Source of the DNA: Zanthoxylum bungeanum
Taxonomy: Eukaryota; Streptophyta; Magnoliopsida; Sapindales; Rutaceae
Length of the DNA stretch: 64,000 nucleotides
Assembly (NCBI GenBank): GCA_019454045.1
Contig: SKCR01034757.1
Coordinates: 1 to 64,000 of the forward strand
Direction of reading: 5' to 3'
In this document: piece after piece, positions 1-64,000 of the stretch
Position numbering within the stretch: position 1 is the first letter of the stretch
Layout of the letters: every line of letters begins with the position of its first letter
Translations under genes and position numbers: made by a program
The notes under the pieces: generated by a model
What the model saw: the letters and a program-made list of their open reading frames with translations, nothing else
Database searches by the model: none
What the model was told of the DNA's origin: nothing

Positions 1-908
1 GTTTTTCTCACTACCACTTTATTGATTACGAAACATTGGTATTGACTTCTTTGGCCAAAAGTATTTTGGTAAGTGATGTTCATTGAGCATTGTCCTAGCC
101 ATTTCTTGCAAGGATCTATTCTTACGCTCAACAACCCCAATTTATTGAGGTGTTCTTGTACACGAAAATTGATGCTTTATGCCATACTATATGCAAAAAT
201 TTTCAAAAAGATGATTTTAAAATTCTCCCTCATGATCACTTCTTATGCAAACAATGCTAGATTCTTTTTCTTTTTGAACTTGGTTGCTAAACTTTATAAA
301 TAATTTAAAAGTATCATTTTTATTAGTTAAAAAGAAAACTCATGTGAATCTAAAGTAAGCATCCATTATTATAAATGCATAGTTCTTACCACAAAAGCTT
401 GTAGTTTTAGATGATCCAAATAAATCCATATGCAATAGTTGTAGGGGTTTTGAAGTGGAAAATTCATTTTTGGTTTTGAAATTACTTTTATGTTGTTTTC
501 CAAGTTCACAATTTTCACAAATTTTAACTTTGGAAGTCCTTTTACTAAATCCTTTTTGGAAATTTTGGAAATCAATTTCATGTGAGTATGTCATGATCTT
601 CTATGCTAAAGCCAAGAGTTGTCATCTAATGCACTCAAGCATTTCTCATGATGCATGTCATGTCCAATGTCAAATAAATAAAAATTTTGATCTCTATAAC
701 CTATGAATAATGTATCATTTGATTTTCTATCAACAATTTTACAAATTGATGCATCAAATTCAACATCATATCATTTATCACATAATTGGCTATTACTTAA
801 AAAATTATGCTTAAGACCATAGATAATAAAACATTTTCAATCAAAGTGGTGGAACCGATACCAACGTTTTCATATCTAAGGATTTCACCTATATTGTTAT
901 CACCAAAT
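1..908 (-). pseudogene. SIRE-like Ty1/copia element copy A: pol fragment (integrase and GAG-pre-integrase)
   Basis: The minus strand encodes broken pieces of a copia polyprotein. At 340-594 a frame holds the Cys pair and the GKQHKS-type end of the GAG-pre-integrase domain, followed by the start of the integrase core (LHMDLFG, then a YAFIIMDAY-type strand with its catalytic Asp). At about 70-160 a different frame gives the integrase segment that normally reads VVERKNRSLQEMART, so at least one frameshift and a stop are present. The protein order shows transcription from right to left. The element enters from outside the window on the left and continues at 3343 beyond an inserted LTR. Copy B at 22903-24559 is a diverged duplicate of the same region. 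The SIRE-like label rests on the integrase and gag style and is an inference. Confidence 0.8.
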
Positions 909-2289
909 TGATGGAGTTGGTGCTTGGAGTGCCAATCCGATTTGTATATTTTATTATTTATTAATAAAATAACTATATTTTTCATTTCATACCCTATTAA
1001 TGGTATTGTCATTACGCGTATTAAATTGATGTATCGATATGCTAAGAATGACATCGACCTTAGAATAGTCTTGACACTAGGTGTAAACTATTCTTAAAGT
1101 AAATATTCCTAGTCGTTGGTTTTGGAATTTAGTCGAATTCCTATAACCTAGAAGACTAGCACATGTCGTATATTGGAATTGGAGTTCCAATGGTTTAACG
1201 CGATGTACCATGAGTTTTGGAAATTCGTATAGACATGTGGGTATTCGTTGGAGCGAATACTAAATGACTCACAGATGATTCCTAATAGTTGGAAGTACAC
1301 ACTACCGTCAATAGGAATCTCCTCGAGTCGAGTAGCATATGTAATCATTTGACTATAGGATAACATTCATTTTGTGTGAGATCCTCCACACTTAGATTCC
1401 ATGTATGTCAGAAACCTTTCATGGTCTGGCCTTTAGATGTTCATTGGGTGTGGACCGATGTACTCAGTAATCAAGTGCGAAGCAATATAGGATCCGTCGG
1501 CTCGTATGTGTACCATAAGGGGTTTAGGTATCCATGTTAGTAAAGTTACAATTCTTAAATATTTGGCCAAGGTCGATCACTTAGGGTGGATCGCATCAGT
1601 TATAAAGAATCGTGGACATGTTGACATGAGATGTGCGTCTTGGAAACTTGACGATATATTCTATGTTTCCTAAGCACAACTCGGATAGCCTACGACGGAG
1701 GGATTGTTAAACATATGTGATGACCTCGACTTGTATAGTTCAGAAAGGTCGTTCGTGTTCTTCGCGAATTCGGAGGTGGCCGAATTGCGTATATATTAGC
1801 TAGACTTATATGACGAATGTGTCTGAACTTAGAGAGTCCCAATATGAAGTGTACTCGTTGAGCACTTGGGTAGCTGATTATTTTTGATAAAATATAATAT
1901 TCGATATTATAATTATCAACTAAGATAATCAAGTATTATTGGATAACATTGATTATTTACTTTGACCTAATTGGATTAATTGGATTAATTCAATAATTAC
2001 ACAAGGGAATAATTGTAAAATCATAATTATCTCTACCATTTGAGGATATTATAGTAATTGTAAATATGTAATAATAGGTGCTTTTGGCTTGATTTAATTG
2101 GATTAAATCAAGGTGACAAACATTTAACTAATCCATTTCCTAATCATTGGCTTGATTTAATTGGATTAAATTTAAGTGGGAGACAATGGAGATTACTCAC
2201 ACCTAATTATACATATTTGGACAAATTAGATTAAGCCCACTTAAAAGTTGATTACAACTTTTATTAATTAAAAATTGCCTAAGTTTTGC
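909..2289 (+). mobile_element. Solo LTR of a copia-type element, U3 part
   Basis: Left part of a 2,434-bp insertion (909-3342) in SIRE-like copy A. Comparison with copy B, which has no insertion at the matching site near 23275, defines the ends. The insertion begins TGATGG and ends CTAACA, giving TG...CA termini. It contains no protein-coding frame, so it is read as a solo LTR left by recombination between two LTRs. Its first 300 bases share short blocks with the copia C 3' LTR at 57828-58193 (for example a GAGTGCCAATCCG block and an ACATGTCGTATAT block), which suggests related families. Confidence 0.75.
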
Positions 2290-2298
2290 TATAAATAG
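2290..2298 (+). promoter_or_regulatory. TATA box of the solo LTR
   Basis: TATAAATAG sits in the 3' half of the solo LTR, at the position expected for the U3/R promoter of a plus-oriented LTR. This gives the LTR its orientation. It could still start transcription towards the right. Confidence 0.6.
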
Positions 2299-3342
2299 CA
2301 AGCTTTAGGAAAATTTTAATTACAAGTTCAAATACAAGCATAAGCAAATTCTTGAGAGATTAGCCTAAGTTAGAGAAGTGTTTAGAGAAGCTTGTGAGGT
2401 CTCTACAACATTTCATCTAGGAGAAATCAAGATTGGATCTTGAAGTGAAGCATGGAAGCATTGGAAACAAGATTGGATCTTGAAGTCAAGCTTGCACACC
2501 TTGGAGGTTCTCCAACAATTTCAACAATGAGAAGTAGATTGAATCTTGCATCAAACTTACTAGGTAATGTTTGATCTTCTCCTAAGCTATGTTTATTTAT
2601 GTATTAGATGCATGATCACATAGCTTAATGTTGAATAAGGCTAATCAATTGTGTTAGGATACTTTAGAAGTATAAACACAACATGCTTGTAATTAGGTCA
2701 AAGATGTTCATGTTGGACATGAAACAATTAATTAGAGTTTGGAACTCTAGATTAAAGCTTAGAGCTATGACTATCATTCTAGATTCACTTGACCACCTTT
2801 AGGTGGACTAGAATTGTTCATGAGATATTTTTAATTGGGATTCTAAAATGGTTTGTGTATTTGATTCAAAATTTAAACAAATGCGTATTTAGAATAAATT
2901 TATATTTTTGGAAAAATATTTAATATTTTGAAAAACTAGATTTTTATTCGATAACATGTGTTTATTATGATTTTGAAATTAAAAATTAATTTTGAGTGTT
3001 TTTAAAGTGTTTAGGGAAGACCTGAAACAATTGCGTCAACTCTCTGGAATCCAGAGAGCTGAAGCTTTTGAAAGAAATTAAAAAAAAAAATGGGCTGATC
3101 ACACTTGCTACAGTGCGCGCGCACTGTAGCATGTGTGTGTAAGAGCTTAATTTTTGTTTTTGATCATTCGGGAGCTTCCAGACTCCGATTCAGTCTCGGT
3201 TTTTTCTTATACACTCGTAATGGAATATAGTATTTCATTAAATGATTTAAAATTACACCCATACTTGATATCCATGGGTTAGACCCATTTTCGCTGTCCG
3301 AGGTACCGATCCGACCCTATGGGTTCCACAACTGCCCTAACA
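2299..3342 (+). mobile_element. Solo LTR of a copia-type element, R-U5 part
   Basis: Right part of the 909-3342 insertion, ending CCCTAACA. The five bases before the insertion (CAAAT, 904-908) and after it (TAAAT, 3343-3347) agree at four of five positions, as expected for an old 5-bp target duplication. A GC palindrome-like stretch (CTACAGTGCGCGCGCACTGTAG) lies near 3109-3130. Confidence 0.7.
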
Positions 3343-5197
3343 TAAATATGAAGAATTCACCATTTTTGATGCAAGTGAAAGAAGAAAGTTTTGAGTAGTC
3401 CCCCATCATATGCCTTGAGTATCCACTATCGAGGAACTATTTTCCTTTAGTCTTCTTCTTCTTCACCTATTCAAGAAGAATCACGTGCTTTTAGGTACCC
3501 AAATTTTCTTGGGTCCTTGGAGGTTAGTCTTGGTTCCTTTTGGAACCCATGCATCCTTCACATTTTCTTTCTTATACATGCAATCATATATCTTATGTCA
3601 TTTCCTATTGCATGCATGACAAATAATATTTCATTAAAGGTAACATGTGAGTAAGAGGAGGATGCCTTAACAAAGTGATTTTCGAATAAGTTCTTTTGTT
3701 GTAAGGCATATATCCCAAACCTTCTTTATTGAATAGACATCTTTGGGATCCAAGAAGAATATTAAGATTTCTTTCACCCATTGTAAATTTTGTTACCATA
3801 TTGTTCAAATTCATAACTTTCTTTTTCAATGAGTCATTTTCTTCTTTAATAGTTTTACAATCACACGTGGTAGAGCTAGATGCCATGCTAGATATATTCT
3901 TTCCAAATTTCACATTTTCACTTTTTAAACGTATTAATTATTTTTCATATATTTTATTTTTCTCTATAATTAATGCTTTCACATGTTCCATTTGGACTAA
4001 TTTATGTTTCTTTATCAATGAATCATATAAATCACTCAATTCATTAAATGAATCAATTAATTCATCATATTTGGAAGAATCATGTACCTTTTCTTCTTCA
4101 CTCTCGATGAATAAGTCGTCATCCTCAATTACCATAAATGCAAGGTTGTTTGTCTCATTTCCGCATTCTTCATCCGAGGAGCTTGAATCATTATCACTCA
4201 AAGTGGCCTTCATTGCCTTCCTTTTGATATTTCCCTTGAATATTTTCATAGGACAATCGACAGCTTTGTGACCCGATTTCTTGCATTCAAAGCAAGTGAG
4301 TTGTCCCTTCTTGTGCTTCCATGGCCTTTCATCTTTATTTCTCAATTCTTTTCTAAATTTTCCTTTGGCGAACTTTTTGTTCTTGAGGAATTTCTTGATG
4401 TTTCTTGTAAGAAGTGCCACATCCTCATCACTTTCTTCGTCATCACTTGATTCTTCACTATCTTCTCTTATTGCATTTGATTTTAAGGCTAGATTCTTTC
4501 TTCCTCTTTTCTTTTCTTCTTCCTTTAAATCCATTGTTTTTTCCATCTCATACTCCAACAACTTCCCCACCAAGTTATCCAACTTCAAAGTGTTCATATT
4601 GTTTGCTTCTTTGATGGAGGAGGTACAACTTCTATATTCCTTAGGGAGTGACCTAAAAATTTTATTCGCTTGATTGCTAGGCTCAATGCTTTTCCCTAGA
4701 GAACTAAGTTGATTTATAATCATTGTAAACCTTGAAATCATTTTCTCAATTTGTTCAGCGTTTTCCATCTTGAAGCTATCCAACTCACACATGAATCAAT
4801 CGATCTTCGATTATTTGACTTGACTAGTTCCATCGTTCACAATCTCAAAGGGCTTCTACAAATCATAGGCGTTTCCAAATTTCAGAATTTTATTGATTTG
4901 ACTTTGATTAATTACGCAAAGTAAGTGATTAAGAGCTTTTGCATTGAAAGAGGCTTCCGTGTAATCCCCATCGCTTCATTCGGATTGAGGTTTCAAAATA
5001 TCCATACCGTTGCTATTTTTCTTCATTGGCATTTTGGAACCTTTGGTGATTACTTTGAATGATTGCACATCAACGGAAATGAGGTAGTTTAACATTCTCA
5101 TCTTCCAATATTTATAGTCGGTTCCAGTGTAAAACGAAGGTCTATTTGTCGAAAATCTTTCGACAAGGTTCATTGACGTTTTGCTTGTGGTTCCCAT
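3343..5197 (-). pseudogene. SIRE-like copia copy A: gag with zinc knuckle, plus protease remnant
   Basis: The minus strand encodes a copia gag in pieces. 4976-5197 is the amino end (MGTTSKTSMNLVERF..., then a YWKMRM motif typical of the DUF4219/UBN2 gag region). 3938-4792 (284 aa) continues gag: an LPKEYR-type UBN2 segment, an acidic Ser/Glu/Asp-rich stretch, a CCHC zinc knuckle (CFECKKSGHKAVDC), and a second acidic and coiled region. 3605-3913 carries the gag tail. The stretch 3343-3600 should hold the protease but is too decayed to read. Stops and frameshifts separate the pieces, so no functional Gag is expected. In a live copia element this protein would form the cytoplasmic virus-like particle. 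Confidence 0.8.
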
Positions 5198-5919
5198 GAT
5201 CTATTCTCAGACGATTAGGTCTTTGTTGAGAATACCAAATGAAATTACCTACAAGCAATAACAAGTAACAACTATACCCAAGAGAGGGTGAATTGAGTAA
5301 TTAAAAAGTTAATGCGGAATTATAAATCTTGTCAATTTTACGCTTTCAAACCTTACCAACAATTATAAATCACACTATTGATTTGAAGTAAAATTGCACA
5401 ATTTAAAAGATAAGGGAAAAAAGATATAACACCCAGTTTATAATGGTTCGACCAAATCACTTGCCTACGTCCACTCTCTATTTAAGCACGCTTGAAGGTT
5501 CCACTAGTTTCAACAAACTTACTACCAAGAGATTTTTCACCAAAGCTTCTCTTAAACCTTTTATAAAAAACTCCACCATTGAAAGTACTCACAACTCACA
5601 CAAGGGATTTCAACACAAATATTGTGTAAGATAAGGTTTTGTGTTTACACTATTTGAGGACTCACTAAGAAAATACAAAAATTGAAGAGTGAGCGGGTTG
5701 CTCAAATATATCTAAGCTCACTAATATGTAAATGAAAATTTATGTATGAGCTTATGAAATGATGAGAATGAAATGACCAATAAGATTTTATGTTTCTCAC
5801 TGTTTTTGCTTTTAATAAAATGTTTGAAGGTGTTGTACTACATTGCAAAACGAATTTGCGGCTTATTTATAGTCAAGAACGAAATCTGCCCCAACGGCTC
5901 TAATTGGGATCAGTATGCT

Positions 5920-6370
5920 TTTACTGATACCGGTATACCGATCACAACAGCTATATTACAGTTTGAAAACACGAACATTACACCGGTATGATAACCGGTA
6001 TGGTCCTTGTCGCTTCCAGTAAGTATGCAACAAATTGACTCACTAGTATGAAAGACCGTTATGGATACCGGTATGGTGTATGTCGGTTGTAATAACTATG
6101 CAATACTTGAGATCACCGGTATGGATGACCGATATGTAGATCGATATTGTGTATGTCGATTTCAGTAGGTATGTAATCCTCAAATAGAACAGTATGATAG
6201 ACCAGTATGAGACCGGTATGGTGTGTGCTGATTCCAGAAAGCATACAAATAAAGCAGGTCCACCGGTATGGCATCAGTATGGTGTGTGCCGATTCCATAG
6301 GGCATACAAACAGAGCAGGTCCAGCAGTATGGATACCGGTATGGTATCGGTATGGTACCGGTATACCGAT
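5920..6370. repeat. Interspersed CCGGTATGG-type repeats in the SIRE-like LTR region
   Basis: At least eight copies of ACCGGTATGG or one-base variants (CCGGTATAC, TCGGTATGG) are scattered with irregular 20-60 base spacing, together with recurring GTGTGTGCCGATTCC-like blocks. Copy B has the same array, more decayed, at about 40380-40790. It is a family trait of the element, probably in U3 or R. Confidence 0.7.
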
Positions 6371-6894
6371 CTCAGTACAAAATACAGAATTTGAAGGTTT
6401 AAAATATTTTGCACATGACCCTAATGCATTTATATGAATGTGCATGTGTCCTATGAGCTTAGATACTTAAGTAAATATTTCACTTTACAATTAGATCCCT
6501 AAGCTAAAACTTAGCAAGATTTTCTTCGATTTGCCACTAGTCTTCACATTCACGCTCTTGACCACCAACGTGCTTCGACATCTTTTTGTAATGTCTCGCT
6601 AATGTGCGTCAAAGACTTCAAGTGTTGACGTCATCAAAATCCATCTTGAGAATATGTCGCTAATAGAACATACCATAGTTGTGAGATATTTTATCTGTTC
6701 AAATATACCGTTATAAAAATAAACATTTTTCATTCTTCTTCGAGCCAATTCCTCCATCACTGTAAACTCAATTATAATTTGACTTTGAGGAGAAACTAGG
6801 TATTCTATTTAGAATTCAAGAAAAGTTTTTAAAGAATTTTTTTTTATCGTTTGAAATATCTATGGTCAAAACTATTAATTTTTAGTTTTTTTTG

Positions 6895-7163
6895 GGGCTA
6901 TTTTATCCTGGGGACGTTGGGGATGAATTACTGCAAGCACAATTTCTGGGCAGAGCTACAGAACGTCTTAAAGAGAGTGACCTAGTATGCGATTGTAGAA
7001 ACAATTTGCAAAGATTAGAACAATATTACCGTTCATCATAAAAATAAAATCAGAACTGGGTTGAGTTGCGTACTAGGTCGCTTTCATTAAGACATTTCGT
7101 GGCTCTGCTAAGAAAGAGTGCTTGCAGTTGTTCGGCCCTGACATCCCCAGGATAAAACAGCCC
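6895..7163. repeat. Long inverted repeat, two ~99-bp arms, in SIRE-like copy A
   Basis: The arm 6895-6993 (starts GGGCTATTTTATCCTGGGGA) is the imperfect reverse complement of 7065-7163 (ends TCCCCAGGATAAAACAGCCC), separated by about 71 bases. A transcript on either strand would fold into a hairpin of about 99 bp. The same structure occurs in copy B at 41291-41560. Confidence 0.8.
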
Positions 7164-8038
7164 ATAAAATCTTTGTCTCAATTAATTAGCACAAAAATCA
7201 AATGGTATGCTCACACCCAACACTCGAAATTTTACTTGGTATAAAAAATAAAACCCAAGAAGAACAGTAGGATTCTTTGTCCTAACAAAGAACAAAAAAA
7301 ACAGTAAGCAGCAAAACATAAATTTTTTTTTAAAACACAGTGAGAATTTTCCATTAACTTGTTCTTTTTTCTTTTTTGTGAGGAAAAACATTGTTTATAT
7401 AGGGAAAAAAATGAACGTTTATCAACATTTATAAAAAGATTGAAAACAATAACACCACTATTACAAAATTAATTGTCTCATTTGAAAAAAAAATTGTAAC
7501 TTACAAATATTAATCTTGTAATATTAAAAAAAGTGTTATAAAAATTAAAATAAAAACTGTTACAGATGTGGAAAAAAAATTTAAAAATATTTTATCCAAA
7601 AAAATATATACACCCTCACCGACGACGATGCGCTCATGTGGTGAACAACCTTTAGACTACCTCCCAACCCTTACATAAAAGTGGGCACCTATTGGGCCAC
7701 AAACCCACTTCACAACTTAACACTTTATAAACAATAGTTTGATGGTGTCTTTTCATTATAGGATGAGGTTCCAAAGCTAAAGTATAACTTCCTAAAAATT
7801 TGTTGTTTTTGCAACATCTCCATTCATTCAAAATTTATAACTCCCAAATTATTATTATTATTATTATTTTTGTAACAACTCTTTTAAAATCAAAACTTGT
7901 AACTCCCTTATTAAAATTCATATTTACAACAACGACTCAACCTAGTTCCGATTTTATTTTCGTGGTGAACGGTAATATTATTCTAATCATTGTAATATAT
8001 TTCTACAAATTATAGTTTTATAAGAGAATTGGATAAGT

Positions 8039-9765
8039 GTGGGTATGATACTGTCAGATTTAAAGGTATGTTGTAAGAGAGTTTGGAATGCAGAAGAATA
8101 TAAAAGGATGTGAATTAGCTTAAGTTTTATTGATATGAAGCAAGCTATTTATATTAGCTTGTGATAACAAAGTTTGCTTAACTTGATGCTAAAATCAAGG
8201 AGCTGTTACATCACATTATCTTAACTAACAAATCAAATATCAGATAATGAAAACAAGTTGATTCTAGGCTATTTATTAGCAACTAACTTCCTCAAAATAT
8301 TCCAAATATCTTGCACCTTATATGCCAATATCTCAACAGATACTTCATAGCTTAACATGCTTCCGCTCGAGTTATTTTAGCGATATCATCTATAAATTTA
8401 ATTGAAACTGTCCTAATCAGAATGTTAATCTAGTAAAACAGTAGCTAAAATGTTTTAGATCTATGAAGTGACCAATGTTGGATCACTCGTTATATTTTCT
8501 CTGCGACGAGATCTTCAGAATTTTACCTCTAATTTTGATATAATGGCATGAAAAATGAGGAATAGCTCTTAATGAATGAATCATAATATTGTTCTCTGTA
8601 TTTTAGGTGTTATGTACGATCATGTTAGAACTATTGTGTTAGTTCCATTTTTATTAGTACGTGTCCGTGATAAAATAAGTTCAATTGAGTTGTAATCTGT
8701 CATGAAGATCTTTGTGCAATTGGACTGACTTTTGGCTGCTGTGCATCAAACATACGTTCGTGGTGCGTTCGTTGCAATGTTCGAATGATTGGCGTTGGTG
8801 CTGCGTTCATTATTTGGTTCGAACGTGTGGCGTTAGTGGCACGTTCTCCATTGGGTTCGAATGAGAGCATTCTAGAGAACAAATATTTGAGGCACGTTCT
8901 TGGTGCGTTCGAACGGGGTCATTCCAGAGAGCTCACGTTCGTTGTGCGTTCGAGTGACGTTAGAACGAGTCTTCACAGAAAGAGCGCGTTCGTGGAGAGT
9001 TCTAGTATGCGTTCGAACTCGACTGTGATCTGAGCGCGTTTTTGGCCCTTTTCACTTTGAAAAACCCTAGCTTTTCACCTTACCTATAAATATAACGTGT
9101 AGCCGCCATTCTCTTTTGGTTAAAACAGTTGAAACACTTTCTCCTTGAGTCAAAATCTCTCAAAGCTTTCAATCTTATTTGAATCCACCATTGAAGACTT
9201 CTTCATCTTCTTGTTTTCTTCATTAATAGTGTGATTCCATCTTTGATAAACCTTCAACACAACTTAACCCAAATTCCCTAATCGTTTAGAGTTCTTTAGG
9301 AGGAAGTTTGGTAGTCGGAGTTCCGGCGTCATTGGTGATAAAATCTACTCAGAGACTTCAGAGGTTCTGAAGAAAACACTGGGTCGCGGGCTTGAGGAGT
9401 TGTCTTGAGTTCTTGCAGTATTGAGGTACTTGAGTCGGTGGAGTTGCCACCATAGGTCTTGAATATCGCTGTAAGTTTTTCTCTATATAGTGGATTTGGG
9501 TGGTAGCCTATACCCGGAGTGGTTTTTTTACTCAGAAGAGTTTTCCACTTCGTCACCAAAATCATCGTGTTGAATTTTGTGTGGTTGATTTAATTTTCCG
9601 CAATTTTTATTTCGCATTAAATTGATATTGTGGATTTTATGATTGTTGGCTGACATTGTCATTGCCTGTTAATATTTCATAATTACAATAATCAGGATTT
9701 GTCCTGTTTATTATTTGTAATTCCGCATATGATCAGAACCTTAGGCTAATCGCGAATTTTCATAT
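8039..9765 (+). mobile_element. Probable LTR fragment with TATA promoter, family unknown
   Basis: No coding frame is credible here. Three things suggest an LTR in plus orientation: a repeat cluster of GTGCGTTCGAAC-like words at about 8755-9025, a TATA box (CTATAAATATAAC) at 9084-9096, and after it a stretch of U5 style containing a CCTATACCCGGAGTGG block (about 9511-9526) and TTTTCCGCAATTTTTATT. No matching second LTR, primer site or target duplication was found. It could also be the continuation of SIRE-like copy A or host DNA. Confidence 0.4.
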
Positions 9766-10238
9766 TGATTAAGTTAGCACTCGTGTGTTTAAGGCCTTAC
9801 AAGATTACAAAAGGGCATCCCCCTTGAAATACAAGAAACGAAGGCTAAGGCCTTAAAGATACAACTCTCGGATGAAAGAATTACTCCGGGTATAGAGGAT
9901 AATTTGAGAGAAAACTCTTCTTTTATATACCTACAAAAGAATTACAAAGCTTCCAATACAAGCTTTACAAAAAACTCTCACCAATCACTCTCACTACACT
10001 TTCACACATTTAGGGATTTATGGGATATTGATAACTGAGGCTAGGGGCTCCTTTTATAGTGCCCAAACCGCGTGAACAGTGCCACACGGTTTGGACACGT
10101 TTTTGCCAGCCCATACACGTCTTGTTGCTGTAACTTGCTGGCTTCCTCTTGATTTCCAAATTTTGGTGCTTGCTGGACACCATGAATTTCTTGCTGCCTT
10201 GCTGGTTTCTTTTGCCAACTTGCAAGCTGTTTCCAACA
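9766..10238 (-). mobile_element. Copia element E, 3' LTR
   Basis: 9887-10238 is nearly identical to 15065-15414, the 5' LTR. On the minus strand it starts TGTTGGAAAC at 10238, directly after the polypurine tract. Its far end (about 9766) is uncertain: it has roughly 100 bases (about 9780-9886) that are missing from the other LTR, where a short unrelated-looking AACACACACGA stretch stands instead. The CCCAG expected from the flank at 15415 is not seen here, so the left end was probably rearranged. Confidence 0.75.
10051..10058 (-). promoter_or_regulatory. TATA box in 3' LTR of copia E
   Basis: The minus strand reads ACTATAAAAGGAGCC, a strong plant TATA context. The 5' LTR has the same box at 15227-15234. 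Confidence 0.65.
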
Positions 10239-10252
10239 AATCTCCCACTCGG
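10239..10252 (-). other. Polypurine tract of copia E
   Basis: The minus strand reads CCGAGTGGGAGATT immediately before the LTR start TGTTGG, the typical copia plus-strand primer site. Confidence 0.8.
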
Positions 10253-10399
10253 TGAAGATTTCCACAAAATCTGAGCCGACCATCAATCATCCAAACCAGA
10301 TCCTCCAAAGGATCCTCCCCTGGCTGCATCTGTATGACTGCCTACGTACCCTGAGTTGGGATCAAGCCAATCGTAGTTCTCTGAATCTCCCCACTCTGA

Positions 10400-12184
10400 C
10401 TATGTGGAGAGTTTTGTCATCCCGGCTATGGCACGACAGATTTTAAGCTTCTCATTCGGTAAAACCTTCGTGAACATATCGGCACCGTTGTCGTCGGTGT
10501 GAATTTTCCTGAGTTCTAACAGTCTTGAGCTCAGGACATCCCGTATCCAGTGATACCTCACATCGATATGTTTTGACCTCGAATGAAATGTGGAATTTTT
10601 ACCGAGATAGATAGCGCTCTGGCTATCGCAGTACAAAATGTACTTCTCCTGCTTGAAACCCAATTCCTGGACGAATGTCTTCATCCACATCAATTCCTTG
10701 CAAGCTTCTGTAACTGCAATGAATTCTGCCTCTGTTGTAGAAAGTGCAACACACCTCTTCAACCTCGACTGCCATGCCACAGCTCCTCCTGAGAGAGTAA
10801 TCAGATACCCCGAAGTAGACTTACGGGTATCCACATCTCCTGCCATATCTGAATCGGTGTAGCCCATCAACACTGGCTTATCGCTGCTTCCAAAACATAA
10901 CCTCATCTTGGTTGTGCCTCGTAGATACCGCATGATCCATTTGATAGCATTCCAGTGTTCCCGTCTTGGGTTTGACATAAACCGGCTGACCAATCCAACT
11001 GCGTGTGCTAAGTCTGGCCTCATGCACACCATGGCATACATATGACTTCCCACTGCTGAGGTGTATGGAACCTATTTCATTTCCTCATTCCCTGTCTCAG
11101 TAGAGGGACTCTGCTGCGTACTCAATCTAAAGTAGGTAGCAAGAGGAGTGCTAACCGCTTTAGCCTTGTCCATCTGGAATCTCTGAAGTACCTTCTCGAT
11201 GTACTCCTCCTGTGACAAGTATAACCTCATGGCTTTCCGATCACGACCGATCCTGATGCCAAGAATCTGTTTAGCTGGCCCCAAGTCTTTCATCTCAAAA
11301 GACTTACTCAGTTGCTGCTTCAAATTATCAATCCTCGATTGATTCCTGCCAACTATCAACATATCATCTACATATAACAGTAAGATGATAAAATCATCGT
11401 CAGAAAACTTCTGAACGAAAACACAATGGTCTGAAGTAGTCTTCTTGTATCCCTGCTCCCCAATAACTGACTCGAACTTCACGTACCACTGTCTCGGTGC
11501 CTGTTTCAAACCGTATAGGCTTTTCCTGAGTCTGCACACAAAGTCCTCTTTCCCGCTGACTCTGAAGCCTTCTGGTTGCTCCATGTAAATTTCTTCTTCC
11601 AGATCTCCGTGAAGAAATGCGGTCTTGACATCCATCTGCTCAACTTCCAGGTCGAGGCTTGCTGCTAAGCTGAGTACCACTATGATGGATGACATCTTCA
11701 CAACTGGAGAGAAGATTTCATCGAAGTCAATGCCTTTCCTCTGATTGAATCCATTGACAACTAGTCTGGCTTTGTACCGGGGTTGTGAAGTATGCTCCTG
11801 TTGCTTCACCCTGTACACCCATTTATTCTTCAAAGCCCGTTTGCCTCTTGGCAATTTCACCAACTCAAAAGTGTGATTGTCATGCAAAGATTTCATCTCA
11901 TCTTGCATGGCTTCCTCCCACTTTTCTCTGTCTTCTGTTTCCACAGCCTCCTGGTAGCTCTCGGGTTCTCCCCCGTCATTAAGCAGCACATACTTATATG
12001 CAGAGTATTTGGTTGAAGGTCGCCTCTCTCTGTCTGACCTTCTCTGTGGAACTGTTGGTGTAGCTTCTGGTACTGGTGGTTGATCATGATCATCATCTCT
12101 GGGAGCTTCATCACCTGTACCCTCATGTCTGGGAACCTCATTTTCAACTCGTACTGGCACCGGTGTATGAGGTTCTAGATTCAC
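10400..12184 (-). pseudogene. Copia element E: reverse transcriptase and RNase H
   Basis: Two frames in the same phase. 11072-12184 (370 aa) is the copia reverse transcriptase: an EAMQDEMKSL start, KARLVVNGF, the DVKTAFLHG box, YGLKQAPRQW, and an intact active-site YVDD (LLLYVDDMLIVG). 10400-11053 (217 aa) is the RNase H: RPDLAHAVG, the GYTDSDMAGD box with its catalytic Asp, STTEAEFIA, YCDSQSAI, and a TKVLP end. The two are divided by a single in-frame TAG at about 11066-11071. In the parent element this enzyme copied the RNA into DNA. The low number of lesions suggests a fairly recent element. Confidence 0.9.
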
Positions 12185-12190
12185 ATTTTT

Positions 12191-13156
12191 TTATTGCTGG
12201 GGCATTGTCTTCAATTTCTTTCTGATATCTTCTATGGTCTGGTCTTCAACAAAGACAACATCTCGGCTTCTGACAATCTTCTTCTCCACAGGATCATAGA
12301 GTTTGTAGCCGAAATCATCCTGACCATAGCCAATAAAGACACACTGTCGCGTCTTTGCATCAAGCTTGGATCTCTCGTCCTTTGGGATGTGTACATAAGC
12401 TTTGCACCTAAAGACATGTAAGTGCCCGTATGACACTTATTTACCTGTCCAAGCTTGGTTAGGAACATTACCTTTCAGTGCGACCGCTGGGGACATGTTC
12501 AAAACATGAACTGCTGTGATGAGTGCCTCCCCCCAAAATGTCTTCGGCAGCTTGGCTTGTGACAGCAAGCTTCTGATCCTCTCGCACAAGGTTCTGTTCA
12601 TCCTCTCAGCTAGGCCATTCAGCTGAGGTGTCTTCGGAGGTGTCGTTTGATGTCGGATTCATTGCGTCTTGCAATACTGATCAAACGGACCTCTGTATTC
12701 TCCACCATTGTCTGTTCTGATGCATTTGAGTTTCTTACCGGTTTCTCTCTCCACCAGGGCGTGAAACTCCTTGAACACTCCAGCACTTGATCTTTTCTCT
12801 TCAAGGTGTATGCCCAGATCTTCCTTGAATGATCATCAATAAATGTCACAAAATACAGTGACCCTCCGAGTGTTCGTATCTGCATCGGACCACATACATC
12901 TGAATGTATGAGATCTAGTACCTCCGATTTCCGTTGAGGCCCGGGAGCTCTGGAAGGATACTCTGTTCTGCTTTCCAGCCATGCAGTGTTCACACTTCCG
13001 TAAGTGTGAGTTCTTCAATTCCGGAAGAACATTCCGCCTGCGTAGTATCTCCATCCCTGTTTGGCTCATGTGACCGAGCTTTTTATGCCACAGCTCGGCT
13101 GCCTCATTACTGTTGACTGTATTTATGCTACTATTTGAAAGCTTAGCATGCATCAA
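12191..13156 (-). pseudogene. Copia element E: GAG-pre-integrase and integrase
   Basis: 12836-13156 holds the GAG-pre-integrase domain (AAELWHKKLGHMS, then CEHCMAGKQ). 12619-12993 continues in another frame with the integrase core (LDLIHSDVCGP, TFIDDHSRK), so a one-base shift lies near 12940-12990. A further shift near 12775 and a stop disrupt the catalytic-core end. 12191-12436 is the integrase carboxyl end (HVFRCKAYVHIP, then CVFIGYG). A single TAA at 12188-12190 separates it from reverse transcriptase. The integrase would insert the cDNA, but this copy cannot make an intact one. Confidence 0.85.
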
Positions 13157-13180
13157 CTACAGGGTTGAGTCTTTCTTACC

Positions 13181-13528
13181 TCATGCCACCACCATTGATC
13201 CTTTAGTGAGCTTCCAGCATCCGTCACTAAAGGTGCTGCAGAAACCTTCATCATCCAGCTTGCCTGTTGAGATCAGGTTTAACCGGATATCTGGGATGTG
13301 CTTGACTCCCTTCAACACTAGCCTTGTCCCGTTCTCTGTTTCAAGGCAGATGTCTCCAATACCGACGGCTTTGGACTGTCCGTCATTCCCCATCCTTACA
13401 GCACCGTAGTCCCCTGGTGTGTAAGATGAAAAGAAGTCTCTGCGAGATGTGGCGTGTATGGATGCGCCACTATCTATCACCCAACTGGTCTCGTGGCTGG
13501 CAAGATTCACAACAGCTTCTTCATACAT
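13181..13528 (-). pseudogene. Copia element E: aspartic protease
   Basis: The frame begins shortly after the gag stop and contains the retropepsin signature WVIDSGASIHAT and the LNLISTGKL segment that normally precedes GAG-pre-integrase. In the parent element it cut the Gag-Pol precursor. It is in phase with gag across one TGA at about 13571-13573, so gag and pol were one polyprotein. Confidence 0.85.
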
Positions 13529-13570
13529 TATGCAAAATTCTTTGGATGTTTTCTCGGTGGTAGTAGCAAC

Positions 13571-14296
13571 TCATTCTTGATTAGAGTCGCCATCTCTCCT
13601 GGACTGCTCGTTCTTCAACTTGTAACAGTCCCTCTTCATATGGCCTTTCTTCTTGCAGTGATAGCACTCAATATCCCTCGTTCTTGATTTCCCCCGGTTA
13701 TTGTCTGATCTCCCTGGGCCTCGGCTTTTACTCCTCCCCCTTCTGGTGTTCTTTTCTGTCACTAGAGCTTCTGAGGTTGAGGCTGATGCTGACTCCTGCA
13801 TTCTCGTCCTATTTTCTTCCTCGAAGATCCTGGTCTTTGCCATCTCCATAGTGACTTTCCCATCTGCGGCTGAATTGATCACCGTAGATCTGAACGTTTC
13901 CCAAGATTCTGGTAACGTATTAAGAAGTATTAAGCCATTTACCTCATCACCGAAGTCTATGCCCAATCCAGACAGTTCCTTCATTGTTCCGAGGAAATCG
14001 TTGATATGGTCCGCCACAGCTGTACCTTCCTGGTATTTCAACCCCATCATCTTCTTGATGTAGTACAGCTTGTTGTTTCCAGTCTTTGCTCGAAAAAGCT
14101 CCTCCAGCTTTCTCCATAACACACGTGCATTTGTTTCTTCACTGACATGGTTGACGATATTATCGTCGATCCACTGACGAATAGTACTGCATGTTTTCTG
14201 GTGAAAATTAGCCCACTTTCCATCGGTCATTCCTTCTGGTTTCTGCTCCAGAAATATCGATCCATCATAGTCCTTCACATACAGAAGGTCTTTCAT
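13571..14296 (-). CDS. Copia element E: Gag protein
   Basis: A 241-aa frame begins MKDLLYVKDYDG and ends soon after the zinc knuckle. Visible parts are a UBN2-type gag core (about residues 20-150, with LWRKLEELF, LYYIKKMMGLKY and LNTLPESWETFR), an Arg/Ser/Gly-rich RNA-binding stretch, and a CCHC knuckle CYHCKKKGHMKRDC near residue 212. A typical copia gag would have a few dozen more residues at the amino end, so the true start may lie upstream behind a lesion. The terminal TGA reads into the protease in phase and may be a nonsense mutation. Confidence 0.8.
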   Translation of the reverse strand: MKDLLYVKDYDGSIFLEQKPEGMTDGKWANFHQKTCSTIRQWIDDNIVNHVSEETNARVLWRKLEELFRAKTGNNKLYYIKKMMGLKYQEGTAVADHINDFLGTMKELSGLGIDFGDEVNGLILLNTLPESWETFRSTVINSAADGKVTMEMAKTRIFEEENRTRMQESASASTSEALVTEKNTRRGRSKSRGPGRSDNNRGKSRTRDIECYHCKKKGHMKRDCYKLKNEQSRRDGDSNQE

Positions 14297-15030
14297 CCTT
14301 CCTCTCTATGTGAAATAATTTGTACTGGTTAACAAAATCATTTTTCCGTTGCTCCCCTCCATCATAAAAATTCTAAGCAGAATTTCAAAAAACGGACCTC
14401 ACCGTTGCGTCCGGAATGGTCGAAAATGGTGGAAATGACACTTCGTTTGTCAAAGTCCGACACATGGACCAATTTGCAAATTTCAGAAATTACAGGGATC
14501 ACAGTGCAATTTCCGAAAGATCAGGGGCCAAAGTGAAATTACGGAAAAGTTCAAGGACTATTTGCAATTTCCAAAAAGTTCAGGGACTAAATTGAAAATT
14601 TCTGAAAGTATAGGGGCTAAATTGTAATTTCCAGAAAGTTCAGTGACCTATTTGAAATTTACCAGGCACCGCTGACGTGGCGGATGACGTGGCTGCTGAC
14701 TGGATGCCACGTGTCTGCTGACTGTGTTCTGACGTGGCGCTGACTGGGCGACACGTGTCGGATGACGTGGCGCTGACGTGGTCGTCTTCAACCTTCAGAC
14801 GGCGCGTGCGGCGCGTGCGCGTAGAGCGCGTGGCGAGCTCTCTGGATGGCGCGTGCGGCGCGTGAGGGCAGCTGAGACCTCCGTTCGATCGCCGGAAAAT
14901 ACCACCGTGCTCGTCTCGCCGTGAAAGGTCTGATGGTATGCTCAAAATCGATTTTCGACAACTTTTGTCGGAATCGACTTTCCGAACCAAAACTTCGTTT
15001 CTGAGTTTCGGGATCCCTCCGAGTAACCGT
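14297..15030 (-). other. Copia element E leader with two repeat blocks
   Basis: This is untranslated DNA between primer site and gag. 14460-14655 is a degenerate tandem repeat of about 30-40 bases built on GGGACTAAATTGNAATTTCC. 14670-14800 is a cluster of GACGTGGC and CCACGTGTC words, with two perfect CACGTG G-boxes and at least four GACGTGG. The frames predicted across it look like repeat artefacts. Confidence 0.6.
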
Positions 15031-15043
15031 ATCTCTGATACCA
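15031..15043 (-). other. Primer binding site of copia E
   Basis: The minus strand reads TGGTATCAGAGAT two bases after the 5' LTR. It matches the initiator-Met tRNA-type copia primer site TGGTATCAGAGC over its first eleven bases. Confidence 0.85.
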
Positions 15044-15045
15044 CT

Positions 15046-15414
15046 TGTTGTGATTAAACACACACGAATAGAGGATAATTTGAGAGAAAACTCTTCTTTT
15101 ATATACATACAAAAGAATTACAAAGCTTCCAATACAAGCTTTACAAAAAACTCTCACCAATCACTCTCACTACACTTTCACACATTTAGGGATTTATAGG
15201 ATATTGATAACTGAGGCTAGGGGCTCCTTTTATAGTGCCCAAACCGCGTGAACAGTGCCACGCGGTTTGGACACGTTTTTGCCAGCCCATACACGTCTTG
15301 TTGCTGTAACTTGCTGGCTTCCTCTTGATTTCCAACTTTTGGTGCTTGCTGGACACCATGAATTTCTTGCTGCCTTGCTGGTTTCTTTTGCCAACTTGCA
15401 AGCTGTTTCCAACA
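15046..15414 (-). mobile_element. Copia element E, 5' LTR
   Basis: A 369-bp LTR, minus orientation, starting TGTTGGAAAC at 15414 and ending AATCACAACA at 15046. It carries a TATAAAAG box at 15227-15234. Its right edge lies about 160 bases beyond the stop codon of the receptor kinase gene, so the element inserted in that gene's 3' flank. Confidence 0.85.
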
Positions 15415-15574
15415 CCCAGAAAGTACTCCTTGGCTTGATGAAGTTTTTAACTATGTTGCCCTGTGATCAGTAAAATGTAGTGTAAAATAAAAAAATAAAA
15501 AAGTTGCTAGACTTTTCTCACAAGATATAATGTAAATTTTCATCAAGTGGGCAAAAGTTAAAGTAGAACTTGTA

Positions 15575-18500
15575 TCATTTAATTACCTCTTTGAACGTTG
15601 AATACAGTTTTAGGTTCAAGAAAAGTTTCTTGATTGATTGTAATTCATGGACCACGTTGGTAATGTTCATTCGATCTTGTGGCGACTCCATTGAACAAGC
15701 AACTCCGATTCTCATCATAGCAATGAGACATTCTATTTTTTGGTTGATTCTTACTTGCCTCTGCCTCTGATTTCCAATTACAGCCAAGTCTTCATCATCA
15801 TTTAGAAGAATCAAATCAATAATGTCCATCACATGATCAGACATGGCCGTTCTTGCAAGATTATGAAGATTCATATCACCCTCAAACATATTGTCTGTTG
15901 GTCTTTTTCTTGTCACCAGTTCTAATAACAATATCCCATAACTATAAACATCTCCATTTATTGACACCTCACTTCCAAGACCATATTCTGCCATTAAAAA
16001 AAATAATGAGATAGTGTAAGATTTTCAACTTCGAGGAAAGAATTTTGATATTGTTCTAGAGGTCAAACGCTAATAAATATAAAAAGATAATACCTGGAGC
16101 AATATAACCAATAGACCCTTTAACACCGATGGAGCTTGTTTGCCCTTGAGCGGATGGAAGGAACCTTGCTAGGCCAAAGTCACCTACATGTGCAGTCATT
16201 TCTTCATCAATAAGAATATTGCTGGGTTTAAGATCACAGTGAGCCATTGGAGGTTGACATTCATTGTGCAAATAGTTCAGTGCATAGGCAACATCAATGG
16301 CGATGTTTAGCCTCTGAAGCAAATTTAAACTTCTTGGTCCCTCGTTTGTTTCATCTTCTCTAGTGACAGGATACAACCACTCCTCTAGGCTTCCATTATG
16401 CATGAACTCATATACAATGGCCTTGAAGTCATTTCCTTGATAATCCACTCCTGAACTTGCTGTGAGAACCTTGACTAGATTTCGATGCCTGATGTTCCTT
16501 AATGCCCTACACTCAGCTATAAAACTCTTGGAAGCTCCACGATGAAGAAGATTAAAAACCTTCACTGCGACAGTGGTTTTACCTCCATCAAGAATTCCTT
16601 TATAAACTGACCCAAAGCTGCCTGCACCAATCAAATTTGCTGAGGAGAATCCATCAGTAGCATTGTAGAGCTTTTGGTACGACATGTTCAATGGTGAATT
16701 TATTGAACTACTTGGGTTTTGTTTCTCTTTTCTTTTCTTTACCCAACAAAGAAACAGAAAAGATATTGTCAAAACAAGTCCTACAAGCCCAGATACAATA
16801 GCAATTACCAATTTTAGTGCTAGGGTCAATCTCCCTTGTTTAGATTTCTTTGAACCACATGCCTGCAGATGAAATTCAGGAATGCCCCCACAGAGCTTAC
16901 TGTTTCCCAAAATAGAAACAGCACTCGCATTCTTGAAGACTCCTTCTGTTGGTACCTCACCCTCAAACTTATTGTTAGAGAAATTTAAATTCTCCACCAA
17001 TTTAATAATCCTACCAGAAATTTAGGAATTTCACCTGAAAGATTGTTTTGAGACAAATCTAGGACTCTAACAGCTCTTAAAGAACTCAAAGTTGAAGGAA
17101 TAGGACCTTGGAATAAGTTGCCTTGCATATCCAATACTTCCAAGCTTATACAACTACCTAGAGTACTAGGGATCTCACCTCCTAACATGTTTCCAGAAAC
17201 ATCTAATATTCCTAGATTTTTCAGATTTCCAACTCCAGTGGGAAGGGATCCAGTCAGTTGATTCCCCGAAAAGTCAAGACCAATTGATAAGGATGAGAGA
17301 CCCATAACTTGGGGAGGTATGGTACTATTGAGATTGTTATCAGAGAGATCAATTAGTAACAAGCTCTGACACTGGCCTAGGCTTATAGGGATGCTACCTT
17401 GAAGAAAATTGTCACTTAAACGTAATTCTAATAACCTTTTCAAATTTCCAATAGAAGGTGGAATACTTCCTGATAATCTATTATTATCTAAATCCAATAA
17501 CACTAAATTTTGAAGCTCTCCTATAATAGGGGGGATGGTACCTGATAATTGGTTATTCCACATATCCAGTATTTGCAAGTTGACAGGCTTTCCAATCCCA
17601 GTTGGGATGCTTCCAGATATTTCATTGTTGTCCAGGGCCAATGCTGTAAGAGTTGTTGAGATGTTGCTTATGCATCCAGGTATTAACCCCCCAAAATTAT
17701 TGTCATTTATAGCCAATATATTTAAACTAGTTGCATTAGTCAAAGAGCAGAGGAAGTTTAAATCATGGTGTCCCCCACTCCCTAGGCTGTTGGATGTGAT
17801 AAGGAATCTAGAAAGCCTTTGTAGCTTCTCCAAATAAGGCACTTCCCCTGTTAGTTTATTTCCTGGAGCTTGAAATATTTCCAACTTCGAGGCATTGGAT
17901 ATTGAGGGTGGAATGACTCCAGTCATTTGGTTTTTACTAACACTGAACATTTGGAGATTTGGGAGAGTAAAACCAACGTCCAGAGGAATTTCCCCCTGAA
18001 TTTGGTTTACTCCCACATCAAAAGTTATGATGGAAGAGATATTGAAGATTGAGGATGGAATAGTACCAGACAACCTATTTGCTCTCAAACCCAATTGTGC
18101 AAGATTCTTCAACCAGCAAAAGGTTTCAGGAATCCTTCCAGTTAGATTATTCATGGTCAATGCAATTTTACGAATGGATGATAAGTTTCCCAAAGAAGAA
18201 GGTATACTTCCTGTCAGATAGTTAATAGCTAAAGAGAGGTTCTCAATCTTTGACAGGGAGCCAAATTCTGAAGGAATTTTTCCCACCAATTGATTATTGA
18301 ATAGATAAAGACCAGTAAGGTTTGAGCAACGGGATATATTGGCAGGAATTTCGCCACCAATTGAGTTGTTGTTAAGAGTCAGTGTTTCCAATCTTTGTAA
18401 ACGACCAATTTGTGAAGGGATTTCATGGGTGAAGCTATTGTTTTGGAGATTTAGTTCTTTAAGAAAGCTCAAATTTCCAACGTAAGGTGATATAGAGCCT

Positions 18501-18769
18501 GCGAGTTCAAGGGACTCCAAGTTCAAGATTGTGACTCTCTGGTGCCTACGACTACAAGTAACACCATGCCATTGGCAAAAGTGGATGGATTTATTCCATG
18601 AGGCTAAAGCACCAAGAGGGTCATGAGTGATCTTTGACTTGAATCCAAGCAAGGCCACTCGGTCTGTCTCGTTACCCACGACAACCGTAGAAGCCCTTAC
18701 ACAGCAAAAGAAGAAGAATACAAGGACAAAATGCACAACGAAAAAAGACCAAGACACTCTTATTCCCAT
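15575..18769 (-). pseudogene. LRR receptor-like kinase, LRR-XII (EFR/Xa21-like), with a frameshift
   Basis: The only host-type gene I recognise at a normal locus. The start is the ATG at 18769 (MGIRVSWSFFVVHFVLVFFFF), because it opens a good signal peptide; an upstream in-frame ATG at 18910 adds 47 residues without function. Next come an LRRNT domain (DRVALLGFKSKIT, then WNKSIHFCQWHGVTC), about 20 leucine-rich repeats of the NxLSGxIP type, one transmembrane segment (about 16735-16820) and a kinase. The kinase has the GAGSFG loop, VAVK lysine, HCDLKPSN catalytic loop and DFG. HCD rather than HRD makes it a non-RD kinase, typical of immune receptors. A 106-bp GT-AG intron (15988-16093) splits the APE motif, as in this subfamily. 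Near 17000 the phase changes between FLVGLL and LVENLNFSNN; one missing base explains it. Total length, about 1,030 residues, is normal. If the shift is real the product stops before the membrane segment. Confidence 0.9.
15988..16093 (-). other. Intron of the receptor kinase gene
   Basis: The donor is CCAG|GTATTAT and the acceptor AATGGCAG|AATATGG on the minus strand. Joining them restores the conserved APEYGLG kinase motif in phase, which supports both sites. Confidence 0.85.
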
Positions 18770-19816
18770 GTTTTGTTTGAGTTGGAAAAGAAAAAAAGAC
18801 TCCAATCTCTGAATGCAGGGTACGTATGGTATCTGAAGGAGTCGGTTAACAGGGAAGGCATTTATGAAAGAAGAAAAAAGTCCAAATATTGAATTTAATT
18901 TGGATTTCAAAAGAATGAATGAGAAACGCTAAGGTGTCACTGTCACGTTTTTAGTTTGAGTAAAAGTATATATATTTTTTTAAAAGTTTGAGATATTTAT
19001 TTAAGTTAGGGTGGGATATTTTGATGACATGATTTTCAATATTTTCAAAAACAAATGTTAAAAAGACTAGATCAAAATAAAATATTATTAACCATTACTA
19101 TTGAGCCATAAACTTAAAAAGGAAAACAAACTTTCATAAGATAAAAACTAAAGGCCGAAATTTTATACATATAATTTCTTCCACTAATAATCTCCGGTAA
19201 AGTTTTTCTTTATTAATTCAACAATAAGATGTGAGATCGTGTGTATTTTTCAATTAAACAAAGGAAAAAACACTTAATTTGTAGATCTCAACCAAAGAAT
19301 TATGAAAATAAATAAATAATCTTATAAGGTTATTTAGTAATTAATATGAAATAATGTATCATTAAATTCATTAAATTTTCAAATATTGTTAATAGTTAAT
19401 TAATTTGCAATTATTAATAATGATAAATTTAATAATTGTATCATTAAATTCATTAAGTTTTCAAGTGTTATTAATAGTATATAGATTAATAAATAATAAA
19501 TTAAGATTTAGTAATTAATATGGAACAATGTATCAATAAAACTATTGAATTTTCAAGTGTTATTAATAGTGAATTAGTAATTAATAAATAATAAATAAGA
19601 ATTAGTAATTAATAAATTTAATAAACTATTATCAATTAAATAAACCAATAAATAATAAATTAAGAATGAGTAATTAATAAATTTAATAATTAATAATTTA
19701 ATAAACCAATGAGAGCTCATTATTTTGCTTGAATCAAGGGGAGAGTTCTATTAGGTTTTATTTTATATTAATATATAGATAGATATAGGTTAATATATAG
19801 ATATAAATATAGATAG
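18770..19816. other. AT-rich 5' flank of the receptor kinase, with degenerate tandem repeats
   Basis: No gene is visible. 19335-19700 contains about three diverged copies of an AT-rich unit (AATGTATCATTAAATTCATTAA followed by TTTTCAAGTGTTATTAATAG), then short GAATTAGTAATTAATAAA-like repeats. A TATAGATA microsatellite lies at about 19770-19815. The receptor kinase promoter should be at 18770-19000; I see no clear TATA box. Confidence 0.5.
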
Positions 19817-20332
19817 CGCTATTCGCATTGCGGTTTGGGTCAGTTTTTTCATTTTACAACTTAAACAACATGGGTTGGTGGTTTGAAAAATTAAAAACCG
19901 AAACAGCAAATTTGATAAGATAAACCGAGACGATTCGGGTCGGCAGTTTAGATTAGAAAATTTTTAAAGAAAATTTTGTGTTTTCCCATAATAATTGAAG
20001 AAAAAACCTAATTTTCATTTATATAGTGCATATTATCATATGATCATTAAATATCTAAATTTCATGATTAAAAAAGAATAAAAGTATAAAATAATGTCTA
20101 ATTTGAACGCGGGTTGGCGATTTAGACGGTTCGGGTCGCGGTTTGGGTCAAAGTTTTCGGTTTGAGCGGTTCGAGTTACAGTTTAAGTCAAAACCGCGCA
20201 CTGATCCAAAATTTACGGTTCGATTCAGGCTGAACCGAAATCATTTTCAATATTTTTCAGAACCGTACAATTTGGATCATATCAATGCAGTTCGGATCAG
20301 GTTGCGGTTTGAACCGAAACCATAAACACCTC
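19817..20332. mobile_element. Possible hAT-type MITE with GGTTCGG-rich subterminal repeats
   Basis: Both ends are rich in GCGGTTTGGGTC / GAACCGAAACC words in opposite orientation, the pattern of non-autonomous hAT elements. The right end reads AACACCTCTG, reverse complement CAGAGGTGTT, a common hAT terminus. The left end is diverged. Both flanks are TATAGATA repeats, so a target duplication cannot be judged. Confidence 0.4.
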
Positions 20333-21598
20333 TGGATATAGATATATAGATATAGATTTGAAGTTCAAGAATGTGTGTGTAATCACCGGGGGTTCTTAAG
20401 TCTAAAGGTAAAAATGAAAGAGGAAAAACTTGGAAAATTTTAGTCTATAGATCATGATTGATAAAAATGTATAGGCATGAACATAAAAATAAAAATAAAC
20501 TAAATGATGGAAAATAAAAATATATATTTTGCCTCTAGTCTAAGACGGAGCAATCCCTGTAGTCTGTAAACAACCATTGTGTTGTGGTTTTGAAAGTGAA
20601 ACTAGTAAAGAAAACAGAAAGTTCATGAGTTTGTAAATTTGGGCTAAAAAAATTAGAACTCAAATTTAACAAAATTTCAATATTTAAATAAATAATATAT
20701 ATATTTTTAATATTTTATAAATGAAGGTTTTATTTTGAAAATTTAAAACGACTAAGAATAGTCTAAGTCATGGTCAAGCCTGGTAATTGATTAAAAAAAA
20801 AGAAAAGAAAAGTCATGTTCGATAACAATAGTCTGAAGGGATTTAAATAAATATCCATCATGTCTACATCTAAGCGACATATAAAAAATAAATAAAAAAT
20901 TCCTTTAATATTATATAAGGCCAATGTTAAGATACCCAAGAGTATCAAATATATTTGGGTACAAAACATATAATTTTTAATATTATACATGTAACTTAAA
21001 CCATTAAACGTGTAAATTTTACCAATAAATATGCAACTAATTCATGTTTTGAAAAGTTTTATGTTTATTTACAGAGCTTACATATTTAATGATTTAAGTT
21101 AAATATTTATTGATAAGAGTTATATATTTGATCCAAAAATATTAAATATCCTTGGTATCAGAGAAGTCCTCTATATAAATATACATAATCATTTTTTTTT
21201 TGCCTCTAGTCTAGACCGAACAATCCTGTAATCTGTAAACAACCATTGTGTTTTGGAAGTGAAATTAGGACCCAAATCTAACAAATTTTTTTATATTTAA
21301 ATAAATAATATTTATTTATTTATTTTTTATAAATAAAGATTTAATTTTAAATTACCTAGTTTATCACAATATTTAGAACGACTCAAAATAGCCGTGACTT
21401 AAAAATAAAAGAAAAGTCCCCACACGAGATAGAAAAATTGGCCTTGATTGAAATGAGTGGCCTATTTTAGGAAAAAAAATGGCTTTGATTGAAATGAGTG
21501 GTCTATTATCCAATGTTATACATAAAGAAAAGAAAAAGAAGATTTGTTGCAACTCCTCCAAATTTTAAAGTGAATTTTAAAATTCATTAAAAACTAAC
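20333..21598. repeat. Intergenic AT-rich region with a diverged direct duplication
   Basis: 20519-20780 and 21195-21410 are collinear. Both contain GCCTCTAGTCTA, then AATCC and TGTAGTCTGTAAACAACCATTGTG or one-base variants, then TTTAAATAAATAATAT and ACGACT. A shorter direct repeat (CTTGATTGAAATGAGTGG) occurs at about 21443-21460 and 21484-21501. The right edge may be the LTR of the copia remnant starting at 21599. No gene was seen. Confidence 0.5.
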
Positions 21599-22602
21599 AA
21601 TCTCTCACATGAATTTTAATAAAATAGTTTTTCATCGAGCTATATAATATAAGGTCGTGCATAAATAAAGGTGTATGTCGACTTGAACCTTTACATAATG
21701 TTGACGATTCAAATTATATTAGAGTAACTCGTAGTTTTGAACTCTATATCTGACAACGTTACACACACAAACCTTTCAAGGTGAAGTCAAAAAGCCCGTG
21801 CATTACGGTCGTGCATGTATATCACAGTATAGTGAATGCTCTAGAAACTTTTACCCAAAATTTCATGAGAAGCGGCCACACTTCTATATTCACATAGGTG
21901 TATCTATCAAGAGTACTAATATAACTAGGTACTCCACTCTACATAGAGTATAGAACACATTAAGAGTTAAGTAACTCACCCTTACATCGCTTCAGGATAT
22001 CACGCTCTCAAAATGGAACTCACAAATAAAATAATAGCATGATTCATCATCACTTCATGACTTGTTATTACCCATTAAACCTATTTCTTGGGATCTTCAG
22101 TCTATTAGGTTGGGTTACCATCATCAATGAATGTCTAATGACAATAGTTATATTTTTTCCTATGTATTGAATACTTTTTGTCTTGCCAGTCCTTTCATCA
22201 AATGATGAGCTAAGTTATCATCAGTCAGTACATGATCCATTCTTATAGCTCCAAAAGAGAGGTATTCTCTAACTGTACTATGTATATGCATTCTCTTACT
22301 GTTAAAATAACAATCTTGAATATTTACAATAGTCTTAATACTATCACAACGGATCAAGACAACTGGTATCGATCTCTCCCATAAAAGGGTATCTAATAGC
22401 AAGTTTCATAACCAAGTTGTTTCTTCATTATCTGATGCTAGTGCTATAATCTCATACTCTGAGAAATATATCTGTTGGTAGCCTTGGAATCAGAAATCAC
22501 CAATAATGTAAATCTAGGTTCATGGTCATTTTCAAGTACCTTATAACCCTCTCAATAGCATGTCAATGCTCATACCAAGTATTCATACGATATATGCAAT
22601 GT
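21599..22602 (-). pseudogene. Truncated copia remnant: polypurine tract, 3' region and RNase H end
   Basis: At 21599-21611 the minus strand reads ATGTGAGAGATTG followed by TGTTAG, a copia polypurine tract joined to an LTR start. 22160-22402 encodes the end of a copia RNase H (RCDSIKTI, NSKRMHIHSTVRE, then a decayed LADPLTKGL motif). The layout and wording resemble copia D (59747-60139). The rest of pol is missing and the remnant ends near 22602. Confidence 0.7.
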
Positions 22603-22902
22603 CAGGTCTGTAGGGGATTTTAGTGGGTATTACCGGGTAACGCAGCGGAATACAGAAAATTAAATTTTTCCGATTTCAATAATTTTTCTTGGATAATTAA
22701 AATAAACTTATTTATTCTAATTACTCAATACTTAAAAAATGATTTTTTTAACCCAAAAATCAGATTATCCCTTAATTACCGTGAGACCTTAAAGGTTTGT
22801 ATTTTGATCATTTTAGTCATAATTTGTCAAATGAAAATTTAAGTGATTTCAAATCACTACCAAATACATATCATATACATCAAAATACAACTCACAACAC
22901 AA
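22603..22902. other. Unassigned LTR-like fragment between two elements
   Basis: Contains GGGTATTACCGGGTAACGCA and a GTGAGACCTTAAAG stretch, wording often seen in copia LTRs, but no match elsewhere in the window and no termini. It abuts SIRE-like copy B abruptly at about 22903. Confidence 0.3.
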
Positions 22903-24559
22903 ATTCTTTTACTAATTCTTTTTCGAAAATTTTGGAAATCAATTTCATGTGAGCATGTCCTAATCTTCTATGCCAAAGCCAAAAGTTGTCATCTAATGCA
23001 CTCAAGCATTTCTCATGATGCATGTCATGTCTGATGTTAAATAAATAAACACTTTGATCTCTATAACCTATGAATAATGTATCATTTGATTTTCTATCAA
23101 TAATTTTACAAATAGATGCATCAAATTCAACATCATATCCTTTATCACATATACTTAACAAATTATGCTTAAGACCATATACTAGTAAAATGTTTTCAAT
23201 CAAAGTGGTGGAACCGATACTGACGTTTTCAACATTTCCATATCCAAGGATTTCACCTTTATTGTTATCACCAAATATGACGGATCCACCATTTTGATGC
23301 AAGTGAAAGAAAAAGTTTTGAATAGTCCCCCATCATATGCCGTGAGTATCCACTATCGAGGAACCATTTTCCTTTAGTATTCTTTTTCTTCACCTATTCA
23401 AGAAAAATCATGTACTCTTAGGTACCCAAATTTTCTTGGGTCCTTGGAGGTTAGTCTTGGTTCCTTTTGGAACCCATGCATCCTTCACATTTTCTTTCTT
23501 ATACATGTAATCATATATCTCATGTCCTTTCCTATTGCATGCATGACAAGTAATATTTGCATCAAAGGTAACATGTGAGTAAGAGGTGGATGCCTTAACA
23601 AAGTGATTTTTCAAATAAGTTCTTTTGTTGTAAGGCATATATCCCAAACCTTCTTTATTGAATAGACATCTTTGGGATCCAAGAAGAATATTAAGATTTC
23701 TTTCACCCATTGTAAATTCATATCGTTCAAATCCATAACTTTCTTTTTCAATGAGTCATTTTCTTCTTTAATAGTTTCACAATCACATGTGGTAGAGCTA
23801 GATGCCATGCTAGATATGTTCTTTCCAAGTTTCACATTTTCACCTTTAAAGCATATTAATTCTTTTTCATATATTTCATTTTTATCTACAGTTAATGCAT
23901 GCTCATGAACTAACAATGTATGTTCTTTTTTGACCAATTTATGTTTCTTTATTAATGAATCATATAAATCACGCAATTCATTAGATAAATCAATTAATTC
24001 ATCATATTTGGAAGAATCATGTACCTTTTCTTCTTCACTCTCGATGAATAAGTCGTCATCCTCAATTTCCATAAATGCAAGGTTGTTTGTCTCATTTGCA
24101 CATTCTTCATCCGATGAGCTTGAATCACTATCACTCCAAGTGGCCTTCATTGCCTTCTTTTTGGTCTTTCCTTTGAATCTCTTCATAGGACAATCGACAG
24201 CTTTGTGACCCGATTTCTTGCATTAAAAGCAAGTGAGTTATCCTTTCTTGTGCTTCCATGGTTTTTCTTATTTATTTCTCATTTTTTTTCTAAATTTCCC
24301 TTCGGTGAACTTTTTATACTTGAGGAATTTCTTGACGTTTCTTGTAAGAAGTGCCACATCCTCATCACTTTCTTCGTCATCACTTGATTCTTCACCATCT
24401 TCTCTTATTGCATTTGATTTTAAGGCTAGATTCTTTCTTCCTCTTTTTTTTTCTTCTTCCTTTAAATCCATCTTTATTTCCATCTAATACTCCAACAATT
24501 TCCCACCAAGTCATCCAACTTCAAAGTGTTCATATTGTTTGCTTCTTTGATGGAGGAGG
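22903..24559 (-). pseudogene. SIRE-like copia copy B: protease end, GAG-pre-integrase and gag (part 1)
   Basis: 22892-23302 gives the end of the protease region and GAG-pre-integrase (LLSICDKGYDVEF, FWLWHRRLGHAHM). 23408-23710, 23611-24186 and 24268-24483 give gag in three frames, with the CNRKGHE and acidic SSSDEE stretches. The gag CCHC knuckle near 24225 is broken by a stop. Unlike copy A it has no solo LTR, so it shows the empty site for the 909-3342 insertion. It is cut at 24559 by copia F and resumes at 39116. Confidence 0.8.
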
Positions 24560-26577
24560 TGTTGGACAATTATGACCCATAGCGTCACTATTTGTACAGA
24601 TCATGGTGTTGTTGTACAAATTAACTATGTGACAAAGGAGATTGCTCTCTTATCATTTGTGATTAGATCACCTAGATGTATAAATGATAGAAGGTCCATA
24701 TGATTAGTTCCTGGATTGAGATGATATGAGACAATATCAGTCCACGAAGGATTAATCATTAAATATTCATAGTCAGAGTATTATCGAGATTTTACATCGA
24801 TAATACGTAAAAGACTAGTATTACACTTGTGCGTGTTATGGGAGCATAACGACATAGTTCTTATATATTTGGGTATTGGATACTCATGCAAGTGTAATAT
24901 GAGGTTGTGTTTACCGATGGTACGGTAAATAGCTTCGCTCTGGATAGACCCCTCGGAATTCCATTGGCAGTATGACTATGTGTCTATGGAAGTCCGAAAT
25001 CAGAGTAGGTGTATTTGGTCTTAACTGAGACTTGCACCGCTAATACTTACGACAATCAATATGCTTTGGTTTTGGTCGTCTAGGGCTTTAACAAGTTCTG
25101 TGTACGCCTCTGCTGGGTATATTGAGAATCGTAGTGTATTGGGTGTGATGTCAAGACGGAAGTATCACTCCAGTCATAGTGGAGATGATGTCACGTAGGA
25201 TACGGTATTAGTACTCTTAAGTACTGCAGTCATCGGGATATTATGACTAGGTCATGTATATCCGATTATAGAGACTAGTTACCAGACATCCGACATGTGC
25301 TTCATACGGGGCAGACATAATTCCAGCCTCAGGCCTAGCACGTGACATCCAATACTGGATCGACATATACAATACTACATATACTACGCTTGATATAGAT
25401 CGTTTATTCCTATAAGCATATTTCTGGAGAATTGGGTAGGCATGGCGCTTTGCTAGAAGCCAACATTGTCTTGTAAATCGGTAAAAACGTAGTACTAGGT
25501 ACTTACATGTTCGGATAGTCCGACGACCGAATTTACTGCCAACATATCCGGGGATCTCATGGGTCACTTTCCGAAGATTCACCGATGACGTATGACTCGC
25601 ACTTTATTAATCTAGGATTAATTACGGAGATATTTTATATGGGATAAAATATCATTTAAAGAGAGAGAACGATTAATTTGGAATTAATCGATAAATTAAT
25701 ATATTCGATATATTAAATGAAATTGGATTTCGACGCGGAATTAAAATTGGATTTTAATTCGGGCGAACGAATTAATTTAGAATTAATTCGTTAGTGACGT
25801 GAATAGTAATTATGCTAGGCATGATTATTTAATTAAATTAGATTTAATTACGACACAACGGAAAATTCGTTAATTTGGAATTAGTGAACCTGAGCCCGAG
25901 AGTGTTTGCTAGCGCACTCGCATTTCGAATTCAAGTGCGGCCCGCAAGTCACTTCAAGCGTCAAATCGCTATTCACATCTAGCGTCACATCATTCGTCAA
26001 TCAAGTGATGGATGTCTTTCACTTTGAGTGATTGACACCAGTCACTATTCATTGATTGATGGGAGTTGATGGAAGTGATTTGAAAGCTTTTTGAAAGCTT
26101 GAATGACAAATACCATTAATTTAATATTTGGTATATCATTTGATGATTGTTTTTAGAAATCACTTAACACATTTTCTTTCCTCTCTCTTATCTCCTTCAC
26201 GCCCAAGGGGCTCCATTTTTCCTCTTCTCTTCTGCTCACTGCCGTGAGTATAGCAAGGATGAAGATGATGTTTTTGTGGCAAAAACATCAATAGCTAGCA
26301 CTTAAATGAGTTCATACAAAGGTGATATGGAACTAATTTCATGAGCATGGAATCATCATCACAAGCTTGGAGCTTGGAGACTCACCCATGGCCGATTTTG
26401 AAGACAAGAAGAAAGCCCACTGCCGTGAGCCTTGGAGGACTTCAAATGGCTTAAAAAGTTCTGTTCTTCGTTGCATCGCTCAACCGATCATTGTGAGTAT
26501 TCTGCGACTTCCTTTGATGTATTTGCATGTTGTTTCTTGCTTGATAGTCGATCCTTGGGACCGTAGAAACTCCAACA
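24560..26577 (+). mobile_element. Copia element F, 5' LTR
   Basis: A 2,018-bp LTR from TGTTGGACAA to AACTCCAACA, matched by 37112-39115 with roughly 3% differences by eye and a small deletion in the 3' copy. GGAGG precedes it (24555-24559) and follows the element (39116-39120): a perfect 5-bp target duplication. Confidence 0.95.
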
Positions 26578-26578
26578 A

Positions 26579-26590
26579 TGGTATCAGAGC
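26579..26590 (+). other. Primer binding site of copia F
   Basis: TGGTATCAGAGC, the initiator-Met tRNA-type primer site, lies one base after the 5' LTR. Confidence 0.95.
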
Positions 26591-29290
26591 GAGTAAAAGC
26601 ATGAAACTTGAATTTAGGGTTAAAATTAGGTAAAATGTATTTGACCATGATTTAATGAAATTGGATGATTGAGTATGCTTAAATCATGTTTAATTGAAGT
26701 TTGATTGGATCAATTTCATGAAAATTGATTTGGAACAATTTTCCCCAAAATTTGTGGCTTGGCCGAATGTTACCCTAATTGTGGTCTTGGTGTTTTTTGT
26801 ATTTTTAATCATTGGAATATTGGATGAGTTCGAAAACAAATGGGTAATATTGATTATGGATTCAATTGGATTGAAATCAAAATCGATTTAAAAAACCCTA
26901 CCATTGCCGAGACTTGAAGAGCACGAATTGGGTTTGATTTTTTGTTAAAATGTGTTGGACATGTTTTAATGTTGATAAGCATAATTGATTAGGCTAATTG
27001 GTGTTTTGGAAATATTGATTTGGTTGATTAATTATGTAATACACTTTAGGTTAATTAGATTATGAAAATGGAATTTTGTTATTTAATTAATTGGGCCAAT
27101 TTTGGAAATTGGGTTTAAAAAGTTGTTATTGGGCTTTAATGGGCTTGGTTGTACTAAGATGGGTTTAGGTTAAATTGGTTGGATCCAATTGGGCCCAAAA
27201 CCGTTTCCATAAAGTCCAAATGCGACTATTGGGCCTTTAAAGTTTAATTGGGCCTAATGGGCCGAAATTGATTTCTAGGCTTATGGGTGATTCCTTGATT
27301 GGGCTTTGGTTACCGAAGCCAATGCCTTAAGAAATTAATTGAAAGCCCATTGGACTTTAATTAAATTAACATTGGATGTTAATCGGGTTTTGAGACCCGT
27401 AATGATTAAATTTGGAATTTAAGTCGTAAAGGTTCGTTAATAAAGTGTAGTATTTAATTTGAATTAAATAAATGGATTAGTATTAAATACATATTAAATT
27501 GGATTTAATGTTGTAGTTTAATTTAATTCAAGAATTCGTACTTGGAGTACTTATTCGCAAAACGAGTTTGACTCGCGCAAAATCAAATCGTTGTTTGGAC
27601 ATTAGATGGTCATTAATTATCATATTAATTAATTGGATTAGATTGATTGATAGCATGCTTGTGTGAATACATGGTTGCGATGTATGAATAATGTATATCA
27701 TATGGATATTAGATGGGTGGGGCAATTTTAGAAATTGTTGTAATAAATTTGGAATTTATTAATTGGACCTGCGTGTCTAGCCTATTACCTCCTTACTCTT
27801 TGTATTTCTCTTCTCACCAATTCCCCTCAATGTAAATGAGGTTTCTTTAGAAGTGTAGTGTAACGGGTAGAAGTAAATACTTGTGCTAGTGGGAGAGAAG
27901 AAAGATAGAGTTTTATCTATGATCAATGTGTTTGAGTATCCATCCGCATATCATTATTATATTTACTTATACGCCTTATTATGTGTTTAGAATGCATGTT
28001 TAAGGGTGTATGATGATGAGACCTTAACAAAGATAATTAATTGGTTGCCAATTTGCACGTGAAAAACCCTCACAAAAATATTAAGCGTTTTCCCTTCCAT
28101 TGAGTGATTCTTACTTAAGATCCAAGACTGGCATTGGTTTGTTGGCCAAAGTCAAGACCTTTCTCCGTCGAGGATGTGTTTGAATCACGAGAGCTTTGTT
28201 CCATATTGGTGTCTTGTCCAAGTTATGATTTGTTGGCCAAAGTCAATATCACTTCTTGTCCATCGACATTGATTATGAAGCTTTCCTTGGTCAATGGGTT
28301 CCGCTTAACTGGGATCATTAAGTTTGTTGTGCCAAAGCCAAGGCTTAAATGATTCAGAGGAAAAAGGTTAGGCAATATATTGGATATATTGGCATATATA
28401 AGATATATGTTTCGGACTTGGATGTCCACCTACTGGATCTAGGAATTGGATGAGATCCAATTGATCTTAGAGATCTACCTAGTTAAGTATCATATAATTT
28501 GTTGGCCAAAGTCAAGATTGTGTGTTATTTAACGGGATCCTAGCCCACTAGAAAACAAGGTTTCCCGAGTACTCGACAGAGGATTAGAGGCTCGCCGAAA
28601 AATAGTGGGAGGCAAGAATTAAATTTACAATATTTGTTTAGTTACTTGCCATACGCGCTCAATAAAATATCATTCGTCAAATAAATTAATATATTAGTTG
28701 GACTAATATTTAATCGTTGTTTTAAAACAGTTGGACTGTATTCAAACTCTTTCAATTTATAGTTGATTTTATAATTGGATTATAGTAATCAATATAATTA
28801 AATTTAAAAAAATTAAAAGTATAGTTGATTATATAGTTGGACTATAATAATCATTATATTAAATAGTACATGACATCGTTGATTTAATAGTTGGACTATT
28901 AGAATCAAGATAAAATTGAAAGATTAGTGTTTAAAAACATAATCCTGGGTGAAAATGTGTTTAAACGACTTTAATTTTCAAATTGAGAATAAAATTTCAG
29001 GATGGTCCTGGAAATCGAGAAGTTACTTTATTCAATAAAATAACATCTTGGGCCTAAGCCCGGAGTTAAGCAAATAAGTAGAGCATGGTCTTTGGAAGAT
29101 TCATGTAATGATAACTTTAGTGCTTAATCCATTATGCTTGCCAAATAGACTCCTTAATTTCTTGATCAGAACTAAGGATTAGACCCTTAAACTATGATAA
29201 TGAAATTGAAGGATCTTCGTAGATTTATACTTAAGTCTTAGAAGTATTAATTGCAATAGATAACTCTTGGAGAGTTAAAGGCTATGCTCA
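26591..29290 (+). other. Copia F leader, non-coding
   Basis: About 2.7 kb without a credible frame. It contains four interspersed TTGGCCAAAGTCAA-like words (about 28139, 28230, 28329 as GCCAAAGCCAAGG, 28500) and the hairpin array at 28691-28901. Decayed gag sequence probably begins in the last few hundred bases. Confidence 0.55.
28691..28901 (+). repeat. Array of five TGG-loop hairpins with compensating stem changes
   Basis: Five inverted repeats with the same TGG loop: ATATTAGT-TGG-ACTAATAT (28691-28709), ACAGT-TGG-ACTGT (28727-28739), TATAAT-TGG-ATTATA (28770-28784), TATAGT-TGG-ACTATA (28832-28846) and TAATAGT-TGG-ACTATTA (28885-28901). Units three to five also have outer GTTGATT / AATCA arms. 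Stems differ between units but stay paired. Confidence 0.8.
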
Positions 29291-30272
29291 ATGAGCTAAA
29301 GCCAAAGTTTGAAATAAGGCAAGAAGCGCAAGACGCATCTTACTTCGATATTCTAGAAGGCCAAGGCTTGGCCGAAGACTTCTGGGATATTGAAAAGGGC
29401 AAAGGCAAAATCATTATAATCTTCTAGGAAGATAAATGACATATCCCAAGATGTCTGTTTAAACTGTGGCGAACGGAGTCACTGAAGCGTGACTGCCGTA
29501 TGGACAAAGCAGACATGAAGGAATAGAAGACGGGCAAGGCTCTGACTTTAAATAAGTTTGTCATAAATATGTTCACTAATAGTATTAAAATTGGATTTTA
29601 GATACTAAATAGTGGTACACTAATATATGTACTGATGTGCAGAATCTGCTATGAGCAGGATACTGACTTTAGATGAGATTAATCTGCGAATCGGAAATGG
29701 GACGAAAGTCGCTGTTTTAACAGTAGATACCTAAGTTTAGGAACTACCCTTTGGGTGTGTACTTAAATTAGGAAACTGTTAAAATGTAACTAGTTTGACT
29801 ACAAATATTATCTCTATATCGAGTACAACTCGTTGCGAGTGTACCTTTATATTATAGAACACTAAAGTGTTTTATTTTATAAAGATGATATTGAGATAAA
29901 CACATTAGATGTGAATAACAGTATTTATATTTTGAATATGAATAAATCTTAAACATATAACATGACAAACAAAAAGCTCAAACTGATTTGATCAGATAAG
30001 ACTTATTTGTGGCATCGTTGTCTGGGACACAATTAAACAAGACTCGTATATCCACACTTTTGAAGAGTGGATACTAGGACGGATTTGATTTCATTCAAAT
30101 GATGTCTACGAATCTAGTTTTTTAGGTAAAGTGCCTAAAATACATTTTACTGGGTAAAAGTGTAAGTGCCATCGATATTTTAGCCCTCGTTCATAGTGAC
30201 GTAAGTGGGCCCATATCTAGCTAGGCTAGAGGTGTATATGAATATTTCGTGACCTTTACGGATATGGCATCG
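29291..30272 (+). pseudogene. Copia F: decayed gag, protease and GAG-pre-integrase
   Basis: At about 29457-29500 the plus strand encodes CLNCGERSH, a stop where Trp is expected, then KRDC, a gag CCHC knuckle with a nonsense change. Sequence after it fits the usual order (a TGTGGCATCGTTGTCTGGGACAC stretch near 30010 reads as the LWHRRLGH box of GAG-pre-integrase), but stops occur every few dozen codons. The last bases, CATCG at 30268-30272, are one copy of the solo-LTR target duplication. Confidence 0.65.
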
Positions 30273-31950
30273 TGTAACATCCCAGATTTTCGGGACGGTT
30301 CTGGAAGATTTCTGGACTGATGTCATACTCTCGGAGCATGATGATGATGAAGAATAAGAGTTTAAGTGATGTTATATGGGTTGTATTATTATTATTATGA
30401 ATTTTCCTCGCGTCGGAAAATGCGGGGGATCAAAAGCCAGTTACGTAATTTTCGCAAAACGCGTAAAGTTTACAGTTTTGGTCACAGAAGGAGCAAACGA
30501 ACTCTGATCGAGTTGATTCTTACACCATCAGACTCGTTTTTCAGAGATGAACAACTTTCGTGTTGAATATTTTTCAAGAATCGCATCATAAGGGCTCCGA
30601 AATTGCGATATTCCAGAAGGTTCTAGAATAGGGGCTGATCAGTAATTTCGTAGGGACTTATATGATATTTTCCCAGCTAGTATATAAGGCCTCATAGTTT
30701 TAGGAAATCACAAAATTGGCAAACTCCCACCCTTTCCCTCACCCGACCCCCCTCACGCCCTTGGAGCATAATGCGATGCCGGCAGCAACTCCGGCCACCT
30801 CAGGCCAGTGCACCGGTGCCGGCGGGACCGTCTGACCCCGACGCACACTATGGTGGCTGCCGGCGACGCTAACGACGCCGGTAATAGCGGCGGCGAGTGA
30901 GAGATGAGCGTGAAGTGGGTTTCGCAACCCGAGCCACCTACCAAATCGAAGCCCTCGATGAGTACTACGAGTGTGTGGGGTTGATTTCACCGAACAACGG
31001 CCGGTTGCAAGTGAAACGAGGAAGAAAGCATCGGTGAATAGTAAACCCATGATGAACAGTAGCTCCGATTGGAATTCCGTCGACACCAGCACGTTCGTAT
31101 GGCCGATGGGAGTCCGAATATGGCCTCGGAATTTCGGTACGACTCTCCGTTTATAATTTGACGTTTTAAAGTGTATCGGTTTATTATCGAATGCTTCTAG
31201 TAATTCCTTAGTGTAACGAATTTGCATGAATTGAATTGAATGTGTTTTAATATGTTAAAACGATAAATGTGGTAGAATCCGGAGTGAATCAGATGAGATA
31301 TGATTGATCCGGTAGAATTAGCGAGTTTCCGGTAAAACAGAGTTTATCGCACGAATGAGCGTAGATGACCGTAATCATGAAAATAGTATATATATGATAT
31401 TGCGAGGGTAATTTGGTAATTCCGGAGTAGTTCGGAGGGTTCGAGACCCTTCCGTAGCGTTTGCGGAAACTTTTCCGCAAGATTTACCGCAAACTCGTAA
31501 AATGAGGTTCTAGGCTACCAAGCTAGTTGGAATAGTATAGAAAGTTATGTACTAGAGTAATGAAGTTTGTACCGTAGTGTCGGAGATGATTCGGGTGTTC
31601 CGGGGAAGCCCGTAGTTATTATAGATGAGTTGGAAGTTCCGTAAATAGCGGTACTAACCTTGTGTTATTACTTGCTTGACAGATCGGACCCGGATCGCGG
31701 GCGTTCGCCTAGCCAGGTAAGTAACTCATGTTCTGAGTACTTGATAGATTTATCAATGCTCAAAACTAGTAATGTAATAAAGTTGTTTGTTGATATATGC
31801 GTGAAACCTGTATATTATATATATATAAAGATGAATGTAGGACAAAGAAGCGTGTGTATTTATATACACACATAGATAAGAACAAGCAAAAGGAAAACAT
31901 GAGCGTGTAGAAGTAAAAGATACCTATATAGGTATAACCAGTATATATAT

Positions 31951-32022
<72 letters not shown>

Positions 32023-33035
32023 GACAAGACCTGGGTTTGGGGGGTTGTAGAAAACTACACCCTATGGAATGGGTTTAAAGCTTAAATGATGTAATGGCGA
32101 GTGCGATTTATAAGTATACTTTCTTGATAAGGAAAATGGAAATTGAACGAATGTGTATATTTACTAATAAGAATAGCCATTAATCGATATAGCAAAGATA
32201 AAGGTAAAATGTAAAGGCTATGATATGGTATTATAGATGAAACGCTAAAATATGTTATTTTAAGTTTGCATGATGGATGCTTGAAAAGAATGAAATATAT
32301 ATGCCTTTATTTTCATAAGTATAGTTGGATATTTAGATACGTGTGTGTATGCGTACATGTGTATATAAGGTTGCCCGATAAAGTAGGTTATGAACCTGAG
32401 TAGTATAAAAGAATGTGAATGAATTATGCTGTGAGGAATATGAGGAAGTATGAGCATGTTAGTATTAGTAACAGTGTTTATGAAAGGCATGCCATGTCTA
32501 TATGCATACTAGTATGAGATACGTTTCAGAATTCAATAAAGATAGAGTAAGAACGTATTTACATATATGTATGCATGTATATATAAATATGGTAATATAC
32601 AAGGATAAGTTTTATGTGTGCATAGAGTATGCATAAATATGTACATGTGTATATATATACTATATAGGAAATCATGGCTAGAGTAGGAAGAAGCATGAGA
32701 AATGCATATGCATACCTACATGTTTTGGTTTTCAGAAGTTAAGTTAAGCTAAGAATGGTTTTCAAATGTTTTGACATAGATGTTTCCTACAGTTGAGATT
32801 TGATTTAAGTTTTTTTTTTTTAAAAAAAGGTTTATTTGCGGTTTTATGGTTTTCGGGGCATGAGGTAAAAACTCACCCCAGTATGTAACTTGAGACACAG
32901 TTTAGACTTGACAGATACTTTGGATTCGGGATTTGAGATTTGACCCATCCCAGTTGTACATTGTTGGAATTGACGGATTCAGAGACATATGCACATGTTG
33001 AGGATGAGGGGGCGCTCTCAGATCCTCCAGATAGG
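30273..33035 (+). mobile_element. 4.6-kb solo LTR nested in copia F (first part)
   Basis: The insertion 30273-34875 begins TGTAACATCCC and ends GGGATGTTACA, a perfect 11-bp terminal inverted repeat of the kind found on gypsy-type LTRs (for example Tekay/Del). CATCG flanks it on both sides (30268-30272, 34876-34880). No internal gag or pol and no second copy of the ends occur inside, so it is a solo LTR of unusual length (4,603 bp). A TATA box (TATATAAGG) is at 30681-30689. The frames at 30739-31227 on the minus strand look like chance. Confidence 0.85.
31942..32020. repeat. (AT)n microsatellite
   Basis: Almost uninterrupted AT dinucleotides over about 79 bases within the solo LTR. Confidence 0.95.
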
Positions 33036-33282
33036 CTAGGGGGACGGCGATACGTAACGCCCCTTGACCCCAGTTTAAGCTTGGGTGGTAGCATAGATCC
33101 GCAGCCCCATCTCCAGTTTGTGGCTTGGGGGACGGCGAGACGTAATGCCCCAAGACCACCAGTTTCAGGGCAGGTATGGCATGCTTTGGGGGACGGCGAT
33201 ACGTAACGCCCCAATGTCATGGGTTTTCATATCTGGCTCTAGGGCGTATGGGGGGACGTCGATACGTAACGCCCTCATACGT
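33036..33282 (+). repeat. Four GGGGGACGGCGATACGTAACGCCCC-type hairpin units
   Basis: Units lie at about 33038, 33125, 33186 and 33249. Each has a G-run, the core GACGGCGATACGTAACG (variants GAGACGTAATG and GACGTCG) and a C-run. Bases flanking the G/C runs also pair, differently in each unit: CTTGGGG/CCCCAAG in the second, ATGGGG/CCCTCAT in the fourth. Confidence 0.75.
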
Positions 33283-34875
33283 CAGTTTTTCAGCAGACAC
33301 TCAGATATCAGTTTTTCAGAAAAGAAGTTTTGAATTATCAGATTTCTAGTAAACAGTTTTCAGAGATACGAAATTCAGAGAAAGTGTTTAGCTTTAAGAT
33401 TCCAGATACAGTTTCACTTTTCAGACATAGTTTTCCAGTTTTCAGATTCTCAGTAAACAGTTTTCAGAAAACAGATTTTAAAAACAGTTCCCAGAAACCA
33501 GAGTATTAAAGCATGTTTTCAGAAGATAAGCTTTATAAAGAAGATTTCAAATAAAGTTTCAGAAAATAGTTCCTTTTTATATATAGATAAAGAATTTTCA
33601 AGGAAAGAGTTTTGGAAAGTATTTTCTAAAAAGTATGGCATAATTAAAGTTCAGTATAGCTTATAGGTTGTGCATAACATCCTGATTAACAAATGAGATG
33701 CATTTAGTTGACATTGAAGCATGATATCATGATTATATATATTTGTGATTAATGCCTGTGTGTAATATATGTTCACATAGAAGAAACAATTGGTAAGAAA
33801 TTAACAGATGATTATATGGTTTCATATACATGTTCATATGGCTGATTTTAGTTTGTTGAATGTTTAATAGAAAGAATATTTTATTAGTCCGATTTGATGA
33901 TATTTCAATGAAACAAAAGAAAGATAACTATAATAAAAGCCGAAACTAGATTAGAAATGAGTATATAGAAAATTGGAAAGATATCAGAGTAACGCAGTGG
34001 AAACATAGTGGGACTTGATACAGTAGATGAGACTATGAAAAACTCAATGACTAGGTCATAGATATTTAAAGTATAAGTAAGAAACAGTAGGTGTTTATGG
34101 ATGTGAAAGCCAAGAAATTAATAACAATATAGTAATGATCGGGAATGAATAAGAATTCTATTGTTAACCCATATGCTAAGATATGGATATTAGAAAGTAT
34201 AAACTAGAAGCATGATTAAGTTATGTATACTTTTATAAAGAAGATAAGAAATTAAGTAACATGTTTGCTAAATGGATTGAGATAAAATAATAAGTCTATA
34301 TGTATCTTAAATTGAGTGTCAAGAAAGCAGCTTAGGTTAATACAGATTAATAATTCGTAACTTTTTTGTGTTTGACGCCCAAGATATGAGCATGATTACT
34401 TACTGAGTCATTATGACTCACACCACCACAGTTTGTAGTTTTGCAGGTCAGTAGCAGACATCTCGAGCCAGTAGAACTTTAAGGAAGACTTGAAGATAGT
34501 GGATCTCCCCAATTGCAGTCGAGGAAGTCAAGAGAGTCCTGGGTTGAGTTATGGGTCCTCACGGCCCTTTGTATGGTCATTTCATTTGAAATCCATTTGT
34601 AATGGTGATGTATTAGTATAGTTTTTATTTTGAGTTCTGGCCGGAGGCCAAGCATTTACTTTTATGTCTTTGAGTTCAGGCCTGAGGCCTTGATTGTTGA
34701 GATGCCAACCTGAGGTCGAGATTTGATGATTTTGTTGTATATAGATGCTGGTTATAAGCCAGATTGCATGATGTTACGAATACATCATGCCGAAATTTCG
34801 TTAGAATCAGAGGCTTATGGAGATGGGTTCTTCTGTCTCTTGCCGGTAGCATCCTGGCCTAGGCGGGATGTTACA
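33283..34875 (+). mobile_element. 4.6-kb solo LTR nested in copia F (last part)
   Basis: AT-rich sequence with many CAGTTTTCAGA-like words at 33280-33560, ending in the terminal repeat GGGATGTTACA. The short frame near 34723-34905 runs through the LTR end and is not credible. Confidence 0.8.
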
Positions 34876-34880
34876 CATCG

Positions 34881-37100
34881 CGTCATGGTTATGTGTTTCT
34901 TTTAGAAATACAAATCGGAAACTTTTAGAGTTTCGACACGAAGTAGACAAACAGATCAGCTAAAGTATTATATTGTCATGGTAAGACCGTAATGGAAAAA
35001 TACTTAAGTAATAAGTTTCACAGATACTTGACAGAGTATAGTATTCTTTCAATGAGGACTCCTCCCGGAACACGTCAGTTTGACGGTGTATTCGAACAGA
35101 GAAACCGAATTTTGTTGGACATGATAAGGTTAATCATGAGTCACTATGAGCTATTATTTTCCTTCAAAAGGATAAGCATTTAACAGTGCAATACTTATTT
35201 TGAATAAGGTTCCATAAAAATCTGTTTAATAGAATTCATATTAGATATGAACATGATAGAAACAGGGTTTTCTCACTCCTGACGATTTGGGAATGCTAGG
35301 CATAAGTTTGGATGATACCAAACTAGAACCCAAATCGGATAAGTGTCTAATTTTAGGTTATCCTAGGGTAACCAAAGTATAGTACTTATACATCTCACAT
35401 GAGAATAATGTAATTGTTGCTCGCCATGCGGTTTTCCTAAGAGGAATATCGATATGCAGTGGTAAGTGGGAGGATAGTAAAACTCGATGAAAATCGGAGT
35501 AATACTGTTCAAGGCACCGAGTCCTTAATGGAACACAAACAGTTCATCAACTCGATGAAAATAGGAGTAATACTGTTCAAAGCACCGAGTCCTTAATGGA
35601 ACACAAACAGTTCATCAATGATGAAACTGTACCAGTAATCTTCGAATACACAAGAACCGCGTAGATCGGAGAGAGTCAGAAAACAACCTGGGGTATGGGT
35701 TTCTGATCTCACCTCATAAAGATGTTAATCTTATTGAGGAAGACGAACTGACTACGTTTGAGGAAGTGATACAAAGTATCGACTCCCTATTATGGCAAAG
35801 TGCCATGATGTCCTAAATGGATTCCATGTATACCAACTATATTTGGAAACTAGTTGTTGTACCGGAAGGCATCGTGCCTATTGGTACTATATAAGTCTTC
35901 AAGGAAGACATAGATGGATGGCAACATACCAACGTACTAAGCTAGACTTGTAACGAAAAGTATCGTTATCAACATTGTGTCGATTACGATGAAACCTTTT
36001 ACCTGTTGCCACGGTAAATCCATTTGGATAATGCTTGCTGTTGCTGCATGTTTCATTTATGAAATATGGCAGCTAAACGACAAAATCGCTTTCCGGAAAA
36101 TGAAACCTTTTGGAGGATGTTTACAACATCCTGACGATTTTATTGTACCAAATCTAGCAAACAAGGTTTGCAGGTTATTCGATCCATAGAGGGATTGAAG
36201 CAAGCATTGGGTTCTTGAAATTATCGTTTTGATATAATCATAATGGTTTATGATTTAATTCAAAACGAAATGATTCTTGTGTATATAAGGAGGTTAGTGG
36301 GAGCTCACTGAAAGTGACTGTCCTAAATAATGATGATATGTCATTTCTTGGAAATGATATTCCCATATAACAATCGGCGAAAGCTTGGCTTTTTATGAAA
36401 ATTCTCCGTAGAATTCTAGGGAGAAATAACCTTTATTCTAGGAATAAAGATCTAATGGGATAGATTTAAAGTTGTTAAGACTCTCCGAGAACTCGTACAT
36501 TAAAAAATGTACGTGACCTGGTGTCTCATAAGCTTTGAGCATATGGAGTCACAAACAAGCCAATCCAAGTGATAGTCACTGGATTGATATTAAGAACATC
36601 CGTTAGTATCTTAGAGAACTAAAGATGATGTCTTAACTATGGAGAATGAGAACTTGAAGTGACTGGGATCACTGCTGCAAGTTTTCTGACCGATAAAACA
36701 ACGGTACTATACAGTTTGAATAACGGAACAGTGAGCTGGAAATCTTCCAAGCAAGATACGGTTACCGAATAAACAACAAATGCGGGTTACTGCTGCAGCT
36801 GAGGCAGCAATAGAAGCCATTTGGGTCGAAAATAAATCTAATTAGATTAGATATAGTTCTGTTAGCAGCTGAGCTAGGCGTCAGCACAGGCTAAAGAATT
36901 AATGGTCTCATCAACGATCCATATATATACTTCGACTATTCATCTGATTCGTTCGGATCATACATCATGGCGATGTGATGATCGAATAAATCACATCAGA
37001 CGATAATCATGCAAATCCGCTGATGAAAGCCTTTCCTCAGAAGTTTGAGCGAACCGTACATAGTTCGGGTGGTAGACACTCGAGTGACTGGCTATAGGCC
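34881..37100 (+). pseudogene. Copia F: decayed integrase, reverse transcriptase and RNase H
   Basis: Plus-strand pieces of pol in the right order with many stops. 35740-35920 encodes the start of reverse transcriptase (FEEVIQSIDSL, MDSMYTNYIWKLVVVPEGIVPIGT). 36025-36180 gives IMLAVAACFIYEIWQ and a decayed QPDDFI stretch near the DVKTAF region. 36780-36830 gives a TAAAEAAIEAIW-type RNase H segment, and 36940-37080 the end of RNase H. Wording is of the Tnt1/Tork style. No enzyme could be made. A 75-bp direct repeat (GAAAATMGGAGTAATACTGTTCAA and following) lies at about 35485-35630. Confidence 0.75.
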
Positions 37101-37111
37101 AAGTGGGAGAT
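37101..37111 (+). other. Polypurine tract of copia F
   Basis: AAGTGGGAGAT lies directly before the 3' LTR. Confidence 0.9.
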
Positions 37112-39115
37112 TGTTGGACAATTATGACCCATAGCGTCACTATTTGTACAGATCATGGTGTTGTTGTATAAATTAATGATGTGACAAAGAATATTGCTCT
37201 CTTATCATTTATGATTAGATCACCTAGATGTATAAATGATATGAGGTCCATATGATTAGTTCCTGGATTGAGATGATATGAGACAGTATCAGTCCACGAA
37301 GGATTAATCATTAAATATCTATAGTCAGAGTATTATCAAGATTGGACATCGATAATGCATAAAAGACTAGTATTACATTTGTACGTGTTATGGGAGCATA
37401 ACGACATAGTTCTCATATATTTGGGTATTGGATACTCATGCAAGTGTAATAGGAGGTTGTGTTTACCGATAGTACTGCAAATAGCTTCGCTCTGGATAGA
37501 CCCCTCGGAATTCCATTGGTAGTATGACTATGTGTCTATGGAAGTCCAAAATCAGGGTAGGTGTATTTGGTCTTAACCTGAGACTTGCACCGCTAATACT
37601 TACGACAATCAATATGCTTTGGTTTTGGTCGTCTAGGGCTTTAACAGGTTCTGTGTACGCCTCTGCTGGGTATAATGAGAATCGTAGTGTATTGGGTGTG
37701 ATGTCAAGACGGAAGTATCACTCCAGTCATAGTGGAGATGATGTCACGTAGGATACGGTACTATTACTCTTAAGTACTGCAGTCATCGGGATATTATGAC
37801 TAGGTCATGTATATCTGATTATAGAGACTAGTTACCAGACATCCGACATGCGCTTCGTACGGGGCATACACAATTCCAGCCCCAGGCCTAGCACGTGACA
37901 TCCAATACTGGATCGACATACACAATACTACGTATACTACGCCTGATATAGATCACTTATTCCTATAAGCATGTTTCTGGAGAATTGGGTAGGCATGGCG
38001 CTTTGCTAGAAGCCAGCATTGTCTTGTAAATCGGTAAAAACGTAGTACTAGGTACTTACGTGTTCGGATAGTCCGACGACCGAATTTACTGCCAACATAT
38101 CCGGGGATCTCATGGGTCGCTTCCCGAAGATTCACCGATGATGTATGACTCGCACTTTATTAATGTAGGATTAATTACGGAGATATTTTATATGGGATAA
38201 AATATCATTTAAAGAGAGAGAACGATTAATTTGGAATTAATCGATAAATTAATATATTCGATATATTAAATGAAATTGGATTTCAACGCGGAATTAAAAT
38301 TGGATTTTAATTCGGGCGAACGAATTAATTTAGAATTAATTCGTTAGCGACGTGAATATTAATTATGCTAGGCATGATTATTTAATTACGACGCAACGGA
38401 AAATTCGTTAATTTGGAATTAGCGAACCCGAACCCAAGAGTGTTTGCGAGCGCACTCGCATTTCGAATTCAAGTGCGGCCTGCAAGTCACTTCAAGCGTC
38501 AAATCGCTATTCACATCTAGCGTCACATCATTCGTCAATCAAGTGATGGATGTCTTTCACTTTGAGTGATTGACACCAGTCACTATTCATTGATTGATGG
38601 GAGTTGATGGAAGTGATTTGAAAGCTTTTTGAAAGCTTGAATGACAAATACCATTAATTTAATATTTGGTATATCATTTGATGATTGTTTTTAGAAATCA
38701 CTTAACACATTTTCTTTCCTCTCTATTCTCTCCTTCACGCCCAATGGGCTCCATTTTTCCTCTTCTCTTCTGCTCACTGCCGTGAGTATAGCAAGGATGA
38801 AGATGATGTTTTTGTGGCAAAAACATCAATAGCTAGCACTTAAATGACTTCATACAAAGGTGATAGGGAACTAATTTCATGAGCATGGAATCATCATCAC
38901 AAGCTTGGAGCTTGGAGACTCACCCATGGCCGATTTTGAAGACAAGAAGAAAGCTCACTGCCGTGAGCCTTGGAGGACTTCAAAGGGCTTAAAAAGTTTT
39001 GTTCTTCGTTGCATCGCTCAACCGATCATTGTGAGTATTCCGCGACTTCCTTTGATGTATTTGCATGTTGTTTCTTGCTTGATAATCGATCCTCGGGACC
39101 GTAGAAACTCCAACA
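37112..39115 (+). mobile_element. Copia element F, 3' LTR
   Basis: A 2,004-bp partner of 24560-26577 with the same TGTTGGACAA and AACTCCAACA ends. The first 300 bases are more diverged than the rest. The target duplication GGAGG follows at 39116-39120. The pair allows an age estimate, with the caution that the internal region is far more decayed than the LTRs. Confidence 0.95.
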
Positions 39116-39663
39116 GGAGGTACAATTTCTATATTCCTTAGGGAGTGACCTAAAAATTTTCTTCACTTGGTCGCTAGGCTCAATGCCTTTCCCTAGAGAA
39201 CTAAGTTGATTTATAATCATTGTAAACCTTGAAATAGTTTTCTCAATTTCTTCATCGTTTTACATCTTAAAGCTATCCAAATCACACATGAATCGATTGA
39301 TCTTCGATTCTTTGACTTGACTAGTTCCCTCGTTTACAATCTCCATGGACTTCCACAAATCATAGGTGTTTCCAAATTTTTAATGTTTATTGATTTGACT
39401 CTGATCAATTATGCAAAGTAAGTGATTAAGAGCTTTTTCATCGAAGGAGGCTTCTGTGTAATCCTCACCGCTCTATTCGAATTGAGGTTTTAGAATATCC
39501 ACATTGTTGATATTTTTCTTCATTGGCATGTTGGAACCTTAGAGGTAGTTCAATATTCTCATCTTCCAATAGTTGTAGTCGGTTCCAGTGAAAAGTGAAG
39601 GTCTATTTATCGAAAATCTTTCGACAAGGCTCATTGACGTGTTGCTTGTGGTTCCCATGAAAT
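39116..39663 (-). pseudogene. SIRE-like copia copy B: gag amino end (part 2)
   Basis: Continues copy B after copia F. On the minus strand 39130-39220 reads IINQLSSLGKGIEPSDQ and FRSLPKEYR, as in copy A at 4600-4790. The amino end (39450-39660) is recognisable by DNA similarity to 4976-5197 but has frameshifts and a deletion. Confidence 0.75.
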
Positions 39664-42465
39664 TCTCGGACGGTTAGGTCTTTGTTGAGAATACCAATTG
39701 AAATTACTTACAAGCAATAACAAGTAACAACTATACCCAAAAGAGGGTGAATTGGGTAATTAAAAAGTTAATGCGGAATTATAAATCTTCTCAATTTTAT
39801 GCTTTCAAGCTTTACCAACAATTATAAATCACACTATTGATTTGAAGTAAAATTGTACAATTTAAAAGATAAGGGAAGAGAGATACAATACCGAGTTTAT
39901 AGTGGTTCGGCCAAATCACTTGCCTACGTCCATTCTCTCTTCAAGCACACTTGAAGATTCCACTAGTTTCAACAAACTTACTACCAAGAGATTTTTCACC
40001 AAGGCTTCTCTTAAACCTTTTATAAAAACTCCACCCTTGAAAGTACTCATAACTCACACAAGGGATTTCAACACAAGTGTTCTGTAAGATAAAATTTTGT
40101 GTTTACAACACTATTTGAGGACTCACTAAGAAAGCACAAAGATTGAAGAGTGAGTGGTTGCTCAAATATATCTAAGATCACTAGTATGTAAATGAAAATT
40201 TATGTATGAGCTCATGAAATGATGAGAATGAAATGATCAATAAGATTTTATGTTTCTCACTGTTTTTTGCTTTTAATAAAATGTTTGAAGGTATTGTACT
40301 ATATTGCAAAACGAATTTGCGGCTTATTTATAGTAAAAAAATGAAATCCGCCCCAACAACTCTTATTGGGATCAATATGCTTTTACTGATACCAGTATGC
40401 CGGTCACAATGATAATATTGTTGTTTGAAAACACGAACGTTACACAAGTATGAACACCGTTATGATAACTGGTATGGTCCTTGTCGGTTCCAGTAAGTAT
40501 GCAACAAATTGACTAATTGGTATGAAATACTGTTATGAATACCGGTATGCTGTATGCCGGTTCTAATAACTATGCAATACTTGAGATCACCAGTATGGAA
40601 GACCTATGTGTAGACTGCTATTGTGTATATCGATTTCAGTAGCTATGCAATCCTTAGATAGAACAATATTATAGACCGATATGGGACTGGTATGGTGTGT
40701 GCTGATTCCAAAGAGCATATAAATAGAGTAGGTCCACCAATATAGATACCGATATGGTATCGGTATGGTACCTGTATACCGGTCTCAGTACACAATGCAG
40801 AAGTTGAAGGTTAAAATATTTTGCACATGACTCTAATGCATTTATATGAATGTACATGTGTCTTATGAGCTTAGATACTTAAGTAAATATTTCACTTTAT
40901 AATTAGATTCCTATGCTAAATCTTAGCAAGATTTTCTTCGATTTGCTGCTAGTCTTCACATTCACGCTCTTGACCACCAACGTGCTTCGATATTTTTTTA
41001 TAATGTCTCGCTAATATGCGTCAAAGATTTCAAGTGTTGATGTCATCGAAATTCATTTTGAGAATATGTCGCTAACAGAAGATATTTTATCTGTTCGGAC
41101 ATACCATTAGACAAATAAACATTTTTCATTCTTTTTCGAGCCAATTCCTTTATCACTGTAAACTCAACTATCATTTGACTTTGAGGAGAAACTAGGTATT
41201 CTATTTAGAATTCAAGAAAAGTTTTTAAATAATTTTTTTTTATCGTTTGAAATATCTATGGTCAAAACTATCTTTATTTAGATTTTTTCTGGGTTGTTTT
41301 ATCCTAGGGACATCGGGGATGAATTACTGCAAGCATAATTTCTGAGCAGAGCTGCGGAACATCTTAAAGAGAATGACCTAATACGAGATTGTAGAAACAA
41401 TTTGCAAAGATTAGAAAAATATTACCATTCACCATGAAAAATACAATCAGAAATAGGTTGAGTTGCAGACTAGGTTGCTCTCTTTAAGATGTTTCGCGGC
41501 TTTGCCCAGAAAGAGTGCTTGCAGTTGTTCGGCCCCGACGTCCCCAAGATAAAACATACCAGAAAATCTTTGACTCAATTAGTTATCACAAAAACCAAGT
41601 GGTATGCTCACACCTAACACTCTAAATTTTACTCGGTATCAAAAATAAAACCCAAGAAGAACAGTAGGATTCTTTGTCTTAACAAAGAACACAGAAAACA
41701 GTAAGCACCAAAACATAATTTTTTTTAAAACACAATGAGAATTTTCTATTAACTTGTTCTGTGAAAGCACTATTTATAGGGATTTCTTTTTTTGAGGATG
41801 AAAGCACTATTTATAGGGAAAATGAATATTTATATAGGGAAAAAATGAATGTTTATCAACATTTATAAAAACATTGAAAACAATAACACCATTGTTACAA
41901 AATTAATTGTCTCAAGTGAAAAAAAAATGTAACTTACAAAATATTAATCTTGCAATATAAAAAAACATGTTACAAAAATTAAAATAAAAACTATTACAGA
42001 TATTACAGATTTGAAAAAAAATTAAAAATATTTTCTCCAAGAAAATATATACACCCGCACTGACGACGATGCACTCATGTGGTGAACAACCTTTAGACTA
42101 CCTCCCCACCCTTACACAAAAGTGGGTACCTCTTGGGGCACAAACTCACTTTACAACTTAACACTTTATAAATAATAGTTTGGCGTTGTGTCTTTTCATT
42201 ATGGGATGAGGTTCCAAAGGTAAAGTATAACTCTCTAACAATTTGTTGTTTTTGCAACATCTCCATTCATTCGAAACTTGTAACTCCCAATTTTTTTTGT
42301 AACAACTCTTTTAAAATCAAAACTCGTAACTCCCCTATTAAAATTCATATTTACAACAGTGACTCAACCCAGTTCCGATTTTATTTTCGTGGTGAACGGT
42401 AATATTATTCTAATCCTTGCAATATGTTTCTACAAATTATAGTTTTATAAAAGAATTGGATAAGT
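39664..42465 (-). mobile_element. SIRE-like copia copy B: 5' leader and LTR region
   Basis: Collinear with 5198-8038 of copy A, including the CCGGTATGG array (about 40380-40790) and the long inverted repeat (41291-41560). A CTATTTATAGGG sequence occurs twice at about 41768-41818, a small local duplication not in copy A. It stops at GGATAAGT (42458-42465), where the hAT element starts. Confidence 0.65.
41291..41560. repeat. Long inverted repeat, ~99-bp arms, in SIRE-like copy B
   Basis: The arm 41291-41389 pairs with about 41461-41560. It matches the copy A structure at 6895-7163. The two copies differ at several stem positions. Confidence 0.75.
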
Positions 42466-45233
42466 TAGACCCGACCATGGTTCCGGTTCTAACTGATTCC
42501 GGTTCCGGAACCAGAATCGTGATGGACCGGTTTGGTTGGGGTTCCACCCCAACGCGAACCGGTCGGAACCGCTGGAACCGTTGTGTTTAAGGGGTATGGA
42601 GCCATTAAAAAATGGTCGTTGGCCATTTAAAAAAAATTGTAATATATAATTCCTAATATACCCCTAATAACGATAATAAAATGGTTATATTTAGGGGCAT
42701 TTTCGATATAAAAAAGATTCTAAAATTCTATAAATATGGGTCATTTTTCATTATTTCAACACACTAATTTCTCAACTCTCTCAATTCTTACAATTCTCTT
42801 ATTCTCAATTCTCTCAATTTTCTTATTCTTCTTATTTATTTCTTAAAAAAAATGGCAAGCTCATCTGAGAATATAATGTCAAATATGCCAATCTAAGAGA
42901 GCGACCCTAGTGTCGGTTCACAATCACGGAGAAGAGAAGTTAAGTCTCGTTCATCAGATGTTTTCAAAATTCATTTTCATTTAGACCAAGATGCTGAAGG
43001 TTCAAGAGTAGTATGCAACCATTGCGGGGTTTCCTACAAATTTTCTGGTGGATACGATAATATGATCAAGCACCTGGAAAGACATCATGCGGTTGAACTT
43101 GGACTTGATACGACGCAAAATCAAATGGCCAGGTACGCATCATCTAGTAGAGATACGAGTGCTGTAGATTTATTTAAATATTCTGATGCAAAAATAGAGA
43201 AGAATTTGCGAAATTAACTTATATGACACATTTTTCTTTAAGCTTTGGTGAAAAACTTCATTTTACTAATTACGTGCATAATGCTTTAAATCCTACTGCA
43301 TGTAGAATGACTCGAAACACAACAAAATGTCATATTTTTAAATTATACAAAGATGGTAAAATTATTTTAAATGAAATATTTAAAAATATTAAAGGTCGTA
43401 TTTCTATTTGTTCTGATATTTGGAGTGACCATTGGCAAACACACTTATACATGAGTGTGACTTGTCATTGGATTGATGCATCATTTACCATGCAAAAATG
43501 ACTTATTGCATTTAGAGTTTTTGATGACCAAAATACCGCACAAAATATTTATAGAATGATGAAGGTAATTTTTGATGAATATGGTTTAGTAGATAAAATT
43601 TTAACAATTGGATTTGATAATGCATCTACAAATACTGGATCCATCAATGATTTAAAAGAAATATATAAACCAAATTTAGGGGGTCGGTTTTCTCATATTC
43701 GTTATACATGTCATGTCCTTAACTTATGTGTTAAAGATGGTCTGGAAAAATTATCACCTTTCATTGATCATATAAAGACAGCACTTAATTGCATTTGGTC
43801 ATATTCTCAAGTTATGAGAGAATGAGCCAAGTTTTGTAAAATAAATGGTATTAAATCGATTAAATTTTCAAGTGATGTTCCAACACGTTGGAATTCAACT
43901 TATTTTCTTTTATGTCAAGTATTACAATACAAAGGTGCATTATGTAGTTTTTTTCTCAACATGTTCAAAATATCACATTTTTTCTTAGTCAATGGGATAT
44001 TTGTGAAAATTTTTTAGAAATTTTAAAAGTTTTTAATTATGGTACTTTAATTTTTAGCGGAGTTTATTATCTTACATCAGATTTATTTCCTCTTGAAAGT
44101 TTGAATATTATTGTTACTCTCGATAAACATCTTGAAAGTAACGATCCTAATGATATTATTTTGTTAGAAGCCATTACTGTTATAAAGGTAAAATGGTTGA
44201 ATTATTTTAGAGAAATTCCTAAAATAATAGTGCTTTATTCCTAAAGTCATTTATTTCTTCTAATGATTTAAATTAGAAGGTTTGAATAGTGCTTTACAAG
44301 CTTACTATACTTATTTTGGAATAATAGATGAAATTGATATTACAAGAATAATAGTGAGATTAAGAAATGATTTAATTGAGTTATTTAATGATTATATTAT
44401 AAGATATAACTTAGGAACATTATGTGAATCTAGTATTAGCGAATCAGTAATTCGAATAAGACTTAGCACATGGGATCTTTGGTTACTGCAACGAAATAAA
44501 AAAGCTAGGGATACGACTACTAAAACCCCAAATTAGATAATTATTTATTTACAAATTTTGAGTTTCCTACTGAAAGTTTAGTTAGAAAAATTTTAAAATC
44601 CTTGAATGGTGGAACCGGCATCAAAATATATATCATGTTTTATCAATTATTGCTAAAGAGATATTGACAGCACCTACTTCCACCATTGCGGTTGAGCAAG
44701 CCTTCAGCATTGGAGGCAATATATTGGAAACTAGACGATCTTTATTACATCCAAGCACTCTAGAAGCAACAACTTGTGTGGATGATTGGACTCGAGCTGA
44801 TCTGAGACAACAAGAAGATACCCCGATTATTTTGAAGACTTGTTCGATAATGGCAATGCATCTGTAACAACAAGTGCAAGCGGAACCGGAGCTGAAGGAT
44901 CAACTGATAATGATGATTGATAATTACAAATTATAAATTTCCAAAGAGGAAATATCTTAAATTGTAATGGAACTACATGAGCTTTGATTCCTCTCACCCT
45001 TGGAGGATACGTAGCGAACTTAATTTTTTTTAAAAAATTTAAGTTCAAGCTCTTTAATTTAATAATTTAATTTATTTTTTAAATTAAACTAATTTATTTT
45101 AAATGATTTTTGATTTTTTTATATAATTTAAAAAAGAGTTCGAACCGAAACTGGAACCGGAGCCGACCGGTTCGGTTCACAATTCCGGTTCCACTTAAGT
45201 GTGGAACCGGAACCGAACCGCTGGTCACGTCTA
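42466..45233 (+). mobile_element. Degenerate hAT DNA transposon
   Basis: The ends TAGACCCGACC and, inverted, TAGACGTGACC match at 9 of 11 bases. Subterminal regions are full of GGTTCCGG / CCGGAACC words. It encodes a BED finger and a hAT dimerisation domain. The 8 bases before it, GGATAAGT, are exactly where copies A and B stop matching. The 8 after it, TATTTAGG, differ, so the right target-site copy has been lost. Confidence 0.85.
42852..44867 (+). pseudogene. hAT transposase pseudogene (BED finger, RNase H-like core, dimerisation domain)
   Basis: Start ATG at 42852 (MASSSENIM). A TAA follows after 14 codons, then the same frame resumes with a BED zinc finger at about 42990-43090 (VVCNHCGVSY..., then HLERHH). 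Further pieces follow in order: 43223-43501 with SDIWSD (likely first catalytic Asp region), 43556-43825 with FDNASTNTG and HVLNLCVKDGL, 44282-44536, and 44664-44867 with the hAT carboxyl motif VEQAFSIGGN followed by TRRSLLHPSTLEA. At least five stops or shifts break it. Known hAT transposases cut and paste their element at 8-bp targets; this copy cannot. RICESLEEPER/DAYSLEEPER-like proteins are the nearest host relatives. Confidence 0.9.
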
Positions 45234-45363
45234 TATTTAGGTGAAATATGAATAAATTATTCATATTAGATATTGAATAATTTGTTCAGTATTGAAAAAG
45301 TTTTAAAATTACGATTTCGCCCGAACAACGCTTCCGCTGTGCCTTTTGCCCAAAACCCCAACA
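45234..45363 (+). mobile_element. Copia element C, remaining end of 5' LTR
   Basis: About 130 bases ending CAAAACCCCAACA, followed by a copia primer site. Most of this LTR is missing, removed when the hAT right flank was rearranged. CCCCAACA pairs with the TGTTAGGG start of the 3' LTR. Confidence 0.7.
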
Positions 45364-45367
45364 AAAA

Positions 45368-45379
45368 TGGTATCAGAGC
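45368..45379 (+). other. Primer binding site of copia C
   Basis: TGGTATCAGAGC lies four bases after the LTR end. Confidence 0.9.
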
Positions 45380-48300
45380 AATTCTGATGTTTCATCCATT
45401 ACATTAGTCATGCTTGATATAGGATATGTAATCCAATTTTAATATTTGCTCATGCATGTAATCTATATGTTTCTTGACTTTTCGATTCTATGCTAATGGA
45501 AACGTAATGAAAATTTAATGGTTAAATTGAGTTATATTTTCTAAGGTAGAATTGAGTTGTTTAGAAAATGATTTAGATTAAAAATTCCGCATTTGATGTG
45601 GAGCAATGCTTCATTGAGGAATATCCCTGTTTAAAATAAGGATGTAAAGTAACGTGTATTGGATGCATGTTTCTTGGTCCGTCTTGTCAATACGATTTAT
45701 GGGTAACTTTCTGTGGCTGCATTCGAGATCGTGCCAAAGCAGTGAGGGTATAGTTGATAGAATTTTATCCAAGCTGGTTGTATATTGATACTAGAAAAAT
45801 TCAAGTGAAAGTGGAAATCTTGAACGTGCCAAAGCTGTCAGGACTATATCAGTAGCTTGAGTTTGTCATTGGCAGGTGAAGCCTTGATACACCTCCTTGT
45901 GAACGTGTCAAAGCTGTCATAATGAGAAACGATCAGGACCAAAATCAGGAGTCACTGGTGAGTGATTGACAATGAGTTGTCTACCTAATGAATATACATA
46001 GGCGAGACCGTACCAAAGCTGTGAGTCGAAATATATTCATGAGATCCTACTCTCAATATGGAATTTAATTTAATTATTGAATTCCCATTCTTCGTTGGGG
46101 ATTACGGTATTACGTAAAGTAGAGGGAGACACTGTTGGGTTTAAAAATCCATAACTTAGGCAGTATATAGTTTTATGGAATTTGCTGCTTTTGTTTTCCT
46201 TTATTCTATATTGTTTATAGAATTATACTTCTAATCCACTGCATAGCATATTACTTGAATATATATTTTCTAACTTTACTTATGGTTGCGTATTTCTAGA
46301 ATAGGTTCTAGAATGACAGTAGACTTAGATATTGTTAGATTAGTTTAAACCATCAAGAACTGTTGTTCCGATTTTCTTCAAAATCAAGATGGTTAGTGAC
46401 TTGGTTACTAAGTCACGATAAGTAATCTAAATAGATATCTTCTTTAAGATATAAATGTCTAGAAAGAATAGTTTCTTATGCAGTAAGAATTGACACGAAT
46501 CAGTTCATGTCTCGAGATTCTTGACTGGCATTAGGAAAACCTCATTAGTATTTATTTATCTTATAATGACATTTCTTGGCTTTAGTGAGTTTTAGAAGTC
46601 ACGTGTCTGACACAGTTTGCTAATCAATTATTTGCAATTGTTGTGAATAATTGAATGCAAATTATTAAGCTTAAGAAAGAAGATATGTATAGTTATGTAT
46701 AGAGAATATTGATTCTCACAATACGAAAATTATAGGTATTGGATACTAGATCTTCCGTCTAGTTATTTAAAATAATGTTAAATAATTATTTTGATATTTG
46801 ATATCAGAACTTGTGACTATTGGATAGTTGCTTGTTCTATATAAACAGTTGTTACATATTATAAAATGACTAGTAGTGTCATTGATGAAGAGATAAACAT
46901 TAAGGAAAATATTTGGTTAACTAAATAACTTAGAATAGAGCTTTATGAGATTTTATCACATAAGCATAAGATGCTTATTCCGTATGGTAAAGAATGATCT
47001 GATACGAGATCACATCATATATCCTTATCCATTTAATGAATATTGTATTCAGGATGTGATTAAATTTTATTTAACCAATGATCGTTATTGGACCACAGAT
47101 TTATTAAACTAATACATTTGATGTATGTAGTTTAATGAATTATAAATTGCCTTGGATAGTTTTCTTTACTTCGTAACTTAGTTAATGAATTGTCATGACT
47201 TAGTTGCATGTTTCTAAGAATATATATTGAACGTTTGAATGGTTCGAGAACTTTTAATATGTTTATGATGAAACGTGGATAAAATATTTTGAATGGTTCA
47301 AAGATAATCTATTTGAAGTGTTGAAAACTATATCTTTGAAAATCATCGTGAATCTTTGAATTGTTCAAAGATGCTTGAAATGATCAAACATATGAATTTG
47401 AGGTAATTAGTTCTAAAGTTATTTAATGAATGTGATTCTTACTCAATATTAAACTTCTACGATTCCATCTTGATGGAATTGGTCAGTGGGAGTAATTGAA
47501 TCTTATATGATTTGATTCATTGATATTGAGTGTTACCGAATTAGTTTTCAATACTCTTGGGGTTATGCTCCAATAACACTAATTCATCTCTTTAATTAAT
47601 GTTCCATTCGTTTCTACAGTTACATATATGATATGTATAGTAGAAAATTTGAATCTTTAAAAGTTTGAGATTTTAATCTTTCTTTTGTATAATGGTTATA
47701 TAATTGAAAGTACTTGTGCCTCAGAGGTACAAGTAAAATTTTATCATTTATTCTATTTAATAGAATATTGTATTATATCTTTTCTACGATCTTGAGCAAT
47801 AAAATTATTTTATTACTTGGTGTGTAACATCAGATGTTGATAATTGTAGAAAAGACTTGACTTATTGAAATCAAATGTGAGAGTGATAAACTGCAATTGA
47901 GCTACATAATTAATAAGATGAAAAGACCCTTAGACAACTTCCGTATAAGTTCAATAGGTTGTTAGAATCATTTGCAAAATATTTGATACTTAATGATTCT
48001 GTTGTTTTCTTATCGAAGAAAATCATCCTATAACTTATAGTGGGAGCGATATTTGATACCGATTTCAAAAATTATCATTTAACCATAGATCTAAGATTGT
48101 TCATAGCTTAATACAATCAAGTTTTGAACTTGATTGAGCTTTCGTTATGAATTGTTCATAAAATGTGCAAATTGTTTGCACAGCAAAAGCCAAGTGAGCT
48201 TGATAAAGGTCTGACCTTTATAGTATGACAGTGGGAAAAGTTATACTCAGTGACCTATTGTAGATTTTGAGAAAACTTATCTCTAGTTGCATTAATTGAA

Positions 48301-49617
48301 CAATTAAGACTCTGTTGGTTAATATTGATATCAAACTATGTATTTTGGCTAAAGAATGGAAAGTGGCGTTCCTGAATGTTTTATTCGAATGAGAAATCCG
48401 TTGTGATTTCTTTGTTTGAAGACTTCATTCTAGAATGGCCCTGGAGTTTGTATTCTGCTAAGATCACAGTTTGATATACTAGCTTATAGAGCCTATTGTA
48501 GACTCAGATAAGTTTTTCGAAAATATATGTTATCTAATTTTAATATAGTCAGATTTTCTGATTTTATCAAAACATAGAGAATGCATATATGATATAAGGT
48601 CAGTGAGAGCGTACAAATTTATTTCTAAGGTTATATATCCTAATGACATTATCATTATTAAAGTAATAATGAGATGTTTGTAAAGTAAAATATTTACTTA
48701 AGTATTCTTCTCTCCGTGTAAGCAGTGGGAGTAGTCTATATTATATATGATATAAAGTTTCATATATGATATAAAACTAAGAGACTTGTGAGATACTCTC
48801 ATTAGTCGCGTATTAGATATGATCTAATAAAGGACACAATAAGACTATCTGTATGACAGTTAACGTGTCTTTTATATATAGTATTCATCTTTCGAAAAAG
48901 ATGATTCTTTTGTCGAAAGAGAGATTGATTGGAATGTCTAGTTAATCTTATGCATCATAGGATAATTTCATAATGAATACTATATTATGTGCTATTAAAG
49001 ATATCAATTTAATCGTAATTGTTACGAGTTATTTTGATATGATGTAGACCATATGATGAGCCTTGAAACATGTTCTTTGTGATCTTAGAGCTATTAAGAA
49101 TGAGTTTCTTATTCATGGAGAATTTAGTCTGCAATCATAAGGTCAGATTAGTTTTGATCATAATTATGACATTAGATGGTCCATGTCGTATAAAATCAGA
49201 AAAGATACAGTGAGAGTATCACCGTTGATTCTATTAAATTAGTGAAATCAATTGCAACTTATGAAGTTGTATAATGACCCTATAGATTATAAGATTTCAT
49301 ATTAGTGTAATGCTTGCGGTTGTCTCATAGTATTTGGATTTGATCTCTAAATAAATAGACAACTCAGTAGCTATAGCACAATACTAATATAACGTTTGAG
49401 TCATATTGATATGAAATTTAGATTCTACAAAATATGAATGATGCTGGCTAAGGAAAACGATTGAGTTTGTTGGACGGACTCAATTTGTTAAAGTGGACTT
49501 ACTTGTTGTTGCCTACCTCTTGAGTGCTAGGTGAGCTCTTGAGGGCCATTAGTATGTGATATACATTGAGATGTGTATATGATACCGTGGATTGGCAATA
49601 CAACAAGTGGGAGAAAT
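45380..49617 (+). pseudogene. Copia element C: strongly decayed internal region
   Basis: 4.2 kb in plus orientation without a frame over about 60 residues. The leader (45380-46130) has recurring GTGCCAAAGC words near 45733, 45826, 45908 and 46009. Pol is recognisable only in scraps: at about 48340-48400 a WKVAFLNVLFE stretch corresponds to the reverse transcriptase DVKTAFLNG box. A polypurine tract AAGTGGGAGAAAT (49605-49617) adjoins the LTR start TGTTAGGGT. Much of the region has no recognisable protein similarity by eye. Confidence 0.6.
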
Positions 49618-49626
49618 TGTTAGGGT
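49618..49626 (+). mobile_element. Copia C 3' LTR, first nine bases
   Basis: TGTTAGGGT, cut off by the insertion at 49627. Its last five bases, AGGGT, are one copy of the target duplication. The LTR resumes at 57823. Confidence 0.8.
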
Positions 49627-49937
49627 TGATGAGTGGTAAATATATCACTTTTTTCCCACTCATTTGACCTAATATTTCGTATAGTTTCTCGAGTTTTGTG
49701 AACATTTTGATATGTTTTGTTGTTATTTTACAGATAAATAAAGTTTGGATAGCACTGGAGGCAATTTGGGGCAAAACCGGACAAAAATGCGTCAACAGGG
49801 ATATTTTGGTCTTAAGCGCGTCGCGCCGCCCAGACTTCCACGTCGCGACGTCTAAAATACGCCGAACAGTGCTAACGTGCGCCGGGTCCACAAATTAGAA
49901 TCTGAGAAAAGTTTGACTTTGCTAAAATGCGCCGTGC

Positions 49938-50344
49938 CACGTGTCACCATCACAGCCGATCTGCTAACTTGCGCATGCCACGTGTCATCATCCTACGGTG
50001 CCGACAGTCATCATCGCCACGTGTGCCACGTGTCATCCTACGTGTCTCCATGTCATCAGCCACGTCAGCAAGTCAACAAGTCAACATTGCCACGTGTCGT
50101 GCCACATCATCATCAGCCAATCAGGAAGTGCCACGTGTCGCAATTCTATGGTGCCGACAGTCTCTTTCCCACGTATCGCCACCTCACCGCCACGTCAGCG
50201 CCACGTCAGTGCCACGTCAGCATCAATTATTGGATATCCTATCCTCATCTGACACGTGGCGGATAAGAATCTCATCGACCAATCAGAAGCCGCCACGTGT
50301 CCCAATAATTGAGCCTCAACCACTCCGCCACGTGTCACCTTATC
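49938..50344 (+). promoter_or_regulatory. G-box/ABRE-like array in the 5' LTR promoter
   Basis: Nine perfect CACGTG cores lie at 49938, 49979, 50018, 50027, 50091, 50132, 50253, 50294 and 50339, mostly as GCCACGTGTC. Several CACGTCAGC words occur at about 50061 and 50191-50218. CACGTG in the CCACGTGTC context is the known plant bZIP/bHLH target (ABRE, G-box). The array is about 100-500 bases upstream of the TATA box, the usual promoter position. The 3' LTR has the same array with one extra perfect core. Confidence 0.85.
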
Positions 50345-50388
50345 CGGAATCTGCAACCGACGAACCACAGCGTGCTACATCGACGAAT

Positions 50389-50425
50389 CCAGCGTCGCGA
50401 CGCGAGCTGGGCGTCGCGACGCTGG
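50389..50425. repeat. Perfect 15-bp inverted repeat next to the LTR TATA box
   Basis: CCAGCGTCGCGACGC (50389-50403), a 7-base loop GAGCTGG, then GCGTCGCGACGCTGG (50411-50425). It is kept intact in the 3' LTR at 56402-56438 and ends 15 bases before the TATA box. Confidence 0.9.
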
Positions 50426-50440
50426 AACCTTACTGAGGCC

Positions 50441-50448
50441 TATAAATT
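50441..50448 (+). promoter_or_regulatory. TATA box of the 5' LTR
   Basis: GGCCTATAAATTCAGC sits downstream of the G-box array and upstream of a CT-rich leader, so transcription of the element should start near 50470-50480. Confidence 0.8.
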
Positions 50449-51812
50449 CAGCTTCGAATTTCAGAATTCAGTGTACCTTCCTCTCTCTTCAATTCTTTCT
50501 AAAGAGAGAGTTTCTCTCTCTAGATTCTTTAGTTTTTTAGTTTTTTTAGTTTTTAGTTTTTAGTTTTGTAAATAATTTTAATTACGTTTGTAGTAATAGT
50601 AATTTAATTTTTACTTTTTACTTTTTACAGTTTTTACTATTCACCATGAGGAGGTAACTTCTCTAGCTAGGTGAAAGGTAATTCTTTTACTATTGCTATT
50701 TAGATTAATCTCCCTTAAATATAATATATTCACTATTTAAAATACTGACTTAAAAATGATACCGCTATATTGGCCGGTTGGTAATTTTATTTTAATCTGG
50801 TTTAAACCTGACTAATCAAGGATACCGCCAGATTGGTCGGTTGGTAAAGTTAATTTTGGTTCCGCCTTAATGGCTGGTTGGACTTAATTTGACTTAATCA
50901 GGATACCGCCAGATTGGTCGGTTGGTAATGTTATCACAAGTTTATATATTATTTTATGGGAGATATCTAAATTAGCAGTAGTAAAAGTAAATCCTTTTAC
51001 CTTAGCATTTTATTTTATTGTAATTACTTTTCAGTTTTTACTTTATGTCTTTTACTTTTAAGTTTTTACTAGCCCTAGTTATGTGTTAGTTATCTGGGGT
51101 TGTGATGAGTTTTAATATCACCGGTTTATAAGGGATTATTTTATAGTTTGGGTAATTTAAAGGTTTACTTATTAAATCTTAAGCTTAATGCTTCTTGTTG
51201 TCTGATCACCAATAAGATTGATATGGTAAATCTAAAATGAACTAGACATAGGGATTTTAGGTTTCAGCCTTAGACTTAATAGCCCACGATCTTCCTTGAG
51301 GATAGATAACTCTTTAATAGATTTCCTTACAGGATAGGAATATACCTGTCGGGCGGGGGTAACCATAATTGGAACTTAAACTTAATGAATCCAGATAATT
51401 TGGTTGACATAGACATATGGTTCAATTGGGTTAAACTGGGTATTTGTAGTTGATCATCGGAAGAGGCTTTTACATAATTTAGTGTTCCAGGTTAGTAAAC
51501 CGATTTATTACACAAACATAAAATAATCACTTCATCTTTTAAATGATATTAAAAGAAATCACAACCTTAAATCTTTGTGTCTTTTATTTTCCTTAGTATT
51601 TTCTTTTGTCTTTTTATTTATTTAATCTACAATCAACCAAATCAATCAAACAATCAATTCCATTCTCCCTTTAATTAGATATCTGTAAATAAATAGATTC
51701 AATAATTAATAACAATAGTAGGAATTAAGTCCTCGTGGGATCGATATTTTTATACTACTTGAACGATACGTGCGCTTGCGTTATACGTGTGTGTTTACGC
51801 CGATCAAGTTTT

Positions 51813-51830
51813 TGGCGCCGTTGCCGGGGA
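51813..51830 (+). other. Primer binding site, Athila/Tat-like
   Basis: TGGCGCCGTTGCCGGGGA lies seven bases inside the 5' LTR edge. This 18-mer is the primer site familiar from plant Athila/Tat-type gypsy elements, usually assigned to tRNA-Asp. Confidence 0.9.
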
Positions 51831-51936
51831 CTTATATTTCTTGAGTTGTTAATTTTGAAGCTATCTAATTTACTTATATCTAATTTTCTCTATCTGTAAT
51901 TTTATTTCTTTCTTCTGTTTTCAGGTGATTGAACAA

Positions 51937-53091
51937 ATGGAACACTACTGGGAGATTGAGAGATCACGAGCTTTACTAGAAAATACACCCCAAATTTGGG
52001 AGCAACAGTCCGATTTTCTGAGGTCTGTTGTCCAGCCCAATAATTATAACTGGATGCCAGAACCAAGCAGTACTACATTTGCTCACCAGAACGCAATGGA
52101 GAGATGTGACATATGTAATGGTAACCATCCAAGAGATTATTGCGAGTACAATTACAATCCAGGGTGGCAGAGCTATCAAAATTATTCATGGTACGAGGAA
52201 CCATCACATTTTCCATCTTATCCACCATCTTCCTTCGATCCTTATCAAGAACCAGAACCATCCGAGGAAGATCAATTGATTCACATGTTCAAAGAACAAG
52301 CAGCTCGATTTGATGCACAAATTCAGAGTAACACAGAATCCATACAGAGAATGACAGATCAGATCAGACAATTCACAGAAAACCAGAACTATATACCTCA
52401 AGAACCTGTTTCAAATGACACTGATGAAGTCTTTGAGTACCATTCATTTCAGAATGACACTTCAACAGAGGAGGAGGCTGAGCAGTATCAACAACCGGAG
52501 GTATCAGTTCAGGAGCTCGAACCAGAAAAGTCTCGATTTGATTTTTATTATTCTGACTCTGACGAGGATGAAGTTGATCTATTTGTACCAAGTGCTCCAA
52601 CAACGGAGGATCAAACTTTCAATCCTCAAAATGAAGATCTTGGAAATTCCATTGCACAAATGTTTGAAGAAGATCTACCTGAGCCAATCATTTCACTCAA
52701 ATCAGAGGATGAAGACCTAATGTCAGACACATTTTTTCATCCTCAGGTGGAGCAAGAAGAAGAGCAAATGAAGGAGCAACTGTCAGACCTTATTAAAGAT
52801 CCAGAGCATTCAGGAGAAACATCGATGTATCGGGGTGTACAAATCAAAGAAATCACCCAGAAGCTTGATAGAATGGAACTTCCATTCCAAGTCAAGCACC
52901 ATACGAGACCTCCTAATTTTCTTTCTTTCTTTTCAGGAACCACTGGAGCAACAAAGATAAAAAAGGTGGCACGAGCACTGAATGAGACAAAACTATTTTT
53001 GCCACTTTACTGTTGGAAGAGACCCTTCAAAAGCAACGCTCACGGGATTGTCTTTAATCGGACATCCAAAACGACATTGAAACCTCCTTAA
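51937..53091 (+). CDS. Gag-like protein of the LOG-carrying element
   Basis: A 384-aa frame from the ATG at 51937 (MEHYWEIERSRALLENTP); the frame is also open upstream from GTG at 51925, directly after a TTTTCAG that could act as a splice acceptor. Near residues 57-69 is a short zinc knuckle CDICNGNHPRDYC, spaced CX2CX3HX4C as in Athila/Tat Gag. A Tyr/Ser/Pro-rich stretch follows, then a long Glu/Asp-rich middle and a basic carboxyl end. The large capsid-type gag domain usually in front of the knuckle is absent, so this is a shortened or remodelled gag. No protease, reverse transcriptase or integrase follows; the element must rely on enzymes from relatives. It may be kept for RNA packaging. 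Confidence 0.7.
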   Translation: MEHYWEIERSRALLENTPQIWEQQSDFLRSVVQPNNYNWMPEPSSTTFAHQNAMERCDICNGNHPRDYCEYNYNPGWQSYQNYSWYEEPSHFPSYPPSSFDPYQEPEPSEEDQLIHMFKEQAARFDAQIQSNTESIQRMTDQIRQFTENQNYIPQEPVSNDTDEVFEYHSFQNDTSTEEEAEQYQQPEVSVQELEPEKSRFDFYYSDSDEDEVDLFVPSAPTTEDQTFNPQNEDLGNSIAQMFEEDLPEPIISLKSEDEDLMSDTFFHPQVEQEEEQMKEQLSDLIKDPEHSGETSMYRGVQIKEITQKLDRMELPFQVKHHTRPPNFLSFFSGTTGATKIKKVARALNETKLFLPLYCWKRPFKSNAHGIVFNRTSKTTLKPP

Positions 53092-53609
53092 CAGATGAAT
53101 TTCAGTCACGTCTGGCTGAAGACGAAAAATTTAGCGCTAGCAGGGAGGCAACCCATACAATTTATTGTAATTTATTTTCATATTTTGTGTGAACTTTTTA
53201 ATTTTGTGTGTTATTTTTATAGGGAAAGGCACAAACGAAGCATTTTAAGACAGAAGGAATTATGTTTGACAATCAAAGATGAAAAACAATTCATTAGCGA
53301 TGGCTAAATAAGGAATGAAATCTTGAGACACATCCTAATGAATTTATACTAAGCGAGTGGCGTATTGCGTACACAATTCCGTTGCCTTAATTATTGCTTT
53401 GATTCGCTTTTCTATTGTAATTATCTTTATTTTCGTAGACAGGATCCAGACTTTTTGACCTTTCACGATCTCTTTTGTTGTTTAGCTAACAATCGTCCTT
53501 TGGAAGATATTAGTGCTATTATTACTCACCATTTTTCAGGTACTATAAATTCAGCCCGTCATTGCACTTTTGAAGGCATCCAGAGTTGAAAAAGAAATAC
53601 AAAAAAAAA
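53092..53609 (+). other. Spacer between gag-like gene and LOG gene
   Basis: Contains GGGAGGCAACCCATAC (about 53140-53156), a phrase commonly found beside gag/pol in Tat/Athila elements. TATAAATTCAGC occurs at 53544-53555, identical over 12 bases to the LTR TATA region and 54 bases before the LOG start. An open frame at 53365-53589 resembles nothing I know. pol appears to have been removed around here. Confidence 0.6.
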
Positions 53610-54263
53610 ATGGAAGCCACTTCAAGAAGACGAGTTGAAAACATCTGCGTGTTTTGCGGTAGTAGTGTTGGTGTTAAGCCACAATACATAGAAGCAGCAC
53701 AGGAATTGGGTCGAGTCTTAGCTGCAAGGAATATGCACTTAATATATGGCGGAGGAAATCTTGGACTTATGGGGATCGTTTCAAAGGCGGTACAGGAAGG
53801 AGGCAGTCATGTTTTGGGAATCATCCCAAAACCTTTGGCAGAGGCAAATCTTATTGGTTCATCAAACGGAGAGGAACTGATCGTGCCAGGTATGTCTGAA
53901 CGACTGGTAGAAATGATTAACCGTGCTGATGCTTTTATCGCTTTGCCAGGTGGCTTGGGCACATTGGAGGAAATTTTTATAGTTCTATCTTGGGTGAACC
54001 TGAACATACACCAGAAACCGCTTGGACTGTTTAATGTTGATGGATTTTATGATTTTCTTTGTGTGTTTCTTGATGATGCTCGGAGAAATGGGTTCGTGTC
54101 AAAACCTATGAAAGAACTCCTCTTCACTGCCAGAACTGCTCCGGATCTAATAGACCAACTCATAGCCTATGAACCACAAGTTGACCCTATCATTTCAAAG
54201 ATAAATTGGTCTGTGGACGATCGTGGTAAGAGGCGTCGGGTTAATTTGGATCTTAACCTTTAA
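53610..54263 (+). CDS. LOG-like: LONELY GUY family cytokinin riboside 5'-monophosphate phosphoribohydrolase inside a retrotransposon
   Basis: A complete 217-aa frame. The ATG at 53610 has a good context (A-run before, G after) and gives a normal LOG length; eight codons upstream are open but lack an ATG. Visible family features are the Rossmann-type start NICVFCGSSVG (11-21), the phosphate loop YGGGNLGLMG (46-55), Arg98 in the MSERL helix, and the signature PGGLGTLEE (113-121) with catalytic Glu121. LOG enzymes hydrolyse cytokinin nucleoside monophosphates to active free bases plus ribose 5-phosphate in cytosol and nucleus. Oddities: Leu99 replaces the usual Lys of the Arg-Lys pair; NLG replaces the usual SIG-type loop; the tail ends KRRR then LDLNL. 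Plant LOG genes normally have several introns; this one has none, so it probably came from a spliced transcript. No stop or shift is present. Confidence 0.93.
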   Translation: MEATSRRRVENICVFCGSSVGVKPQYIEAAQELGRVLAARNMHLIYGGGNLGLMGIVSKAVQEGGSHVLGIIPKPLAEANLIGSSNGEELIVPGMSERLVEMINRADAFIALPGGLGTLEEIFIVLSWVNLNIHQKPLGLFNVDGFYDFLCVFLDDARRNGFVSKPMKELLFTARTAPDLIDQLIAYEPQVDPIISKINWSVDDRGKRRRVNLDLNL

Positions 54264-54800
54264 TTTCCTGTAGAATTTCTGCTAACCAGGTATTATCTTC
54301 TAAACTCTTCTTCTACTGTTTAAGACATTGGGGACAATGTCTCATTTAGGTTTGGGGGAGGGAATTAGTTGATCAGTACCTTGTTTTTTTTTAGTTTGTG
54401 TGTTATTTTTATTTTTAGTCCAAAATTTTTCGAAAAATACAAAAAAAATTGAAAAATTTTCAAAAAATTACAAAAATATTTTGCATTTTTAAGTTTTTAT
54501 TTTGACTAAAAAGGTGAAATTGGTAAGAGATAGCCGAGTAAGGAGTTTCTACTCCTGAGACGTATCTCAAACCTATTTCGAAACAAGTTAATTTTTGTTT
54601 ATTTCATTTTGAATTATTTAATTTGTGAATTCTCCTTAAAACCGACTAAAAAAAGAATCTTCATATGTTTAGTTAGCAGATATTATCAACATATATAGTA
54701 ACATACGGACATGAGCTAAAATTGAAAAGTTTGTAATATTCAGTGCTCTAGTTTAATTGGAGGAAGCATCTCAAAAAGTGATGGAGTAAAAAAAAAAAAA
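54264..54800 (+). other. 3' spacer of the LOG-carrying element, first part
   Basis: Begins just after the LOG stop. 54324-54341 reads GACATTGGGGACAATGTC, a 7-bp perfect hairpin, followed by TTTAGGTTTGGGGGAGGG (54345-54362), a second polypurine stretch. This phrase is common downstream of pol in Athila/Tat elements, so the boundary between captured gene and element backbone lies between 54263 and 54324. The rest is AT-rich and non-coding. Confidence 0.65.
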
Positions 54801-54807
54801 AAAAAAA

Positions 54808-54922
54808 CGTCCGAGATCCGAGTTATTAAGTCTGTAAGGGTGTTTTAACACATAGTGCCCTAAAACCAACTGGTTTGGGAGTCACTGGCCCAAAGCTCGT
54901 TACATGGATCAAAGATGCTGCA

Positions 54923-54959
<37 letters not shown>

Positions 54960-55065
54960 GAAGTCTGAGTAATTAAGTCCGTAGGGGTGTCTTAACACCT
55001 GGTGCCCTAAAGCCAACTGGTTTGGGAGCCACCGACCCAACACTCGTTACATAGATGGAAGATAT
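54808..55065 (+). repeat. Two tandem copies of a ~110-bp unit split by an (AT)n run
   Basis: 54818-54925 and 54960-55065 share GAGTNATTAAGTC, GGGTGTNTTAACAC, GTGCCCTAAA, CCAACTGGTTTGGGAG and CTCGTTACAT blocks at about 85%. An (AT)n microsatellite (about 54927-54956) lies between them and an A-run before them. Tandem repeats here are usual for Tat/Ogre-like elements. Confidence 0.8.
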
Positions 55066-55614
55066 TGTATATAAATAAAAAATAGAGAAAAATCAAAGAA
55101 AAAATCAGAAAAAAATCAGAAAAATTATTTCATTGCTGCAAAAAGGTGTGAAATCTGATAAAACTTTAGGACAAAAATATTACTCTCTTATCAACTGCAC
55201 TTATGACTGTTGTGGGCAAAAATGAGTTGATTAATATTTTGTTGGCTGTGTATATGGAGAATGGTAAATATAATCGGAGAATTTACTTATTCGGTAATTT
55301 AGAATGAAACAAAACAACTAGTAACTTGGAGTAAAAGTTTCACCTGATTAGTCACTAACTTCTTTATTCTCTTTTCGCTTGTCTTTTTGTTTTTGTGTGC
55401 ATTAGTTTTAATACCTTTTTACTTTTGTAAAATGTTTGTGGGTATCATTGCTGTAAACCCTCACGAGACTACAACTCGTCCACTAGGGACACCTAGGGGT
55501 TTAAAGGCTTGTTGCATATGCTAAATGCAACCGTGATCCCTACGAAAGTGGCTTAGTTAATTTTATTTTCATGTTATTTTATTTTCTGTTTTGCTCGAGG
55601 ACTAGCAAAATGTT
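55066..55614 (+). other. 3' spacer of the LOG-carrying element, last part
   Basis: AT-rich and non-coding, ending TGCTCGAGGACTAGCAAAATGTT just before the polypurine tract, again Athila/Tat wording. No reading frame is credible. Confidence 0.6.
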
Positions 55615-55627
55615 AGGTTTGGGGGTG
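55615..55627 (+). other. Polypurine tract of the LOG-carrying element
   Basis: AGGTTTGGGGGTG directly precedes the 3' LTR start TGATGAG. Confidence 0.9.
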
Positions 55628-57822
55628 TGATGAGTGGTAAATATATCACTTTTTTCCCACTCATTTGACCTAATATTTCGTATAGTTTCTCGAGTTTTGT
55701 GAACGTTTTGATATGTTTTGTTGTTATTTTACAGATAAATAAAGTTTGGATAGCACTGGAGGCAATTTGGGGCAAAATCGGACAAAAAAGCGTCAACATG
55801 GATATTTTGGTCTTAAGCGCGTCGCGCCGCCCAGACTTCCGCATCGCGACGTCTAAAATGCACCGAACAGTGCTAACGTGCGCCGGGTCCACAAATTAGA
55901 ATCTGAGAAAAGTTTGACTTTGCTAAAATGCGCCGTGCCACGTGTCACCATCACAGCCGATCTGCTAACTTGCGCATGCCACGTGTCATCATCCTACGGT
56001 GCCGACAGTCATCATCGCCACGTGTGCCACGTGTCATCCTACGTGTCTCCATGTCATCAGCCACGTCAGCAAGTCAACAAGTCAACATTGCCACGTGTCG
56101 TGCCACATCATCATCAGCCAATCAGGAAGTGCCACGTGTCGCAATTCTATGGTGCCGACAATCTCTTTCCCACGTGTCGCCACGTCATCGCCACCTCACC
56201 GCCACGTCAGCGCCACGTCAGTCAGCATCAATTATTGGATATCCTATCCTCATCTGACACGTGGTGGATAAGAATCTCATCGACCAATCAGAAGCCGCCA
56301 CGTGTCCCAATAATTGAGCCTCAACCACTCCGCCACGTGTCACCTTATCACCTTATCCGGAATCTGCAACCGACGAACCACAGCGTGCCACGTCAACAAA
56401 TCCAGCGTCGCGACGCGAGCTGGGCGTCGCGACGCTGGAACCTTACTGAGGCCTATAAATTCAGCTTCGAATTTCAGAATTCAGTGTACCTTCCTCTCTC
56501 TTCAATTCTTTCTAAAGAGAGAGTTTCTCTCTCTAGATTCTTTAGTTTTTTTAGTTTTTTTTAGTTCTTACTTTTTAGTTTTGTAAATAATTTTAATTAC
56601 GTTTGTAGTAATAGTAATTTAATTTTTACTTTTTACTTTTTACAGTTTTTACTATTCACTATGAGGAGGTAACTTCTCTAGCTAGGTGAAAGGTAATTCT
56701 TTTACTATTGCTATTTAGATTAATCTCCCTTAAATATAATATATTCACTATTTAAAATACTGACTTAAAAATGATACCGCTATATTGGCCGGTTGGTAAT
56801 TTTATTTTAATCTGGTTTAAACCTGACTAATCAAGGATACCGCCAGATTGGTCGGTTGGTAAAGTTAATTTTGGTTCCGCCTTAATGGCTGGTTGGACTT
56901 AATTTGACTTAATCAGGATACCGCCAGATTGGTCGGTTGGTAATGTTATCACAAGTTTATATATTATTTTATGGGAGATATCTAAATTAGCAGTAGTAAA
57001 AGTAAATCCTTTTACCTTAGCATTTTATTTTATTGTAATTTACTTTTCAGTTTTTACTTTATGTCTTTTACTTTTAAGTTTTTACTAGCCCTAGTTATGT
57101 GTTAGTTATCTGGGGTTGTGATGAGTTTTAATATCACCGGTTTATAAGGGATTATTTTATAGTTTGGGTAATTTAAAGGTTTACTTATTAAATCTTAAGC
57201 TTAATGCTTCTTGTTGTCTGATCACCAATAAGATTGATATGGTAAATCTAAAATGAACTAGACATAGGGATTTTAGGTTTCAGCCTTAGACTTAATAGCC
57301 CACGATCTTCCTTGAGGATAGATAACCCTTTAATAGATTTCCTTACAGGATAGGAATATACTTGTCGGGCGGGGGTAACCATAATTGGAACTTAAACTTA
57401 ATGAATCCAGATAATTTGGTTGACATAGACATATGGTTCAATTGGGTTAAACTGGGTATTTGTAGTTGATCATCGGAAGAGGCTTTTACATAATTTAGTG
57501 TTCCAGGTTAGTAAACTGATTTATTACACAAACATAAAATAATCACTTCATCTTTTAAATGATATTAAAAGAAATCACAACCTTAAATCTTTGTGTCTTT
57601 TATTTTCCTTAGTATTTTCTTTTGTCTTTTTATTTATTTAATCTACAATCAACCAAATCAATCAAACAATCAATTCCATTCTCCATTTAATTAGATATCT
57701 GTAAATAAATAGATTCAATAATTAATAACAATAGTAGGAATTAAGTCCTCGTGGGATCGATATTTTTATACTACTTGAACGATACGTGCGCTTGCGTTAT
57801 ACGTGTGTGTTTACGCCGGTCA
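55628..57822 (+). mobile_element. LOG-carrying gypsy-type element: 3' LTR
   Basis: A 2,195-bp partner of 49627-51806, ending CGCCGGTCA. Differences include extra CCACGTCATCG and CACCTTAT units in the promoter region. It contains ten perfect CACGTG cores (55939-56345), the inverted repeat at 56402-56438 and a TATA box at 56453. It could promote transcription into the flanking copia C and D sequences. Confidence 0.97.
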
Positions 57823-58193
57823 AGGGTTAGTGCTGAGTGCCAATCCGGATTGTATTTATGTCCGATTCATGAATACGAGCATTTCCATTTTCCATAATAT
57901 TACTTATTTATTGGTAGCACCTCTTGTCTTTTATACACATATTCGATCCAATTACGATTAGATATTTAATTAATATTAGATTGAAACTAAATCTGGTTTA
58001 GTGATACGTGTATATTAAACAATTTACAATGTAGTGCGCAGTTACAACGTAATTTGTAATTGACATTGGGAAGCGCACTATAAGATGTATATCCTTAAAT
58101 AAAGTTCCTGGTCAAGATTTACCAACACGAATCGGTTAGTAAAATCCGCTGAGACCAGTACATGTCGTATATCGTGACTTGGTCTGATGGTTA
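57823..58193 (+). mobile_element. Copia C 3' LTR, continuation
   Basis: Starts with the second AGGGT target copy (57823-57827) and continues the LTR begun at 49618 (TAGTGCTGAGTGCCAATCCG). It is cut off at 58194 by copia D. It shares blocks with the solo LTR at 909-3342. Confidence 0.75.
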
Positions 58194-59172
58194 TATTACA
58201 ACTTCTTTGGTTACTGTGTTCTTACAATGGAATTTGAACAAACAGTAAGCTGAACAGAAATGTTACAATTAACGAAAGTGCTACAATAAACAGAATAACA
58301 ACAAGACAAGTACAGACAGAGAACGAGAAATAAGTAAAACAGTCGACTGTAAAACACCAGCACGAAAGCAGCGCGAACTGAGAGAATTCTGAGGCTTGTT
58401 GATGCGGCAACAATCTCCTTAAAAAAAATTCGTCCCCTACCGATTGGTGCAGTAGAACGCGAGAAGTCTGTTTCCCAGGATGCAACGGAAAATAGACGAA
58501 ATTGGGCACCACCAAATTCGACTGCAACGAACAAATCAAGTGTTTGAACTCTCCTAACAAGAACTGGTTTTCTGTATTCAACTAAAAAAAATGAAAATAC
58601 ACTTCCACACTTTTAAAGAAATTAACATGCCAATTAATCACATTAGTGTGAGACCTTCTATTGCTTGTAACCACCAAGTTGATTAATGTCATTAATTCAA
58701 CTGTTATGGAACTCTAAAAGGCTTTGAAAAATTAAAGAGACATGTAAAAATTGGCTGGGCCAGGCCCGCACAATTTGGTCCGGCATTCGTGTACGCAGGA
58801 CACGCGGGTGCACACGAGCCAAGCTTGATTCGGATTTGATTTGCACCCCCCCCCCCCCCCCGCGCACGTAGAGAGAGCCTCTATCCTTACAACTCTTACC
58901 CATCTACATATGAACAATCATATATAAGCATAATATTCCCTCTATAGCTTTCCCATATGGGACATGCTTACTTTTCTTTATTTTCCAACACCAATGGGTG
59001 AAATTTGAGCAATAATTTCTCATTCACCCAAGCACCATTTTAAGCATATGAATATACCATTTCGAACTACTCACAAAGGAGTATCCGAATCATTCAATAA
59101 CAACCACTAACACGAGGTGGACCATGCTTGAAATTGTGCCTCAAAATGCTTATGAATAAGCATTTTCCAACA
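58194..59172 (-). mobile_element. Copia element D, 3' LTR
   Basis: 58194-58290 repeats almost exactly at 63899-63995, defining two LTRs. On the minus strand the LTR starts TGTTGGAAAATG at 59172, after the polypurine tract, giving about 979 bp. The other end (TATTACAACTTC in plus) lacks a clean TG/CA terminus. It includes a 17-base C run at about 58846-58862 and a short unassigned frame at 58222-58581. Confidence 0.85.
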
Positions 59173-59173
59173 A

Positions 59174-59184
59174 TCCCCCACATG
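59174..59184 (-). other. Polypurine tract of copia D
   Basis: The minus strand reads CATGTGGGGGA just before the 3' LTR. Confidence 0.8.
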
Positions 59185-59746
59185 AATGAAATTGGCGAAA
59201 AACGTCGAATAAAATTATTTTATAAAACATTTTATTTTTACCTAGAAGAGTTCAACGGTTCAACACCTGCATAGGATAGGTAGGCCTCAGCCTTTGAACC
59301 TTCCCTTGTGAAAATATATCCCATTTACTGGCTGACAGTGGACGCGATGTCATTGAACTGTACTGCCGTTCATGTAAATGGAGAACATATATCACACAGA
59401 TGTTTTACCTAACACATCTGAGTGCTCATTGTTATGCTCATTTTGGCCATGAACATCAACCTGGTTCTGCAAGAGTTTCTAAGAATTGTGCCCCGTACAA
59501 TTCCCTTTGAAGCGGCCCCACTTCTCTCTCACATATGTGATTTCTTATTTAAGAGCATCTCGTAATACTCTGCTCGGATTCCCGACGCATAAGAATCATT
59601 AAAAGCCTTGCTTAACCTCAATCCATACGAGCATCACTATTTCATTTCACCATAGGAATGGACTAGAGGGTAAACCCCCCACAGTGAACCAATTATGTCT
59701 TTTACGAGTAGGTTGTCCTATTGAACCTAGATCTTGGGATCTCCAG

Positions 59747-59930
59747 TCAACAAGGTTGGGTTTTCCTTCGTAATAAACATTTATCTAATGGGTTTAGTCC
59801 CATTCCCCTCGATGATTTCACAACCAACTCTCTATTTAACCCTTTGGTTAGCGGATCCGCAATGTTATCCTTTGACTTTACATAGTCAATCGAAATAACT
59901 CCAGTAGAGAGTAACTGTCTAACGGTATTG

Positions 59931-59971
<41 letters not shown>

Positions 59972-60139
59972 GTTATGTGCCCTTCCAATTGCAGATTGAC
60001 TATCGCAATGAATGCAAATTGCTGGCACTGGCTTAGGCCAACTTGGAATATCCTCTAGAAAATTTCGAAGCCATTCTGCTTCTTCAGCACACTTGTCTAA
60101 TGCAATGAATTCCGATTCCATTGTAGATCTGGCTATCAC
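59747..60139 (-). pseudogene. Copia element D: RNase H end
   Basis: A 130-aa frame: STMESEFIALDKCAEEAEWLR, IHCDSQSAIGRA, KSRHIRRRHNTVRQLL, then DNIADPLTKGL. The upstream part of RNase H (60140-60400) is shifted. 59185-59746 is the 3' untranslated part and shows nothing else. Confidence 0.85.
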
Positions 60140-61330
60140 AGTCTGTTTGGAGGATTTCCATGATATAGCTCACCTGCTAGTGTAAACACATAGCCACTGG
60201 TAGACTTTGAGTCTCTTTCATGTCAGATATCCAATTAGCATCACTGTATCCTTCGACTACAGCTGGATATCTATGATAGTGCAAACCCATAATTACGAGT
60301 AAAACGTAAGTACCTTAGTACTCTCACTATTGCTTTCCAGTGATCAACCCCCTGGATTACTCGTATATATGCTGAGCTTGTTTACTGTACAGGCTATATC
60401 AGGCCTTGTACAACTCGATAGATACATCAACTCCCGATCACTCTAGAGTATTCTACTTGAGATATACCTGTCCCCTATTCTTGATAGGTGTAGACTCACA
60501 TCTAAAGGAGTTCTAGCCACAACAGAATCATCATTGTTAATTTACCAAGAATCTTGTCCACACATAGTGCGAATGATCAAGAATAAGTCCATTAGGACTT
60601 CTCGAGATCTTTATTCCCAGAATGACATCTGCTAAACCCATGTCTTTCATGTCAAACTTGGATTTCAGCATATTCTTGGTAGATTTCACCATTTTAACAT
60701 TACTCCCGACAATCAATATGTCATCACGTAGAGACATAAATGACATAGCCACTTGTCTCTCTAACATAAATGCATTTATCAACACTCATTGATTTTGAAA
60801 CCATTGCTAACATGGTGTCATCAAACTTTATGCCACTGTTTCGTAGCTTGTTTTAATCATACAAGGATTTAACCAACTTACAGACTTTTCTTCTTTTCTT
60901 GTCCTGGAGCTATAAAGCCTTCAGGTTGTTCCATGTAAATTTCTTCTTCATCTAAATCTCATTTAGAAAGGCTGTTTCACATCCATCTGATGTACCTCAA
61001 GATTGCGCAAAGCTGCAATCGCATTATCATCCTTATGGAATTTATCTCGTTACAGGAGAATAAGTATCAAAGTAATCAAGACCTTCACGTTGTCTGTAAC
61101 CTTTAATTACAAGTCTTGCTTTGTACTTGTCAATTGATCCATCTGCCTTTATTTTCTTTTTGAAAATCCACTTGGACCCTTAAAGGTTTACATCCTGGAG
61201 GAAGATCCACTAACTCCCAGGTATGATTTTGTAAGATGGATTCAATTTCACTATTGATGGCATCTTTCCACAAAGCACCATCAGCTGACCTTACAGCTTC
61301 GTTATAGCTTTGAGGATCATTTTCTAGCAA
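60140..61330 (-). pseudogene. Copia element D: reverse transcriptase, broken
   Basis: Pieces include 61130-61330 (DPQSYNEAVRSADGALWKDAINSEIESI, the start of the domain) and 60537-60785 (LRDDILIVGSNV, where the catalytic YVDD has become LRDD, then FDMKDMG and GIKISRS). Between them 60880-61070 has DNA for the YMEQPEGF region with deletions. It cannot be active. Confidence 0.8.
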
Positions 61331-61451
61331 AATGTCAGAATCTGGACCAAATGATTTTTCGGTTCTAGCTCTTTTGCTACGTCTTGGTTCAAGTTCAACA
61401 ACTTGTTGATCCTCTGGAACATTTATTTGTTCTCGGTCCTGATATCTTCAA

Positions 61452-61949
61452 TTATAGTCTCATGGCCCGTTTGTGCATATTTGAATTCGAATTAGTTTTA
61501 CAAGAAAAAACATATTCGAAAAAGGATGCATTTCTCGACTCCATTATCGTATTCTTGTGAATATCTGGTATATTAGACTCATGCACAAGAAATCGATAAG
61601 CATTTCTGTTATGTGCATATCCTATGAAAATGCAATCAACAGTTTTTTGTCCTATCTTCACCTTTAGGTGGAGGAATAACTACATTGGCAAGACACCCCC
61701 ACACTCGAAGAAATTTATAGGAAAATACTCTTCCTTTCCACATTTCATAAGGAGTTTTTCTGCTTCTTTCCGTGGTACCTTATTTAAAAGGTAATTAGCT
61801 GATAAAACGGCTTCTCCCCACATATTCTGAGGTAAGCCAGAGCTGATTAACATAGCGTTCATCATCTCTTTCAAGGTACGATTCTTACGTTCTGCAATCC
61901 CATTGGATTGAGGTGAATAAGGAACTGTGGTTTGATGTATGATTCCATT
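61452..61949 (-). pseudogene. Copia element D: integrase carboxyl part
   Basis: 61680-61874 reads MKEMMNAMLISSGLPQNMWGEAVLSANYLLNKVPRK, the segment after the integrase core. 61452-61661 reads KTVDCIFIGYAHNRNAYRFL. A deletion or shift lies between them near 61662-61680, and a stop near 61950 separates them from the core. Confidence 0.8.
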
Positions 61950-62919
61950 TTATTCACAAAGTGATTCAAAAGGAAAAACATACTCACCACCACGATCACT
62001 TCTTAACTCCTTAATTCTTTTATTCAGTTGGTTCTCAACTTCATTCTTATAGAGAATAAATTTCTCTATAGCTTCGTCCTTGCTTTTCATCAAATACACA
62101 TAGCAAAATCTCGTGCAATCATCAATAAATGTAATAAAATATTTATTACCACCTCTTGATTGTATTGAATTAAAATCACATACATCGGTATGTATTAGAT
62201 CAAGTGGTTCAGAGTTTATTTCAATACTATGAAAAGATGATCTAGTTAGTTTTGCCTCAACACAAGTATCACACTTATGTTTGTTATCAATTTTAAAATT
62301 GGGAATGTGGTTCATGTTAATTAATTTCCGTAATGAATTATAATTAACATGTCCTAATCTACCATGCCATAGATTAGAGTACTCAACAATATAAGTAGAA
62401 AAACTAGCTTTATTGATATTCTTAGGTTTAACAACCATTACATTGAGCTTAAAGAGCCCATCAGTTACATACCCTTTTCCCACATACATCCCATTTTTAG
62501 TTAAAACTACTTTATCAGACTCGAACACCATCCGGAATCCGTGCTTATCCAGACACAAGATTCTTCCGTATTTCTGGTACACACAGAACATTGTTCAAAG
62601 TCAACTCTTTCCCAGAGGTCATCTTCAGAATCACCTTGCCTTGACCTTCAATCTCAGATGTTGCTGAATTTCCCATGTATAATTTTTCCCCATTACCAGT
62701 AGGCTCAAATGAAGAAAACATGCTCTTGTCCGAGCACACATGTCGAGTGGCACCAGTGTCAATCCACCACTCTCTTGGGTTAGAACCCACCAGATTCACC
62801 TCAGAAACCACAGCTGAAAGGTTAATGTCTGAAACATCTTGAGTCATATTTTCCATCACATTAGCCTCTTGATTCTTTTTCTTCTTCGGCAGTCTGCACT
62901 CAGAAGACTTGTGACCCAT
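61950..62919 (-). pseudogene. Copia element D: zinc knuckle end, protease, GAG-pre-integrase, integrase core
   Basis: 62545-62919 holds the second half of the gag knuckle (MGHKSSEC) and the protease signature [15 protein letters not shown]. 61950-62591, in another frame, holds YSNLWHGRLGHVNYNSL (GAG-pre-integrase), CDTCVEAKLTRSSF, LDLIHTDVCDF, FITFIDDCTRF and RSDRGGEY (integrase core, two catalytic Asp visible). One shift near 62560 separates them. Confidence 0.85.
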
Positions 62920-62970
62920 TTTGTCACAGTTGAAGCATCTTCCTTGAAATTTGGATTTCTTGGAAACTCC

Positions 62971-63876
62971 TCATTTAGGGCCCATCTTTGACCCTTTGTT
63001 CTTAGGGTTCTTGTTCTTATGGCCATGTTCAACAACATTTGCTTTGGCCTCATGAGTTATTCCTCTCTTGTCAGATACTCTGTAATCTTCCTCAATTCTA
63101 AGCTTAAGAACCAAGTCTTCAATGCCCATTTCTTTTCGCTTATGCTTTAAATAATTCTTGAAATCTTTCCAACCAGGTGGTAGTTTTTCAATTATCGAGG
63201 CTACTTGGAAGGTTTCACTTAAAACCATCCCCTCAGCATGAATTTCTACTAGAATATTTTGCAATTCTTGTACTTGACTTAACACAGTTTTGGAATCAAT
63301 CATCTTAAAATCTAGGAAATGGCCTACGACAAATTTCTTAGTACCGGCATCCTCAGTTTTATATTTTCGGTCTAAAGATTCCCAAAGCCCTTTTGCTGTT
63401 TTCATCCCGGCATACACACTGTACAAGGAATCACTCAGCCCATTCAGCACATAATTCCTACATAGGAATTCAGAATGTTTCCAAGCATCGATCGCACTGA
63501 TCACTTGGATATCAATCTCACTCTCCACGGGTTCAGGAGCATCTTCCTTTAGAAACCTCGCAAGGTTCAACGTGGTCAAGTAGAAAAACATTTTCTGTTG
63601 CCACCGTTTAAAATTATGTCCACTGAATTTTTCAGGTTTTTCTGCAGCAGGATTGACATGGCTCACATGTCCAACAGGTTGTCTAGCCACAGAGGCAGCA
63701 ACACCTTGGCTAGCCACAGCGGCTGCCATATTAAGCCCAGAGGCTGAAGCAAGTTGGCCAGCCGAAGAGGCTGCCACTGCACTTTGGCCAGCCACGGGGG
63801 CTGGCATAATATTCTGGCCAGCCGAAGAGGCTGCCATATTCGGATCTACTGTGTTTGGACTATTTTCCATATCCAC
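62971..63876 (-). CDS. Copia element D: Gag protein (ends at an in-frame TGA)
   Basis: A 301-aa frame. Residues 1-75 are a low-complexity Ala/Ser/Gln region with repeated AASSAGQ and AxxxAGQ units, matched by a repeated TGGCCAGCCGAAGAGGCTGCC in DNA (63755-63840). Then come [26 protein letters not shown], the gag core with [30 protein letters not shown] and [19 protein letters not shown], and a basic tail. A TGA at 62971-62973 ends it, but the same frame continues into a complete CCHC knuckle [14 protein letters not shown] (about 62898-62940) and protease. The TGA is therefore probably a single nonsense change. Confidence 0.85.
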
Positions 63877-63898
63877 AGAGTCGAATTTGTTTTAAGAG

Positions 63899-64000
63899 TA
63901 TTACAACTTCTTTGGTTACTGTGTTCTTACAATGGAATTTGAACAAACAGTAAGCTGAATAGAAATGTTACAATTAACGAAAGTGCTACAATAAACAGAA
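63899..64000 (-). mobile_element. Copia element D, start of 5' LTR (runs off the window)
   Basis: Nearly identical to 58194-58295 (a T/C difference near 63960 noticed). It lies directly upstream of gag in minus sense, with only about 20 bases between. No standard TGGTATCAGAGC primer site is seen, so the primer may be unusual or lost. Confidence 0.85.

What the first reader, a model, noticed from the sequence alone, without database searches (positions are those of the whole stretch)
49627..57822. A young LTR retrotransposon carries an intact LONELY GUY cytokinin-activating gene
Seen: two LTRs about 1% apart, a perfect AGGGT target duplication, primer site, polypurine tract, a gag-like frame, and at 53610-54263 a complete LOG-family frame with PGGLGTLEE, between element-specific motifs on both sides (GGGAGGCAACCC and GACATTGGGGACAATGTC). 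Known: plant LOG genes contain introns and convert cytokinin nucleotides to active bases; LTR elements can capture host transcripts (maize Bs1 is the classic case). Inference: a spliced LOG mRNA was captured in place of pol, and the gene now moves with the element. I know of no description of a retrotransposon carrying LOG.
Basis: partly seen in the sequence, partly recalled or inferred. Interest (0 to 1): 0.92.

Follow-up and report, generated by a model that had tools for sequence, protein, structure and literature searches.

The report
Retrotransposon family carrying cytokinin-enzyme gene
A jumping gene in a plant probably related to citrus carries an intact-looking copy of the enzyme that switches on the growth hormone cytokinin; thousands of related copies do too, evolution has conserved the gene as it spread, and fuller relatives also carry a protein resembling one from plant RNA viruses.

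Summary
49627-57822 is an 8.2-kb LTR retrotransposon (TSD AGGGT, LTR K2P 0.014, PBS, PPT) with an intact 217-codon LONELY GUY (LOG) frame at 53610-54263. The interpretation needs correcting. LOG was not captured here in place of pol: in fuller relatives in the same 3.96-Gb genome the order is gag-pol, then a 182-aa ORF ("ORFX"), then LOG, then the 3' LTR; the window copy has lost pol and ORFX. About 19,400 sites match the LOG catalytic motif. Between copies LOG evolves at dN/dS 0.13-0.29 (neutral simulation 0.60-0.82; integrase 0.11-0.19). Element-type LOGs from several eudicots form one clade apart from the host LOGs, so the acquisition is probably old. A LOG (YgdH) domain in Citrus and poplar LTR elements is already in print, briefly. 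Apparently unreported: ORFX scores above Pfam's cut-offs for Carla_C4 and Viral_NABP, nucleic-acid-binding proteins of carlaviruses and kin. The family thus carries a virus-like protein and a cytokinin enzyme side by side. What they do for the element is inferred; one LOG subclade has lost the catalytic arginine.

The parts
49622..49626 (+). target-site duplication AGGGT, left copy
49627..51806 (+). 5' LTR, TG...CA; TATA-like CTATAAATTCAG at 50440-50451
51809..51831 (+). primer-binding site TTTTTGGCGCCGTTGCCGGGGAC (tRNA-Asp type, recalled)
51937..53091 (+). gag-like frame, 384 codons; 29.6-32% identity over 100-109 aligned residues in the gag region of L024, L011 and L016; no Pfam hit; dN/dS 0.51 against L009 (one pair)
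53143..53154 (+). GGGAGGCAACCC; same motif, exact or with one change, upstream of ORFX in 9 of 9 relatives aligned
53218..53409 (+). approximate stretch that stands where relatives have ORFX (Carla_C4/Viral_NABP); no ORFX similarity here
53530..53539 (+). CATTTTTCAG, splice-acceptor-like; TTTTCAG in 10 of 11 copies aligned (TTTTCAAG in L020)
53543..53554 (+). CTATAAATTCAG, same 12-mer as in both LTRs, ending 55 nt before the LOG ATG; chance expectation in the window 0.02; TATAAA kept in 11 of 11 copies aligned
53610..54263 (+). LOG-family frame, 217 codons, intact, PGGLGTLEE; catalytic R and E kept
54264..55627 (+). 3' untranslated region with GACATTGGGGACAATGTC (54324-54341), ending in PPT AGGTTTGGGGGTG (55615-55627)
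55628..57822 (+). 3' LTR
57823..57827 (+). target-site duplication AGGGT, right copy

Best explanation
SHOWN: the window element is a recently inserted, pol-less member of a very large Ty3/gypsy family (Athila-like, by recall). The family carries an intronless LOG gene as an accessory gene between pol and the 3' LTR. In the fuller relatives it is preceded by a second accessory ORF with the domain of carlavirus-type nucleic-acid-binding proteins. Copies of LOG differ as expected under purifying selection, also within the window-type group that lacks the second ORF. INFERRED, likely: LOG entered an ancestral element long ago as a spliced copy and has since been inherited and exchanged by recombination; it is expressed from a downstream mRNA of its own, spliced to a conserved acceptor or started at an internal TATA box. 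INFERRED, less sure: the protein is a phosphoribohydrolase that frees active cytokinin (or another adenine base) in the cell, pushing it towards division, where a retroelement is best copied and passed to the germ line; the virus-like partner binds nucleic acid and may blunt silencing or alter transcription.
For: Order pol-ORFX-LOG-3'LTR. In 20 long loci, all chosen by their LOG: ORFX at least partly present in 17, INT similarity over 250 residues or more in 6, LTR directly after the post-LOG region in 19. LOG-blind sample: 31 of 36 with LOG (L034 only the last 106 bp, L029 542 bp), 11 of 31 with an intact 217-codon frame. Counts: 19,446 LOG-motif and 21,021 ORFX-motif sites at up to 2 mismatches, reversed-pattern control 0 for both. 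Of 40 listed exact LOG sites on contigs 1-550, 14 have a listed exact ORFX site 744-803 bp upstream on the same strand, 0 in another arrangement within 3 kb. Selection: LOG w 0.177 (21 LOG-blind pairs), 0.221 (66 HMM-picked pairs), window-type group 0.176 (15 pairs), clade 2 0.289 (6 pairs), between clades 0.127 (28 pairs, dS 1.9, saturated); neutral simulation 0.60-0.82. On the three copy pairs measured for both, INT 0.11-0.13 and LOG 0.20-0.24; gag-like frame 0.51 in one pair. Clade: 94/91 support for 24 element-type LOGs, 99/94 for 23 canonical. Host LOG L068 in four pieces. Active site: R99-equivalent R in 29 of 37, E121 and E122 equivalents E in 37 of 37 (residues from PMC4979012). TTTTTGCAG before ORFX in 9 of 9 aligned; TATA 12-mer before LOG.
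Against: No RNA, protein or enzyme data. LOG's dN/dS is about 1.5-2 times that of integrase on the same copies, so constraint is clear but weaker. K100-equivalent is L, I or M in 32 of 37 LOGs, so the adenine/prenyl pocket differs. One clade (L046 type) has Q for the catalytic R and is still below neutral (0.289, 6 pairs), so hormone release cannot be the whole story there. ORFX is not always with LOG: in the LOG-blind sample, chosen by likeness to the window, only 6 of 36 fetched stretches show ORFX. Low w in the window-type group could come from recombination with pol-bearing copies; for those copies pol itself was not looked at (1.3-kb stretches). For other species the element context of the LOG is assumed, apart from one Xanthoceras fusion. 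5 of 36 LOG-blind copies lack LOG; two of them have a Transposase_32 ORF in its place.
Confidence: 0.75

Rival explanations
1. One reading: this element recently captured a spliced host LOG mRNA in place of pol, as maize Bs1 captured host transcripts.
For: The window copy lacks pol and LOG has no introns; the host LOG has introns.
Against: Pol-containing relatives have LOG downstream of pol. Host LOG (L068) is only 40-53% identical to the window LOG per matched exon, against 62-70% to AtLOG3. Element-type LOGs form one clade across eudicots.
Confidence: 0.03
2. LOG is a passenger without function for the element, kept only because copying is recent.
For: 20 of 31 LOG-blind copies are broken, shifted or incomplete, some of them cut by the end of the fetched stretch, as expected for dead insertions.
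Against: dN/dS 0.13-0.29 against a neutral 0.60-0.82; broken copies against their nearest intact copy still give 0.230 (15 pairs), reflecting constraint before they broke.
Confidence: 0.07
3. LOG serves the element, but not by making cytokinin: it binds or hydrolyses other nucleotides (for example N6-methyl-AMP), or it acts as a structural or binding protein.
For: K100-equivalent replaced in 32 of 37; catalytic R lost in clade 2, which remains below neutral.
Against: R kept in clade 1 and in 29 of 37, both E in 37 of 37; fold and motif as in active LOGs.
Confidence: 0.35
4. The host plant benefits and keeps LOG copies as domesticated genes.
For: Many open frames exist.
Against: About 19,400 motif sites with many broken copies, a pattern more typical of element-level selection; I did not search for a single preserved locus.
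Confidence: 0.04

Closest known systems
YgdH/LOG domain in Citrus sinensis, C. clementina and Populus trichocarpa LTR-retrotransposon consensuses (Alvarado-Marchena et al. 2022, PMC9289625, citing Steinbauerova et al. 2011)
   Same: Ty3/gypsy elements with a LONELY GUY-family domain; host here is probably also Rutaceae (host LOG 88% to C. clementina, next 74%)
   Different: In section 12 of that paper it is a two-sentence note; no gene order, selection, copy number, active site, host-gene comparison or ORFX there. Supplements were not seen. Steinbauerova 2011 is not held and was not read.
Phalaenopsis Ty3/gypsy elements with an AlkB-type m6A demethylase (same paper)
   Same: an enzyme gene of cellular type retained by an LTR element
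   Different: other enzyme and plant; activity was shown there by in vitro assay (abstract and passages)
Maize Bs1 (recalled)
   Same: LTR element with host-derived coding sequence and no complete pol
   Different: here the gene sits beside pol in relatives, is probably old, complete, constrained and carried by thousands of copies
Extra ORFs of plant Ty3/gypsy elements between pol and the 3' LTR (passages of PMC6317226, PMC7264820, PMC9289625)
   Same: accessory ORF between pol and the 3' LTR, sense strand
   Different: those are said most often to lack known domains; here a LOG enzyme and a virus-type nucleic-acid-binding domain
Carlavirus and related nucleic-acid-binding proteins (Pfam Carla_C4, Viral_NABP)
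   Same: basic and cysteine-rich motif in ORFX, above Pfam cut-offs
   Different: ORFX is 182 aa with its own N and C parts, in a retrotransposon; the match covers positions 35-68 of 91 and 117-202 of 227; Foldseek support is weak one by one

Membership tests
LOG (cytokinin phosphoribohydrolase) family, type I | PGGxGTxxE motif | tested here: met
   PGGLGTLEE, residues 113-121 of the window protein
LOG (cytokinin phosphoribohydrolase) family, type I | catalytic Arg99 and Glu122 (CgLOG numbering) | tested here: met
   R98 and E121 in the window protein; R replaced by Q in clade 2
LOG (cytokinin phosphoribohydrolase) family, type I | adenine-site Lys100 (CgLOG numbering) | tested here: not met
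   Leu in the window protein; L/I/M in 32 of 37 of A3. A binding-site residue of one solved LOG, not a membership criterion by itself
LOG (cytokinin phosphoribohydrolase) family, type I | LOG fold | tested here: met
   AF2 pTM 0.83; 2a33 E 7e-23, TMt 0.95
LOG (cytokinin phosphoribohydrolase) family, type I | release of cytokinin base from its nucleotide | not testable with these tools
   needs an enzyme assay
LTR retrotransposon | LTR pair, TSD, PBS, PPT | tested here: met
Ty3/gypsy superfamily | pol order protease-RT-RNase H-integrase | tested here: met
   in relatives, L018: RT_RNaseH 5.6e-33, rve 7e-14, downstream in that order; protease hits below cut-off and RT core recognised by recall, without a Pfam hit in the piece scanned. 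The window copy itself has no pol
Athila lineage | RT/RH/INT phylogeny | not tested
   called Athila-like from recall of gag and linker sequence; Retrotrans_gag 8e-23
Carlavirus-type nucleic-acid-binding protein (ORFX) | Pfam Carla_C4 / Viral_NABP above curated cut-off | tested here: met
   29.5 over 20.9 and 27 over 23 bits for L026; at E<=0.01, 50 and 51 of 59 homologues match
Carlavirus-type nucleic-acid-binding protein (ORFX) | same fold as viral NABPs | tested here: inconclusive
   model pLDDT 68.5, pTM 0.37; ten of the eleven best BFVD hits are proteins of viruses that I recall as Betaflexiviridae (one is unnamed) but E is 0.12 or worse
Carlavirus-type nucleic-acid-binding protein (ORFX) | silencing suppression or nucleic-acid binding | not testable with these tools
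   no experiment
Bs1-type recent transcript capture | host gene replaces pol, close host parent exists | tested here: not met
   other host LOG genes than L067/L068 were not found or compared

The most novel reading that the evidence does not exclude
A eudicot-wide lineage of Ty3/gypsy retrotransposons carries a two-gene host-manipulation cassette between pol and the 3' LTR: a protein of the plant RNA-virus silencing-suppressor/transcription-factor kind and a cytokinin-activating enzyme. Together they would shift host cells towards proliferation and lower silencing, so the element behaves in this respect like a virus that never leaves the genome. The cassette itself is shown in one genome; the function and the spread of the linked pair are not.
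Probability: 0.35. Interest if true: 0.93.

Novelty: new variant of a known kind. Interest (0 to 1): 0.82.

Why it matters
It gives a clear case of a plant retrotransposon family conserving a gene for a growth-hormone enzyme while spreading to thousands of sites, and it adds a protein domain known from plant RNA viruses to the same elements. It makes testable whether retrotransposons manipulate hormone state or silencing of their hosts, as viruses do. It also warns annotators: some LOG-like 'genes' may be element copies. In one search, element-type LOG proteins of 212-217 aa from Populus, Xanthoceras, Reevesia and Paulownia carry gene-like or hypothetical-protein names.

Tried and rejected
Rejected: 'in place of pol'; recent host capture; neutral passenger; 'a separate later insertion with its own target site' (LOG at the same place in 31 of 36 LOG-blind copies).

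Led nowhere: scans of IMG/VR with ORFX and LOG found no relatives; no tRNA in the window; ORFX had no significant PDB sequence match (best E 1.4); AF2 of ORFX is too weak to settle its fold. Paper searches for LONELY GUY/retrotransposon/captured, YgdH/retrotransposon, extra ORFs, lysine decarboxylase/LTR, cytokinin riboside/Athila, carlavirus/LTR retrotransposon, Carla_C4/PF01623/PF05515, Zanthoxylum/LTR/Athila and betaflexiviridae/endogenous showed no description of the gene order, of selection on LOG, or of ORFX (listings, plus passages of the papers named elsewhere). Search 97 served to find work on a carlavirus zinc-finger protein; Lukhovitskaya et al. 2013 was seen only as a reference entry. 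Genome counts for an integrase motif and the host LOG motif could not be had (tool busy). One search stopped with a script error after its table was printed and was redone; a first gag comparison was misaligned and replaced. One search's alignment step scored L030 and L034 as 'no LOG' and misplaced the diverged clade-2 copies; for presence and intactness I used.

Rows dropped: of 40 scored 3' junction hits I left out the window itself and C30068 (LOG would lie off the contig); two more ran off contig ends (L036, L041), leaving 36. 'Intact' leaves out L061 (217 codons open, but an insertion and a deletion shift part of the frame) and L056 (no ATG). One search used 7 clade-1 rows (L062 missed by a pattern), one search used 8. 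Clade-1 comparisons leave out clade 2, L056 and L029. One search compared 4 ORFX copies of length 182, leaving out duplicates of a locus and copies of other lengths. In one search only the listed exact sites on contigs 1-550 were used.


Full report
The observation. The element runs from 49627 to 57822, with LTRs 49627-51806 and 55628-57822, AGGGT on both sides, a primer site from 51809 and a polypurine tract before 55628. The LTRs differ at 30 of 2179 aligned sites, K2P 0.0139, so the insertion is young. The frame 53610-54263 encodes 217 residues with Pfam PF03641 at 1e-35, AtLOG3 (2a33) at 2.4e-60, and an AF2 model (pLDDT 86.7, pTM 0.83) whose best PDB match is again 2a33. The gag-like frame has no Pfam match and only weak similarity (29.6-32% over 100-109 residues) to the gag region of three relatives. 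The window copy shows neither pol nor ORFX.

A large family. The window lies in a 3.96-Gb plant assembly. A 32-base motif at the LOG active site occurs 19,446 times at up to two mismatches, with none for the reversed pattern. The assembly may hold both haplotypes of some loci (L005/L006 and L067/L068 look like pairs), so this is not a haploid copy number, and it counts broken copies.

LOG belongs to the element. To avoid picking copies by their LOG, I took the 3' junction (untranslated region plus LTR start) as query (1326 first-look candidates, 40 scored). Of 36 usable neighbours, 31 have LOG at the expected place (L034 only its last 106 bp, L029 542 bp). In 11 of 31 the 217-codon frame is intact. 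The other five: two (L048, L063) have a Transposase_32 ORF instead, two (L032, L059) lack LOG but share sequence around it, L032 with a relic of its end, and one (L039) does not match there beyond a simple repeat.

LOG lies next to pol, not in place of it. Among 20 long loci, all chosen by LOG, six have integrase similarity over 250 residues or more, most with pieces of protease, RT or RNase H upstream; 17 have at least part of a further ORF, ORFX, between pol and LOG. Five (L011, L013, L016, L017, L024) join protease directly to the end of integrase, i.e. are internal deletions. The three without ORFX (L009, L010, L028) have the window's gag-like frame. The order is gag-pro-RT-RH-INT-ORFX-LOG-3'LTR. 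In the LOG-blind sample, chosen for likeness to the window, only 6 of 36 stretches show ORFX, so window-type copies are common. Genome-wide, ORFX sites number 21,021. 14 of 40 listed exact LOG sites on contigs 1-550 have a listed exact ORFX site 744-803 bp upstream on the same strand and none otherwise within 3 kb; only exact sites were listed, so 14 of 40 is a lower bound. Whether any copy is fully autonomous was not asked.

Selection. Among intact LOG-blind clade-1 copies dN/dS is 0.177 (21 pairs), among HMM-picked ones 0.221 (66 pairs); within a second clade 0.289 (6 pairs); between the clades 0.127 with dS near 1.9, which is saturated (28 pairs). Simulated neutral change gives 0.60-0.82 with the same estimator, depending on the transition bias. 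The window-type group alone gives 0.176 (15 pairs), and broken copies against the nearest intact one 0.230 (15 pairs). On the three copy pairs measured for both, integrase gives 0.11-0.13 and LOG 0.20-0.24; over all pairs measured, integrase gives 0.11-0.19 (6) and LOG 0.18-0.24 (6); the gag-like frame gives 0.51 (1 pair). ORFX gives 0.38 (6 pairs of 4 copies), so its constraint is looser. In a pooled set of LOG-blind and HMM-picked clade-1 copies the ratio falls with divergence (0.30 to 0.16), as expected if selection acts on transposing lineages and insertions then decay. These are pairwise estimates without a tree and are not independent. The two LOG clades share only about 70% of their DNA while the 3' junctions are 95-97% identical to the window's, which points to recombination between element lineages.

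Origin. The host's own LOG matches in four pieces in L068, three in its near-copy L067, separated by non-matching sequence, i.e. it has introns. L068 is 62-70% identical to AtLOG3 and 40-53% to the window LOG in the matched exons. In a tree of 48 proteins, 24 element-type LOGs (own genome, Populus, Xanthoceras, Reevesia, Diplodiscus, Paulownia, unnamed metagenome or database proteins) are one group (94/91) and 23 canonical plant LOGs, including ones from Populus, Xanthoceras, Diplodiscus, Paulownia and the host, another (99/94). For the foreign rows the element context is inferred; one Xanthoceras protein (P0008) is fused to a stretch resembling the protease region of our elements (E 2.6e-4). 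The outgroup is one long bacterial branch, so the depth of the split is not dated, and other host LOG genes were not found or compared.

Active site. By the CgLOG structure paper (PMC4979012, passages), Arg99 and Glu122 are the proposed catalytic residues and Met96, Lys100 and Glu121 line the adenine. In the alignment of 37, the R is kept in 29 (Q in 6), both E in 37, but Lys100 is L, I or M in 32. The window LOG has R, E, E and L. The second clade has Q for R and still evolves below neutral. So a hydrolase is likely for clade 1, with a possibly different base pocket, and doubtful for clade 2.

ORFX. This 182-aa protein (L026) scores 29.5 bits for Carla_C4 (cut-off 20.9) and 27 for Viral_NABP (cut-off 23). 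At E<=0.01, 50 and 51 of 59 homologues match. Of its 368 database relatives the 120 listed include proteins of Xanthoceras, Populus, Acer, Orobanche and Rhamnella. A low-confidence AF2 model has, as ten of its eleven best viral matches (the eleventh is unnamed), nucleic-acid-binding proteins, silencing suppressors or small proteins of viruses that I recall as Betaflexiviridae, but each at E 0.12 or worse. I found no report of it. The direction of transfer between viruses and elements is open, and convergence on a small cysteine-rich motif is not excluded. That carlavirus zinc-finger proteins suppress silencing is recalled; [quoted passage not shown] 2013, seen only as a reference entry.

How it may work. 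TTTTTGCAG stands shortly before the ORFX start in 9 of 9 aligned copies, and TTTTCAG before LOG in 10 of 11. CTATAAATTCAG, also found in both LTRs, lies about 56 nt before the LOG start in the window (chance 0.02), and its TATAAA is kept in 11 of 11 aligned copies. Either could give the downstream genes an mRNA of their own. The most economical function is that LOG raises cytokinin in the cells where the element is expressed and ORFX protects or re-programmes expression, both favouring copying in dividing cells. This last step is inference.

Literature and novelty. Alvarado-Marchena et al. 2022 (PMC9289625, section 12 read; passages) report the YgdH domain, noted as found in the LONELY GUY family, in LTR elements of two Citrus species and, with a relaxed filter, P. 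trichocarpa, 'in line with' Steinbauerova et al. 2011 (not held, not read). So LOG in Ty3/gypsy elements is known in brief. New here, as far as the searches show: gene order, scale, selection, active-site changes, separation from host LOGs, and ORFX. I rate it a new variant of a known kind, with high interest because of the pair of accessory genes.

Noticed in passing
L026:3767-4312, L024:5579-6178 and 15 more of the 20 long loci: Retrotransposon ORF with the Carla_C4/Viral_NABP domain of carlavirus-type proteins, between pol and LOG; 368 database relatives, eudicot names among the 120 listed.
   Followed up: yes
L048:12-974, L063:165-1070: Copies with the same 3' end carry a Transposase_32 (PF20167) ORF where others have LOG: exchangeable 3' gene cassettes.
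   Followed up: partly
L046, L047, L051, L065: A LOG clade with Gln for the catalytic Arg that still evolves below neutral: a possible change of function.
   Followed up: partly
L032, L059: About 1 kb of other sequence, with a motif like one in the LTR (GCGTCGCGACGC), in place of LOG.
   Followed up: partly
L014, L019: Tandem LTR-internal-LTR-internal arrays of the LOG element.
   Followed up: no
window 9892-15367: Another young LTR element (terminal repeats 99%, copia-like frames on the minus strand).
   Followed up: no
window 24560-26141 and 37112-38679; 3983-7753 and 39115-42194: Two further sets of long direct repeats, 94-98% and 87-93% identical, perhaps nested older elements.
   Followed up: no
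window 15575-18928, minus strand: LRR receptor-kinase-like gene in three open stretches (recognised by eye).
   Followed up: no
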